DNA of 64,000 bases from Diplonema papillatum (taxonomy: Eukaryota; Euglenozoa; Diplonemea; Diplonemida; Diplonemidae): NCBI GenBank assembly GCA_030068145.1, contig JAPJBO010000259.1, positions 62,001-126,000 on the forward strand, read 5' to 3'. The notes under the pieces are model-generated. The model had not been told where the DNA came from, did no database searches, and saw only the letters and a program-made list of their open reading frames with translations. Made by a program: the position numbers and the translations under genes. Below, in pieces: positions 1 through 64,000 of this stretch (positions within the stretch are counted from its first letter, which is position 1; every line of letters begins with the position of its first letter).

Positions 1-657
1 AGCGCGCTGAGTCAATCAGACCCTACCGCACAAACACGCAGCATACTTGATGGGAACTGCTCCATAACTCGTACCGGCACACGGTGCACAGCACAAGTGG
101 ACGACGTCTCCTCTCCTTGCCATGCCCTAGCCCCCACGCATAGCGGGGGCTCACCTCCCTTTTCCCACCTGACGTTCTCAGGCAGCGGCATGGACGATGA
201 TCTTCTGCGCCATTTATCGACGCTGCTCCTTCTCCCGGGGTCATTGCCCTCTCTCACGTCCATTGACTTGTCTGCCAACCCGTTCACAGACGAGGCCCTG
301 CACCACTTCGCGACGACTTTGCTTCACGAAAGCGACCCATGCCCGAACCTTCAGACGTTGGACCTGCGAGCCTGTGTTATGCTTACAGCTGCCTCCGGGC
401 ACACACTGTTACACATGGCCTCTCGTTGCTTATCCATCGTACGCATTTTCGCACCCAGCAATGCTTTGGAACCCGTAGTGAACGATGCATTGAGCAAAAC
501 CCTGTTTTTAAACAGCATGGCGACTGCATTGCGCTGTAAAGAAAAGCGTTGTGCACTACCGAATGTACTTCGGCAGTGTACCATACACTCTTCGCAGAAT
601 CCTGTTTTCGAACAGTCAGATGATGCTGTGCCAAGGGAGAACACATTTTCCAGTTAG
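1..657 (+). CDS. Leucine-rich-repeat (RNI-like) protein, 3' end only
   Basis: The reading frame is open from the first base of the window to the TAG at 655-657, so this is the C-terminal part (218 codons) of a gene that starts upstream. The segment from about residue 55 to 135 shows the leucine spacing of leucine-rich repeats of the ribonuclease-inhibitor type: PSLTSIDLSANPFTDEAL and, about 30 residues on, PNLQTLDLRACVMLTAASG. Such repeats form curved protein-binding surfaces. The last 70 residues show no repeat and are not recognised. The frame holds a GTG at 97 and the first ATG at 190, but neither looks like a genuine start because the LRR pattern begins around there. Partner and pathway cannot be told. 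An alternative is that the terminal portion is read-through of an intron. Confidence 0.5.
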   Translation, partial: SALSQSDPTAQTRSILDGNCSITRTGTRCTAQVDDVSSPCHALAPTHSGGSPPFSHLTFSGSGMDDDLLRHLSTLLLLPGSLPSLTSIDLSANPFTDEALHHFATTLLHESDPCPNLQTLDLRACVMLTAASGHTLLHMASRCLSIVRIFAPSNALEPVVNDALSKTLFLNSMATALRCKEKRCALPNVLRQCTIHSSQNPVFEQSDDAVPRENTFSS

Positions 658-1188
658 TGCACGGCGAACTTTTCACAACCATTTTCTTCATTGCGAGCTT
701 GTGTCCATAGCAGCAGTGTTCTAGGCGGTATAACTCCTGCTAGTCTTCACGCTTTTTTGTTTTCAAAAACAATTCCAGGATGTGACCTCCCCAGCTTCCG
801 CTGAGGGAAGCCCTGTGTGTCTTGAACCCTTTTGCCTTTTGATATGAGGCACCAAAGAGAAGTTCCCACAGCCAGAACATCACCCGCGGACAGGCAGAGA
901 GCGGCAATTCGTGGCTCTCCACCACACTGAGCTCCAAGCTATTCGAGTGAAGATTCTGGAACACACAAAATCCATCGGCACATACGAAAGGAGGAAACTT
1001 GTTGTCAGCAAATCTAAACTATACTAAATCAGGAAACCTTCGAATCCTCTTCCCACTAAGAGTAAAAAGTAGATGCGAATCGCAGTGTGACTGCTCATGC
1101 AGAGTCGTCAAGTTCTGTATCAGGCGCACCAGCAAACACGTTCTTTTACCCTTGCCGCTCTACGGCAGCGGAGTGTCTAGTCGAAAGT
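658..1188. other. Intergenic spacer, nothing recognised
   Basis: There is no convincing frame on either strand. The stretch holds the presumed 3' UTR of the LRR gene and the promoter/5' UTR of the long IQ-motif gene. The in-frame stop TAA at 1063 and the lack of any ATG between it and 1189 fix the earliest ATG start of the next gene. Confidence 0.5.
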
Positions 1189-4100
1189 ATGAGAGCAGCG
1201 AAGTACCTTGTCGGGCAGCGGAAATGCGGAAGCGAAGATGCTTTGATGAATGAGGCAGCAGCAAAGGTCGGGGCAGGTATGAGGGACTCGCCGCAAGTTA
1301 GTCGAGGTGGTGCGAATCAAAACAAGGCATCTCTATGTAAACCTCGCGGGATGGACACCAAGGGCAGACCGGACGTCAGGAAGCGGGAACGCCTGGTGAA
1401 AAGACGAGTTAGCACTCAAAGCCCCCGCAATTTTAATCCTTCGGGAAACGATCTCACACGCCTTTCGGTCCCCAAACCTTCATCCAGCAACCGCGTGGGA
1501 CTCCACTCGTCGTCGTCGAAAACACGACCGGGACCAATCCCAAGGCGTGACAAAAAGAGTTGCGCTAGGCAGATTCAACAGGGGAGAACCAGCTCAAACG
1601 AGAGCAATAGAGATCCGAAGACGAGGGCGCAATACCAGCCGGTGAAAGAGACCATCGTGGCCGCAAACCGGGCTGAAGATTGCATGCGGCGTGGCAGTTG
1701 GGAGCAAAAAGACGATGATGGTGCCACTGGCCAGACCTATGGTTACGAAGGCGACACACATGCTTCGCTCTTGTCTCGTGGGAGAGACTATGCGGAAGAT
1801 GCTGGTGCCGATGCCATAAGAACGTGTTCTGTTGCCGGACATGCAACAGACACTGGCAAGAGAAATAATTGTGGCCGACCACCATTTAACCCGCACCCTT
1901 TGTCAGACCTGGGGACGAGCCGTCGCGCTAGTGCAGGCGATCAAGGGAAGTTGAGCGACGAAGGCAGGAGAATTGACCAAGGCAAGCAACGCAGGGTCTC
2001 TCGCTCAGGGAAGAAAGACATTTCCCTTCTTCACCCGCCACGAGGCGGCAACACGGCAATGAAAAGCAAAGCCGGGCGGCCACTTATCGGAGTCGACCTG
2101 GGCCTCACCGAGCAGGAAGCAGTGTCCTTCTGGCAGCTCGTGTTCCTGGCTTTGAACCATTGCACCTCTGCGCAACCCGAAGTTGAGACACCGGATGCCC
2201 CGAAAAAGCTGAGCATCGACGACTGGCATCTTCATCAACAGTCTTCCGCTCATCCACCGCAGGAAACAGAACTAGGCGGTGGAAAGCATCGCAGTCGGGT
2301 TTCCATCTCAGAATCCCTTAAGAGCTCACCTGCAGTCGATGCAAATGCAAAGTTACCGGTATCAGCTCAGGCTGCCGAACAATTTTGCAGCTCCGTAAAC
2401 AGCAATAATGCGATTACCCGCAGGCGGTCGAGTGCTGTGCGGAAACGCGGAACCACAGCCTGTTCGCCACCTTCTGAAGCCGAACCTTGGACGCCTGTGC
2501 AGCGCCGCATTGCCGAGACCGATTCACGCCAGGACTGGAACAGCAGAGGGCATGCTCCGAACCAGCACGAACACCCAGCAAAGCCGCAGTTAGACGCCGA
2601 GGGTACGCTATCAGAGTTCGAGGGGTGGGACGCCTTTGGTGACTTGGACGGGTCGACTGCTCTGCAGTTTGTCTGTGCGGATGATCATCGACAGGAACGT
2701 CATCAGAGCCGACCGACTAGGCGAGTGTCCCTCCATGCACAGTTGAAGAAAAGAAAGGAATCGCTATTCACCATCAGAGAGCAAGCCAGCAGTCGTTTGC
2801 CACGAAGAGAGTCGAGGAGAGAGTTGATGGCAGCACCAGCTAAGGCAGGAACCGTGGCCAGCCTCCGGGAGCTCTGGGGGGAAATGGGGCACTGGGGTGA
2901 GAACGCATCCCCGGCACTCCATACAGCAATTGCCAATGGCACCGCTACTGAAACGGCGATCCGTGCCGAATTGTCGCGTCTGCAGGGCATCAGACACTGC
3001 ACGACGGTTGTTCTGCGCGCAATACAGCACCGAGAAGACTGCTTGACAGCCTTGGAAGAAACTTTGGAGAACACACCACCCGCAGTTAATTCAGCACTCG
3101 GCGGTGCTTACAGAACAGCTGTCCTACACAGGGTGGGGTGTGCAGCCGAATCCAGAATTCACCAAGAAGGCGCAGACCTGGTAAACGAAGGAGGGTGGCC
3201 AACGATGCAACTAGAGGCAGCTCGAGGGGAATGCGATGCGTATGCAACGCGTGTGTCTTGTTTAATAAAGACCGTCCGCGAAAGAACAGTTGAAGTGCTT
3301 GAGGCCCTGGCTGAGTGGCGAACCACCACCGGCATAGCGCAGCTACCATTTTACTGGCGGGTGCCACCTGATTTTGCTGCTCTTCGTGTGTCCAGCGATG
3401 CAGATGGAAACAGAGGTCGTTTCGAAAAAGAACCACCTCTCCCCTACCCGCAAAAAATTGCACGCGACACCCAGCGCCTGCAGAAGAGCTCAGTTGCAGC
3501 CGCGTTGATTCGTCCCGCGATTCTGGCGTCGCCTCTCCTGTACGCATTTCCCGAGCACAACACGGGGAAGACTGGCTATTTCGAGGCGACAGACTTGCTG
3601 GACAACAACGCGCGCCTATCTCGCATGCGAGGGGCTCAGTTTACCCTCGTCCACGAGCTGGCTCTCAAACCAGGAGACGAAGGCTTTGTGCATCCGCAAG
3701 ACAACCTTAGTGTCACCACGCCAACTTCTCCGGAAAACACGGACAAACTAGCAGATAATTGCTCACCTTGTCGTGTACACACAGCAGAGGGCACCGGCGA
3801 GGCCGTTGTTGCGGAGCTGGAAGGCATCGGGAGTCCTGGAAATGTGAATGTGTCTGCAGGGTCAGCGGCAGGATCGTGCTGTGGGTTTGACATCGTGCCT
3901 ACACCGGTAATCGGAGGCAGGCCTTCCCCTCGAAGCTTGCACATTACCGTTGCCGACGCAACACGAGCGACTCCGTCTAGAGGAACGAAGGTGGAGTCGA
4001 GCGCAGCTTTGCAGGAGGCTTCGTGGAAGAGTGGCGAAGGTGCAGCTGTAGCACACCAGCCGTTGTCAGGTGGTGCAGAAAGGCAGTCGGGGGGCAAAGC

Positions 4101-7100
4101 CGACCAGACCGCGACTATGTCGTGCACTACACAACCAACCAAGGCTTTTGATGCAGAAACTCATGGAAACACAGGTTCTCCGCACCCGGTTTCCACTGCG
4201 AGAGAAGGAGGCGACGAAGAACTTATTCGTCAAGAACATCAGCAGCATTTCCATTGTAACACCCTGACTTCAACAGCGCAGTGCGAGCCATTCTACGTGG
4301 CTGATAGTTCCTCACGACCTGACATTTCTCAGAACAATGACAATGTCACATCACCTTTGGCCACATCGAAGCATTTTCAGGATTCCATTGCATTGACGAA
4401 TTCCAGTAAGCAAGATTGTGAACTTAGCAGAAAGCCACATTCAGAAGATGTTGTGCCTGAGGAAAAATTAGGGTCTTCTGGTCAAGCGGCAACACAGCCT
4501 GTCCGTGTCGGTGTCGACAGCAAGCTGGTCATTGAGGAAAGAAGGCGAGACAATGCATGCCGAGTGATACAAAGACACTGGAAATCCGTCCATGAGGCGA
4601 AGGAAGAAGCTGGCTGTCGGAGAGAACATCGAACGAAGCGCAGAGCTGCTTCTTTAATAATAGAACACTGGAGAAGGGGACGGATGGAACAAGAGGCAAG
4701 GCGTCTGCGCAAGAAATTTTCCGAGAGGCGATTGGCACTGGAGAAGACAGAAGAATTGTATTTCAGAGCACTGGCTGCATTGCAACGAGTTGGTCGCGCT
4801 TTGCTGGCTCGGGGATTGGTTTTCGGATGCAAGGACTGGAGACAGTTGCAAGACAGAGTGACGAAGGCCACCGCTATTCAGCGGGTTTTCAGGGGGTTTC
4901 ATGTAAGGGCAAAGGTTGTTCCTGCACGAACTTGGGTTGTAAGAGAAGTGATCAGAAGAGCTTGGGAGGCAGCTAGACGATGCTGGGCTGCAGCGCGGGT
5001 ACAGGCTTGGTGGAGGGGTGAGAGTGCAAGGATGGCTGTGTCCCGGGGTTTGAGGATGTCGACGCTGCTGAATGCGGAGGTATCAAGATGGGCCATGCGC
5101 ACAGTTGAAGCGTTCTGGTTGATTCAAAGAGACATGCGCAGAACTCGTCGATTGAGAAGTGAACATGCAGTGACCGTGGACAGACGGGACTTCACTGCGC
5201 TGGCGCAAGCTTGCTCTGCGAAGATAGCATGGTGGTACAGAGGCAGAAAGTCAGCCGAGACGACGAACGGAAAAGCAAACGCAAGAGCGAAACGAAGGGA
5301 AGATGCCTCGTCGAAAGTTGGGGAAAGGTTTCGAGCTCTTTGCAAGTTTGACCTCGAATCCCTGTCAGAATCCCTAAATGAAGCTTGGGCGGCCGTGCAC
5401 CCTTGCCTCTCCTTTGTAGAAGAAGAAAGGCTCACAATAGCCGATGCCACCGCGTTTCTGCACAACTCGGGTATCGACTCGCCCACGCTGTCGTTCACTT
5501 CCCCTGAAAAGTCCATCGGCCAAAGTGCAAGCGGACGCAACCAGAACGAGTCACGTCCAGCAGGGTATGATTCGCCTTGCGACCAACAGGCCTTCGCATT
5601 GTCCGCAGGTCATCTGCCGAACGCATTTCTTCCAAGTTGCGAGGAGAAGGGGTTCTGCCCTGTTTCAGCCAGCAGCGTCCACCTCAACGGTAACCAGGGT
5701 CAACAATCGTGCAACCAACTTGAAACGTGGGCAACCATCTTCAACAAGGCGTGGACAAACACATCTCGAGCAGCGGCTTGCTCATCAGCTGTGCGATCAA
5801 GGAGAAAAGGAGATGAGACCAGCGGAGATTGGACAGCTCAGCTGAGAAGCAACCGTACAGAAGCCGTGTCAGGAGGTGCCCCCTGCGACATGGGGCGAGT
5901 GGAGATTGAGGACCAGAACGCTGTTGCTGCAGTATCGACGCACACCGACTTGCATTCTTTTCGACAAATTGACGACACGACAGCGAACCGAAAGCTGAAG
6001 GCTGTAATCGCGTCAAACATGCCACCAGAAGACATCGGGCACAGCGATGCACTGGTCAGACAGGTAAGCCCTGAGAACGAGCCGATTGTAAAAAGTATCA
6101 CCCAGTATAAATGCCACCTGCTGGGAGAAGTCAACGTGCTTCAAGGGGACAAGACAACCGATGCTGAGAGTGATACCGTTGTGGCTAGCACAGCGGATGC
6201 CACGGTGGACGAGGCTACTGTCGAGGGAATCACTTTTCAAGGCGTTGGTTCCACCAAAGCGTGCAAAGCTCACAACTCGGAACAATGCGAAACTGGGCGT
6301 CATCAGGGCGATTGCCAGGGAGGACTGATAGAAGTGGGAGGTGTTGTTTGGCCAAAGCCACGAAGGGTCTGTCTTAGTCCTGTGACCAGAGAGGATCCCT
6401 TGCTAAATGACACACAGGTAGAAGACGATCTCACGAACAGGACAGGCACAACTGTGAAACTTCAAGGCGAAAATAGGAAGAATGTTAGAAATGGCCAATG
6501 TGCGGGGGAAACAACATCACACGAGAGTCCTCAGTGCAGTGATGCGCAAGAGGAAGTACCGCCGGGGGATGGAGGGAGCACAATTTGGCCAACGACTCGA
6601 AAATACTGCAACAGGGAGTGTGCATACAATGGCCGGCAAAACGAAGGTTCTAATCTATTGGATGACGAAGTCGCACGCATCAACCACACGACCTCTCCAA
6701 AGACAAGTCCAAAACGTTCGACGGAAAGCAACACGTCTCGTCGCAACATTATTGCAAGAAGGGGGCGGCCTGATCAATGGTCAGAAACACAACTCGCCGG
6801 AGTAACTTGTCCTGCGCGAGGTGTCCTACGCGACCAAGAGAACACACCATCTGGAGAAGCACGACCCAGCACCGAGGAAGAATCTTCGAAAGCCAACCCG
6901 TTACCCCGAGAGCTGGAAGACATGCCCCACTTCATGTCCCCTGGCACCAGAACCTCACCGCAGGACAGTACCACTGCCATCGGTGGACAGTATCTGGCTG
7001 TCTCGGGCAGTGGGAATGAGTGTGCTGTGAATTGGACACCACTGAGCACACCAGCTTCTCACGTGGAAGCAGAAGTCTGGACACCAGAAGCTATCGAATC

Positions 7101-8220
7101 GGTGAGCAAGAAGGAACTCGACGTTCAGCCAGTCATCAGGCGCAGCATCGCCAAAACTGTACACGTGGCATCACCCACAGATACGGTCTTGCGGGATCAG
7201 TCCGAAATTTGGACACTTGATGTTCCATCCAGCACCAGAAGCGGACATCACAGTCGCCTGTCAGGAACCGTCACATCACCGTTCACACCGGACAGCAACC
7301 GCTCCTCTGTATCATGCTTCAGTGCAGCAAGCAGAAGCACTGGTAATATCTGTATTTCGGAAGTTGATGTACCTCTTTGCCTGCACACTGCCCGACCAGC
7401 CCCTTGCCAGCCAACCACACACCGGAATCCGCTCTTTCTCGTCTTTTGTTTAGTGAAGGCGCAGTCAATTGACGCGCGATGTTTGCTAAGCGATGGTCGT
7501 CTAGTTGCGCATTTGCTTTCCTGGGTTCGCGAACCCGCGAAAAAGGGCGACTTCTCGTTGGATTTGACCGTCGTGTGCCGTCAGGAGGAGGATGCTATGA
7601 CTGTTGTGTTGAACAATTTGCTGCGCTTCCCGAAAAGTGTGCTTCTACACGTGTTGGCAAAGGTATACAGTGGTGAGCCGCCACAAGTGACATTGAAGTG
7701 GACGATCGTGTCTGTTTTAGGCCATGTTATCCTCGACTGGGGCCTGCATGCACTTGTCCGTGAGTTTGATGAAATCCTTGTTTCCCGCGCTACAGCGCAA
7801 AGCTTATCCGCTCACCCATCCCGAGCACAGGGGCACTTGGACTTTCCGGGCCCTAAACTGGCAGAATCAACAGGAAACGTGACATTGCTTGACGCGCTGC
7901 TGCGTGAGCTTTGCATCGCATCCCCAGCGGACCTGCTGTCTGCCTTGAGGCAGGATCCCCACTTCATTCTGTACGCCGACTCGCTCACAAAGCGCACATT
8001 GACTGTACTGGCGGAGCATCTGCCGACAGAGCACAGCGGATGGCTGGTTTGCATTGCGGAGATGGGCTGCTTGCAAGTCTTCAGTCACCTCGACGAAGCG
8101 ATCCTTGCCTCGCTGCCCGCTTTCTTCGATCTTCCGGAACCTCTTCCAGAGGAGCTGTCTCCTGAAACCCTTGCTCGCTTCATCTCCCGCTTCTGCGTAG
8201 TGCAAAAAGCTTCCAGTTGA
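1189..8220 (+). CDS. Very large IQ-motif (calmodulin-binding type) protein, 2343 aa
   Basis: The uninterrupted frame ends with TGA at 8218-8220. The first ATG after the in-frame stop at 1063 is at 1189; the frame is open from 1066 but has no ATG before that. Residues 1-560 are low-complexity, Ser/Arg-rich and probably disordered. Residues about 575-710 are helical and may form a coiled coil. Residues about 1120-1360 hold a run of IQ-like motifs in an Arg/Trp-rich helical stretch. The clearest is AIQRVFRGFHVR near residue 1228 (consensus IQxxxRGxxxR), with weaker ones such as VIQRHWKSV and RVQAWWRGESAR. Residues 1370-2060 are again low complexity. Residues about 2075-2343 form a hydrophobic, helical C-terminal domain that I do not recognise. 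IQ arrays bind calmodulin or myosin-light-chain-like EF-hand proteins, so a cytoskeletal or centrosomal/flagellar scaffold is plausible, but that is inference. No motor, kinase or GTPase domain is visible. Confidence 0.75.
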   Translation: MRAAKYLVGQRKCGSEDALMNEAAAKVGAGMRDSPQVSRGGANQNKASLCKPRGMDTKGRPDVRKRERLVKRRVSTQSPRNFNPSGNDLTRLSVPKPSSSNRVGLHSSSSKTRPGPIPRRDKKSCARQIQQGRTSSNESNRDPKTRAQYQPVKETIVAANRAEDCMRRGSWEQKDDDGATGQTYGYEGDTHASLLSRGRDYAEDAGADAIRTCSVAGHATDTGKRNNCGRPPFNPHPLSDLGTSRRASAGDQGKLSDEGRRIDQGKQRRVSRSGKKDISLLHPPRGGNTAMKSKAGRPLIGVDLGLTEQEAVSFWQLVFLALNHCTSAQPEVETPDAPKKLSIDDWHLHQQSSAHPPQETELGGGKHRSRVSISESLKSSPAVDANAKLPVSAQAAEQFCSSVNSNNAITRRRSSAVRKRGTTACSPPSEAEPWTPVQRRIAETDSRQDWNSRGHAPNQHEHPAKPQLDAEGTLSEFEGWDAFGDLDGSTALQFVCADDHRQERHQSRPTRRVSLHAQLKKRKESLFTIREQASSRLPRRESRRELMAAPAKAGTVASLRELWGEMGHWGENASPALHTAIANGTATETAIRAELSRLQGIRHCTTVVLRAIQHREDCLTALEETLENTPPAVNSALGGAYRTAVLHRVGCAAESRIHQEGADLVNEGGWPTMQLEAARGECDAYATRVSCLIKTVRERTVEVLEALAEWRTTTGIAQLPFYWRVPPDFAALRVSSDADGNRGRFEKEPPLPYPQKIARDTQRLQKSSVAAALIRPAILASPLLYAFPEHNTGKTGYFEATDLLDNNARLSRMRGAQFTLVHELALKPGDEGFVHPQDNLSVTTPTSPENTDKLADNCSPCRVHTAEGTGEAVVAELEGIGSPGNVNVSAGSAAGSCCGFDIVPTPVIGGRPSPRSLHITVADATRATPSRGTKVESSAALQEASWKSGEGAAVAHQPLSGGAERQSGGKADQTATMSCTTQPTKAFDAETHGNTGSPHPVSTAREGGDEELIRQEHQQHFHCNTLTSTAQCEPFYVADSSSRPDISQNNDNVTSPLATSKHFQDSIALTNSSKQDCELSRKPHSEDVVPEEKLGSSGQAATQPVRVGVDSKLVIEERRRDNACRVIQRHWKSVHEAKEEAGCRREHRTKRRAASLIIEHWRRGRMEQEARRLRKKFSERRLALEKTEELYFRALAALQRVGRALLARGLVFGCKDWRQLQDRVTKATAIQRVFRGFHVRAKVVPARTWVVREVIRRAWEAARRCWAAARVQAWWRGESARMAVSRGLRMSTLLNAEVSRWAMRTVEAFWLIQRDMRRTRRLRSEHAVTVDRRDFTALAQACSAKIAWWYRGRKSAETTNGKANARAKRREDASSKVGERFRALCKFDLESLSESLNEAWAAVHPCLSFVEEERLTIADATAFLHNSGIDSPTLSFTSPEKSIGQSASGRNQNESRPAGYDSPCDQQAFALSAGHLPNAFLPSCEEKGFCPVSASSVHLNGNQGQQSCNQLETWATIFNKAWTNTSRAAACSSAVRSRRKGDETSGDWTAQLRSNRTEAVSGGAPCDMGRVEIEDQNAVAAVSTHTDLHSFRQIDDTTANRKLKAVIASNMPPEDIGHSDALVRQVSPENEPIVKSITQYKCHLLGEVNVLQGDKTTDAESDTVVASTADATVDEATVEGITFQGVGSTKACKAHNSEQCETGRHQGDCQGGLIEVGGVVWPKPRRVCLSPVTREDPLLNDTQVEDDLTNRTGTTVKLQGENRKNVRNGQCAGETTSHESPQCSDAQEEVPPGDGGSTIWPTTRKYCNRECAYNGRQNEGSNLLDDEVARINHTTSPKTSPKRSTESNTSRRNIIARRGRPDQWSETQLAGVTCPARGVLRDQENTPSGEARPSTEEESSKANPLPRELEDMPHFMSPGTRTSPQDSTTAIGGQYLAVSGSGNECAVNWTPLSTPASHVEAEVWTPEAIESVSKKELDVQPVIRRSIAKTVHVASPTDTVLRDQSEIWTLDVPSSTRSGHHSRLSGTVTSPFTPDSNRSSVSCFSAASRSTGNICISEVDVPLCLHTARPAPCQPTTHRNPLFLVFCLVKAQSIDARCLLSDGRLVAHLLSWVREPAKKGDFSLDLTVVCRQEEDAMTVVLNNLLRFPKSVLLHVLAKVYSGEPPQVTLKWTIVSVLGHVILDWGLHALVREFDEILVSRATAQSLSAHPSRAQGHLDFPGPKLAESTGNVTLLDALLRELCIASPADLLSALRQDPHFILYADSLTKRTLTVLAEHLPTEHSGWLVCIAEMGCLQVFSHLDEAILASLPAFFDLPEPLPEELSPETLARFISRFCVVQKASS

Positions 8221-9416
8221 AGTGCCATTTGCCATGTACGAACAGACGCATATCTCAGTAAGAATCCTGCCCTGCATGATACATAAAAAGAAGAAAAAAT
8301 AAGTAAAAGACAAACCACCTAACTACTAACATTCGCCCCTCTTGCGAATCATCATTTACACACTCGGCTCAGTCAATCCGAGTTCTCAGTGTTCACCACT
8401 TGCCCGCTTGCTCAACGTGATTAAACGCGCGTAAAGATTTTACCAAACTACTGACTTTCATACGTCTCCGAGCTACACCCGTGCTCCCACTAAAGAGCTC
8501 TCCGCCGCTTTTGACTGATTGACACCGTTGTGCGGCGTGCAAGTATGTGGGCCGTATCAGCAGGTGTTGGAATATTTTTCCTGGGCTGGTCTGGGGTGTT
8601 CACTTCATTTCTTCGGTCGCCTGGACTTGGAAGAGTGAGGAGCACGTGCACCGCGGCCCCCGCGCAACATATCCATCTAGTCGGAAGAGGACGACACCTT
8701 CAAACTTAGCCAGCGCCGTTAAATTGTAGGTGGTCTGTGACGAAGACGAAGTGGACAATTGTATTTAATTTGTGGCCAACTGGCCTTCAAAATTGCACGT
8801 CTGCTAAGTCAGGCCTTGAGCCCAAAAGTAGCCTGATATCTGGTGAACCACCCTGTGAAGCCGGATGAAGCACCCATTTTCGAAGGCCTACCGCGCCGAA
8901 CAAGCAAACATCGATCTAGCATCTGGAGACGACCTGCGCCCGCGACTGTTGACGGCGCGTTGGAACGGCGCCGTGCCTAAGTACCCGTAAGATGTGCCCT
9001 TCTTTCAATGGACACAGAAGTTTCCCATCAAGACACTAGCCGCCGCCGTAGGCCGTGCAATTGCTGAGAAGAAAAGAGCTCGTCACGTTTCAAGGCGGTG
9101 ATCCCCCCGCGAGACGGGCCCGCCCGCCAGCCAGAACGGCCCCCGGCTGTGTCCACGTCGACGCCGTCACCCTTCGTCGTAACGCCCGCCTTAGACGTAC
9201 GAGGTAGTGGTGGGGTGACCAGAAACTCCTCGGAGATCCCTGCACTCACTCGTCTCTCTGATCTATTCTACAAACCCAGAAGAACTCGAAGGTAGACCAA
9301 ACCCCCCTAAGTTTGATATAAGTGCCACGAAAACCTACTTTTGAGACATCAAGGGTGGGAGCGAGAGGGGATTGGGTCCCAAGGGTGGCGTGTGTAAGTG
9401 TGTCGGGTACACGCAA
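8221..9416. other. Intergenic spacer of about 1.2 kb
   Basis: Only short, compositionally unconvincing frames occur here. A stretch around 9090-9190 is C-rich (pyrimidine/purine biased on opposite strands) and may be promoter-proximal to the Gln-rich gene. No RNA gene or repeat was recognised. Confidence 0.45.
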
Positions 9417-10220
9417 ATGGTGGGCGTGCGCTTGCTGCCACCCCTCGTGCTGCTTATGATGATAGTTGGCGATGTACGTTGCGAGTCGGTCGACGAAGAA
9501 GGGCAGCAACAGGAACAGCTAGAGCAAACGCAGGATGATAAACAGCACTTCCAACAACCCCAACAAAAGCAACCGCACATTCACCACCAACGTCAACAGC
9601 AAGAACACCGAGAGCAACAACCGCAGCTGAGCCAACACCAGCAGCTAAAACAACCACACGAACAGCACCTGCAACATCCACCATCAGGCCAGCCTCAACC
9701 CCAAGGCCGCACTGAGCATCAACGTGGTAGAGAACAGGCTGTCCCCACAGAGCAGTGCACTCACGACCCAGCGTCTGAGAACAACGGGCAGTGTGAACAG
9801 CCACACGATTCTCCGCAAACCCGCAGCAGCCAACAACAAAAACCAAGCGCCTCATTTCACCCGCTGATTCAAGAGCACGGACCTTCATCGCTGCACGACT
9901 TTGTCGTTGAAACTGGCGTTGTATGTTGTGCCTTTTGCGTGCGTTTCCTGTTTCGGCTCAACAGTGCACAGTCTATGAAGGCAAACCCTGTCATCTGGTG
10001 CGTTTATGTTATACCTCTAACGATGGAAGACACTCCCTTCGGGGAGTTTAATGACCATATCCTCAGCGTGGCTGTAGCCCGCACCGAAAATGGCGAGAAC
10101 GTCAAGAAGACCTGGAAGGCTGCCTCGGCCGTCAGCCCCAAGTACCCCATGCGTAGTCGTAGCTCTTACGGCCACGTACGAGAGGGGCCAACCCGAAGCG
10201 AAGCGACAAAAGACTGCTGA
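9417..10220 (+). CDS. Secreted Gln/His-rich low-complexity protein, 267 aa
   Basis: The ATG at 9417 is preferred because it is followed at once by a typical signal peptide (MVGVRLLPPLVLLMMIVGDV, then a likely cleavage near the Cys-Glu-Ser). The open frame extends 45 nt further upstream without an ATG. Residues about 27-140 are rich in Gln, His, Glu and Pro, with short QQ/HQQ runs. The remainder is less biased and has a short hydrophobic stretch around residues 165-180 containing several cysteines; this could be an intron read through, because composition changes there. The His/Gln-rich secreted region could bind metal or form an extracellular matrix, which is speculation. No family match is known to me. 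Confidence 0.55.
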   Translation: MVGVRLLPPLVLLMMIVGDVRCESVDEEGQQQEQLEQTQDDKQHFQQPQQKQPHIHHQRQQQEHREQQPQLSQHQQLKQPHEQHLQHPPSGQPQPQGRTEHQRGREQAVPTEQCTHDPASENNGQCEQPHDSPQTRSSQQQKPSASFHPLIQEHGPSSLHDFVVETGVVCCAFCVRFLFRLNSAQSMKANPVIWCVYVIPLTMEDTPFGEFNDHILSVAVARTENGENVKKTWKAASAVSPKYPMRSRSSYGHVREGPTRSEATKDC

Positions 10221-11073
10221 CGGGAGTGTCGGCTCATCCCACTCCCCCGAGCCCGTATTCCCCTCCCGGCCACCCATTTTGGCGGCGGACCCGCTGAAAT
10301 TCTGGAGGGAACAGTAAGGCCGTATACGGAAAGGCACCCTCCTGGCCAACCCAGGAGGTCCCACTTCTCAAGCGGAACCTGCTCAGGAATATGTCCTCTT
10401 GCTACCGCGAAAAGGCCTCCTTCCTTTAGGTCATGCGGCGCAGCGAAGCGTTCTGCGAAGCTTCTGCGCACATCACCGGGAGGAGGTGTCCCACCTCTGA
10501 GTCAAAGATTGCTCGATCTCGAGCAGATTCAACCAGCTTCAGCACGGCAGTACTTGACGTACTTCAGCCAGTCGCTGGTGACACCGCGGCCTTGCGGCGG
10601 GCCCTGACGGGCCGTCTCGAATTGTTCAAAACCCACGAGGCTAAGATGAGCAGAGTCCCGGAATCTGGACGGAAGCTGTTTTTGGCGGCTCTGTCATGCA
10701 CCTGTACAAAGCACTGCCACATATCTTCAACTATTTGCAATAGCACCTAAGAAGCCTGCTGCACGGAAGCCAAGTTTCACGTGTTCCGCGGTACTGCAGA
10801 GCCACGGGCCTACGAGTGGCTACCGATTTCCCAAACTAAAGCATCAAGGCGTGGCGCACCTTGGGGCTTGGCGCTTGCGCTGAACACAAGCTCGTCGAGA
10901 CGGTCAGTCACAGGGCAGAGCGGCCGGGTTGTGGCACTGTGCTCCGACTCAAGCTTTGTAAACTGTGGTTGACCGTCACGTTCCTGGACCAGGAGCGGCC
11001 TTTTTGTGTCTAACAAATGCAATTGTCAAGAACAAAAACAGAACGATGGCCGTACTATCCTCACTCCCGTTAG
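10221..11073. other. Intergenic or intronic spacer with one weak small frame
   Basis: It contains a 105-codon ATG frame at 10433-10750 (+) with a plausible but unrecognised sequence (Arg/Ser-rich start, helical middle). It has no homologue known to me, and I do not call it a gene. The segment near 10711-10740 resembles 11136-11180 (both contain cacatatcttcaactatt or a near copy), so a small local duplication may have occurred between this spacer and the start of the next gene. Confidence 0.4.
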
Positions 11074-12339
11074 ATGAACAAAACAGGTTTGAAGGAAGTG
11101 CGCACAAACAAACTTTCTTCTCTTCTTCTTCTTTCAATAGCACCTGTAAAACGCACTACCTACATATCTTCAACTATTTTCCAAAATGTCACACAGCCAG
11201 CAGTTCTGTTCTATGCATCATCAAACCCAAAACTGGCTGGCAGGTACAAGCTGCACCCGTTGGGCAGGTGGAATGGTGCATATGTCTGGTATAAGCAGAC
11301 ACAAGCAGTTATTTACTTGGCCGCCAATGGAAAGTGGACAATCGCCCAGAGAGTCCCGTTCACTGTCGTGGTTGAGACACTTCATGAGACGGTGTCTCCG
11401 ATTCCTCCTCTTACTGGGTGGACCCATGGAGCTTTATCAAAGGCGCACGGAAGCTTGCCGACTGGGAACTTGCAGCACCCAGCAGGCCGTTGGATCTGGG
11501 ACCAAGAGAAAGGAAAAGGAGAAGAGGAGCTGGTTATCCTCGATGTGGGCGGCGAAGGAGACCTGTTTGGCTTGGGGTATAAAGTTGGCAGACACGATGT
11601 TGCGTTTGCCACAGGCGCAGGACGGCAGCCGACGGAAGATACTGGGTTCGTGACAGCCACATGGGCTGTGAGGAACGGAAACGGGTATTTTTGGTTTACG
11701 ATGGTCGATGAGGACACGCTTCATATCATGAAGGATGGATCATTGTTCGCAGCTGGAAGGGCACCAGCTGCTGATGGTATTACCACAGACAATCTAGTTC
11801 AGAAGATTTTATCTCAGTTGTTTGCGGACCACTTCTCGAAGCCGGTGCTCGAGAAGGTTACCGGCTGCAAGGACTCCGCTATCAACATTAAGATACAGAC
11901 AACCTCGCAGTGCCCTGCAGACAAGCCGGTGCCGCTCAAGCTGCAAGGTCAAAACTTTGGCCGTGACTCGGCTGAGGTACATTTTGTCAAGCGCAGCGAT
12001 GCAGGCACCACCACCATTAAGTGCATCGGCGTGCGGCATGATGCTTCTTTTCCCTCTCAGGCTCTGTACTGTGATATGCCACCTATGGAATCCGGGCTGT
12101 CTCTTGATGTCGTTGTCATAGCCTCAGCGCACAAACGTGGTACAACGATTGCAGAAAAGTTTGAAACTATCCTGTACAATGCCGTCAAGTATGCACTCTT
12201 CTTTGTCCGGGAGTTTGTCTTGCAGTGGGCAGCAGGCCACATTCTGTACAGTCTCTGTTTTGTCAGTCTGGCTGGTAGGTTGTCAGTTAAGCCAGCATGG
12301 CCCCTCCACGTTGGGTGCTGTCCAACACTGCATCTTTAA
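11074..12339 (+). CDS. Protein with a WNG..W-type module and an IPT/TIG-like segment, 421 aa
   Basis: An ATG frame of 421 codons starts at 11074. Residues about 55-95 (GRYKLHPLGRWNGAYVWYKQ and on to a GKWTIA motif) resemble a small module repeated in many protist secreted proteins, with a G-Y..G..NG..Y....W.I pattern. Residues about 285-345 look like an IPT/TIG immunoglobulin-like fold (VPLKLQGQNFG followed by CIGVRHD and LYCDMPP). A hydrophobic stretch near residues 370-400 might be a membrane segment. The last about 20 residues look like read-through: a donor-like GCTG|GTAGGT lies at 12271-12280. Splicing from there to TATAG at 12457-12461 would join this frame in phase to the NSF-like frame downstream. 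Whether this is a separate gene or the 5' exon of the AAA gene is not resolved. Confidence 0.5.
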   Translation: MNKTGLKEVRTNKLSSLLLLSIAPVKRTTYISSTIFQNVTQPAVLFYASSNPKLAGRYKLHPLGRWNGAYVWYKQTQAVIYLAANGKWTIAQRVPFTVVVETLHETVSPIPPLTGWTHGALSKAHGSLPTGNLQHPAGRWIWDQEKGKGEEELVILDVGGEGDLFGLGYKVGRHDVAFATGAGRQPTEDTGFVTATWAVRNGNGYFWFTMVDEDTLHIMKDGSLFAAGRAPAADGITTDNLVQKILSQLFADHFSKPVLEKVTGCKDSAINIKIQTTSQCPADKPVPLKLQGQNFGRDSAEVHFVKRSDAGTTTIKCIGVRHDASFPSQALYCDMPPMESGLSLDVVVIASAHKRGTTIAEKFETILYNAVKYALFFVREFVLQWAAGHILYSLCFVSLAGRLSVKPAWPLHVGCCPTLHL

Positions 12340-12461
12340 CACGTGTTTTCACTTTATCAAAAAGGAGTATCAACGCAACTGACACAAGTATTTCGCACCA
12401 CAGGAAGCTGAGAATCACAAATGATCAAACCAATAACACAGAACGAGCGAGCCCAGTATAG
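12275..12461 (+). other. Candidate 187-nt intron
   Basis: It begins GTAGGT and ends TATAG. The phases match: one base (G) is left from the upstream codon and AT is contributed by the downstream exon, giving GAT. Evidence for an intron is that the downstream AAA frame has homology from its very first codons but no ATG in front of its Walker A motif. Against it: the pyrimidine tract is poor and other AG dinucleotides lie just upstream. Confidence 0.3.
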
Positions 12462-14257
12462 ATGCTTTGAAAGCGCTCAATTCTTTTGACTACGAAGAGC
12501 TTGGAGTCGGGGGGCTTGGACCTGAGTTCCGGCAATTGTTCCGACGAGCCTTCGCTAGCCGACTGCACGATGATAAAGTTGTGGCGGACTTGGGCATCCG
12601 ACACGTGCGCGGCGTCCTTTTATATGGTCCACCGGGTACTGGAAAGACTCTGCTTGCCCGCCGGATTGGCGAAATATTGGGTGCATCGAAGGTCACTGTG
12701 GTGAATGGCCCTGAGATACTGAATAAGTACGTTGGACAGTCAGAATCAAATTTGAGGGAAATCTTTATGGAAGCGCAGGAGCAGGCGAAGGAAGAAGACA
12801 GTCTCCACCTCATTATATTCGATGAAATAGACGCAATTGCAAAGACCCGAGGTGGCGGCGATGATTCAGGGGCACGTGCCGTGTATGATGGGGTCACAAC
12901 GCAGTTTCTGACATTGATGGACGGCATGGAAGACCGAGGGAGCCTTTTAGTCATCGGGTTGACGAACCGCTTGCATTCACTGGACCCTGCGCTACTGCGC
13001 CCTGGGCGGTTTGAAGTCCAGATTAAGATGCCGTTGCCAGACGAAAAAGGCCGCAGGGAAATATTTGTCATATTAACTAAGAAAGCAAAAAATGCTGGCG
13101 CACTAGCGAGCGATGTTGACCTGTCGCAACTGGCTCGTGCCACACCAAGTTTCACTGGGGCTGATATTGAAGGTGTGGTAAAAAGCGCGACATCGTTCTC
13201 CCTAGCTGAGTACCAAGATGCGGCGGAATCCCGTGACGGCAAACGGATATCAGGCGATGAGGAATCAGGGCGATCTCGGTTAGTCATCACTGCAGAGCAC
13301 TTTCTTAAGGCCATACAAGAGGCGAAGCCTTCGTATGGCTCAGGTCGAGAAGTCACTGCCAATTTAGGCCGAGGGGTCGTGCATTATTCGAGCGCTTTCA
13401 CCAACCTCCTCCTGTCCTTCGACCGCCCAATTCACCGTGTAAAAAATGGGAGGAAGGGCAAGATGCTGAAAGTCTTAATTGAAGGCGATCCAGGATCTGG
13501 GTTGACGACTGTTGCTTCATTCATTGCAAAAAGAGCCCAATTTCCGTTCATCCACATGCTGGGCCATGAAAATTTTGTTGGGCTTCAACCACATGAGATC
13601 TCATCAAGAATCACAGATGCGTTCGAAAACGCGTATTTGGTCGAAAACAGCTGTATCATCATAGACAACTTGGAGCACATCCTGGAACAAGGTGGTTCAT
13701 CTATCAATCCAGCTTTGCAGCACACCATCTGGCAGCTCCTCTCTCGCAAACCAGACGGCAAAGGAAAGCTCCTTGTGATTGTCACAACAAACTCTGCAGA
13801 CTCTCTCCGATACCTCGGCTTTTCGTCATGGGACATGCGTGTCGACTTGCCTTACCTTGACAAACCTGCCAGCACAGTTGTCTTGCAAGAGCTACAAGTC
13901 TTCGAGACAGAAACCGACGTCAAAAAGGTCGTCAGAGCACTTCCTGCAAAGATTGGTGTGAAAAAGCTGTTGTGGCTCATTGACGAAGCACGCATCGCAG
14001 CTGGTATTGATGAAGACATCCACCGTGCCAACCTACCAGTACAGCAGGCTACTGTGCCGTTGCCGTTCATGAGTGGCAAGACTCAGTATTTCGCTCCACA
14101 AACCGACAATGCTCGCGAGAAGAAACAGCCAGAACGGTTCGAGCCATTCGATATTGAAGAAGGGTGGAACGAGGTGTGCATTTGTTGTCCAGATGCAAAG
14201 AAAGCACTACTTGTACGGGTTTCGACACCCAGAAAGTCAAAGCAGAAGGGGGGGTAG
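12462..14257 (+). CDS. NSF: NSF/Sec18-type AAA+ ATPase (D1 and D2 domains; N domain not found)
   Basis: NSF disassembles SNARE complexes after membrane fusion. The frame covers the linker into D1 (FDYEELGVGGLGPEFRQLF, the NSF hallmark start), D1 Walker A GPPGTGKT (about residues 54-61 counted from 12467), the NGPEILNKYVGQSE pore-loop segment, Walker B LIIFDEIDAI, and the arginine-finger region ALLRPGRFE. D2 follows with a Walker A-like EGDPGSGLTT and Walker B-like CIIIDNLEHIL. Length is about 600 residues against about 740 for animal NSF; the missing part is the substrate/SNAP-binding N domain. No ATG precedes Walker A, so translation must begin in an upstream exon (see the candidate intron). 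In D2 the invariant Walker A lysine is Leu (codon TTG), and the second acidic residue of Walker B is Asn. D2 mainly holds the hexamer together through bound ATP, so this D2 may be weakened or work differently. Confidence 0.85.
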
Positions 14258-14475
14258 CAGCGAGCTCAGCAGATGCGACCGTTTAAATGAGGTTTCCTAA
14301 TACCAGATTGCTTCTGGGCCTACCACGTTCTCATGGAACGGCGGCCGTGCGGGACTTCAGGATGTTTTCCTCTGCGCTGCTGCTCCAACGACCGTCCGAG
14401 GGTGCCCCTTTTGACTGGTCGCAACTCGTCGTCGTTTACATGGCGCACTGTGCAAAGCGATGTTCAACGCACACC

Positions 14476-16287
14476 TTACAGTGTGGTTATCGCCCGTGTG
14501 GCGGGGTGCAACGTTGCCCCCCAGTTCTCCGTCCTCAGCTCGATCCTCGCCTTCTCCTTCTTCGCTTCGATCCTCCTCTTCTGCGGCACGGTTTCCCACC
14601 CGGTCGCCTTGTTCTTCTGCTTCTCGACTTGTGACGGTTTCTGCTCACTGCCCGTCGCTTTCCCCACGCTTGTGTTGTTTACGGGTTCGTTGGCATTTCC
14701 GCCCGCACTCGCCTCCTCCTTTCCGCCCTTCCCGCCCTTGTTGTCTTTCCCGGCCGCCCCCTTTCCGCCCGCTGGCTTCCCAGGCTGGCCAGGCTTCGCA
14801 GGCTTCGCAGGCTTCGCAGGCTTCGCAGGCTTCGCAGGCTTCGCAGGCTTCGCAGGCTTCGCAGGCTTCGCAGGCTTCGCAGGCTTCGCAGGCTTCGCAG
14901 GCTTCGCAGGCTTCGCAGGCTTCGCAGGCTTCGCAGGCTTCGCAGGCTTCGCAGGCTTCGCAGGCTTCGCAGGCTTCGCAGGCTTCGCAGGCTTCGCAGG
15001 CTTCGCAGGCTTCGCAGGCTTCGCAGGCTTCGCAGGCTTCGCAGGCTTCGCAGGCTTCGCAGGCTTCGCAGGCTTCGCAGGCTTCGCAGGCTTCGCAGGC
15101 TTCGCAGGCTTCGCAGGCTTCGCAGGCTTCGCAGGCTTCGCAGGCTTCGCAGGCTTCGCAGGCTTCGCAGGCTTCGCAGGCTTCGCAGGCTTCGCAGGCT
15201 TCGCAGGCTTCGCAGGCTTCGCAGGCTTCGCAGGCTTCCCAGGCTTCACAGGCTTCACAGGCTTCACAGGCTTCACAGGCTTCACAGGCTTCACAGGCTT
15301 CGCAGGCTTCGCAGGCTGCCCAGGCTTCGCAGGCTGCCCAGGCTTCGCAGGCTTCGCAGCCTTCGCAGGCTTCGCAGGCTGCCCAGGCTTCGCAGGCTGC
15401 CAGGCTTCGCAGGCTGCCCAGGCTTCGCAGGCTGCCCAGGCTGCCCAGGCTTCGCAGGCTGCCCAGGCTTCGCAGGCTGCCCAGGCTTCCCAGGCTTCGC
15501 AGGCTGCCCAGGCTTCGCAGGCTGCCCAGGCTTCGCAGGCTGCCCAGGCTGCCCAGGCTTCGCAGGCTTCGCAGGCTGCCCAGGCTGCCCAGGCTTCGCA
15601 GGCTGCCCAGGCTTCTCAGGCTGCCGAGGCTGCCCAGGCTTCCCAGGCTTCGCAGGCTGCCCAGGCTGCCCAGGCTTCTCAGGCTGCCGAGGCTGCCCAG
15701 GCTTCCCAGGCTTCGCAGGCTGCCCAGGCTTCGCAGGCTGCCCAGGCTGCCCAGCTGCCCAGGCTTCGCAGGCTGCCCAGGCTTCTCAGGCTGCCGAGGC
15801 TGCCCAGGCTTCCCAGGCTTCGCAGGCTGCCCAGGCTGCCCAGGCTTCTCAGGCTGCCGAGGCTGCCCAGGCTTCCCAGGCTTCGCAGGCTGCCCAGGCT
15901 TCGCAGGCTGCCCAGGCTGCCCAGCTGCCCAGGCTTCGCAGGCTGCCCAGGGTGCCCAGGCTGCCCAGGCTTCGCAGGCTTCGCAGGCTTCACAGGCTTC
16001 CCAGGCTTCGCAGGCTGCCCAGGTTTCCCAGGCTGCCCAGGCTTCGCAGGCTTCGCAGGCTTCGCAGGCTTCCCAGGCGCCTTCCCGTCCGCCGTCTTCC
16101 CATCGGCCTCCGTCGTCATCGCCGTCGTCGTCCCAGCAGAGTTCGTCTCCTTCTCCCTCATCATCTGCCCAGCTGCATCCTTGCGCCACCCGCCTCGGCC
16201 TGCTTCACCAAACCGCTGACCACCGGCCATCTGCTGCCTTTGAGCCTGCACCTGGGCGGCGAGTTCCCTGAACCCCGGATCCGTCAT
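14476..16287 (-). CDS. Lys-Pro-Ala repeat protein with three frameshifts in the array
   Basis: On the minus strand a frame starts at ATG 16287 (MTDPGFRELAAQVQAQRQQM), continues through a Lys/Thr-rich stretch into KPAKPGQP repeats. After the repeat it ends with a Lys/Glu/Gln-rich tail finishing at 14476 (motif KRRIEAKKEKARIEL). Unique ends of this hydrophilic kind support minus-strand coding over the other frames through the array. The basic KPA array resembles the tails of histone H1-like or other nucleic-acid-binding proteins, which is inference only. The array contains three 8-bp units instead of 9 bp, near 15397, 15757 and 15932. Each shifts the frame by one, so together they restore it. 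As written, the middle frames include a stop, so the gene is either broken or carries sequence errors. Full length would be about 600 residues. Confidence 0.45.
14792..15232. repeat. Perfect 9-bp minisatellite, 49 copies of ggcttcgca
   Basis: Forty-nine uninterrupted copies of the 9-mer ggcttcgca can be counted. On the minus strand this reads Lys-Pro-Ala; on the plus strand it reads Gly-Phe-Ala. Confidence 0.97.
15233..16075. repeat. Degenerate 9-bp minisatellite with higher-order copies
   Basis: This continues the previous array with variants ggcttccca, ggcttcaca, ggctgccca, ggcttctca and ggctgccga. A block around 15600-15760 is repeated almost exactly at about 15776-15935, so a longer unit has also been duplicated; both blocks contain the same 8-bp unit (ctgcccag). 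Confidence 0.9.
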
Positions 16288-17370
16288 TGCGCGCTCACAG
16301 GGGTGGATTGCTTCGTGTGTGTGCGCGTGGAATCCCTTCTGTTCCTTGTGGCTCCGTTCTTGGCTATCTCCTAGCTGTTTATTGCAGCAGAGCAAAAGGA
16401 GAGGCATCTGTCGAAGTCACGGGGAAAAGGTGGAGAACAGATGAATGGGAAGAATACAGGTAGAAAAGAGGGGCGTCAGAGACTACACGTTTCAGGTTAG
16501 TGTGAGTTCGATCAACGCACAAGAGCTCAGGTCGCCTTCAGAGAGGGCGGTATGTGAATTGGCTCAGTGAGTCTTTTTGGGTAAGCAGCTCTGCTTTAGA
16601 ATACTGACACACCGCGTTCAGGATGGGTGGACATCAGAAGCACGGCGGAAGCAGAAGCAGGAGAAGGCAGCTGCGAAGAAGCGGCGTGAAAGGGAAGAAC
16701 TTCGTAAGGCAAGAGGTGAAGATGATGACCTATATCATGGGTGGTCAGATGACATTGAAGAAGGCGAGCAACCGAACCGTCAAACCCACTTGACCCCGAA
16801 GGGCTTCATCGATCCAGAGCTGTTCGTCGACCTGCTCGAGGAAGCTGGGTTGCTGAGGTTTGTCTTCTTTTTAGACATCTGGTATCTGAAGCTCATAACG
16901 ATTACCTGTCTGCGACGTTTTGAGTTCCTAGACACTCTATTGATTCACAAGCTCAACACAATTTCATCACCTCCACCCACAGCTCAGAGACGGAGGGCAT
17001 ACCTGTTGCCACTGGGCACTTTGTGCTATGAGCCGCGGAATGGGCAACATTCTCAGGTAGCCGCAACGTTCCCCAAAAAGTAGTTCGGGCCCAGTTCAAA
17101 GTTGCCGAGTTGCAGCTGGAGGTAATGTGCTGTCGAATACAGCCCGCTTCATCCTGCTGCACACAAATACAGCAGGCCTTGGTTTCTGTCTGCCAGGCGC
17201 ACACAATCAGGCACGAAATGCTCGACCACTGCCATCGTCCTTGCTTCATTCCGAATGCGTTTTGATAGCACATCAGTGCCTATGTTGCCACCCTTACCTC
17301 CATTGCTCCGATCGACGCCTCGACGACCTATCCTTCACCTGGTTCTCTCTGTACATGGCGCTCGAGCCTG
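16288..17370. other. Spacer with one candidate exon
   Basis: Upstream region of the minus-strand KPA gene, then the lead into the duplicated cluster. Apart from the candidate exon at 16622-16856 I see no gene. A pyrimidine-rich stretch occurs near 17280-17345. Confidence 0.4.
16622..16856 (+). CDS. Candidate internal exon of an unidentified charged protein
   Basis: An open segment encodes a strongly charged helix (ARRKQKQEKAAAKKRREREE) followed by an acidic patch (GEDDDLYHGWSDDIEEGEQ) and HLTPKGFIDPELFVDLLEEAGLL. It is bounded by a good acceptor (branch-like TACTGAC at about 16600, then CGTTCAG before GATGGG) and a donor-like GAG|GTTTGT. There is no ATG and the flanking codons look non-coding, so this would be an internal or orphan exon. 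The product is unknown. Confidence 0.3.
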
Positions 17371-17836
17371 CAGGAAACACAAGAGACTACTTAGTCTATG
17401 TTGCTTCCAGTTTTGTTTCTTCATTTTTCTGCCAAGTATGTTCCCAGAATGAGCGAAGCCGAATGTCTGATCATTTACGACACAAAAAGCAGCATATTTC
17501 TGACGCTGGTCGCTTGTGGTAGCTGCTAGAGGAATTGCTTCCTGCATGCAGCTTTCTCGCGGCTTTTCGAAGTATGTGCAACGGACACTGCTGCCTCAGT
17601 ATCGTCCGTTGATTGCATCATTTGCAGCATGCATGAGATACGTCGGGTCTGGTAGCCTGTAGATGTGGATCGACAGCGAACGCACTGCGTTTCCACCTTC
17701 ACCCTGGTTGGCAGAACGCATGTGAAAATTGCTCCCCACGAACATGCATGGGAAGCCGTGCTCTGCCTAAATAATATGCTGAGACTTTTCCCCAGATTTC
17801 ATCCCCCCCCCTCCGAATATCAAAGGAACGGAAGAC

Positions 17837-20800
17837 ATGCGGCTGTTGCCACTAGTTGTCTGCTCTCTGCTCAGCTGCTCGTCGGCTCAGCATACCATTG
17901 ACTCAGCAGGTCGCCTGGTCATCAGCCACCAAGGTGTTTCCTCCGTGTCCGTCGTGGAGTTGGATGACGCAAGCACTCTTGCGACCTTCGACACGGGTTT
18001 TAACGTAGACTACATGGTCACGGCACCGGGATCGCGGCATGCCCTGTTCCAGAGCAGCCCATCAGGCATCGTGAGGTTCGTAGACGGCCGTCTGTGGCGT
18101 GAAGATCACGTTGTCCACCTGCACGATTACAAAGAGACCCCTGCTCTCACGCCGTACAACATCACTGGCGTGTTCCCGAACAGTGTCGATGTCCAGGGCG
18201 ACCAAGTGGCCATATGGTTCGAAGGCGATCAGTCAGTTGCCAACGCGAAGGCTGTTGTGCTGAAGTCAGCGGACATCGTGAGCGGGAGTGTCGCCCCCCC
18301 GACAGTGGAATTCAACATCAACATGCGCGGTGTTGCTCGGCCAGTTGGCGACTACCTCTTCGCGAGCTTCAGACGTCCCGACAGCGAGACCACATCGACC
18401 AGCACCATCCTGCCTGACCAGGTCGCAGTCTACCACCTTCACGACGGAGAGTACGAGTTCGAGGGCATTCTGAATGAAACCTGCCCGAACCTTTTAGCCG
18501 CGGCGTCGGACAGCGCGCACGCTGTGTTCGCGTGCACCGGCCATTTGTTGGTGGCGACATTGAACGCAACGAACGGGAACGTCACGGCTGCGAAGCTCAG
18601 CTACACGGCTGATCTTGCGGGAATGCAGATGGGATTCCTCGCGTCGCACGAGCACGCGGGGTTGTTCATCGGGTCTGCCTCTCCGCGTGGCAGCGCGGAC
18701 ACGCACTGGTTCGCTGTGGACGTCGAGCACATGGAAATTGAGCTGATCGTGGTGACACGCGTTGGCTACAGCGAGTGCGTGATGGGCTACAACGACGAGC
18801 ACGCAGTCATCGTCCACAACGACGGCACCGTAACCGTGATGGCTGCCGAACTGCACGACGGCCACTACGACTGGGACGTTCAGACCGTGACAGTCACTGC
18901 GGGGAATGCGCCGACCACTGCCACATACCACGCCACTCCGTCCAGCAAAGCTTACGACGCCTTCATCACCAACCCTGTAGACTCGGAAGTGGTAGTGTTG
19001 AACCTGCAAACGAGGAACGTGACGCAGCGCATTTCGTTGGGCTTTGTCCCGTCTCGTGTTGCGTGGGTGGGTATCCCGGAGGCGGCTGACCACGACGACG
19101 ACCATGACGACGACCACGATGATGACCACGACCACGACGACGAACACACCCCCGAGGAGGGCCACCACGGTGAAGGGAATTCGTCAGGTCGCCTGGCTAT
19201 CAGTCATGCGGGTGCAAAGGCCATGTCCGTGCTGGATTTGACTGACGCCAGTATTCTTGTGACCTTCAACACGAGTTTCGAGGCTGACTTCATGATCACG
19301 GCACCGGGGTCGCGGCATGCTCTGTTCCAGAGCGGCACAGACGGCATCGTAACGTTCGTAGACGGCGGGCTTTGGCGCGAAGAACACGATGACCACCTGG
19401 ACGATTACAAACGGGACCCTGCACTGACGCCGTACAACATCACTGGCTCACGACCGGACCATGTCGATGTCCAGGGCGACCAAATGGCCATATGGTTCGA
19501 CGGCGACGAGACGATCCCTGCCAGTGCGAAGGTTGTGGTGCTGACGTCGGCGGACATTCTGAGCGGCAGTGTCTCCCCCCCGACGGTCGAATTCAATACC
19601 GACGTGCACGGTGTTGCTCGGCCAGTTGGCGACTACCTCTTCGCGAGCTTCAGACGCTCCGACGACGAAACCACATCGACGGCGTCGAACCTGCCGGACC
19701 AGGTCGCAGTCTACCACCTTCACGACGGGGAGTACGAGCTCGAGAGCATTCTGAACGAAACCTGCCCGAACCTCCACGGTGCGGCATCCGACAGCACGCA
19801 CGTTGTGTTCGGGTGCACCGGCCACTTGTTGGTGGCGACATTGAACGCGACGAGCGGGAGCGTCACGGCCGCGAGGCTCAGCTACACGGCTGATCTTGCG
19901 GGAATGCAGATGGGATTCCTCGTGTCGCACGAGCACGCGGGGTTGTTCATCGGGTCTGCCTCTCCGCGCAGCAGCGAGGACACGTACTGGTTCGCTGTGG
20001 ACGTCGAGCACATGGACATTGAGCTGATCGCCGTGACACACGTGGGCTACAGCGAGTGCGTGATGGGCTACAACGACGAGCACGCCGCGGTCCTGCACTC
20101 AGACGGCAAGGTAACCGTGATGGCTGCCGAACTGCACGACGACCACTATGACTGGGAGATTCAGACGGTCGAAATCAGTGCGAGCCCTACGACGCTGTAC
20201 GCTTCTCCGTCCAACGATGCGTACACTTTGCTCATCGCGAACCCTGTGGACAAGGAGGTGGTTGTGTTGAACCTGCAAACGAGGACTGTGACCCAGCGCA
20301 TTACGTTGGACTTTGTCCCGTCTCGTGTTGCGTGGGTGGGCATCCCGGAAGCGGCTGACCACGACGACCACGCTGCCGAGGAAGAGCATCTTGAAGGTCG
20401 GCTGGCCATCGCTCATGAAGATGCCGCCGCTTTGTCCGTTGTGGAGTTGGATGACGCCAGTACTCTTGTGACCTTCAACACGAGTTTCGAAGCTGACTTC
20501 ATGATCACGGCACCGGGGTCGCGGCATGCTCTGTTCCAGAGCGGCACAGACGGCATCGTAACGTTCGTAGACGGCGGGCTTTGGCGCGAAGAACACGATG
20601 ACCACCTGGACGATTACAAACGGGACCCTGCACTGACGCCGTACAACATCACTGGCTCACGACCGGACCATGTCGATGTCCAGGGCGACCAAATGGCCAT
20701 ATGGTTCGACGGCGACGAGACGATCCCTGCCAGTGCGAAGGTTGTGGTGCTGACGTCGGCGGACATTCTGAGCGGCAGTGTCTCCCCCCCGACGGTCGAA

Positions 20801-21631
20801 TTCAATACCGACGTGCACGGTGTTGCTCGGCCAGTTGGCGACTACCTCTTCGCGAGCTTCAGACGCTCCGACGACGAAACCACATCGACGGCGTCGAACC
20901 TGCCGGACCAGGTCGCAGTCTACCACCTTCACGACGGGGAGTACGAGCTCGAGAGCATTCTGAACGAAACCTGCCCGAACCTCCACGGTGCGGCATCCGA
21001 CAGCACGCACGTTGTGTTCGGGTGCACCGGCCACTTGTTGGTGGCGACATTGAACGCGACGAGCGGGAGCGTCACGGCCGCGAGGCTCAGCTACACGGCT
21101 GATCTTGCGGGAATGCAGATGGGATTCCTCGTGTCGCACGAGCACGCGGGGTTGTTCATCGGGTCTGCCTCTCCGCGCAGCAGCGAGGACACGTACTGGT
21201 TCGCTGTGGACGTCGAGCACATGGACATTGAGCTGATCGCCGTGACACACGTGGGCTACAGCGAGTGCGTGATGGGCTACAACGACGAGCACGCCGCAGT
21301 CCTGCACACAGACGGCAAGGTAACCGTGATGGCTGCCGAACTGCACGACGACCACTACGACTGGGAGATTCAGACGGTCGAAATCAGTGCGAGCCCTACG
21401 ACGCTGTACGCTTCTCCGTCCAACGGTGCCTACTATTTGCTCATCGCGAGCCCTGTGGACAAGGAGGTGGTTGTGTTGAACCTGCAAACGAGAGTCGTGA
21501 TGCAGCGTATGTCATTGGACTTTGTCCCGTCTCGTGTTGCATGGATGGGTATCCCGAAAGCAGCTCACCACGACGACGACCATGACGACAATGACCACGA
21601 CGAAGATGATCACGAAGACGACCACGAATAG
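17837..21631 (+). CDS. Secreted triple AztD-like beta-propeller protein, copy 1 (1264 aa)
   Basis: The start ATG gives an N-terminal signal peptide (MRLLPLVVCSLLSCSSA, cleavage before QHTIDSAG). Three homologous domains of about 390 residues follow: about 20-415, 451-840 and 853-1241, each ending in a [12 protein letters not shown] motif. Diagnostic blocks in each are NITG..P..VDVQGDQ.AIWF(D/E)[18 protein letters not shown] and [26 protein letters not shown]. These resemble, from memory, the beta-propeller zinc metallochaperone AztD of bacterial AztABCD systems (its HGVAVP and CP.LHGEA blocks). The linkers are His/Asp-rich (about residues 416-440 and 840-852), and the C-terminal tail (1242-1264) is almost only His, Asp and Glu, as in metal-binding tails. 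There is no membrane segment. Several N-glycosylation sequons (NET, NIT, NTS) fit the secretory route. Role inferred: extracellular or vacuolar zinc binding and delivery. Domains 2 and 3 are nearly identical in DNA (offset 1209 nt). Confidence 0.8.
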   Translation: MRLLPLVVCSLLSCSSAQHTIDSAGRLVISHQGVSSVSVVELDDASTLATFDTGFNVDYMVTAPGSRHALFQSSPSGIVRFVDGRLWREDHVVHLHDYKETPALTPYNITGVFPNSVDVQGDQVAIWFEGDQSVANAKAVVLKSADIVSGSVAPPTVEFNINMRGVARPVGDYLFASFRRPDSETTSTSTILPDQVAVYHLHDGEYEFEGILNETCPNLLAAASDSAHAVFACTGHLLVATLNATNGNVTAAKLSYTADLAGMQMGFLASHEHAGLFIGSASPRGSADTHWFAVDVEHMEIELIVVTRVGYSECVMGYNDEHAVIVHNDGTVTVMAAELHDGHYDWDVQTVTVTAGNAPTTATYHATPSSKAYDAFITNPVDSEVVVLNLQTRNVTQRISLGFVPSRVAWVGIPEAADHDDDHDDDHDDDHDHDDEHTPEEGHHGEGNSSGRLAISHAGAKAMSVLDLTDASILVTFNTSFEADFMITAPGSRHALFQSGTDGIVTFVDGGLWREEHDDHLDDYKRDPALTPYNITGSRPDHVDVQGDQMAIWFDGDETIPASAKVVVLTSADILSGSVSPPTVEFNTDVHGVARPVGDYLFASFRRSDDETTSTASNLPDQVAVYHLHDGEYELESILNETCPNLHGAASDSTHVVFGCTGHLLVATLNATSGSVTAARLSYTADLAGMQMGFLVSHEHAGLFIGSASPRSSEDTYWFAVDVEHMDIELIAVTHVGYSECVMGYNDEHAAVLHSDGKVTVMAAELHDDHYDWEIQTVEISASPTTLYASPSNDAYTLLIANPVDKEVVVLNLQTRTVTQRITLDFVPSRVAWVGIPEAADHDDHAAEEEHLEGRLAIAHEDAAALSVVELDDASTLVTFNTSFEADFMITAPGSRHALFQSGTDGIVTFVDGGLWREEHDDHLDDYKRDPALTPYNITGSRPDHVDVQGDQMAIWFDGDETIPASAKVVVLTSADILSGSVSPPTVEFNTDVHGVARPVGDYLFASFRRSDDETTSTASNLPDQVAVYHLHDGEYELESILNETCPNLHGAASDSTHVVFGCTGHLLVATLNATSGSVTAARLSYTADLAGMQMGFLVSHEHAGLFIGSASPRSSEDTYWFAVDVEHMDIELIAVTHVGYSECVMGYNDEHAAVLHTDGKVTVMAAELHDDHYDWEIQTVEISASPTTLYASPSNGAYYLLIASPVDKEVVVLNLQTRVVMQRMSLDFVPSRVAWMGIPKAAHHDDDHDDNDHDEDDHEDDHE

Positions 21632-22731
21632 GAACGCGAGGCCACCAAATCACGGCAGGCCGCTGAGCTCGGGGCGAAGGCTGAATGGAGGCGAGGCTTC
21701 CTGGCATACTAATCATTAGATACGCTGTGATCAAGTCAGCGAAGTCGTTTTAACAGAAACTCGCGGGGGAAAAAAAAAAAAAACAAGCACAAAAAACACG
21801 TTATCCGCCTCTCTGGATAGCAGCCAAACTCTTTGCTTGCTTCTACGAGAGCGTGTTCGACAACCCCCAACGCAGCACAGACTCCGTTCCGGGTTGTGAG
21901 TGCGTAGGGCCTGATCCGAAGAACCTGGACCCTTAGGTAGAAAGGGACCACCCGTCCCCCGTCTCTAGAGCTGGGCGTCAAGCACAAATCGTGTCTACCC
22001 CGTTGTTTCTTCCTTCCTTTTTCCTCTCGCTCTCTCCCCTCGCGACGAAGATGGCAAGTAAATGCGGAAACGAACCGGGTTCCTAGTTTTCTGATCATTG
22101 CAGGAAATCGTGACACAGAGAGAAGTCGCTATTTTTACCCAGCGCGCAAATGTTTCTGTTCCGCCTTCCGTCTTTGGATGAGCGACACGCGTTTACTTGC
22201 CGTCTTAGGCTCGGCATAGAAGCAGCGGCACGGATCCCTCGTTCCGCCGCTGTGCGCCGCTCCAGCAGAAACTGAAGCGAGCTTTCCTTGAAAACCGTGA
22301 GCTAAGCGTTGATTCGCGTGACCACCTCACGCTTGTTCTCGTACATCACATCAGTATCTTCTCCCTTCCCTGTTTGGCTTAACAAGTGTGCTCAACACCC
22401 CCACCGCGGCACAGGTTTTGATTACCTGAGGGTATGCGTGAGACCAAGAGCCTTCGAGTTGGCAAGGCGCTGCCCATTCCTGCGTCTGGAGCTGGGTGTC
22501 GAAGCACAAGTTGTATTTTTTCCCGCTGTTTCTTCCTTCCTTTTCCTCTCGCTCTCTCCCCTCAGGACGAAGATGCCAAGTAATTGCGGAAACGAACCCT
22601 GATCCTCTCTAATTTTCTGATCGCTGCAGGAAACCGTGACAACAGAAGGAGTCGCCACTCCAACCACAGCCATTTCCTGGCACGTAAGTGTTTCTGTTTT
22701 GGCCTACTTCTTCCACCTTTGCTCTGACATC
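21632..22731. other. 3' flank of AztD-like copy 1 with repeat modules
   Basis: No gene is seen. There is a run of 14 A at about 21769-21783, then two related stretches that recur downstream of other cluster genes. One at about 21840-22100 (cf. 41158-41310) contains gcagcacagactccgttcc. One at about 22375-22620 (cf. 41612, 51336) contains tgctcaacacccccacc and ends in a pyrimidine tract plus CAG. These look like duplicated 3'-flank DNA rather than coding sequence. Confidence 0.5.
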
Positions 22732-22740
22732 GGGCTGATG

Positions 22741-23035
22741 CCCATAACGGTAAACAAATCTAAGTTTTTGCCCATAACGGAATAGCTGCCTAAGTTTTTG
22801 CCCATAGCGGTATGGAAATCGAAGTTTTTGCCCATAACGGTATGGAAATCGAAGTTTTTGCCCATAACGGTACACGATTGTGACCAAACCGGTTTTGAGA
22901 CCAAAAAATTAGCCGCGCCAAAAAACGGCCTGACCCATTTTGAATCGACGGTACACGATTGTGAAGTTTTTGCCCAAACCGGTTTTGAGACCAAAAAATG
23001 AGCCGCGCCAAAAAAACGCCTGACCGATTTTGAAT
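22741..23035. repeat. Subterminal tandem repeats of the MULE-like element
   Basis: About five copies of a 31-bp unit containing aagtttttgcccataacgg (22741-22880) are followed by two copies of a unit of about 110 bp containing ccggttttgagaccaaaaaa (22870-23035). Confidence 0.85.
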
Positions 23036-23479
23036 CAGTGCAGAAATTCTTTCGACCCCCCCAGCCTGACCAGTTCGATTCAGCCACACCGAAACGTACG
23101 AGGGTTGACCTGGGTTCACAGGCCGGTTGACGCGTGCGGGCGGCTGTGCTGGGAGAAGGCAGGTTACTTGATGATGTGATCGGGCCAGTAACCCAACGTC
23201 CCCCGGCCATGCGCGAACTACCGAGCAGCGACTTCGAGCTGAGTCTCCAAAGAGTTTGAAACCTCGTTTTCGTGCATGTTGTATAATTCCGGTTTTATCC
23301 CGCAAAATTTAGAGAGATCGGGAATTGATCAGCGGGTGGATGGAAGTTCCTGTTGGCGGAATCGAACTGGCGGAAAACACAAAAGAAATTGCCACTTTGA
23401 ACAGCTAAAGGCGAGCATGAAAAGTAAGAAGGACCTTTTCACGCCAACGTGCGAAAAGTTGGTCCAAAATTTGAACCCA

Positions 23480-23600
23480 AACCTTGAACCCAAAACTTGG
23501 ACCCAATACTTGGACCCAAAACTTGGATCCAAAACTTGGACCCAATACTTGGACCCAAAACTTGGAGTCAAAACTTGCCCAATACTTGGACCCACAAGAC
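23480..23600. repeat. 13-bp tandem repeat (ggacccaaaactt) inside the element
   Basis: About eight slightly variable copies of the 13-mer occur, with related copies and a partial inversion (gtgggtccaagtttgggtc) just after. The second element copy has one extra 13-bp unit, which accounts for most of its extra length. Confidence 0.8.
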
Positions 23601-23775
23601 TGTGGGTCCAAGTTTGGGTCGTGGCACAAGTTTGGCCAGAACTTGGACCCAAAACTTCGACCAAAGTAAGGACCCAAAATCCACACATACCGTTATGGGC
23701 AAAATTTTGCGACTAAACCGTTATGGGCAAAAACTTAGATTTGTCTACCGTTATGGGCATCAGCCCTCTGACATC

Positions 23776-23995
23776 CCATCAAAGTCCTTCTTCCTTTCCT
23801 GTTCCGAGAAGAGAAGTGTGCTCAACACCCCCACTGCGGCACGGGTGTCGATGACTTGATGGTATGCGTGAGGCTATGCGCCCTCGGATCTGTCTTGGCA
23901 CGAAGCCGCCCGTCCCCGAGATGGGTGTCGAACAATCCTCCCGTTCCTTTTCCTGCTTCTTCTTTCAGAGTTGACGTCTTAGTCCTTCTCACCTT
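23776..23995. repeat. 3'-flank module, type b
   Basis: It contains tgctcaacacccccactg and ends in a pyrimidine tract plus CAG. Related copies are at about 30408-30627, 43428-43660 and 51864-52105. It precedes the tandem unit, so it may also serve as upstream sequence of the next gene. Confidence 0.7.
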
Positions 23996-24452
23996 CAGGA
24001 AACACAAGAGACTACTTAGTCTATGTTGCTTCCAGTTTCGTTTCTTCGTTTGCGTGTTCCCAGAATGAGCGAAGCCGTATGTCTGATCATTTACGACACA
24101 AAAAGCAGCATATTTCTGACGCTGGTCGCTTGTGGTAGCTGCTAGAGGAATTGCTTCCTGCATGCAGCTTTCTCGCGGCTTTTCGAAGTATGTGCAACGG
24201 ACACTGCTGCCTCAGTATCGTCCGTTGATTGCATCATTTGCAGCATGCATGAGATACGTCGGGTCTGGTAGCCTGTAGATGTGAATCGACAGCGAACGCA
24301 CTGCGTTTCCACCTTCACCCTGGTTGGCAGAACGCATGTGAAAATTGCTCCCCACGAACATGCATGGGAAGCCGTGCTCTGCCTAAATAATATGCTGAGA
24401 CTTTTCCCCAGATTTCATCCCCCCCCCTCCGAATATCAAAGGAACGGAAGAC

Positions 24453-27400
24453 ATGCGGCTGTTGCCACTAGTTGTCTGCTCTCTGCTCAGCTGCTCGTCG
24501 GCTCAGCATACCATTGACTCAGCAGGTCGCCTGGTCATCAGCCACCAAGGTGTTTCCTCCGTGTCCGTCGTGGAGTTGGATGACGCAAGCACTCTTGCGA
24601 CCTTCGACACGGGTTTTAACGTAGACTACATGGTCACGGCACCGGGATCGCGGCATGCCCTGTTCCAGAGCAGCCCATCAGGCATCGTGAGGTTCGTAGA
24701 CGGCCGTCTGTGGCGTGAAGATCACGTTGTCCACCTGCACGATTACAAAGAGACCCCTGCTCTCACGCCGTACAACATCACTGGCGTGTTCCCGAACAGT
24801 GTCGATGTCCAGGGCGACCAAGTGGCCATATGGTTCGAAGGCGATCAGTCAGTTGCCAACGCGAAGGCTGTTGTGCTGAAGTCAGCGGACATCGTGAGCG
24901 GGAGTGTCGCCCCCCCGACAGTGGAATTCAACATCAACATGCGCGGTGTTGCTCGGCCAGTTGGCGACTACCTCTTCGCGAGCTTCAGACGTCCCGACAG
25001 CGAGACCACATCGACCAGCACCATCCTGCCTGACCAGGTCGCAGTCTACCACCTTCACGACGGAGAGTACGAGTTCGAGGGCATTCTGAATGAAACCTGC
25101 CCGAACCTTTTAGCCGCGGCGTCGGACAGCGCGCACGCTGTGTTCGCGTGCACCGGCCATTTGTTGGTGGCGACATTGAACGCAACGAACGGGAACGTCA
25201 CGGCTGCGAAGCTCAGCTACACGGCTGATCTTGCGGGAATGCAGATGGGATTCCTCGCGTCGCACGAGCACGCGGGGTTGTTCATCGGGTCTGCCTCTCC
25301 GCGTGGCAGCGCGGACACGCACTGGTTCGCTGTGGACGTCGAGCACATGGAAATTGAGCTGATCGTGGTGACACGCGTTGGCTACAGCGAGTGCGTGATG
25401 GGCTACAACGACGAGCACGCAGTCATCGTCCACAACGACGGCACCGTAACCGTGATGGCTGCCGAACTGCACGACGGCCACTACGACTGGGACGTTCAGA
25501 CCGTGACAGTCACTGCGGGGAATGCGCCGACCACTGCCACATACCACGCCACTCCGTCCAGCAAAGCTTACGACGCCTTCATCACCAACCCTGTAGACTC
25601 GGAAGTGGTAGTGTTGAACCTGCAAACGAGGAACGTGACGCAGCGCATTTCGTTGGGCTTTGTCCCGTCTCGTGTTGCGTGGGTGGGTATCCCGGAGGCG
25701 GCTGACCACGACGACGACCATGACGACGACCACGATGATGACCACGACCACGACGACGAACACACCCCCGAGGAGGGCCACCACGGTGAAGGGAATTCGT
25801 CAGGTCGCCTGGCTATCAGTCATGCGGGTGCAAAGGCCATGTCCGTGCTGGATTTGACTGACGCCAGTATTCTTGTGACCTTCAACACGAGTTTCGAGGC
25901 TGACTTCATGATCACGGCACCGGGGTCGCGGCATGCTCTGTTCCAGAGCGGCACAGACGGCATCGTAACGTTCGTAGACGGCGGGCTTTGGCGCGAAGAA
26001 CACGATGACCACCTGGACGATTACAAACGGGACCCTGCACTGACGCCGTACAACATCACTGGCTCACGACCGGACCATGTCGATGTCCAGGGCGACCAAA
26101 TGGCCATATGGTTCGACGGCGACGAGACGATCCCTGCCAGTGCGAAGGTTGTGGTGCTGACGTCGGCGGACATTCTGAGCGGCAGTGTCTCCCCCCCGAC
26201 GGTCGAATTCAATACCGACGTGCACGGTGTTGCTCGGCCAGTTGGCGACTACCTCTTCGCGAGCTTCAGACGCTCCGACGACGAAACCACATCGACGGCG
26301 TCGAACCTGCCGGACCAGGTCGCAGTCTACCACCTTCACGACGGGGAGTACGAGCTCGAGAGCATTCTGAACGAAACCTGCCCGAACCTCCACGGTGCGG
26401 CATCCGACAGCACGCACGTTGTGTTCGGGTGCACCGGCCACTTGTTGGTGGCGACATTGAACGCGACGAGCGGGAGCGTCACGGCCGCGAGGCTCAGCTA
26501 CACGGCTGATCTTGCGGGAATGCAGATGGGATTCCTCGTGTCGCACGAGCACGCGGGGTTGTTCATCGGGTCTGCCTCTCCGCGCAGCAGCGAGGACACG
26601 TACTGGTTCGCTGTGGACGTCGAGCACATGGACATTGAGCTGATCGCCGTGACACACGTGGGCTACAGCGAGTGCGTGATGGGCTACAACGACGAGCACG
26701 CCGCGGTCCTGCACTCAGACGGCAAGGTAACCGTGATGGCTGCCGAACTGCACGACGACCACTATGACTGGGAGATTCAGACGGTCGAAATCAGTGCGAG
26801 CCCTACGACGCTGTACGCTTCTCCGTCCAACGATGCGTACACTTTGCTCATCGCGAACCCTGTGGACAAGGAGGTGGTTGTGTTGAACCTGCAAACGAGG
26901 ACTGTGACCCAGCGCATTACGTTGGACTTTGTCCCGTCTCGTGTTGCGTGGGTGGGCATCCCGGAAGCGGCTGACCACGACGACCACGCTGCCGAGGAAG
27001 AGCATCTTGAAGGTCGGCTGGCCATCGCTCATGAAGATGCCGCCGCTTTGTCCGTTGTGGAGTTGGATGACGCCAGTACTCTTGTGACCTTCAACACGAG
27101 TTTCGAAGCTGACTTCATGATCACGGCACCGGGGTCGCGGCATGCTCTGTTCCAGAGCGGCACAGACGGCATCGTAACGTTCGTAGACGGCGGGCTTTGG
27201 CGCGAAGAACACGATGACCACCTGGACGATTACAAACGGGACCCTGCACTGACGCCGTACAACATCACTGGCTCACGACCGGACCATGTCGATGTCCAGG
27301 GCGACCAAATGGCCATATGGTTCGACGGCGACGAGACGATCCCTGCCAGTGCGAAGGTTGTGGTGCTGACGTCGGCGGACATTCTGAGCGGCAGTGTCTC

Positions 27401-28247
27401 CCCCCCGACGGTCGAATTCAATACCGACGTGCACGGTGTTGCTCGGCCAGTTGGCGACTACCTCTTCGCGAGCTTCAGACGCTCCGACGACGAAACCACA
27501 TCGACGGCGTCGAACCTGCCGGACCAGGTCGCAGTCTACCACCTTCACGACGGGGAGTACGAGCTCGAGAGCATTCTGAACGAAACCTGCCCGAACCTCC
27601 ACGGTGCGGCATCCGACAGCACGCACGTTGTGTTCGGGTGCACCGGCCACTTGTTGGTGGCGACATTGAACGCGACGAGCGGGAGCGTCACGGCCGCGAG
27701 GCTCAGCTACACGGCTGATCTTGCGGGAATGCAGATGGGATTCCTCGTGTCGCACGAGCACGCGGGGTTGTTCATCGGGTCTGCCTCTCCGCGCAGCAGC
27801 GAGGACACGTACTGGTTCGCTGTGGACGTCGAGCACATGGACATTGAGCTGATCGCCGTGACACACGTGGGCTACAGCGAGTGCGTGATGGGCTACAACG
27901 ACGAGCACGCCGCAGTCCTGCACACAGACGGCAAGGTAACCGTGATGGCTGCCGAACTGCACGACGACCACTACGACTGGGAGATTCAGACGGTCGAAAT
28001 CAGTGCGAGCCCTACGACGCTGTACGCTTCTCCGTCCAACGGTGCCTACTATTTGCTCATCGCGAGCCCTGTGGACAAGGAGGTGGTTGTGTTGAACCTG
28101 CAAACGAGAGTCGTGATGCAGCGTATGTCATTGGACTTTGTCCCGTCTCGTGTTGCATGGATGGGTATCCCGAAAGCAGCTCACCACGACGACGACCATG
28201 ACGACAATGACCACGACGAAGATGATCACGAAGACGACCACGAATAG
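24453..28247 (+). CDS. Secreted triple AztD-like beta-propeller protein, copy 2 (1264 aa)
   Basis: The predicted protein is identical over all 1264 residues to the one at 17837-21631: the same signal peptide, three AztD-like domains, His/Asp linkers and acidic-His tail. The preceding 450 bases are also almost unchanged, so the promoter is duplicated as well and both copies should be expressed alike. Complete identity of such a long protein means a very recent duplication, ongoing gene conversion, or an assembly duplication. Dosage increase of a secreted metal-binding protein is the simplest biological reading. Confidence 0.8.
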   Translation: MRLLPLVVCSLLSCSSAQHTIDSAGRLVISHQGVSSVSVVELDDASTLATFDTGFNVDYMVTAPGSRHALFQSSPSGIVRFVDGRLWREDHVVHLHDYKETPALTPYNITGVFPNSVDVQGDQVAIWFEGDQSVANAKAVVLKSADIVSGSVAPPTVEFNINMRGVARPVGDYLFASFRRPDSETTSTSTILPDQVAVYHLHDGEYEFEGILNETCPNLLAAASDSAHAVFACTGHLLVATLNATNGNVTAAKLSYTADLAGMQMGFLASHEHAGLFIGSASPRGSADTHWFAVDVEHMEIELIVVTRVGYSECVMGYNDEHAVIVHNDGTVTVMAAELHDGHYDWDVQTVTVTAGNAPTTATYHATPSSKAYDAFITNPVDSEVVVLNLQTRNVTQRISLGFVPSRVAWVGIPEAADHDDDHDDDHDDDHDHDDEHTPEEGHHGEGNSSGRLAISHAGAKAMSVLDLTDASILVTFNTSFEADFMITAPGSRHALFQSGTDGIVTFVDGGLWREEHDDHLDDYKRDPALTPYNITGSRPDHVDVQGDQMAIWFDGDETIPASAKVVVLTSADILSGSVSPPTVEFNTDVHGVARPVGDYLFASFRRSDDETTSTASNLPDQVAVYHLHDGEYELESILNETCPNLHGAASDSTHVVFGCTGHLLVATLNATSGSVTAARLSYTADLAGMQMGFLVSHEHAGLFIGSASPRSSEDTYWFAVDVEHMDIELIAVTHVGYSECVMGYNDEHAAVLHSDGKVTVMAAELHDDHYDWEIQTVEISASPTTLYASPSNDAYTLLIANPVDKEVVVLNLQTRTVTQRITLDFVPSRVAWVGIPEAADHDDHAAEEEHLEGRLAIAHEDAAALSVVELDDASTLVTFNTSFEADFMITAPGSRHALFQSGTDGIVTFVDGGLWREEHDDHLDDYKRDPALTPYNITGSRPDHVDVQGDQMAIWFDGDETIPASAKVVVLTSADILSGSVSPPTVEFNTDVHGVARPVGDYLFASFRRSDDETTSTASNLPDQVAVYHLHDGEYELESILNETCPNLHGAASDSTHVVFGCTGHLLVATLNATSGSVTAARLSYTADLAGMQMGFLVSHEHAGLFIGSASPRSSEDTYWFAVDVEHMDIELIAVTHVGYSECVMGYNDEHAAVLHTDGKVTVMAAELHDDHYDWEIQTVEISASPTTLYASPSNGAYYLLIASPVDKEVVVLNLQTRVVMQRMSLDFVPSRVAWMGIPKAAHHDDDHDDNDHDEDDHEDDHE

Positions 28248-29347
28248 GAACGCGAGGCCACCAAATCACGGCAGGCCGCTGAGCTCGGGGCGAAGGCTGA
28301 ATGGAGGCGAGGCTTCCTGGCATACTAATCATTAGATACGCTGTGATCAAGTCAGCGAAGTCGTTTTAACAGAAACTCGCGGGGGAAAAAAAAAAAAAAC
28401 AAGCACAAAAAACACGTTATCCGCCTCTCTGGATAGCAGCCAAACTCTTTGCTTGCTTCTACGAGAGCGTGTTCGACAACCCCCAACGCAGCACAGACTC
28501 CGTTCCGGGTTGTGAGTGCGTAGGGCCTGATCCGAAGAACCTGGACCCTTAGGTAGAAAGGGACCACCCGTCCCCCGTCTCTAGAGCTGGGCGTCAAGCA
28601 CAAATCGTGTCTACCCCGTTGTTTCTTCCTTCCTTTTTCCTCTCGCTCTCTCCCCTCGCGACGAAGATGGCAAGTAAATGCGGAAACGAACCGGGTTCCT
28701 AGTTTTCTGATCATTGCAGGAAATCGTGACACAGAGAGAAGTCGCTATTTTTACCCAGCGCGCAAATGTTTCTGTTCCGCCTTCCGTCTTTGGATGAGCG
28801 ACACGCGTTTACTTGCCGTCTTAGGCTCGGCATAGAAGCAGCGGCACGGATCCCTCGTTCCGCCGCTGTGCGCCGCTCCAGCAGAAACTGAAGCGAGCTT
28901 TCCTTGAAAACCGTGAGCTAAGCGTTGATTCGCGTGACCACCTCACGCTTGTTCTCGTACATCACATCAGTATCTTCTCCCTTCCCTGTTTGGCTTAACA
29001 AGTGTGCTCAACACCCCCACCGCGGCACAGGTTTTGATTACCTGAGGGTATGCGTGAGACCAAGAGCCTTCGAGTTGGCAAGGCGCTGCCCATTCCTGCG
29101 TCTGGAGCTGGGTGTCGAAGCACAAGTTGTATTTTTTCCCGCTGTTTCTTCCTTCCTTTTCCTCTCGCTCTCTCCCCTCAGGACGAAGATGCCAAGTAAT
29201 TGCGGAAACGAACCCTGATCCTCTCTAATTTTCTGATCGCTGCAGGAAACCGTGACAACAGAAGGAGTCGCCACTCCAACCACAGCCATTTCCTGGCACG
29301 TAAGTGTTTCTGTTTTGGCCTACTTCTTCCACCTTTGCTCTGACATC
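28248..29347. other. 3' flank of AztD-like copy 2
   Basis: Same content as 21632-22731: poly-A run, two 3'-flank modules, no gene. Confidence 0.5.
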
Positions 29348-30398
29348 GGGCTGATGCCCATAACGGTAAACAAATCTAAGTTTTTGCCCATAACGGAATA
29401 GCTGCCTAAGTTTTTGCCCATAGCGGTATGGAAATCGAAGTTTTTGCCCATAACGGTATGGAAATCGAAGTTTTTGCCCATAACGGTACACGATTGTGAC
29501 CAAACCGGTTTTGAGACCAAAAAATTAGCCGCGCCAAAAAACGGCCTGACCCATTTTGAATCGACGGTACACGATTGTGAAGTTTTTGCCCAAACCGGTT
29601 TTGAGACCAAAAAATGAGCCGCGCCAAAAAAACGCCTGACCGATTTTGAATCAGTGCAGAAATTCTTTCGACCCCCCCAGCCTGACCGGTTCGATTCAGC
29701 CACACCGAAACGTACGAGGGTTGACCTGGGTTCACAGGCCCGTTGACGCGTGCGGGCGGCTGGTGCTGGGAGAAGGCAGGTTACTTGATGATGTGATCGG
29801 GCCAGTAACCCAACGTCCCCCGGCCATGCGCGAACTACCGAGCAGCGACTTCGAGCTGAGTCTCCAAAGAGTTTGAAACCTCGTTTTCCTGCATGTTGTA
29901 TAATCCCGGTTTTATCCCGCAAAATTTAGAGAGATCGGGAATTGATCAGCGGGTGGATGGAAGTTCCTGTTGGCGGAATTGAACTGGCGGAAAACACAAA
30001 AGAAATTGCCACTTTGAACAGCTAAAGGCGAGCATGAAAAGTACGAAGGACCTTTTCACGCCAACGTGCGAAAAGTTGGTCCAAAATTTGAACCCAAACC
30101 TTGAACCCAAAACTTGGACCCAAAACTTGGACCCAATACTTGGACCCAAAACTTGGATCCAAAACTTGGACCCAATACTTGGACCCAAAACTTGGAGTCA
30201 AAACTTGCCCAATACTTGGACCCACAAGACTGTGGGTCCAAGTTTGGGTCGTGGCACAAGTTTGGCCAGAACTTCGACCCAAAACTTCGACCAAAGTAAG
30301 GACCCAAAATCCACACACGTACCGTTATGGGCAAAATTTTGCGACTAAACCGTTATGGGCAAAAACTTAGATTTGTCTACCGTTATGGGCATCAGCCC
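29348..30398. mobile_element. MULE-like non-autonomous DNA transposon, copy 2
   Basis: Same TIRs and the same flanking TCTGACATC 9-mers as copy 1, so it was carried along by the tandem duplication and is not a second insertion. It is 1051 bp, 16 bp longer than copy 1, chiefly one more 13-bp repeat. Confidence 0.8.
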
Positions 30399-30407
30399 TC
30401 TGACATC

Positions 30408-30627
30408 CCATCAAAGTCCTTCTTCCTTTCCTGTTCCGAGAAGAGAAGTGTGCTCAACACCCCCACTGCGGCACGGGTGTCGATGACTTGATGGTATGCG
30501 TGAGGCTATGCGCCCTCGGATCTGTCTTGGCACGAAGCCGCCCGTCCCCGAGATGGGTGTCGAACAATCCTCCCGTTCCTTTTCCTGCTTCTTCTTTCAG
30601 AGTTGACGTCTTAGTCCTTCTCACCTT
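30408..30627. repeat. 3'-flank module, type b (second copy)
   Basis: Near-identical to 23776-23995. Confidence 0.7.
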
Positions 30628-30700
30628 CAGGAAACACAAGAGACTACTTAGTCTATGTTGCTTCCAGTTTCGTTTCTTCGTTTGCGTGTTCCCAGAATTA
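30628..30700. repeat. Truncated third tandem unit
   Basis: It starts with caggaaacacaagagactac exactly like units 1 and 2 and loses similarity near 30698 (cccagaattaacc versus cccagaatgagcg). It marks the right breakpoint of the tandem array. Confidence 0.85.
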
Positions 30701-32656
30701 ACCAAGCCGAAGGTCTGATCAAAAAGCAGCATTTTCGTAGCAGAAAAAAGTTGGAACGGACAAAAGTTGGACCGTGCGACGACCAAAACAGGTGCGTGTA
30801 CCCACACCCGCCATTTCGGCCGCACAGTTCACTCCTGGTAACAGAAATGCGGTAATCCATCCTACAAACCTTGCAGAGACTCGGTGAAGTGAGAACACGC
30901 ACCCGCCACCAGAACAGTGAGTCTGAGACAGCCGGTAGTTGAAAGATGAGAACACCGCAAGCACTGGAAGATTCCACAAGGTTGTTAAACATACGCGTGC
31001 ACCTAGTGGTCTGGTACCTTGACAAGGATGGATTTGCTCCATCGTGGCCTTCCAGACTTCCGTGACCCTGTTGTTGCGCTTGATCTGCTTCTTCCCTGCC
31101 CATCATATGACTGCTGACATCAAATCCCCTTGAAGTACGCAAGAAGTGATGCTTGGGCAAGTGCGGTGGCATTTCCTGAAGAGGCTGCTACGAGAGAGAC
31201 AGAGCTACTGATGTTGCTGCTCGGAAACCGCCGTCCCGCTATCGCAGTTTCAGAGTCAACGTCGACAAATGCGACGCCTTAATGAAGCAGAGACTCAGGA
31301 CGCACGCTTGCTTGGCCGCGCCTGAGGGAGAATGTCAACCGGTCGGAGTCTTCTCGATGCTCTCCTCAATTGTCTCTTGCAGGGTGAGCGCCGCTCTTCC
31401 GTTCAGTCTGGTCACTCGCTTTTCGTGGTAATCGCTCTGTGGTGCAAACAGCCGAAGACCGTGCGACTGTGCTTCCTCGTTCTCCTTCCGTACGCGTCTG
31501 CGCGGCTCGACACGTTCGCCCGGGTTGCCGGGAACCCTGTCGTGGTGCCGATTTTCGGGGCGTTTGAACAGTATCACTCCCTTTTTTGCGTGCGATAGTT
31601 GCATTAACGCCTCGTCCAACCACTTTTCCATCGCCCGTATTACCAAGGCCGCGGGGGTCGCCGTCGGAACGCTGTGACAGACAACACCGCAAGATTTATC
31701 ACCAAACGGGGGTTCGGTTGCAGAAGTTTGAAGATTTCAGTGTTCAATTGATCAACGAAATAGTGTATGCTGATCAATCGATGCATCTGGTTGCGCAATG
31801 ACCTCGTCTTCCCAATCCCAAAGTTGAAAGTCCCTGATACCTCCTCCCACAGACAGATATATTCCGCGAAAGACTGAAGTCTTCCACTTTGGCATGTGGA
31901 CCCACAATGGACCACTGTGGGACCCTTTGGACTGTGGACCCACCATGAACCCACTATGGAACCCACCGCGGACTGTGGACCCATCGCGTGAGTCGAACAT
32001 CTCTGACCTAGCGGAAAGCAGGGCGGAAACCTTGAAATGCAACATGCGCTAGGAAGCTTGGACCCGTAGTTTGGCGCAAGGAGGCAAGATAATGTACACT
32101 CGTGCTCCATTCAAAGTCACAGCAAAAACAGTCGACGAAGATGGCAAACCTGCCACGGGGCGACCCTAGTCCAACGATATGGTGTAGAGGGCAAGGTTTA
32201 CAGCAAAGGTGGTGGAAAACCACCAGAGCAGAGGTCGGGGCTGCCAAAAAAATACCGACAGGTAACGGGTAACGGGTAACACCGCCCCTAGAAGTCCAAT
32301 TCTTCTTTTTATGTATGCCTAGGGGGGAGTTTTTTGTGGCATCGACCCATGTTTATTTATTGTTGGTGCTACTGCTGTTAAAAAGCTCGTAGTTGGATCC
32401 GGAGCTCAGGTTGCAGGATTGCCCGGTTTGCTACCCAGTAGGGTCGTGTATGATTAGGAGGAGAATGGTAATGACATGAAAGCAATAATTTGGGGGAAGC
32501 CCTGATTATTGGGCTCACAGTAAACGAACTAGCGCACAAGGTTAGCCTGATCTCGCACCTGCTTTCCGATACCACCAGGGAGATACCACCCAATCCGACA
32601 AACAACTTCAGATTGACACCCTCCCCTATCACAACCAAAAGCAACACGAACAACAC
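30701..32656. other. Unique spacer before the first ZIP fusion gene
   Basis: About 1.95 kb without a convincing gene. A minus-strand frame of 103 codons (31335-31646) is hydrophilic and unrecognised. Around 31890-31985 there are imperfect repeats of a ggaccca/gtggaccc type, and at 32261-32280 three copies of ggtaacg. A short 18S-rRNA-like piece lies at 32373-32399. The last about 70 bases are the 5' leader shared with the second ZIP gene (44493-44563). Confidence 0.45.
32373..32399 (+). rRNA. Short 18S rRNA-like fragment (not functional)
   Basis: It contains ttaaaaagctcgtagttgga with matching bases on both sides, the near-universal stretch in front of the V4 region of eukaryotic 18S rRNA. 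Similarity does not continue clearly in either direction, so this is a scrap of rDNA, perhaps inserted by repair or template switching, or a chance match. Confidence 0.45.
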
Positions 32657-35600
32657 ATGCGGCTTTCGTTGCTCATACTAGCATGTCTATGCTGTTCTTC
32701 GAATCAATATGTGATCGACACGGCCGGCCGTGTGGCCATCAGCCACGAAGATGGTACTGATGTGACCGTTGTCGAGTTGGATGACGGCAGTACTTTTGAG
32801 AGCTTCGAGACGGGTTTTGTTGCAGACTACATGGTGACAGTACCTGGAACGGGGACCCTTCCGTCCGGTCCGCGGTACGCACTGTTTAAAAGCAGAACCG
32901 ACAACAACGTATCGTTCATTGACAGCCGCAGTCGTCGTGAAGATATTATTATAGACTGGCAAGATTATATTTTCGATCCGCTACACCTAGCGTACTCGTT
33001 CGATCTCTCACGCCCCAGCAGTGTCGTTGTTGCGAACAATAGACTTGCCGTTTGGTTCGATGGTGACACATCCGTTTCCGCCAATTCTGCTGTGATCGTC
33101 CTGCAGGAGCCAGACCTAAGAAACAAGAATCCCTCTCCACGTAAGATCGAGTTCGAACAACCCATGGGTGGTGTTGCCGTACCTGTAGGGGACTATCTGT
33201 TCGCCACGTTCAGGCGTTCCAATGAGGAGACCACATCACACGACAACACCCTGCCCGACCAGATCAGAGTCTATCACTATGAAGGAGCGTACGAATTTAA
33301 AACCGTCCTTGACGAAGCTTGCCCGGACCTCACCGGTGCTGCAGCCGACAGCACACACGCGGTCTTTGGATGCAGAGACCATGTGTTGGTTGCGACACTG
33401 AGCACTGCTGGAGAAGTCACCACCGCGAAGCTCAGCTACTCGGCTGCTCTCCAAGCTTCCGGAGCTCGCATCGAGTTCCTTGTGTTGCACACGTACACAG
33501 GGCTGTTCATCGGGTCTGCCTCTGTACCTGACAGTGCAGACACGTACTGGTACGCTGTGGATGTCGAGCAGATGACACTGGAACTTATCAGTGAGACACA
33601 CGTGCGGTACAGTAAGTGCTTGACTGGTTACAATGGTAGGCATGCCGCGATCCCTCACAATGATGGCAACCTGACCATTTTTACCGCCAATCAACACGGT
33701 GACCACTTTCACTGGCACGTTGATACCGTTGCGATCACTGAGAACGGTGCACCAGACGCCACGTTTGACGCTTCTCCGTCCAGGCGATCCTACGACTTGT
33801 ACATCAGCAACCCTGTGGACAAGCAAGTAGTTCAGGTGAACATGCGGGATATTTCCATTTCAAAGCGCGTTGCGTTGAACTTTGTCCCGTCCCATCTTGC
33901 TTGGATGGGTATCGGTCTGCCATCTGCCCATTATACTCTGAACGAGGATCACGATGCTTCCACAGAACACACACCCGTACCGACACTTTCACCGACACCA
34001 GTTCCAACACCAGTTCCAACACCAGTTCCAACACCAGTTCCGACACCAGTTCCAACACCTGCACCGACACCAGTTCCAACACCAGTTCCAACACCAGTTC
34101 CAACACCAGTACCAACACCAGTACCGACACCAGTTCCAACACCTGTACCGACACCGGTACCAACACCTGCACCGACACCAGTTCCAACACCAGTTCCAAC
34201 ACCAGTTCCAACACCAGTACCAACACCAGTACCAACACCAGTTCCAACACCAGTACCAACACCAGTTCCAACACCAGTTCCAACACCAGTACCGACACCA
34301 GTACCGACACCAGTACCAACACCAGTACCATCACCAGTACCGACACCTGCACCGACGCCTGCACCGACACCTGCACCGACGCCTGCACCGACGCCTGCAC
34401 CGACACCTGAACCGGTTGAGGACAACCTGAAAGTATGCGAAACCGACCTTGCGTGCCGCGTGGAAGGCGACGATGCTGCAACGTGCGTTGAAAACGTGTG
34501 CGAATGCAGCGCTGGTTTCGCACCCGTTGAAATTGGTGGTGTCAAGTTCAGCATTTGTGTGGGAGAAGGTCGTGAAGAAGAGGCAGTGAACGGGATCAAA
34601 ACAATGTTGCAGGTCGGAAAGTTCCGTGACGGAGTGTGTGAAGAGCTGACTGAGGAGCTGAAGCGAAAGCTTGTCCTCGCATGGGAAGCTGTCAATGGAG
34701 TGAAGGTCAAAAAGGAAATGTTCTTCTGTGGTTCCATCAACTACATTTTCACGTTCGACGCAACCCTTACCCAAGCCGCAAAAGTGGTATCGCAGAAGGG
34801 GAATTTGGTGGGGGAGATTCAGAGCGACCCAGAACTCAACGAGGTGCTTAAAGCTGACACGTTGAATACAAACACGTCGGCAACTGCGGAGTCGCAGTGC
34901 ATTCTTGCGAATGCTATTGCAACCGCCCTCGTCGAGGGTTCGTGCGTTCCGACAGCCTGCGCGGATGGGTTTCAGCTGTTGACCAGAGCTGACGGTCCTG
35001 TGTGTGCTGCATCATCGGTTACCGGCCTGTCAGGTCGCCTGACAATCAGCCACGAGAATCCTTCTTCTTCTTTGTCCGTTGTGGAACTGGCCGACTCCAG
35101 TATTCTCGCCACGTTCAACACGGGTGTTGAAACTGACGGCTTAGTCACAGCGCCCGGGTCGCGGTATGCTCTGTTCAAGAGCAGTGTTGACAAGATTGTG
35201 TCGTTCGTCGACGGCGGCCTTTGGACCGAGGACCATGTTGTGCACCTTCACGAATACAAAGAGGCCCCTGCCCTCGTGCAGTACAACATCACTGGCCCCG
35301 CACCCAACCATGTCGATGTCCAGGGCGACCAAATGGCCATATGGTTCGACGGTGATGCGTCGATCTCCGCAAACTCAAAGGTGGTTGTGCTTAAGGCATC
35401 GGACATCGAGAGCAAAAGTGCCTCACCCCCGATGGTTGAATTCGACATCAACATGCACGGCGTTGCCCGGCCAGTGGGCGACTTCCTTTTCGCGAGCTAT
35501 CGACGTTCTGACGAGGAGTCCACATCTTCTAGTCCCGTACTGCCAGACCAAGTCGCAGTATACCACTTGCACGACGGTAAATACGAGCTCGACACCATTC

Positions 35601-38041
35601 TGGACGAAACCTGCCCGAACCTCCACGGTGCGGCATCCGACAGCACGCATGTTGTGTTCGGGTGCACCGGCCACTTGTTGGTGGCGACAGTGAACACTGC
35701 AAGTGGGGAAGTCAAATCCGTGAAGCTCAGCTACACGGCTGATCTTGACGGCATGCAGATAGGATTCCTCGTGTCGCACGAGCACGCGGGGTTGTTCATC
35801 GGGTCTGCCTCTCCGCGCAGCAGCGAGGACACGCACTGGTTCGCTGTGGACGTCGAACAGATGAAAATTGAGCTGATCGCCGTGACAGACGTTGGGTACA
35901 GCGAGTGCATGATGGGCTACAACGACAAGCACGCTGTGGTCCTGCACAACGACGGGAAGGTAACCGTGATGGCTGCCGAACTGCACGGCGACCACTACGA
36001 CTGGGACGTGAAGACGGTCGAAATATCTACGGTCAGTGTACCGACTACTGCCACGTTCCACGCCACTCCGTCAGGCCAAACTGACGACGTTTTCATCAGC
36101 AACCCGGTGGACAAGGAAGTGGCTGTGCTGAACCTGCAAACATTGACCGTCACCCACCGAATTACGTTGGACTTTGTCCCGTCTCGTGTTGCGTGGGTAG
36201 GTTATCAGGAGGCGGCTGAAGAAGAAGCGACCAAGCAGCCCGACGAGGAGACACCCCCCACGGGAAGTCCGCCTGTTGGTGACAACGTGAAAAAGAACCG
36301 CCTGGCTGTCAGCGGTGCTGGTGGAGTGTCGCTGTACAACGCAGCTGACCAGACTTCCGTGCCACTCAACGTCGGCAGTAGTTCGGAGCAGCTCTTGACG
36401 TCTGGTGGGGGCAGGTACATCGTGCAGGTGGTGAACGGCTCAGCTGCGGGGGCGACGGAGGTGCGGTTTATCGACAGCGGTGTGTTGGCGGAAGGCAACG
36501 CAGACCCCTCTGAGTTGGATGGGTACACGTTTTCGGGACAGTTGTTCAACAGTGCCGTGGCGCAGCATGGCAAGCTGGTGGTGTTCTTTGGTGGCAGCAG
36601 TGGCCCATTCCCAGCAGCGTCTGTCCGTTTGCTGGAAGACTCGCATATCGGGGCACAAGCGAAAGACATGCCGAGCTACGCGTTCGACGAGGACATGACA
36701 GGTGTTGCCATCCCGCACGGTGAGTACGTCCTGGTCATTGGCAGTTCGAACAGCGCAAGCACACACCGTACAGCTGCCACGACTGAGGTGGTGGACGCAA
36801 ACACAGTCAGCTTGCTGTCCAAGAACGCTGGCGGTACATACGAGGTTTCCAGCAGGGCAACGGCGCAGTGCTCGAACATGCGGGGTGTGGGGCAGAACAG
36901 CGAGCACGTCGTGGTCGGCTGCTCCGGTGGCGTGGTGGTTGTGCACAACAAGGACGGCGTCATGACAGCATCACCGCTGTTGGCGCTGCCAGCCTCGTCG
37001 GAGGAGGTTCAGAGCGTGCACTACCATGCTTCTGGGATGTTCCTCGTGTGCGCAAGGGTCGTCGGCAGCAGTTCGTATTCGTGGTACACAGTGGATGCAG
37101 GGACACAGTCCGTCTCAAGTCTGCCTCGAATTCCGTTAGCTTCCGATGCCAGCGTCGTTGCCACCGACGTGGGGTATGCCGGGCAGCACTACATTGTGCT
37201 GGACAGCACTGGCACATTGCACACGCTCACGGCAATGCTGCACGGCGACCACTTCGACTGGGCGTCGGAGTCATTCGACCTGAACACGGCGGCGGGTGCC
37301 ACGGAGCACAGCCTTGCTGTGTCGCAGAACTCGTACGAAGTGTACGTGTCCGTGAAGAGCGCGAAGCAGGTTCTGATAGTCGACCTCAACAGCATGACAC
37401 GCACCTCAACGATCGACTTGCTGTTCGAGCCGCACGCCGTTGCTTGGACCGGCATTCCCGGCGATGCGGTGCATACAGTCAACGAAAGTGACGAGTGCAC
37501 AGGAATCACGAACGGGGAACGCTGGGGGTATACGCTCCTGTTCACCATCGTGACATCGCTTCTAGCCGGGTTGGTAATCTTCGTGGTTGTGCCCCTTGTG
37601 AAGATGCACCAGCTCACGCTTCAGCTCTTGATGGGATTCGCTGTTGGAGCTCTCCTCGGAGACGTGTTCTTCCACATCATCCCCATCATCCTTGGGGCCC
37701 ACGGGCACGGCGGTGACGATCACGAGGGTCATGATCATGCTGAAGAAGAGGGCCCGAGCCAGTGGAGGGTGAACATGATGATGACCACCGTGATGCTGAC
37801 CCTTCTGGCGTTCTACTGGATCGACTGGTTCGCCAGAGCGCTGCTCAAGGGCAAGTCTGACCACGACTTTATCAACGAGCTATTCATGAAAATGCGAAAG
37901 CTGCGAAGCGCAGCAGTGCAGAGGGAGGAGGAGGACCAAGAGGACGCAAGAGGAGGCGGGGTTGTTCATCGGGTCTGCCTCTCCGCGCAGCAGCGAGGAC
38001 ACGCACTGGTTCGCTGTGGACGTCGAACAGATGAAAATTGA
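32657..38041 (+). CDS. AztD-like/ZIP fusion protein, truncated copy (1794 aa)
   Basis: The ATG gives signal peptide [17 protein letters not shown]. Order: AztD-like domain 1 (about residues 20-435), Thr-Pro-Val/Ala linker (about 442-585, longer than in the intact copy), EGF-like Cys segment, a Cys-bounded linker domain, AztD-like domain 2, a more divergent propeller domain 3, then the first three ZIP helices with the His-rich loop [18 protein letters not shown]. After FIN the frame is lost: the intact copy has gagcctattc, here gagctattc (one C missing near 37880). The last about 55 residues are out of frame and end at 38041. The protein would lack ZIP helices 4-8, which carry the metal-binding residues, so it cannot transport. 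The break coincides with a duplicated 2.17-kb segment. It may be a pseudogene, a soluble decoy form, or an assembly error. Confidence 0.7.
33981..34410. repeat. 12-bp Thr-Pro-Val-Pro coding minisatellite, copy 1
   Basis: About 36 units related to ccaacaccagtt / ccgacacctgca, coding TPVP and TPAP. It is about 145 bp longer than the matching array in the second ZIP gene (45888-46173), showing length instability. Confidence 0.95.
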
Positions 38042-40055
38042 GCTGATCGCCGTGACAGACGTTGGGTACAGCGAGTGCATGATGGGCTACAACGACAAGC
38101 ACGCTGTGGTCCTGCACAACGACGGGAAGGTAACCGTGATGGCTGCCGAACTGCACGGCGACCACTACGACTGGGACGTGAAGACGGTCGAAATATCTAC
38201 GGTCAGTGTACCGACTACTGCCACGTTCCACGCCACTCCGTCAGGCCAAACTGACGACGTTTTCATCAGCAACCCGGTGGACAAGGAAGTGGCTGTGCTG
38301 AACCTGCAAACATTGACCGTCACCCACCGAATTACGTTGGACTTTGTCCCGTCTCGTGTTGCGTGGGTAGGTTATCAGGAGGCGGCTGAAGAAGAAGCGA
38401 CCAAGCAGCCCGACGAGGAGACACCCCCCACGGGAAGTCCGCCTGTTGGTGACAACGTGAAAAAGAACCGCCTGGCTGTCAGCGGTGCTGGTGGAGTGTC
38501 GCTGTACAACGCAGCTGACCAGACTTCCGTGCCACTCAACGTCGGCAGTAGTTCGGAGCAGCTCTTGACGTCTGGTGGGGGCAGGTACATCGTGCAGGTG
38601 GTGAACGGCTCAGCTGCGGGGGCGACGGAGGTGCGGTTTATCGACAGCGGTGTGTTGGCGGAAGGCAACGCAGACCCCTCTGAGTTGGATGGGTACACGT
38701 TTTCGGGACAGTTGTTCAACAGTGCCGTGGCGCAGCATGGCAAGCTGGTGGTGTTCTTTGGTGGCAGCAGTGGCCCATTCCCAGCAGCGTCTGTCCGTTT
38801 GCTGGAAGACTCGCATATCGGGGCACAAGCGAAAGACATGCCGAGCTACGCGTTCGACGAGGACATGACAGGTGTTGCCATCCCGCACGGTGAGTACGTC
38901 CTGGTCATTGGCAGTTCGAACAGCGCAAGCACACACCGTACAGCTGCCACGACTGAGGTGGTGGACGCAAACACAGTCAGCTTGCTGTCCAAGAACGCTG
39001 GCGGTACATACGAGGTTTCCAGCAGGGCAACGGCGCAGTGCTCGAACATGCGGGGTGTGGGGCAGAACAGCGAGCACGTCGTGGTCGGCTGCTCCGGTGG
39101 CGTGGTGGTTGTGCACAACAAGGACGGCGTCATGACAGCATCACCGCTGTTGGCGCTGCCAGCCTCGTCGGAGGAGGTTCAGAGCGTGCACTACCATGCT
39201 TCTGGGATGTTCCTCGTGTGCGCAAGGGTCGTCGGCAGCAGTTCGTATTCGTGGTACACAGTGGATGCAGGGACACAGTCCGTCTCAAGTCTGCCTCGAA
39301 TTCCGTTAGCTTCCGATGCCAGCGTCGTTGCCACCGACGTGGGGTATGCCGGGCAGCACTACATTGTGCTGGACAGCACTGGCACATTGCACACGCTCAC
39401 GGCAATGCTGCACGGCGACCACTTCGACTGGGCGTCGGAGTCATTCGACCTGAACACGGCGGCGGGTGCCACGGAGCACAGCCTTGCTGTGTCGCAGAAC
39501 TCGTACGAAGTGTACGTGTCCGTGAAGAGCGCGAAGCAGGTTCTGATAGTCGACCTCAACAGCATGACACGCACCTCAACGATCGACTTGCTGTTCGAGC
39601 CGCACGCCGTTGCTTGGACCGGCATTCCCGGCGATGCGGTGCATACAGTCAACGAAAGTGACGAGTGCACAGGAATCACGAACGGGGAACGCTGGGGGTA
39701 TACGCTCCTGTTCACCATCGTGACATCGCTTCTAGCCGGGTTGGTAATCTTCGTGGTTGTGCCCCTTGTGAAGATGCACCAGCTCACGCTTCAGCTCTTG
39801 ATGGGATTCGCTGTTGGAGCTCTCCTCGGAGACGTGTTCTTCCACATCATCCCCATCATCCTTGGGGCCCACGGGCACGGCGGTGACGATCACGAGGGTC
39901 ATGATCATGCTGAAGAAGAGGGCCCGAGCCAGTGGAGGGTGAACATGATGATGACCACCGTGATGCTGACCCTTCTGGCGTTCTACTGGATCGACTGGTT
40001 CGCCAGAGCGCTGCTCAAGGGCAAGTCTGACCACGACTTTATCAACGAGCCTATT
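35786..40055. repeat. 2.17-kb internal tandem duplication in the ZIP fusion gene
   Basis: The segment from 35786 (gcggggttgttcatcggg) to about 37885 is repeated at 37956 to about 40055, offset 2170 bases, with no differences I noticed except near the junction. The junction shows short homology (gcgggg) between the acidic-loop coding sequence and domain 2. The intact paralogue has one copy only. Confidence 0.95.
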
Positions 40056-40664
40056 CATGAAAATGCGAAAGCTGCGAAGCGCAGCAGTGGAGAGGGAGAA
40101 GAGGAGGACCAAGAGGAGCCGCAAGAAGGCGAGGAGGAGGAGGGGGACAAGAAAGAATCGTGGTTCCGGTGGCTGCCGGTTAAAGAGTTCCCTCGCATCG
40201 TGTGGGTTGTGCTGCTTGCCGATGGCGTACACAACGCGGCGGACGGGCTGGCCATTGGAGCCTCGTTCTCGAAAACTGTGAACCTCGGCATCAGCACATC
40301 AGTTGCCGTGATTTTCCACGAGATCCCCCAGGAGGTCGCTGACTTTGCGATCCTTCTCAGCTCTGGCCTCAGCCCCTTCCAAGCGGCGATGCTGAACGTT
40401 CTGTCGTCCTGCACGTCTATCGTTGCTGCTTGCATTGCTTGCGCCGTCGGCAGTTCTTCGAGCGACGCGACTGACTGGTTTCTCTGTGTAACTGTAGGGT
40501 CGTTTGTGTATTTGGGCGCCATACTCATTGTCCCGGAAATGCTGCATACTGTCACATCAGTCCGCTTCACCCAATTAGCTGTACACACTCTTGGCCTGTT
40601 CTGCGGCGGTTTGATTATGTGGGTGATTGCTATCACGGAAGAACACGACGAGTGTGGCCACTAG
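37956..40664 (+). pseudogene. 3' part of the first ZIP fusion gene, no start (about 900 codons)
   Basis: The open frame begins inside AztD-like domain 2 ([20 protein letters not shown]) with no ATG suited to a start. It then runs in frame through the rest of domain 2, domain 3 and a complete ZIP domain, including [12 protein letters not shown] and [13 protein letters not shown], to the TAG at 40664. It would join to 32657-35785 to make a full protein identical in layout to 44564-50257 if the duplicated piece were removed. As it stands it has no signal peptide or start and is a disconnected 3' half. Confidence 0.7.
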
Positions 40665-40667
40665 CAG

Positions 40668-40826
40668 ACATTCACGGCGAGTACATTCTGAACGAAGCCT
40701 GCCCGAGCCTCCATTGTGCAGCATACAGCAGCACACACATTGTGCTCGGGTGCATCTGCCACTTGTTGGTGGCGACAATGAACGCGATGCGCGGGAGCGT
40801 CGAAGCTCAGCTACACGGCTGATCTC
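40668..40826 (+). pseudogene. AztD-domain relic after the first ZIP stop codon
   Basis: Directly after the ZIP stop, in another frame, lies GEYILNEACPSLHCAAYSST followed by HIVLGCICHLLVATMNA. This matches the [20 protein letters not shown] and [11 protein letters not shown] block of the AztD-like domains, then breaks off in QLHG with a stop. It is a degenerate 50-codon piece of a former AztD-like gene. Confidence 0.8.
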
Positions 40827-41016
40827 AACAGCATTCACAGGCACAATGAGGAGAAACACTCCAAAGACCAAGAAGGAGCCTCTATTCCACTCCTTTTGTT
40901 GAAAAAGCTTTGTTGACACCCTAGACCGGCATGACAAACAAGCATGCAAATCGGCAAGTGATGGAAAGGGAATGTACTCCACGCATCGTGACAACGGGAG
41001 CCGGGAAATACAAGAT

Positions 41017-41050
41017 TTCACCGGTAAAAAAATGACGTTTTACCGGTGAA
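41017..41050. other. Perfect 13-bp hairpin (ttcaccggtaaaa stem)
   Basis: The stem ttcaccggtaaaa / ttttaccggtgaa encloses an 8-base loop. It is conserved downstream of the second ZIP gene (50610-50643). It lies about 350 bp after the stop codon, so it could be a 3'-UTR structure or the end of a small transposon. Confidence 0.75.
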
Positions 41051-41066
41051 GGGGCCGGCAAACAAG

Positions 41067-41098
41067 GGGCCATATTTTCGCTCGGGAAAATATGGCCC
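41067..41098. other. Second perfect 13-bp hairpin (gggccatattttc stem)
   Basis: The stem gggccatattttc / gaaaatatggccc has a 6-base loop, followed by another accggt (41105-41110). The second ZIP flank keeps only the left half (gggccatattttt), so this hairpin is intact in one flank only. Confidence 0.7.
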
Positions 41099-42039
41099 TT
41101 ATTTACCGGTAAGAAATAGGGTTGCTTACTTGCCCTGTTTTCACCTCTTCCACCCTAAACCAACGAGTGCATGTTCGACAGCTCCAAAAGCAGCACAGAC
41201 ACCGTTCCGGGTTGTGTAGGGTAACCTGGGCCCTTAGCTGGAATAAGCTGAAAAGAGACCACTCTGGGTGTCCAAGCACAAATCGTGTTTTTCCTGTTGT
41301 TTCTCATTCTTTTGCTTTTCTTTCCGAAAAGTAAAATAATGAACTAAAACGCAATTTCCCCTTCGTTTTCCTCTCATACCCAGCACCTTGATGTTTCTGT
41401 CCCGTCCTCTGTCGTTTGATGAGACGGGAGCAACTAGGCTTATCCTCTGCTTAGAAGCATGGCACGGATCCCTCGTTCCGCCGCCGTGTGCCGCTCTGGC
41501 AGAAACCGAAGCGAGCTTTCCTTGAAAACCGTGAGCTAAGCGTTGTGCACCACGATTCGCGTAACCGCCTCACGCTTTTCTCGTACATCACATCAATATC
41601 TTCTCCCTTCCCTGTTTGGCTGAACAAGTATGCTCAACACCCCCACCGCTGGTACAGGTTCCCATCACCTGAGGGTACGCGTAAGACCAAGAGTCTTCAC
41701 TTTTGAGTTTGCAAGGCGCTGCCCATTCCTGCATCTGGAGCTGGGTGTCGAAGTGTGCTTTCTTCCTTCCTTTTCCTCTCGCTCTCTCCCCTCAGGACGA
41801 AGATGACAATCAAATGCACTGTTCCTAGTTTTCTGGTACCGTGACAACAGAGAGTCGCTACTCCAACAACGATATTTCCTGGCACGTAAATGTTTCGAGA
41901 CTGGAGGTCCTATGAACATGCAATGTGAATAGCCTCTATTCGAGCCAACCCCACTTTTCTCTATGAAAAAGTGTATTGTTTTTGGACTAGATAATAGTGC
42001 GGCGCAAGCTTTTTTTTCCCCTGCCAAAATGCAAACGGG

Positions 42040-42092
42040 TGGCAGAGTGAGCGGGCGTCGGCCTTCAGGCCGGTAGGCCCGGGTTCGAATCC
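42040..42092 (+). promoter_or_regulatory. tRNA-like internal Pol III promoter (A and B boxes)
   Basis: The A box tggcagagtgagcggg (42040-42055) and B box ggttcgaatcc (42082-42092, an exact consensus) are spaced almost as in a tRNA gene. The acceptor strands (about 42033-42039 and 42096-42102) do not pair and the anticodon arm is a perfect 5-bp stem with a 4-base loop, so this is not a working tRNA. It is a tRNA-derived sequence. Confidence 0.5.
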
Positions 42093-42429
42093 CGCCCTTG
42101 ACATTTTCCCGGTCGAAGATTGTTTTCGAGGTTTGTTGTGTTTCGGGGTCAAATGTGCCCGAAAATTGCGTTTTTGGCGGAGTTTCTCAGTATCTCGCGG
42201 TATTTGGGTCACCCCGGGAAACGGAGTCGGGCGGGGCTGAGCTTGCCATCACAGGCCTGGGGCTTCGTGGGGGCCTGGTCAACCACCTCATCACTATAGG
42301 GCACAAACCTTTCGCGACAGTGATTGGACAGTCGGGATTGCCGGGGGCGGGTCTCCATGAAGAAGAAAATTGCAAAGCAAGACCAGTCCCCTGCGCCTGC
42401 TGTCTCCGGCTGCTTCGGCAGACGACACA

Positions 42430-43100
<671 letters not shown>

Positions 43101-43208
43101 ATCGACCCACATCCCAATCTGGAATGGACACAAATTTGTTTGGGGTGGGATATAAGGGAAATTTACCAATTTGCGACGCTCTGTAAGCCATTTCCACCAG
43201 AGGGAATC

Positions 43209-44563
43209 TGTTTTTCCCAATAAATGGGGACGACACACGTTTACTTGCCGTCTTAGGCTCGGCCTTAGTCTTTCTGGGTAATGCGTAGAAGCATGGCACG
43301 GATCTCTCGTTTTCTGATTGTGCTGCAGGAACTTAGGCGAGCTTTTCGTTTATGCCGTGCGCTAAGCGTATCGTGCATCAGGATTCGCTTGTCCGGTGCA
43401 TGACCGTCTCCGGCTCTGTTCGTACATCAAAGTCCTTCTTCCTTTCCTGTTTGGAGCAGAGAAAGTGTGCTCAACACCCCCACTGCGGCACGAGTGTCGT
43501 TGACTTGATGGTATCCGTGTGTTGACTTGCCATGCGCCCTCGGAGCCGTCTTGGCAAGAAGCTGCCCGTTCCCGAGCTGGGTGTCGAAGCACAATTCTCC
43601 CGTTCCTTCGTGTTTCTTGTTTTCTTTTCTCTCTTTTTCAGAGCTACCCCGTTTTAGTCCTCTAGCATGCCACAATGAATCACACCGGCAGGGGGAAAGG
43701 CCCTTGGTTTGCTAGTGAGTGCTCAGGGAGCAACCCACCTAGCGGCCTGCTTACCCGTGTTGCGCGTTCTCTTCCTCTTTTTTTCTCTCGCTCGGACACG
43801 GTGGTGTAGTCAACGCTTTTCTGCCCAGTACGCTTACTGGAGGTTTTACGAGTGGGAACGGAAGGAACTTCTCACCAGGAAAACGAGCCCCATTCTACTG
43901 GGCATTTGGCCGCATGTCTGGCCGCAGTGGGAGGCACTTGCGCGGAGAAAGCTACGGAAGGGCGCTCCGCTCCGGTCGCGAGAAAGCGTGGATGCGAAGG
44001 TGGTTGGCCGCGTCGTTTGCCCGACACTTGGGGCTGCACACAAAGTTCGCCAGCCGTCGGAACGTTTGGTAGCAGGCAGGACCAGTCCCCGTGCACTTCT
44101 CGATGGAGCAGCCAAGACATTCCCGGTTGCTGGGGACCGATTTAGGTGAGAGCAGGTCTGCGAACAGGAACGCGCTTCGAGTCTGACGGGTCGTGTCACC
44201 TTTCCCGCAGAGGGCGTCTGGACATCGAAACGAGGGGCTTGTCCTCCGGAAGTTTCGACCACCATATCATGTCATTCGTCTGGGCTTCGCGTGAGGGTTG
44301 CTTGGATGAATCGGTCAAAACCCCAAGAAAATGAGTCCCTAAAGCTCTCGACGAACCGCTCCATCGACCTGCAATTTGGGGGGTCTTTCTTTTGCCACGT
44401 GTGACTGCTGCTCGGAGCCAAGCAGTCTTCGCAGTAAGTAAAACACCGCTGTTCTTGTGAAGTCAAAGAATGAGCCTCACCTCAGGGTGATATGACCAGA
44501 CAATCCGACAAACAACTTCAGATTGACACCCTCCCTATCACAACCACCAGCAACGCGAACAAC
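43209..44563. other. Duplicated flank and leader of the second ZIP gene
   Basis: 43225-44270 is a diverged copy of 51660-52470 (shared gacgacac...tttacttgccgtcttagg, module b at 43428-43660, and gcatgtctggccgcagtggg). Near 44290-44330 a stretch resembles, in reverse, the gaccgattcatccaa piece of the 52.8-54-kb tandem repeat. 44493-44563 is the 5' leader shared with 32594-32656. No gene recognised. Confidence 0.5.
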
Positions 44564-47500
44564 ATGCGGCTTTCGTTGCTCATATTAGCATGTCTATGCT
44601 GTTCTTCGAATCAATTTGAGATCGACACGGCCGGCCGTGTGGCCATCAGCCACGAAGATGGTACTGATGTGACCGTTGTGGAGTTGGATGACGGCAGTAC
44701 TCTTGAGAGCTTCGAGACGGGTTTTGTTGCAGACTACATGGTGACAGTACCTGGAACGGGGACCCTTCCGTCCGGTCCGCGGTACGCACTGTTTAAAAGC
44801 AGAACCGACAACAACGTATCGTTCATTGACAGCCGCAGCCATCGTGAAGATCATATTGTACACTGGCATGATTATATTTTCGATCCGCTACACCTAGCGT
44901 ACTCGTTCGATCTCTCACGCCCCAGCAGTGTCGTTGTTGCGAACAATAGACTTGCCGTTTGGTTCGATGGTGACACATCCGTTTCCGCCAATTCTGCTGT
45001 GATCGTCCTGCAGGAGCCAGACCTAAGAAACAAGAATCCCTCTCCACGTAAGATCGAGTTCGAACAACCCATGGGTGGTGTTGCCGTACCTGTAGGGGAC
45101 TATCTGTTCGCCACGTTCAGGCGTTCCAATGAGGAGACCACATCACACGACAACACCCTGCCCGACCAGATCAGAGTCTATCACTATGAAGGAGCGTACG
45201 AATTTAAAACCGTCCTTGACGAAGCTTGCCCGGACCTCACCGGTGCTGCAGCCGACAGCACACACGCGGTCTTTGGATGCAGAGACCATGTGTTGGTTGC
45301 GACACTGAGCACTGCTGGAGAAGTCACCACCGCGAAGCTCAGCTACTCGGCTGCTCTCCAAGCTTCCGGAGCTCGCATCGAGTTCCTTGTGTTGCACACG
45401 TACACAGGGCTGTTCATCGGGTCTGCCTCTGTACCTGACAGTGCAGACACGTACTGGTACGCTGTGGATGTCGAGCAGATGACACTGGAACTTATCAGTG
45501 AGACACACGTGCGGTACAGTAAGTGCTTGACTGGTTACAATGGTAGGCATGCCGCGATCCCTCACAATGATGGCAACCTGACCATTTTTACCGCCAATCA
45601 ACACGGTGACCACTTTCACTGGCACGTTGATACCGTTGCGATCACTGAGAACGGTGCACCAGACGCCACGTTTGACGCTTCTCCGTCCAGGCGATCCTAC
45701 GACTTGTACATCAGCAACCCTGTGGACAAGCAAGTAGTTCAGGTGAACATGCGGGATATTTCCATTTCAAAGCGCGTTGCGTTGAACTTTGTCCCGTCCC
45801 ATCTTGCTTGGATGGGTATCTCTCTGCCATCTGCCCATTATACACTGGACGAGGATCACGATGCTTCCACAGAACACACACCCGTACCGACACTTGCACC
45901 GACACCAGTTCCAACACCAGTACCAACACCAGCACCAACACCTGCACCGACACCAGTACCAACACCAGAACCAACACCAGTACCAACACCTGCACCAACA
46001 CCAGTACCAACACCTGCACCAACACCTGGACCGACACCTGCACCGACACCTGCACCGACGCCTGCACCGACGCCTGCACCGACGCCTGCACCGACGCCTG
46101 CACCGACGCCTGCACCGACACCTGCACCGACACCTGCACCGACGCCTGCACCGACGCCTGCACCGACACCTGAACCGGTTGAGGACAACCTGAAAGTATG
46201 CGAAACCGACCTTGCGTGCCGCGTGGAAGGCGACGATGCTGCAACGTGCGTTGAAAACGTGTGCGAATGCAGCGCTGGTTTCGCACCCGTTGAAATTGGT
46301 GGTGTCAAGTTCAGCATTTGTGTGGGAGAAGGTCGTGAAGAAGAGGCAGTGAACGGGATCAAAACAATGTTGCAGGTCGGAAAGTTCCGTGACGGAGTGT
46401 GTGAAGAGCTGACTGAGGAGCTGAAGCGAAAGCTTGTCCTCGCATGGGAAGCTGTCAATGGAGTGAAGGTCAAAAAGGAAATGTTCTTCTGTGGTTCCAT
46501 CAACTACATTTTCACGTTCGACGCAACCCTTACCCAAGCCGCAAAAGTGGTATCGCAGAAGGGGAATTTGGTGGGGGAGATTCAGAGCGACCCAGAACTC
46601 AACGAGGTGCTTAAAGCTGACACGTTGAATACAAACACGTCGGCAACTGCGGAGTCGCAGTGCATTCTTGCGAATGCTATTGCAACCGCCCTCGTCGAGG
46701 GTTCGTGCGTTCCGACAGCCTGCGCGGATGGGTTTCAGCTGTTGACCAGAGCTGACGGTCCTGTGTGTGCTGCATCATCGGTTACCGGCCTGTCAGGTCG
46801 CCTGACAATCAGCCACGAGAATCCTTCTTCTTCTTTGTCCGTTGTGGAACTGGCCGACTCCAGTATTCTCGCCACGTTCAACACGGGTGTTGAAACTGAC
46901 GGCTTAGTCACAGCGCCCGGGTCGCGGTATGCTCTGTTCAAGAGCAGTGTTGACAAGATTGTGTCGTTCGTCGACGGCGGCCTTTGGACCGAGGACCATG
47001 TTGTGCACCTTCACGAATACAAAGAGGCCCCTGCCCTCGTGCAGTACAACATCACTGGCCCCGCACCCAACCATGTCGATGTCCAGGGCGACCAAATGGC
47101 CATATGGTTCGACGGTGATGCGTCGATCTCCGCAAACTCAAAGGTGGTTGTGCTTAAGGCATCGGACATCGAGAGCAAAAGTGCCTCACCCCCGATGGTT
47201 GAATTCGACATCAACATGCACGGCGTTGCCCGGCCAGTGGGCGACTTCCTTTTCGCGAGCTATCGACGTTCTGACGAGGAGTCCACATCTTCTAGTCCCG
47301 TACTGCCAGACCAAGTCGCAGTATACCACTTGCACGACGGTAAATACGAGCTCGACACCATTCTGGACGAAACCTGCCCGAACCTCCACGGTGCGGCATC
47401 CGACAGCACGCATGTTGTGTTCGGGTGCACCGGCCACTTGTTGGTGGCGACAGTGAACACTGCAAGTGGGGAAGTCAAATCCGTGAAGCTCAGCTACACG

Positions 47501-50257
47501 GCTGATCTTGACGGCATGCAGATAGGATTCCTCGTGTCGCACGAGCACGCGGGGTTGTTCATCGGGTCTGCCTCTCCGCGCAGCAGCGAGGACACGCACT
47601 GGTTCGCTGTGGACGTCGAACAGATGAAAATTGAGCTGATCGCCGTGACAGACGTTGGGTACAGCGAGTGCATGATGGGCTACAACGACAAGCACGCTGT
47701 GGTCCTGCACAACGACGGGAAGGTAACCGTGATGGCTGCCGAACTGCACGGCGACCACTACGACTGGGACGTGAAGACGGTCGAAATATCTACGGTCAGT
47801 GTACCGACTACTGCCACGTTCCACGCCACTCCGTCAGGCCAAACTGACGACGTTTTCATCAGCAACCCGGTGGACAAGGAAGTGGCTGTGCTGAACCTGC
47901 AAACATTGACCGTCACCCACCGAATTACGTTGGACTTTGTCCCGTCTCGTGTTGCGTGGGTAGGTTATCAGGAGGCGGCTGAAGAAGAAGCGACCAAGCA
48001 GCCCGACGAGGAGACACCCCCCACGGGAAGTCCGCCTGTTGGTGACAACGTGAAAAAGAACCGCCTGGCTGTCAGCGGTGCTGGTGGAGTGTCGCTGTAC
48101 AACGCAGCTGACCAGACTTCCGTGCCACTCAACGTCGGCAGTAGTTCGGAGCAGCTCTTGACGTCTGGTGGGGGCAGGTACATCGTGCAGGTGGTGAACG
48201 GCTCAGCTGCGGGGGCGACGGAGGTGCGGTTTATCGACAGCGGTGTGTTGGCGGAAGGCAACGCAGACCCCTCTGAGTTGGATGGGTACACGTTTTCGGG
48301 ACAGTTGTTCAACAGTGCCGTGGCGCAGCATGGCAAGCTGGTGGTGTTCTTTGGTGGCAGCAGTGGCCCATTCCCAGCAGCGTCTGTCCGTTTGCTGGAA
48401 GACTCGCATATCGGGGCACAAGCGAAAGACATGCCGAGCTACGCGTTCGACGAGGACATGACAGGTGTTGCCATCCCGCACGGTGAGTACGTCCTGGTCA
48501 TTGGCAGTTCGAACAGCGCAAGCACACACCGTACAGCTGCCACGACTGAGGTGGTGGACGCAAACACAGTCAGCTTGCTGTCCAAGAACGCTGGCGGTAC
48601 ATACGAGGTTTCCAGCAGGGCAACGGCGCAGTGCTCGAACATGCGGGGTGTGGGGCAGAACAGCGAGCACGTCGTGGTCGGCTGCTCCGGTGGCGTGGTG
48701 GTTGTGCACAACAAGGACGGCGTCATGACAGCATCACCGCTGTTGGCGCTGCCAGCCTCGTCGGAGGAGGTTCAGAGCGTGCACTACCATGCTTCTGGGA
48801 TGTTCCTCGTGTGCGCAAGGGTCGTCGGCAGCAGTTCGTATTCGTGGTACACAGTGGATGCAGGGACACAGTCCGTCTCAAGTCTGCCTCGAATTCCGTT
48901 AGCTTCCGATGCCAGCGTCGTTGCCACCGACGTGGGGTATGCCGGGCAGCACTACATTGTGCTGGACAGCACTGGCACATTGCACACGCTCACGGCAATG
49001 CTGCACGGCGACCACTTCGACTGGGCGTCGGAGTCATTCGACCTGAACACGGCGGCGGGTGCCACGGAGCACAGCCTTGCTGTGTCGCAGAACTCGTACG
49101 AAGTGTACGTGTCCGTGAAGAGCGCGAAGCAGGTTCTGATAGTCGACCTCAACAGCATGACACGCACCTCAACGATCGACTTGCTGTTCGAGCCGCACGC
49201 CGTTGCTTGGACCGGCATTCCCGGCGATGCGGTGCATACAGTCAACGAAAGTGACGAGTGCACAGGAATCACGAACGGGGAACGCTGGGGGTATACGCTC
49301 CTGTTCACCATCGTGACATCGCTTCTAGCCGGGTTGGTAATCTTCGTGGTTGTGCCCCTTGTGAAGATGCACCAGCTCACGCTTCAGCTCTTGATGGGAT
49401 TCGCTGTTGGAGCTCTCCTCGGAGACGTGTTCTTCCACATCATCCCCATCATCCTTGGGGCCCACGGGCACGGCGGTGACGATCACGAGGGTCATGATCA
49501 TGCTGAAGAAGAGGGCCCGAGCCAGTGGAGGGTGAACATGATGATGACCACCGTGATGCTGACCCTTCTGGCGTTCTACTGGATCGACTGGTTCGCCAGA
49601 GCGCTGCTCAAGGGCAAGTCTGACCACGACTTTATCAACGAGCCTATTCATGAAAATGCGAAAGCTGCGAAGCGCAGCAGTGGAGAGGGAGAAGAGGAGG
49701 ACCAAGAGGAGCCGCAAGAAGGCGAGGAGGAGGAGGGGGACAAGAAAGAATCGTGGTTCCGGTGGCTGCCGGTTAAAGAGTTCCCTCGCATCGTGTGGGT
49801 TGTGCTGCTTGCCGATGGCGTACACAACGCGGCGGACGGGCTGGCCATTGGAGCCTCGTTCTCGAAAACTGTGAACCTCGGCATCAGCACATCAGTTGCC
49901 GTGATTTTCCACGAGATCCCCCAGGAGGTCGCTGACTTTGCGATCCTTCTCAGCTCTGGCCTCAGCCCCTTCCAAGCGGCGATGCTGAACGTTCTGTCGT
50001 CCTGCACGTCTATCGTTGCTGCTTGCATTGCTTGCGCCGTCGGCAGTTCTTCGAGCGACGCGACTGACTGGTTTCTCTGTGTAACTGTAGGGTCGTTTGT
50101 GTATTTGGGCGCCATACTCATTGTCCCGGAAATGCTGCATACTGTCACATCAGTCCGCTTCACCCAATTAGCTGTACACACTCTTGGCCTGTTCTGCGGC
50201 GGTTTGATTATGTGGGTGATTGCTATCACGGAAGAACACGACGAGTGTGGCCACTAG
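44564..50257 (+). CDS. AztD-like propellers fused to a ZIP metal transporter, intact copy (1897 aa)
   Basis: The ATG at 44564 is chosen over the in-frame ATG at 44492 because it begins the signal peptide [17 protein letters not shown] and matches the paralogue's start. Layout by residue: AztD-like domain 1, 20-432; Thr-Pro linker, 439-537; EGF-like [23 protein letters not shown], 546-574; Cys-bounded linker, to 742; AztD-like domain 2, 743-1138; divergent propeller domain 3, 1165-1556; ZIP, 1577-1897. The ZIP part has eight hydrophobic helices, a His-rich loop after helix 2, an acidic loop after helix 3, helix 4 [15 protein letters not shown] and helix 5 [13 protein letters not shown]. ZIPs of the LIV-1 group import Zn/Fe/Mn into the cytosol; their usual helix-5 motif is HEXPHEXGD, so here the second His is Gln and Gly is Ala. 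The propellers would face outside and could capture zinc for import (inference). Confidence 0.85.
45888..46173. repeat. 12-bp Thr-Pro coding minisatellite, copy 2
   Basis: About 24 units, mostly TPAP, coding the linker between propeller 1 and the EGF-like module. Shorter and more TPAP-rich than the copy at 33981-34410. Confidence 0.95.
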
Positions 50258-50260
50258 CAG

Positions 50261-50419
50261 ACATTCACGGCGAGTACATTCTGAACGAAGCCTGCCCGAG
50301 CCTCCATTGTGCAGCATACAGCAGCACACACATTGTGCTCGGGTGCATCTGCCACTTGTTGGTGGCGACAATGAACGCGATGCGCGGGAGCGTCGAAGCT
50401 CAGCTACACGGCTGATCTC
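50261..50419 (+). pseudogene. AztD-domain relic after the second ZIP stop codon
   Basis: Same sequence and position relative to the stop as 40668-40826, so the relic predates duplication of the ZIP locus. Confidence 0.8.
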
Positions 50420-52784
50420 AACAGCATTCACAGGCACAATGAGGAGCAACACTCCAAAGACCAAGAAGGAGCCTCTATTCCACTCCTTTTGTTGAAAAAG
50501 CTTTGTTGACACCCTAGACCGGCATGCCAAACAAGCATGCAAATCGGCAAGTGATGGAAAGGGAATGTACTCCACGCATCGTGACAACGGGAGCCGGGAA
50601 ATACAAGATTTCACCGGTAAAAAAATGACGTTTTACCGGTGAAGGAGCCACAAATACGGGGCCATATTTTTCCTCGGTTGTTGTTACCTAGGTTGACTCC
50701 ACAACCAACCATCATGTAGAACAGAACGGTCGGTTCGCACTCGTCGATTAACATTGGCGCACCGCAAATTCCTCAGGTCCAAGATGTCGGAATCTACTTG
50801 CCCAACCACTGAAAGTGAATCTTGCAGCGAAGACGAACTTGTTGTCTCTGACAGTGAATAACTGAAGGCCGTTGCCTACCTTTACCGTCTGCCAGCCCTG
50901 TGTGCCACTCTTTTGCCTTAAACACCCTCAAACCATGGCCGTACTAGTCGTTATCCCTTGCATGCGTGTCCCCTTTGCCTTACCCTGGGTGAAAGACACA
51001 TTTGAGCAAGACTAAAGGCATACACCAAGACAAAGGCCTGGCTTGGTCCTTTGGTAATCCTGCTGGAAAACATCAAACACCACCCCCCACACCCACCCAT
51101 CGCCAAATCGTGTTTTTCCTGTTGTTTCTCATTCTTTTGCTTTTCTTTTCAAAAAGCAAACCAATGAACCAAAACTACGCATTTTCCCCTTCGTTTTCCT
51201 CTCGCGCTCTCACACCGAGAAAGTCGCTACTTTTACCCAGCACATTCATGAAAACCGTGAGCTAAGCGTTGTGCACCACGATTCGCGTGGCCGCCTCACG
51301 CTTTTCTCGTACATCACATCAATATCTTCTCCCTTTCCTGTTTGGCTGAACAAGTGTGCTCAACACCCCCACCGCTGGTACAGGTTTCGATCACCTGAGG
51401 GTACGCGTAAGACCAAGAGCCTTCACTTCTGAGTTTGCAAGGCACTGCCCATTCCTGCATCTGGAGCTGGGTGTCGAAGTGTGCTTTTTCCGCTGTTTCT
51501 TCCTTCCTTTTCCTCTCGCTCTTTCCCCTCAGGACGAAGATGGCAATCAAATGCAGAAACGAACCCTGTTCCTAGTTTTCTGATACCGTGGCAACGGAGA
51601 GAGTCGCTACTCCAACCACGGACATTTCCTGGCACGTAAACGTTTCTCCCCTCTTTGCAAATAAATGGGGACGACACGTTTACTTGCCGTCTTAGGCTCG
51701 GCCTTAATCTTTGGGTAATGCGTAGAAGCATGGCACGGATCTCTCGTTTTCTGATTGTGTTGCAGGAACTTAGGCGAGCTTTTCGTTTATGCCGTGCACT
51801 AAGCGTATCGTGCATCAGGATTCGCGTGTCCGGTGCATGACCGTCTCCGGCTCTGTTCGTACATCAAAGTCCTTCTTCCTTTCCTGTTTGGAGCAGAGAA
51901 AGTGTGCTCAACACCCCCACTGCGGCACGGGTGCCGTTGACTTGCCATGCGCCCTCAGAGCCGTCTTGGCAAGAAGCTGCCCGTCCCCGAGCTGGGTGTC
52001 GAAGCACAACAATTCTCCCGTTCCTTCGTGTTTCTAAAGCCTCTAGGCAAAACCCCGTTTTCACATTTCTTGTTTTCTTTTCTCTCTTTTTCAGAGCTAC
52101 CCCGTTTTAGTCCTCTAGCATAGTAAAACGAGCCGCATTCTACTGGGCATTTGTGGCCGCATGTCTGGCCGCAGTGGGAGGCACTTGCACAGAGAAAGCT
52201 ACAGAAGGGCGCTCCGCTCCGGTCGCGAGAAAGCGTAGCTGCGAACAGGTGGTTGGCCGCGTCGTTTGCCCGACACTTGGGGCTGCACACAAAGTTCGCC
52301 AGCGCGGGAGCAGCCAAGACGTTCCCGGTGGCTGGGGAACGATTTTAGGTGAGAGCAGGTCTGCGAACAGGAACGCGCTTCGAGTCTGACGGGCTTGTCA
52401 CCTTTCCTGCAGAGGGCGTCTGGACTTCGAAACGAGGGGATTGTCCTCCGGAAGTTTCGACCACCATATGTGAGCGTCTTTTTATTAGGGTGGACTATTT
52501 TATTATCGGGATCAACTCCACACGTTGGCGAGTGAGCTGGTCTGGACCGCTCATCTGCGATGGGTTGAATCGGGTTACGCGCGCTCCGATACTGAGTAGT
52601 GTTTGTAGCCTTCCTTCTAGATACGGCCTCTTTGGGAAGAGGCCGACTCGAAAGAGAGCGAAAAACGCAACAAAAACAGGAAAAAATAGTACCAAAGAAC
52701 AAGTTCACAATGAATGTCGACGATGTCGGACGAATTTGGTGATCCGAAAAGCTGGTCTTTGAGGTTTCGCGCGAAACGAACCAA
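50420..52784. other. 3' flank of the second ZIP gene
   Basis: No convincing gene. It contains the conserved hairpin, unique DNA at about 50680-51240, module a (51336-51555), module b (51864-52105) and the 52140-52470 stretch shared with 43890-44270. Minus-strand frames here (for example 52199-52864) have codon content like the repeat behind them and are not supported. Confidence 0.5.
50610..50643. other. Perfect 13-bp hairpin, second ZIP flank
   Basis: Same stem and loop as 41017-41050. Confidence 0.75.
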
Positions 52785-54130
52785 GGTATGCCCACTTGTG
52801 AGTCATTGAAGAGGTTCTGGGAGAGCTTTGGGTACCCGTTTTCTCGAATTTTTGACCGATTCATCCAAAGAAACCCTCACAGGAATTCGGAGCTCATACG
52901 AACAGTGTTCTTTCGCCGGTCGGAACTTCGCAAGTACAAGCCCCCCCTTTTGAAAGGGAGAAGGTCTCTTATCATGCGTTTCTTTACATGAGGGACAAGA
53001 ATCTGACCTGCACCTCCTCGTGGTGTCCCTCGGAAACGTGCTCAACGCGCGGCCGACGCAGGCAGTCTTTGATATTGTTTCCCGAATTGGTTGGTCAACA
53101 ATGACCGTGTGTTTGGTTGATTGGAAAAGTTCGTCTTGCGGAAACCGTCAAAGCATGCGAATTTGCGAGTCATTCAAGAGGTTCTGACAGACCTATGGGT
53201 ACTCATTTTCTTGGATCTTTGACTGATCCATCCAAAGAAGGCCTCACAGGAATTCAAAGCTGAGACAAACGACGTTCTTTCGAGGGTCGGAACTTCGGGG
53301 AACAAGCCCCCCCGAATTCGACATCAGGAGAAGGTCGCATATTGCCGTTTTCGACATTCCTTGAACAAAATTGCCCCTAAAGACCAGGAAGTGAAGAAGA
53401 CTGGCCTCCGGAGGCCCAGGGGTTCTCGATGAGTGGTTCTGCGGGTCTCGTGTGGAAACAATCAGGGTATGCGAATTTGCGTGTCATTGAAGAGGTTGTG
53501 AGAGAGCTATGGGTACCCGTTTTCTTGCATTTCGGACCGATGCATCCAAAGAAACCCCCACAGGAATTCGAAGCTCATGCGAACAGTGTTATTTCGATGG
53601 TCAGAACTTCGGAAGTACTTGCCCCCTTTTTGAAAGCGAGAAGGTCTCATATCTCGTGTTTCCTTACATGGGGGACAAGAATCTGACCTGCACCTCCTCG
53701 TGGTGTCCCTCGGAAGCGTGCTGAACGCGCGGCCGACGCAGGCCTTTGATGATGTTTCCCGCGTGGAAACGGTCAAAGCATGCAAATTTGCGAGTCATTG
53801 AAGGGGTTCTGGGAGACTATGAGTACCAGTTTTCTCGAATTCTTGACCGATTCATCCAAAGAAGCCCTTACAGGAATTCTAAGCAGACGAACACCATTCT
53901 TTAGAAGGGTTCTTTCGACACGTTTGCGAAGGTCGGAACTTCGGGGAGTTAGCCCCCAATTCGAGAAGGTTGTGTGCGATTTTTGATGTTCCTTCAGCAA
54001 GGTGGCCCCTATAGCCGAGAAGTGAAAGAGACAGCCTTGCGAAGCCCAAGTGATGCCAATGAGGATGGTCTTGCGGGTCTCTTGTGGAACAATCAGAGTA
54101 TTCGGATTTGCGGGTCATCCCGCAAACCCG
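52785..54130. repeat. Degenerate tandem repeat, four units of about 310-350 bp
   Basis: Units start near 52785, 53150, 53466 and 53774. Shared blocks are ttgcgagtcattgaagagg, gaccgattcatccaaagaa, ctcacaggaattc, ggtcggaacttcg and, in two units, aatctgacctgcacctcctc and gcgcggccgacgcaggc. The units differ by many substitutions and indels, so this is an old array. A fifth, more diverged unit lies at 54600-54990 inside the inverted repeat. Confidence 0.85.
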
Positions 54131-55059
54131 CACTCGGTGGCCCTAGCGGGCCCCCTCGTGAATCCCGAACCTTTGAAAGAAGGCGGCCGTCTTGTCCAGG
54201 AAAGGGGGCCTCTCATCTATGGGAGGCCCGACTCGAGCAAGAAGAAGTTGAAACCATTCAAATTGAAACGACAAAAAAGGTAATAAAAACAACTGGAAGA
54301 ACATGACACCAAAATAAAAGATGGCGGGATGACGAGGTTCAATGCCGGTTGTTTTGGCCAGCCATTTTTGGGTTCGCCATTTCCGATTCCGATTTCCGTC
54401 AGCATTGTGGTTGGCTGCTGCGTCCCGGCTCGGTATCCTGGTTGCGCACTGGGTCATTGACACCGCAGACTACGGGAAAACGGTTTTCTAAACACAGATT
54501 CGTGCATAATTCAGGTATGCGCGAGTGACCAGCCCGTTCTACTTGTACCGGAAACAATGAAGTATGCCATTTTTTTTGCGATTAAGTGAACAAGTGCAGA
54601 GAGCGGTGTGCGTGCTCAAATTGATGATGGTTTTGACCGATGCATCTGAAGAAACCCTCACAGGAATTCGAAGTACAGACGAACGACGTTCTTTCGAAGA
54701 TCGGAACTTCTTCCCCATTTCGACATCAGGGGCGCTCATCGCATTGTTGAGAGCTCCTTTGGCAAGGTGGCCCTGTGAACTGCAGGAAACTCTTCAAAGG
54801 GATCAAGAGTCACACAAAGGATATTCCTCATCATCCTCCGCTTCGAAGTCCAGACGATGGCTCATTGCTTGTTTTTGACATGAGGGACAAAAATCTGACC
54901 TGCACCTCCTCGTGGTGTTCCTCGGAAACGCGCTGCAAGCGCGGCCGACGCAGGCAGTCTTTGTTGTTTATCCAACTGTCTTTGCCTGATGATTGATCAG
55001 GATTCTTTGACAGGTTTGGACAGTTTCCTGTTCAGCCAAACGATACCATTCACGTGTCA

Positions 55060-56570
55060 CGCTGTTCGTTAATTCTGGTGCCGCTTGCTGGTCATTCATT
55101 GGCTGTCATTCTTGGGACGATCTCTGGCGATTGGCAGTCGTTCTGGTGCCAATCCTTGGCCATTGGCTGTCAATCTGGCACCGTTCTGCAGTCATTTGCC
55201 GTCCTTCAAACAAAGGTGCTTTGGACATTTGCAGTCGCTCTAGTACCGCTTTGGCGGTTCGCTGTCATTCAGGCGCGGCTCTTTGGGCATTTGTGGTCAT
55301 TCTAGCTCCGTTCTTTGGTCGTCGGCAGTCATTCTGGTGCCGCTTGCTGGTCATTTGCCGTCCCTCAAGCAAGGTGATTTAGACATTTGCAGTCGTTCTC
55401 GTACCACTCTGTGGCTGTTCACTGTCATTCTGGTGCCGCTCTTTGGTCATTGGCTGTCATTCCTGGGCGGTCTCCAGCCTGTTGCAGCGTTCTCGCGCCG
55501 CAGTTTGGCCATTTTCAGTCATGCTGGCGCTGCTCTTGGGCAATTTGCAGTCGTTCAAGCGCCGTTCTTTGGACATTTGCATTTGGCCGACCGCCGTCAT
55601 TCAGGCTCTATGGGCATTTGTAGTCGTTCTAGCGGCATTCTTTGGTCATTGAGAGTCGTTCTGGCGCCGCTCCTTGGCCATTTGCTGGCATTCTGGCACA
55701 GTCGTTCTGGTACCGCTCTATGGCCGTTCACTGTCATTCTGGTACCGCTCGTTGGTCATTGGCTGTCCTTCCTGGGCGATCTCCGGCCAGTTGCAGTCGT
55801 TCTCGTTCCGCAGTTTGGCCATTGCAGTCGTTTTAGCGCCGCTCTTGGTCCGTCATTCAGGTGTGGCTCATGGGCATTTGTGGTCATTTTAGCGCCGTTT
55901 GTTGGTCATAGGCAGTCATTCTAGTGCCGCTTGCTGGTCATTGGCTGGGCGATCTCTGGCAATCTGCAGTCGTTCTGGCGCATTCGCTGGCATTCTGGCA
56001 CAGTCGTTCTGGTACCGCTCTATGGCCGTTCGCTGTCATTCTGGTGCCGCTTGCTGGTCATTGGCTGTCCTTCCTGGGCGATCTCCGGCCAGTTGCAGTC
56101 GTTCTCGTTCTGTAGTTTGGCCATTGCAGTCGTTCTAGCGCCGCTCTTTGCCCGTTCACTGTCATTCAGGCGTGGCTCATGGGCATTTGTGTAATTCTAA
56201 CGCTGTTCATTGGTCATTGGCTGTCATTCTTGGGGCAGTCTCTGGCAATCTGCAGTCGTTCTGGTGCCGCTCCTTGGACATTGGCTGTCATTCTGGTACC
56301 GTTCTGCGGTCATCTGCTGTCCTTGAAGGAAAAAAAGACAGGTGTTATGGACATTTGCAGTCGTTCTCGTACCGCACTTTGGCCGTTTGCTGTCAGTCGG
56401 GCATGGCTCTTTGGACATTTGTGGTCTAGCTCCGTTCATCTGTCATCTGTCATTGCCGCCCACAGTTGCAGTCGTTCTTGCGCCGCTGTTTGATTATCGG
56501 CCAATTTGCAGTCGTTCTTGGGCCGCTCTTTATCATTCAGACGCGACTCTTTGGGAATTTGAGGTCTTGC
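55060..56570. repeat. Degenerate minisatellite, left arm (cattctggtgccgc type)
   Basis: Dozens of imperfect units of about 30-40 bases built from gtcattctggtgccgctc, ttggtcattggctg and atttgcagtcgttct. Frames through it are long but highly repetitive; I do not call a gene. Confidence 0.85.
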
Positions 56571-56589
56571 TATCGAGCCGTAGCGTGAT

Positions 56590-57700
56590 GAGCAGCAGAC
56601 AGGAGGAGCAGCAGCTAGAAGATAAAACAGCTAGAGGGGCAGCAGATAGAGGAGGAGCAGCAAGAGGAAGAAGCAAGAGGAGCAGCAGCTAGATGATAGA
56701 ACTGCTAGAAGGGCAGCAGGTAGAGGAGCAGAAGCAGGAGGAAGAGCTACAGCAAGAGGGGGAGAAGGAAGACGAGCCGGAGCAAGATGAGCAGCAGCTC
56801 GAGGAGCAGCAGCAAGAGGAAAGAAGCAAGATGAGCAGCAGCTAGAGGCAAGAAAGGAGCAGCTAGAGGAGCAGCAGATGGAGGAGCAGAAGCAGAGGAA
56901 AAGCTACAGCAAGAGGGGAAGAAGGAAGATGAGCAGGAACAAGATGAGCAGCAGCTCGAGGAGCAGCAGCAAGAGGAAAGAAGCAAGATGAGCAGCAGCT
57001 AGAGGATAGAACAGCTAGAGGGGCAGCAGATAGAGGAGCAGAAGCAGGAGGAAGAGCTGCAGCAAAAAGAGAGAAAGAAGTAAGATGAGCAGCAGCTAGA
57101 GGATAGAACAGCTAGAGGGGCAGCAGATAGAGGAGCAGAAGCAGGAGGAAGAGCTACAGCAAGAGGGAAGAAGGAAGATGAGCAGCAGCAAGATGAGGAG
57201 CAGCTCGAGGAGCAGCAAAGAGGGAAGAAGCAAGATGAGTAGCAGCTAGAGGAGCAGCAGCTAGGATAAAACAGCTAGAGGGGCAACAGAAAGAGGAGCA
57301 GAAGCAGGAGGAAGAGCTGCAGCAAGAGAGAAAGAAGCAAGATGAGCAGCAGCTAGAGGATAGAACAGCTAGAGGGGCAGCAGATAGAGGAGCAGAAGCA
57401 GGAGGAAGAGCTACAGCAAGAGGGAAGAAGGAAGATGAGCAGCAGCTCGAGGAGCAGCAGCAAGAAGGAAGCAAGATGAGCAACCACTGGAGGCAAGACA
57501 GGAGCAGCTAGAGGAGCAGCAGCTAGAGGAGCCGCAAAGAGGGACGAAGCAAGATGAGTGCAGCTGGAGGAGCAGCAGCTAGAGGGGCAGCAGATAGAGG
57601 AGCAGCAGCAGCTGCATCAACAGGGGAATAAGCAAGATGAGCATCAGCTAGGAGGGGCAGCCAGGGTAACAGCTGGCAGCAGCAGGGGCAGCAGATAGAG
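56590..57700. repeat. GA/CAG-rich degenerate repeat, left arm
   Basis: Repeating blocks such as gcagcagctagaggagcag and gaggaagagctacagcaag, close to a 9- or 12-base period. Some frames read Glu/Gln-rich but are broken by stops. Confidence 0.8.
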
Positions 57701-57765
57701 AATCAGAAGATGAGGGGGGAGCATCAGCAGGAGTCAGGAAGCGGAAACAAACACATACCATTGCC

Positions 57766-58155
57766 CAAGCACCAACAGCACCAACAGCACCAACAGCACC
57801 ACAGCACCTACAGCACCAACAGCACCAACAGCACCAACAGCACCAACAGCACCAACAGCACCAACAGCACCAACAGCACCTACAGCAGCAACAGCAGCAA
57901 CAGCAGCAACAGCAGCAACAGCAGCAACAGCAGCAACAGCATCAACAGCATCAACAGCATCAACAGCATCAACAGCATCAACAGCATCAACAGCATCAAC
58001 AGCATCAACAGCATCAACAGCATCAACAGCATCAACAGCATCAACAGCATCAACAGCATCAACAGCATCAACAGCATCAACAGCATCAACAGCATCAACA
58101 GCATCAACAGCATCAACAGCATCAACAGCATCAACAGCATCAACAGCATCAACAG
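57766..58155. repeat. 9-bp array CAACAGCAC, CAACAGCAG, CAACAGCAT
   Basis: Blocks of identical variants follow one another: first caacagcac, then caacagcag, then about 25 copies of caacagcat. Each variant has been amplified in place. Confidence 0.95.
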
Positions 58156-58457
58156 CACCTACAACAAACAGTGGCAGAACGAAAGGTGTGTTGTTTGCAT
58201 TGCACTTAGGGTCCAGCTTGCTGCACAAGAAGTCAACAAAGAACGCAAAGCAATAGATGAAGCAATGAATCGATGAAGCGATGCGCAAAAGGGGGAAGCC
58301 ACAAGAGTGTGAGTACAGTATGTCGAATTCTTCCTTTAATTTTTTCGGGTTTGCGGACTGCCCCTGGATTCTTCAAAGCAGTACCTGTAAGAAAGTTTGA
58401 GAGTCGTTGGTGCGGTGCACAAAAACGTTACAAACCTGTGCTGCAAACCCGACCAAT

Positions 58458-59123
58458 CCTGACACCTGGACTGGTTATAGGCTATTTCGCGGATTTCTGT
58501 AGGGGACCCTATTGAATTTTTTTTTTTGAGTTTTATAAAAATTTTCGACGAAGGTGAATTTTAAACAAGGAAAATCTTACTGTGACGGACGGACGGGTTT
58601 TGAAGCCACAAATATTTATAGTATCCTGACACCTGGACTGGTTATAGGCTATTTCGCGGATTTCTGTAGGGGACCCTATTGAATTTTTTTTTTTGAGTTT
58701 TATAAAAATTTTCGACGAAGGTGAATTTTAAACAAGGAAAATCTTACTGTGACGGACGGACGGGTTTTGAAGCCACAAATATTTATAGTATCCTGACACC
58801 TGGACTGGTTATAGGCTATTTCGCGGATTTCTGTAGGGGACCCTATTGAAATTTTTTTTTTTGAGTTTTATAAAAATTTTCGACGAAGGTGAATTTTAAA
58901 CAAGGAAAATCTTACTGTGACGGACGGACGGGTTTTGAAGCCACAAATATTTATAGTATCCTGACACCTGGACTGGTTATAGGCTATTTCGCGGATTTCT
59001 GTAGGGGACCCTATTGAATTTTTTTTTTTGAGTTTTATAAAATTTTCGACAAAGGTGAATTTTAAACAAGGAAAATCTTACTGTGACGGACGGACGGGTT
59101 TTGAAGCCACAAATATTTATAGT
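58458..59123. repeat. 167-bp satellite, four copies (central spacer)
   Basis: Units start with cctgacacctgg at 58458, 58625, 58792 and 58960 and are nearly identical. Each contains gtaggggaccctattgaa, a T run, and gtgacggacggacgggtt. Confidence 0.95.
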
Positions 59124-59308
59124 AAAATTAAATGAAGAATTCGACATACTGTACTCACACTCTTGTGGCTTCCCCCTTTTGCGCATCGCTTCATCAATTC
59201 ATTGCTTCATCTATTGCTTTGTGTTCTTTGTTGACTTCTTGTGCAGCAAGCTGGACCCTAAGTGCAATGCAAACAACACACCTTTCGTTCTGCCACTGTT
59301 TGTTGTAG

Positions 59309-59705
59309 GTGCTGTTGATGCTGTTGATGCTGTTGATGCTGTTGATGCTGTTGATGCTGTTGATGCTGTTGATGCTGTTGATGCTGTTGATGCTGTTGAT
59401 GCTGTTGATGCTGTTGATGCTGTTGATGCTGTTGATGCTGTTGATGCTGTTGCTGCTGTTGCTGCTGTTGCTGCTGTTGGTGCTGTTGGTGCTGTTGCTG
59501 CTGTTGGTGCTGTTGGTGCTGTTGGTGCTGTTGGTGCTGTTGGTGCTGTTGGTGCTGTTGGTGCTGTTGATGCTGTTGGTGCTGTTGGTGCTGTTGGTGC
59601 TGTTGGTGCTGTTGGTGCTGTTGGTGCTGTTGGTGCTGTTGGTGCTGTTGGTGCTGTTGGTGCTGTTGGTGCTGTTGGTGCTGTTGGTGCTGTTGGTGCT
59701 GTTGT
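59309..59705. repeat. 9-bp array GCTGTTGAT / GCTGTTGGT, right arm
   Basis: Mirror of 57766-58155 but with different numbers: fewer ATG-type units, and more GGT-type units, with a single GAT unit inside the GGT block. Confidence 0.95.
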
Positions 59706-59829
59706 TAAACTTGGGCAATGGTATGTGTTTGTTTCTGCTTCCTGACTCCTGCTGACGCTCCCCCCTCATCTTCTGATTCTCTATCTGCTGCCCCTGCTGC
59801 TGCCAGCTGTTACCCTGGCTGCCCCTCCT

Positions 59830-60940
59830 AGCTGATGCTCATCTTGCTTATTCCCCTGTTGATGCAGCTGCTGCTGCTCCTCTATCTGCTGCCCCTCTAG
59901 CTGCTGCTCCTCCAGCTGCACTCATCTTGCTTCGTCCCTCTTTGCGGCTCCTCTAGCTGCTGCTCCTCTAGCTGCTCCTGTCTTGCCTCCAGTGGTTGCT
60001 CATCTTGCTTCCTTCTTGCTGCTGCTCCTCGAGCTGCTGCTCATCTTCCTTCTTCTCTCTTGCTGCAGCTCTTCCTCCTGCTTCTGCTCCTCTTTCTGTT
60101 GCCCCTCTAGCTGTTTTATCCTAGCTGCTGCTCCTCTAGCTGCTACTCATCTTGCTTCTTCCCTCTTTGCTGCTCCTCGAGCTGCTCCTCATCTTGCTGC
60201 TGCTCATCTTCCTTCTTCCCTCTTGCTGCAGCTCTTCCTCCTGCTTCTGCTCCTCTTTCTGTTGCCCCTCTAGCTGTTTTATCCTAGCTGCTGCTCCTCT
60301 AGCTGCTACTCATCTTGCTTCTTCCCTCTTTGCTGCTCCTCGAGCTGCTCCTCATCTTGCTGCTGCTCATCTTCCTTCTTCCCTCTTGCTGTAGCTCTTC
60401 CTCCTGCTTCTGCTCCTCTATCTGCTGCCCCTCTAGCTGTTCTATCCTCTAGCTGCTGCTCATCTTACTTCTTTCTCTCTTTTTGCTGCAGCTCTTCCTC
60501 CTGCTTCTGCTCCTCTATCTGCTGCCCCTCTAGCTGTTCTATCCTCTAGCTGCTGCTCATCTTGCTTCTTTCCTCTTGCTGCTGCTCCTCGAGCTGCTGC
60601 TCATCTTGTTCCTGCTCATCTTCCTTCTTCCCCTCTTGCTGTAGCTTTTCCTCTGCTTCTGCTCCTCCATCTGCTGCTCCTCTAGCTGCTCCTTTCTTGC
60701 CTCTAGCTGCTGCTCATCTTGCTTCTTTCCTCTTGCTGCTGCTCCTCGAGCTGCTGCTCATCTTGCTCCGGCTCGTCTTCCTTCTCCCCCTCTTGCTGTA
60801 GCTCTTCCTCCTGCTTCTGCTCCTCTACCTGCTGCCCTTCTAGCAGTTCTATCATCTAGCTGCTGCTCCTCTTGCTTCTTCCTCTTGCTGCTCCTCCTCT
60901 ATCTGCTGCCCCTCTAGCTGTTTTATCTTCTAGCTGCTGC
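59830..60940. repeat. CT/CTG-rich degenerate repeat, right arm
   Basis: Reverse-complement counterpart of 56590-57700. Confidence 0.8.
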
Positions 60941-60979
60941 TCCTCCTGTCTGCTGCTCATCACGCTACGGCTCGATAGC

Positions 60980-62240
60980 AAGACCTCAAATTCCCAAAGA
61001 GTCGCGTCTGAATGATAAAGAGCGGCCCAAGAACGACTGCAAATTGGCCGATAATCAAACAGCGGCGCAAGAACGACTGCAACTGTGGGCGGCAATGACA
61101 GATGACAGATGAACGGAGCTAGACCACAAATGTCCAAAGAGCCATGCCCGACTGACAGCAAACGGCCAAAGTGCGGTACGAGAACGACTGCAAATGTCCA
61201 TAACACCTGTCTTTTTTTCCTTCAAGGACAGCAGATGACCGCAGAACGGTACCAGAATGACAGCCAATGTCCAAGGAGCGGCACCAGAACGACTGCAGAT
61301 CGCCAGGGATTGCCCCAAGAATGACAGCCATTGACCAATGAACAGCGTTAGAATTACACAAATGCCCATGAGCCACGCCTGAATGACAGTGAACGGGCAA
61401 AAGAGCGGCGCTAGAACGACTGCAATGGCCAAACTACAGAACGAGAACGACTACAACTGGCCGGAGATCGCCCAGGAAGGACAGCCAATGACCAACGAGC
61501 GGTACCAGAATGACAGTGAACGGCCATCGAGCGGTACCAGAACGACTGTGCCAGAATGCCAGCAAATGGCCAAGGAGCGGCGCCAGAACGACTCCCAATG
61601 ACCAAAGAATGCCGCCAGAACGACTACAAATGCCCATAGAGCCTGAATGACGGCGGTCGGCCAAAGAGCGGCGCTAGAACGACTGCAAATGTCCAAAGAA
61701 CGGCGCTTGAACGACTGCAAATTGCCCAAGAGCAGCGCCAGCATGACTGAAAATGGCCAAACTGCGGCGCGAGAACGACTGCAACAGGCTGGAGACCGCC
61801 CAGGAATGACAGCCAATGACCAAAGAGCGGCACCAGAATGACAGTGAACAGCCACAGAGTGGTACGAGAACGACTGCAAATGTCTAAATCACCTTGCTTG
61901 AGGGACGGCAAATGACCGCAGAACGGTGCCAGACTGACAGCCAATGACCAGCAAGCGGCACCAGAATGACTGCCAACGACCAAAGAACAGAGCTAGAATG
62001 ACCACAAATGCCCAAAGAGCCGCGCCTGAATGACAGCGAACCGCCAAAGAGCGGTACTAGAGCGACTGCAAATGTCCAAAGCACCTTTGTTTGAAGGACG
62101 GCAAATGACTGCAGAACGGTGCCAGATTGACAGCCAATGGCCAAGGATTGGCACCAGAACGACTGCCAATCGCCAGAGATCGTTCCAACAATGACAGCCA
62201 ATGAATGACCAGCAAGCGGCACCAGAATTAACGAACAGCG
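60980..62240. repeat. Degenerate minisatellite, right arm
   Basis: Reverse-complement counterpart of 55060-56570, about 250 bases shorter. Confidence 0.85.
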
Positions 62241-62983
62241 TGACACGTGAATGGTATCGTTTGGCTGAACAGGAAACTGTCCAAACCTGTCAAAGAATCC
62301 TGATCAATCATCAGGCAAAGACAGTTGGATAAACAACAAAGACTGCCTGCGTCGGCCGCGCTTGCAGCGCGTTTCCGAGGAACACCACGAGGAGGTGCAG
62401 GTCAGATTTTTGTCCCTCATGTCAAAAACAAGCAATGAGCCATCGTCTGGACTTCGAAGCGGAGGATGATGAGGAATATCCTTTGTGTGACTCTTGATCC
62501 CTTTGAAGAGTTTCCTGCAGTTCACAGCGCCACCTTGCCAAAGGAGCTCTCAACAATGCGATGAGTGCCCCTGATGTCGAAATGGGGAAGAAGTTCCGAT
62601 CTTCGAAAGAACGTCGTTCGTCTGTACTTCGAATTCCTGTGAGGGTTTCTTCAGATGCATCGGTCAAAACCATCATCAAATTGAGCACGCACACCGCTCT
62701 CTGCACTTGTTCACTTAATCGCAAAAAAAATGGCATACTTCATTGTTTCCGGTGGGCGCCAAAACAACCGGCATTGAACCTCGTCACCCCGCCATCTTTT
62801 ATTTTGGTGTCATGTTCTTCCGGTTGTTTTTATTACCTTTTTTGTCGTTTCAATTTGAATGGTTTCAACTTCTTCTTGCTCGAGTCGGGCCTCCCATAGA
62901 TGAGAGGCCCCCTTTCCTGGACAAGACGGCCGCCTTCTTTCAAAGGTTCGGGATTCACGAGGGGGCCCGCTAGGGCCACCGAG

Positions 62984-63650
62984 ACTATAAATATTTGTGG
63001 CTTCAAAACCCGTCCGTCCGTCACAGTAAGATTTTCCTTGTTTAAAATTCACCTTCGTCGAAAATTTTTATAAAACTCAAAAAAAAAAATTCAATAGGGT
63101 CCCCTACAGAAATCCGCGAAATAGCCTATAACCAGTCCAGGTGTCAGGATACTATAAATATTTGTGGCTTCAAAACCCGTCCGTCCGTCACAGTAAGATT
63201 TTCCTTGTTTAAAATTCACCTTCGTCGAAAATTTTTATAAAACTCAAAAAAAAAAATTCAATAGGGTCCCCTACAGAAATCCGCGAAATAGCCTATAACC
63301 AGTCCAGGTGTCAGGATACTATAAATATTTGTGGCTTCAAAACCCGTCCGTCCGTCACAGTAAGATTTTCCTTGTTTAAAATTCACCTTCGTCGAAAATT
63401 TTTATAAAACTCAAAAAAAAAAATTCAATAGGGTCCCCTACAGAAATCCGCGAAATAGCCTATAACCAGTCCAGGTGTCAGGATACTATAAATATTTGTG
63501 GCTTCAAAACCCGTCCGTCCGTCACAGTAAGATTTTCCTTGTTTAAAATTCACCTTCGTCGAAAATTTTTTTAAAACTCAAAAAAAAAAATTCAATAGGG
63601 TCCCCTACAGAAATCCGCGAAATAGCCTATAACCAGTCCAGGTGTCAGGA
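62984..63650. repeat. 167-bp satellite, four copies, inverted
   Basis: Reverse complement of the array at 58458-59123, with units ending in gtgtcagg at about 63148, 63315, 63482 and 63649. Confidence 0.95.
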
Positions 63651-63830
63651 TTGGTCGGGTTTGCAGCACAGGTTTGTAACGTTTTTGTGCACCGCACCAA
63701 CGACTCTCAAACTTTCTTAAAGGTACTGCTTTGAAGAATCCAGGGGCAGTCCGCAAATCCGAAAAAATTAAAGGAAGAATTCGACATACTGTACTCACGC
63801 TCTTGTGGCTTCCCCCTTTTGCGCATCGCT
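63651..63830. repeat. Inverted copy of the left side of the central spacer
   Basis: Reverse complement of about 58275-58457 (shared gcaaacccgaccaatcctg, agtcgttggtgcggtgcac and gcgcaaaagggggaagcc). Together with 62984-63650 it repeats, inverted, the whole block 58275-59123. Confidence 0.9.
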
Positions 63831-64000
63831 TTTTTTTTTTTGTTACGCCGCTCCACCCGGCACTTGGGACCCCGTAACGCGCTCATGGGGGTTCCATTTT
63901 CATGGGCGCGGAAACCAAACGGGAAAAGAGGAAAATTCCACCACGAATACACAAGCATGTCCGCCTTACTCTATTTTACTGGGGGCTGTTTTGGTTTTGG
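63831..64000. other. Right edge of the window, nothing recognised
   Basis: A run of T followed by unique sequence; no gene or repeat seen. Confidence 0.5.

Follow-up and report, generated by a model that had tools for sequence, protein, structure and literature searches.

The best-described relatives of the proteins reported here are the bacterial AztD zinc metallochaperones (PdAztD from Paracoccus, CkAztD from Citrobacter), single-domain proteins with a signal sequence that serve the ABC binding protein AztC. AztD, whose structure is understood, is an eight-bladed beta-propeller that possesses two zinc sites, site 1 (His124, His167, His218) and site 2 (His99, His102, Asp104, with the C-terminal His408 as fourth ligand), as well as a disulfide (Cys214-Cys231), and in bacteria site 2 is given as the transferable one (PMC6689063, excerpt). 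LIV-1 ZIPs such as human ZIP4, ZIP6 and ZIP10 carry a large N-terminal outer domain and a His-rich loop between TM2 and TM3; their ectodomains are not propellers, being prion-related in ZIP5, ZIP6 and ZIP10 and consisting in ZIP4 of two subdomains with a PAL motif (PMC4915132, excerpt). In fungi, the zincophore Pra1, a secreted zinc binder, docks on the genetically linked ZIP zinc transporter Zrt1 (PMC3386192, excerpt). Two questions about ZIP importers stand open: how they get zinc at very low concentration, and whether zinc reaches the pore by way of their ectodomains. In AdcA, which has two domains, a zinc-recruiting domain is fused to an ABC solute-binding protein and not to a permease, and the folds differ from those of the fusion described below. 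AdcA is a zinc lipoprotein of Gram-positive bacteria (PMC7858048, excerpt).

The window analysed here, a stretch of 64,000 nucleotides from Diplonema papillatum, holds a gene, Z, in which three AztD-like propellers precede a ZIP transporter. Among the matches listed, the titles and abstract openings of the AztD, ZIP and diplonemid-zinc literature describe no propeller-ZIP fusion. Our main reading, to which we assign a probability of roughly 0.6, is that Z is a ZIP-family metal importer with a bacterially acquired, AztD-related propeller ectodomain that captures and feeds zinc. A large outer domain and a His-rich loop recall the LIV-1 ZIPs, a putative secreted zinc binder encoded near a zinc transporter recalls Pra1 and Zrt1, and the joining of a zinc-recruiting domain to part of an uptake machinery recalls AdcA. 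The frame of Z is uninterrupted across 1897 codons (44564-50257, forward strand), which bears out the first-pass annotation of one 1897-aa chain with three propeller-type domains of about 390 residues followed by a ZIP. The three homologous domains, each of ~390 aa, span residues about 20-422, 743-1137 and 1163-1554; identity is 51% between A and B, 26% between A and C and 27% between B and C. The signal peptide that had been claimed stands as a signal-like N terminus recognised by eye. The features of Z are:

44564..50257, forward strand: AztD-like(x3)-ZIP fusion gene Z, 1897 aa (profile and ORF evidence)
44564..44617, forward strand: signal-peptide-like N terminus, judged by eye from the sequence
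44621..45829, forward strand: propeller A (Z_A), NCBIfam AztD 4.5e-13; site 2 present (H,H,H), site-1 triad absent (S,G,T)
45872..46183, forward strand: Pro/Thr-rich PTPAPT linker (sequence reading)
46196..46291, forward strand: weak EB-module-like Cys-rich stretch (Pfam EB 0.0032, below cut-off)
46790..47974, forward strand: propeller B (Z_B), NCBIfam AztD 1e-18; AF2 pLDDT 94.7; site-1 triad and site 2 (H,H,H)
46997..47014, forward strand: site-2 hairpin of Z_B, H-x-x-H-x-H (alignment)
47072..47389, forward strand: span with the three site-1 His of Z_B, at positions 95, 144 and 200 of the domain (alignment)
48050..49225, forward strand: membrane-proximal propeller C (Z_C), NCBIfam AztD 3.1e-11; both AztD zinc sites missing, Cys pair kept
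49271..50254, forward strand: ZIP transporter domain, Pfam Zip 2.2e-47; 61% identity to the paralog on contig C297
49460..49513, forward strand: His-rich TM2-TM3 loop (sequence), probably outside, from ZIP topology
49823..49927, forward strand: TM4 HNAADG and TM5 HEIPQE motifs (sequence)

The same cluster also holds soluble triple-propeller proteins, absent from the earlier reading, and a second, broken copy of Z:

17837..21631, forward strand: soluble triple AztD-like protein S, 1264 aa (NCBIfam AztD 1.6e-45, PDB AztD 9.1e-20)
24453..28247, forward strand: second S gene encoding an identical protein, in a 6.7-kb repeat that is 99.4% identical
32657..38041, forward strand: broken second copy of Z, frame-shifted in the TM3-TM4 loop and carrying an internal duplication of 2.2 kb
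37962..40664, forward strand: end of this broken Z copy, with part of B, C and ZIP, from repeat comparison

S has a signal-like N terminus (by eye) and His/Asp-rich linkers, and hydropathy analysis found no TM segment in it. Between Z and the broken copy, 12 nonsynonymous and 4 synonymous changes are seen in domain A; with the resulting dN/dS of 0.92, the broken copy shows no constraint.

Profile searches, among the checks named beforehand for the proposed AztD likeness, group the repeated domain with AztD. The NCBIfam AztD model (NF038015) matches Z with 130.9 bits (E 4.6e-38) and S with 155.4 bits (E 1.6e-45), both under its curated cut-off of 400 bits, and the only PDB matches of S are two AztD sequences (E 9.1e-20). 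The AztD matches in the PDB are 6cmk/6n01 ('AztD protein') and 6ck1 ('A1B2F4 protein'), the latter of which we take to be PdAztD. When the repeated domain was aligned to AztD with hhalign, a match of 99.6% over 365 columns at 23% identity was obtained. A generic propeller similarity was considered and rejected, as other models are far weaker on the fusion (PQQ_ABC_repeats 5.3e-8, YncE 0.037); no Pfam family scores above its cut-off for the Z propellers. All 15 AztD matches in the whole genome lie within two loci, the window cluster and C297. For Z_B, a confident all-beta model was predicted by AF2, with 34 strands and one short helix at the level of secondary structure, at which the model was inspected (pLDDT 94.7). 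By these alignments, the domains of Z and of its paralog F on C297 are relatives of AztD, which would extend AztD-type chaperones to a eukaryote. Z and S share with AztD the homologous domain, the Cys pair and, as judged by eye, the signal sequence, and several domains of Z, S and F share the site-1 His triad and the site-2 hairpin; His-rich tails are common to AztD and these proteins, and in S they follow the domains. In contrast to AztD, the propellers occur here, in a eukaryote, as three or five tandem domains joined to a ZIP, and they have mostly His at position 104.

The diverged fusion F encodes five AztD-like domains and a ZIP in one open frame, and Z-F identity continues across the join, being 50% in residues 1511-1560 and 60% in residues 1561-1610. 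The join is therefore not due to chance, and the earlier claim of a fusion within a single gene gains an independent paralog. In the tree, Z_C and the fifth domain of F form a sister pair (100/100), so the join is older than the Z/F split. Using our own Nei-Gojobori script, we obtained dN/dS values between Z and F of 0.22 in the ZIP and 0.50 in the propeller nearest the membrane (rough values, dS being above 1.2), and for Z_B values of 0.34 against S_A and 0.37 against S_B; as estimated from these codon changes, purifying selection is shown on the parts of Z and F. An artefact, in which two adjoining genes are read as one, or in which bacterial contamination or an assembly chimera is involved, would fit with the window copies being identical over long stretches and one of them broken, for which reason the local assembly could be imperfect. 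However, we regard it as highly improbable given the C297 fusion with its identity through the join, the selection on both sides of that join and a eukaryotic NSF gene on the same contig; separate genes and contamination were rejected on these grounds. The NSF gene, together with spliced-leader and 5S-U2-SL repeats in the genome that point to D. papillatum, also upholds the earlier assignment to a eukaryotic host. A photosynthetic alga was rejected as host, no light-harvesting family match being found; Rfam gave no match on three dispersed spliced-leader loci. A viral origin is not supported, scans of viral contigs with patterns taken from these proteins having turned up no relative.

Zinc ligands were surveyed in 11 domains (three of S, three of Z, five of F). 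The site-1 triad is complete in seven, including Z_B, S_B and S_C, and wholly missing from S_A, Z_A, Z_C and the fifth domain of F; this all-or-none pattern in 11/11 domains was reached in 2/100000 column shuffles, which ignore relatedness. With site-1 triads either complete or wholly absent, the ligands are kept or lost as sets and behave as functional sites. For site 2, both His are present in 7/11 domains, position 104 being Asp in S_B and S_C and His in the other five, and the site is absent from Z_C and from domains 2, 3 and 5 of F. Position 104 is His in 28/31 marine bacterial relatives, whereas classical AztD has Asp. Both Cys of the pair occur in 11/11 domains, the bond itself being a prediction from sequence. 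The three Z domains are not equivalent: B has both sites, A only site 2, and C, adjoining the ZIP, neither, so that site 1 is missing from two of three propellers and both sites from one. The absence of AztD zinc sites from the ZIP-adjoining propeller of either fusion would suit an ectodomain that, like that of ZIP4, serves structure or regulation (by way of dimerisation, trafficking or zinc sensing) and does not feed the pore, and deletion of the human ZIP4 ectodomain lowers Vmax with no significant change in Km (PMC4915132, excerpt). Nevertheless, we consider this rather unlikely, as full His triads are retained as sets in 7/11 domains, the soluble relative carries the same sites and the bacterial sister group lies in zinc-uptake-like neighbourhoods.

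If Z captures and feeds zinc, the fusion would be located in the plasma membrane or that of the food vacuole, its propellers being outside or luminal. Propeller B would hold zinc in a central His3 site and an exchangeable hairpin, A in the hairpin only, and metal-free C might act as a collar keeping the capture modules above the pore. The His-rich TM2-TM3 loop would pass zinc into the ZIP pore, and S could be a diffusible carrier handing zinc to the fusion. Tethering might thus replace AztD-to-AztC docking, a step suggested by kinetic data to be rate-limiting in bacteria. Zinc capture and hand-over by Z are what we infer from these features, which suggest that capture and import of zinc are combined in a single chain. 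ZIP7 and ZIP13 recover zinc at internal membranes, and a fusion at such a membrane, recovering zinc from a food vacuole or secretory lumen with luminal propellers, would differ from our main reading only in place; the signal-like N terminus is compatible with either. D. papillatum has been suggested to be predatory (PMC10161547, excerpt), but secreted S copies fit an outside location better, and we give the internal one a minor chance. Returning to capture and import, the best reading is that a zinc-capture module was transferred and joined to a ZIP, with a secreted form existing alongside; it looks like a module of bacterial origin that was built into another class of transporter. The odds seem about even for the fuller proposal that a diplonemid took a marine bacterial zinc metallochaperone, multiplied it, joined the copies in tandem to a eukaryotic ZIP and, in addition, secretes a form with three propellers, giving a two-part scavenging system of diffusible carrier and tethered capture-and-import transporter with zinc sites graded along the chain. 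With ligands, tether and transporter in one chain that can be cut or mutated, Z makes the feeding of a ZIP by its ectodomain testable.

The ZIP domain of Z (residues 1577-1887) scores 162.3 bits against a PF02535 cut-off of 35.1, and that of F scores 177.5 bits. Of the eight-helix ZIP proposed earlier, the family match holds, and the helix count varies: eight hydrophobic segments are seen in Z on one hydropathy scale and seven, partly merged, on another. As F shows just six at the threshold giving eight in Z, the main ground for eight helices is a Pfam match that covers nearly the full length. The motifs were found as described, with the His-rich loop starting at about residue 1633, HNAADG at 1754 and HEIPQE at 1783. 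LIV-1-like motifs are HIIP (HIMP in F) for the HxxP of TM2 and DGLA (DGLS in F) in TM4, and TM5 reads HEIPQEVAD in Z and HEIPQEVSD in F, departing from the LIV-1 HEXPHEXGD (PMC9861476, excerpt). On reading Z, the three-Cys CPALLY motif of the LIV-1 N terminus was not found; APALVQY in Z_B sits inside the propeller, without the cysteines. ZIPs had been called eukaryotic importers, but control profile matches indicate that the family is not confined to eukaryotes. The same organism also encodes ordinary ZIPs, and therefore Z need not be its main importer.

As closest relatives, the searches yielded AztD-like proteins of marine gammaproteobacteria (Catenovulum, Pseudoalteromonas, Thalassotalea; loci L004, L008, L009 and L011-L068), with a Catenovulum match of 32% identity over 98% of the domain (6e-62); the contig scan, which used one peptide pattern from an alignment holding three marine bacterial sequences, favours that group. 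The tree, in which several rows drew warnings for long branches and composition, places the 11 domains in a single clade, which groups with these proteins. They have the same ligands as the diplonemid domains, but are single-domain, free-standing and, by eye, lipoprotein-like. A ZnuD-like TonB receptor lies directly upstream in 42/61 loci (two receptors were scanned by profile), and 38 of those 42 have a Zur-box-like site, compared to 10/840 shuffles. No genetic link to aztABC is seen: the cluster is eukaryotic, and its closest bacterial relatives found are mostly situated behind ZnuD-like receptors instead. ZIP family members carry several metals, and a MerC-family protein beside the bacterial relatives in 34/61 loci could point to another metal (iron, manganese, cobalt) or to metal detoxification. 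This we judge improbable in view of the ZnuD-like, Zur-like, ZrgA and COG0523 neighbours, families that score under their NCBIfam cut-offs, the Zur-box-like sites and the AztD-like His/Asp sites. Two records annotate the marine relatives as a methionine-synthesis enzyme.

The fusion gene Z of the window is an uninterrupted frame whose product joins three homologous AztD-like domains to a C-terminal ZIP transporter. Two further kinds of genes carry such domains, coding for a soluble triple AztD-like protein (S) and for a second fusion on another contig (F). What the analysis shows directly is the kinship of the parts with AztD and with ZIP, the single frame, the pattern of zinc ligands, the selection and the paralogs.

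Window 44564-50257, forward strand: frame of Z, 1897 codons, uninterrupted
Z residues 20-422: domain A, N-terminal of the ZIP, homologous to B and C
Z residues 743-1137: domain B, N-terminal of the ZIP, homologous to A and C
Z residues 1163-1554: domain C, membrane-adjacent, homologous to A and B
Window 32657-40664: second copy of Z, disrupted by an internal duplication of 2.2 kb and, in the TM3-TM4 loop, by a frame shift
Window 17837-21631: S gene 1, three AztD-like domains with His/Asp-rich linkers
Window 24453-28247: S gene 2, encoding a protein identical to that of S gene 1
L001:231-7529 (contig C297): F, one frame, 2432 aa, five AztD-like domains (d1-d5) and ZIP

The ZIP of Z matches Pfam Zip at residues 1577-1887 (E = 2.2e-47; 162.3 bits, cut-off 35.1) and has a His-rich loop after TM2 and the motifs HNAADG and HEIPQE. 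With one hydropathy scale and threshold, eight hydrophobic segments were counted in the ZIP of Z and six in that of F, and another scale gave seven segments for Z, partly merged. Judged by eye, the N-terminal start of Z resembles a signal peptide. Domains A and B are 51% identical, and C shares 26-27% identity with either of them.

For domains A, B and C, no Pfam family reached its cut-off. The NCBIfam AztD model matched three stretches of the whole Z chain (4.6e-38), protein S (1.6e-45) and the single domains B (1e-18), A (4.5e-13) and C (3.1e-11), all of them short of the 400 bits set by the curators, so that the domains of Z and S count as distant relatives and not as AztD in the NCBI sense. 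When S was compared with solved structures up to an E value of 10, two distinct sequences and no others were matched, 6cmk/6n01 ('AztD protein', 9.1e-20) and 6ck1 ('A1B2F4 protein', 5.8e-9), the latter of which we take to be Paracoccus AztD. With whole Z, AztD was found at 5e-12, outranked by two matches to the Pro-rich linker and itself ahead of ZIP structures from bacteria. The alignment of a 37-sequence profile to Klebsiella AztD spans 365 columns, with a probability of 99.6% and an identity of 23%. Rival propeller models were much weaker on Z (PQQ_ABC_repeats, 5.3e-8; YncE, 0.037), and an AlphaFold2 model of domain B (pLDDT 94.7, pTM 0.92), made up of 34 strands and a single short helix, is in keeping with a propeller.

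Across all 2910 contigs of the assembly (271 Mb) there were 15 AztD matches, every one on C259, the contig of the window, or on C297. The ZIP domains of Z and F are 61% identical, and identity across the propeller-ZIP join is 50% (Z residues 1511-1560) and 60% (1561-1610). Rough dN/dS values between both genes, with dS above 1.2, were 0.22 for the ZIP and 0.50 for propeller C compared with d5. In the tree, domain C of Z and d5 are sisters (100/100), and thus this propeller had been joined to the ZIP before the Z and F genes diverged. Among the at least 17 ZIP matches of the genome (77 of 1034 candidates scored), only Z, its broken copy and F have frames of more than 580 codons. Transmembrane segments were sought in S and none were found; both S genes lie in a tandem 6.7-kb duplication (window 17367-30721) that is 99.4% identical. 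Broken and intact Z show zero differences over 2.4 and 2.7 kb, and in the A part 12 nonsynonymous and 4 synonymous changes (dN/dS 0.92); that a broken copy agrees so fully with the intact one over these stretches may reflect either gene conversion in the recent past or a fault of the assembly. Downstream of F, the frame L001:8539-9900 encodes, as judged by eye, Cys-rich repeats and a thaumatin-like domain.

In AztD, zinc site 1 is formed by His124/His167/His218 and site 2, from which zinc is transferred, by His99/His102/Asp104/His408, and a disulfide connects Cys214 and Cys231 (PMC6689063). The ligands were placed through their motifs in Klebsiella AztD, using an alignment that comprised six prokaryotic proteins and 11 domains of the eukaryote (three of Z, three of S and five of F). 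The site-1 triad is complete in seven domains (S_B, S_C, Z_B and F d1-d4), wholly missing in four (S_A, Z_A, Z_C and F d5) and partial in none, an all-or-none pattern obtained in 2 of 100000 column shuffles that ignore relatedness. Both site-2 histidines (equivalents of His99 and His102) occur in 7/11 domains, being missing in Z_C, d2, d3 and d5, and position 104 of these seven is Asp in two and His in five; the Cys pair is present in all 11. As read from the alignment, both sites are thus present in domain B of Z, only site 2 in A and neither in the membrane-adjacent C. An H-x-x-H-x-x-W motif, perhaps a third metal site, was read in the C-terminal part of nine of the 11 domains (window 47744-47767 in Z_B), including Z_C and F d5, both of which lack the AztD sites.

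As the most probable mechanism, we propose that the propellers would catch zinc outside the cell or inside a vacuole and that the metal would then leave the site-2 hairpins by exchange, cross the His-rich loop and enter through the ZIP pore, with propeller C as a possible collar and S as a putative secreted carrier. Alternatively, the propellers could be a structural or regulatory ectodomain like that of ZIP4, the removal of which lowers Vmax with no significant change of Km (PMC4915132), the fusion might act on an endomembrane, or the system might serve another metal. Already known are ectodomain ZIPs (LIV-1), secreted zinc binders that are tied to a ZIP (Pra1-Zrt1) and ABC binding proteins with a fused zinc-recruiting part; an AztD-type chaperone fused to a ZIP in a eukaryote had no match among the literature listings examined. 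What makes the fusion especially interesting is that it can be tested directly.

When plasmids were searched with S_C by tblastn, Catenovulum adriaticum was the top match (32% over 98%, 6e-62), followed by three Pseudoalteromonas, well ahead of Klebsiella and rhizobial AztD. One genome per prokaryotic species was scanned with a single pattern, built from five aligned sequences of the eukaryote and three of marine bacteria. The scan yielded 86 candidate stretches, with 58 loci confirmed; going by their titles, all of these are gammaproteobacterial, most of them Alteromonadales. The pattern favours this marine bacterial group. After leaving out near-identical loci and one with a misplaced start, all 31 of the 58 retained have the site-1 triad and both site-2 histidines, and position 104 is His in 28 and Asp in three. 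In a midpoint-rooted tree of 48 sequences, the 11 domains of the eukaryote make up a single clade (98/96). This clade groups with the 33 rows from marine bacteria (100/99) and stands away from Thermus, Haloterrigena and classical AztD; the support extends to the eukaryotic-marine grouping, not to a branching point of the clade among the marine rows. Several rows drew program warnings about long branches and skewed composition.

A large same-strand gene lies directly upstream in 42 of 61 bacterial loci, and the best NCBIfam match of the two scanned was ZnuD (1.3e-110 and 3.1e-101; 371 and 340 bits, under the cut-off of 950). Other recurring neighbours within four frames were of the MerC family (34 of 61 loci), Zur-like regulators (17), ZrgA (14) and COG0523-type GTPases (5); one representative scanned per family scored over the Pfam cut-offs for MerC, FUR, ZrgA and cobW and under those of NCBIfam. 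Loci of the Pseudoalteromonas luteoviolacea type have different neighbours. Sites with at most 6 mismatches of 22 to what we take to be the Zur-box consensus occur upstream of 38/42 receptors, compared with 10/840 two-base-block shuffles. Upstream genes, neighbours and Zur-box-like sites make the bacterial group look like a zinc-uptake component that goes with TonB receptors and not with AztABC. The 577 sequences of the BLAST set in the AztD paper are described as from bacterial taxa (PMC6689063).

In two records, marine gammaproteobacterial AztD-like proteins (L004:5830-7245 and L008:4851-6206) bear the name '5-methyltetrahydrofolate--homocysteine methyltransferase'. Both have AztD profile matches and zinc ligands, L004 in addition a ZnuD-like neighbour and a Zur-box-like site; the methyltransferase name looks wrong and zinc uptake is pointed to. 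A plasmid of the haloarchaeon Haloterrigena encodes an AztD-like protein (L005:4824-6215) in which site 1 and the histidines of site 2 are present. A ZIP gene lies some 4 kb away, and the two may be an archaeal pair that is not fused.

On the contig of the window, a eukaryotic NSF/Sec18 AAA ATPase gene (window 12467-14257, 1.4e-105) matches from Sec18 residue 236 onwards, the N-terminal part being outside the frame. Light-harvesting family matches were sought and none were found. A query that we take to be the diplonemid spliced leader occurs 640 times (339 + 301, at most 2 mismatches) versus 0 for the reversed control. The genes for 5S rRNA and U2 occur together in all three loci examined, and in the one locus searched the spliced leader is in the same repeat. 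For Diplonema papillatum, such an SL-5S-U2 unit was called exceptional, and a genome of about 280 Mb and at least 96 genes from bacteria were reported, in a paper whose main text contains neither 'zinc' nor 'ZIP' (PMC10161547). Window 54133-63831 is a large inverted repeat with pieces of 0.2-1.8 kb, 86-99% identical, and trinucleotide arrays; a very long trinucleotide array and a long degenerate repeat, with collagen-like or FAG/SQA frames, occupy window 42400-43100 and 14333-16271.
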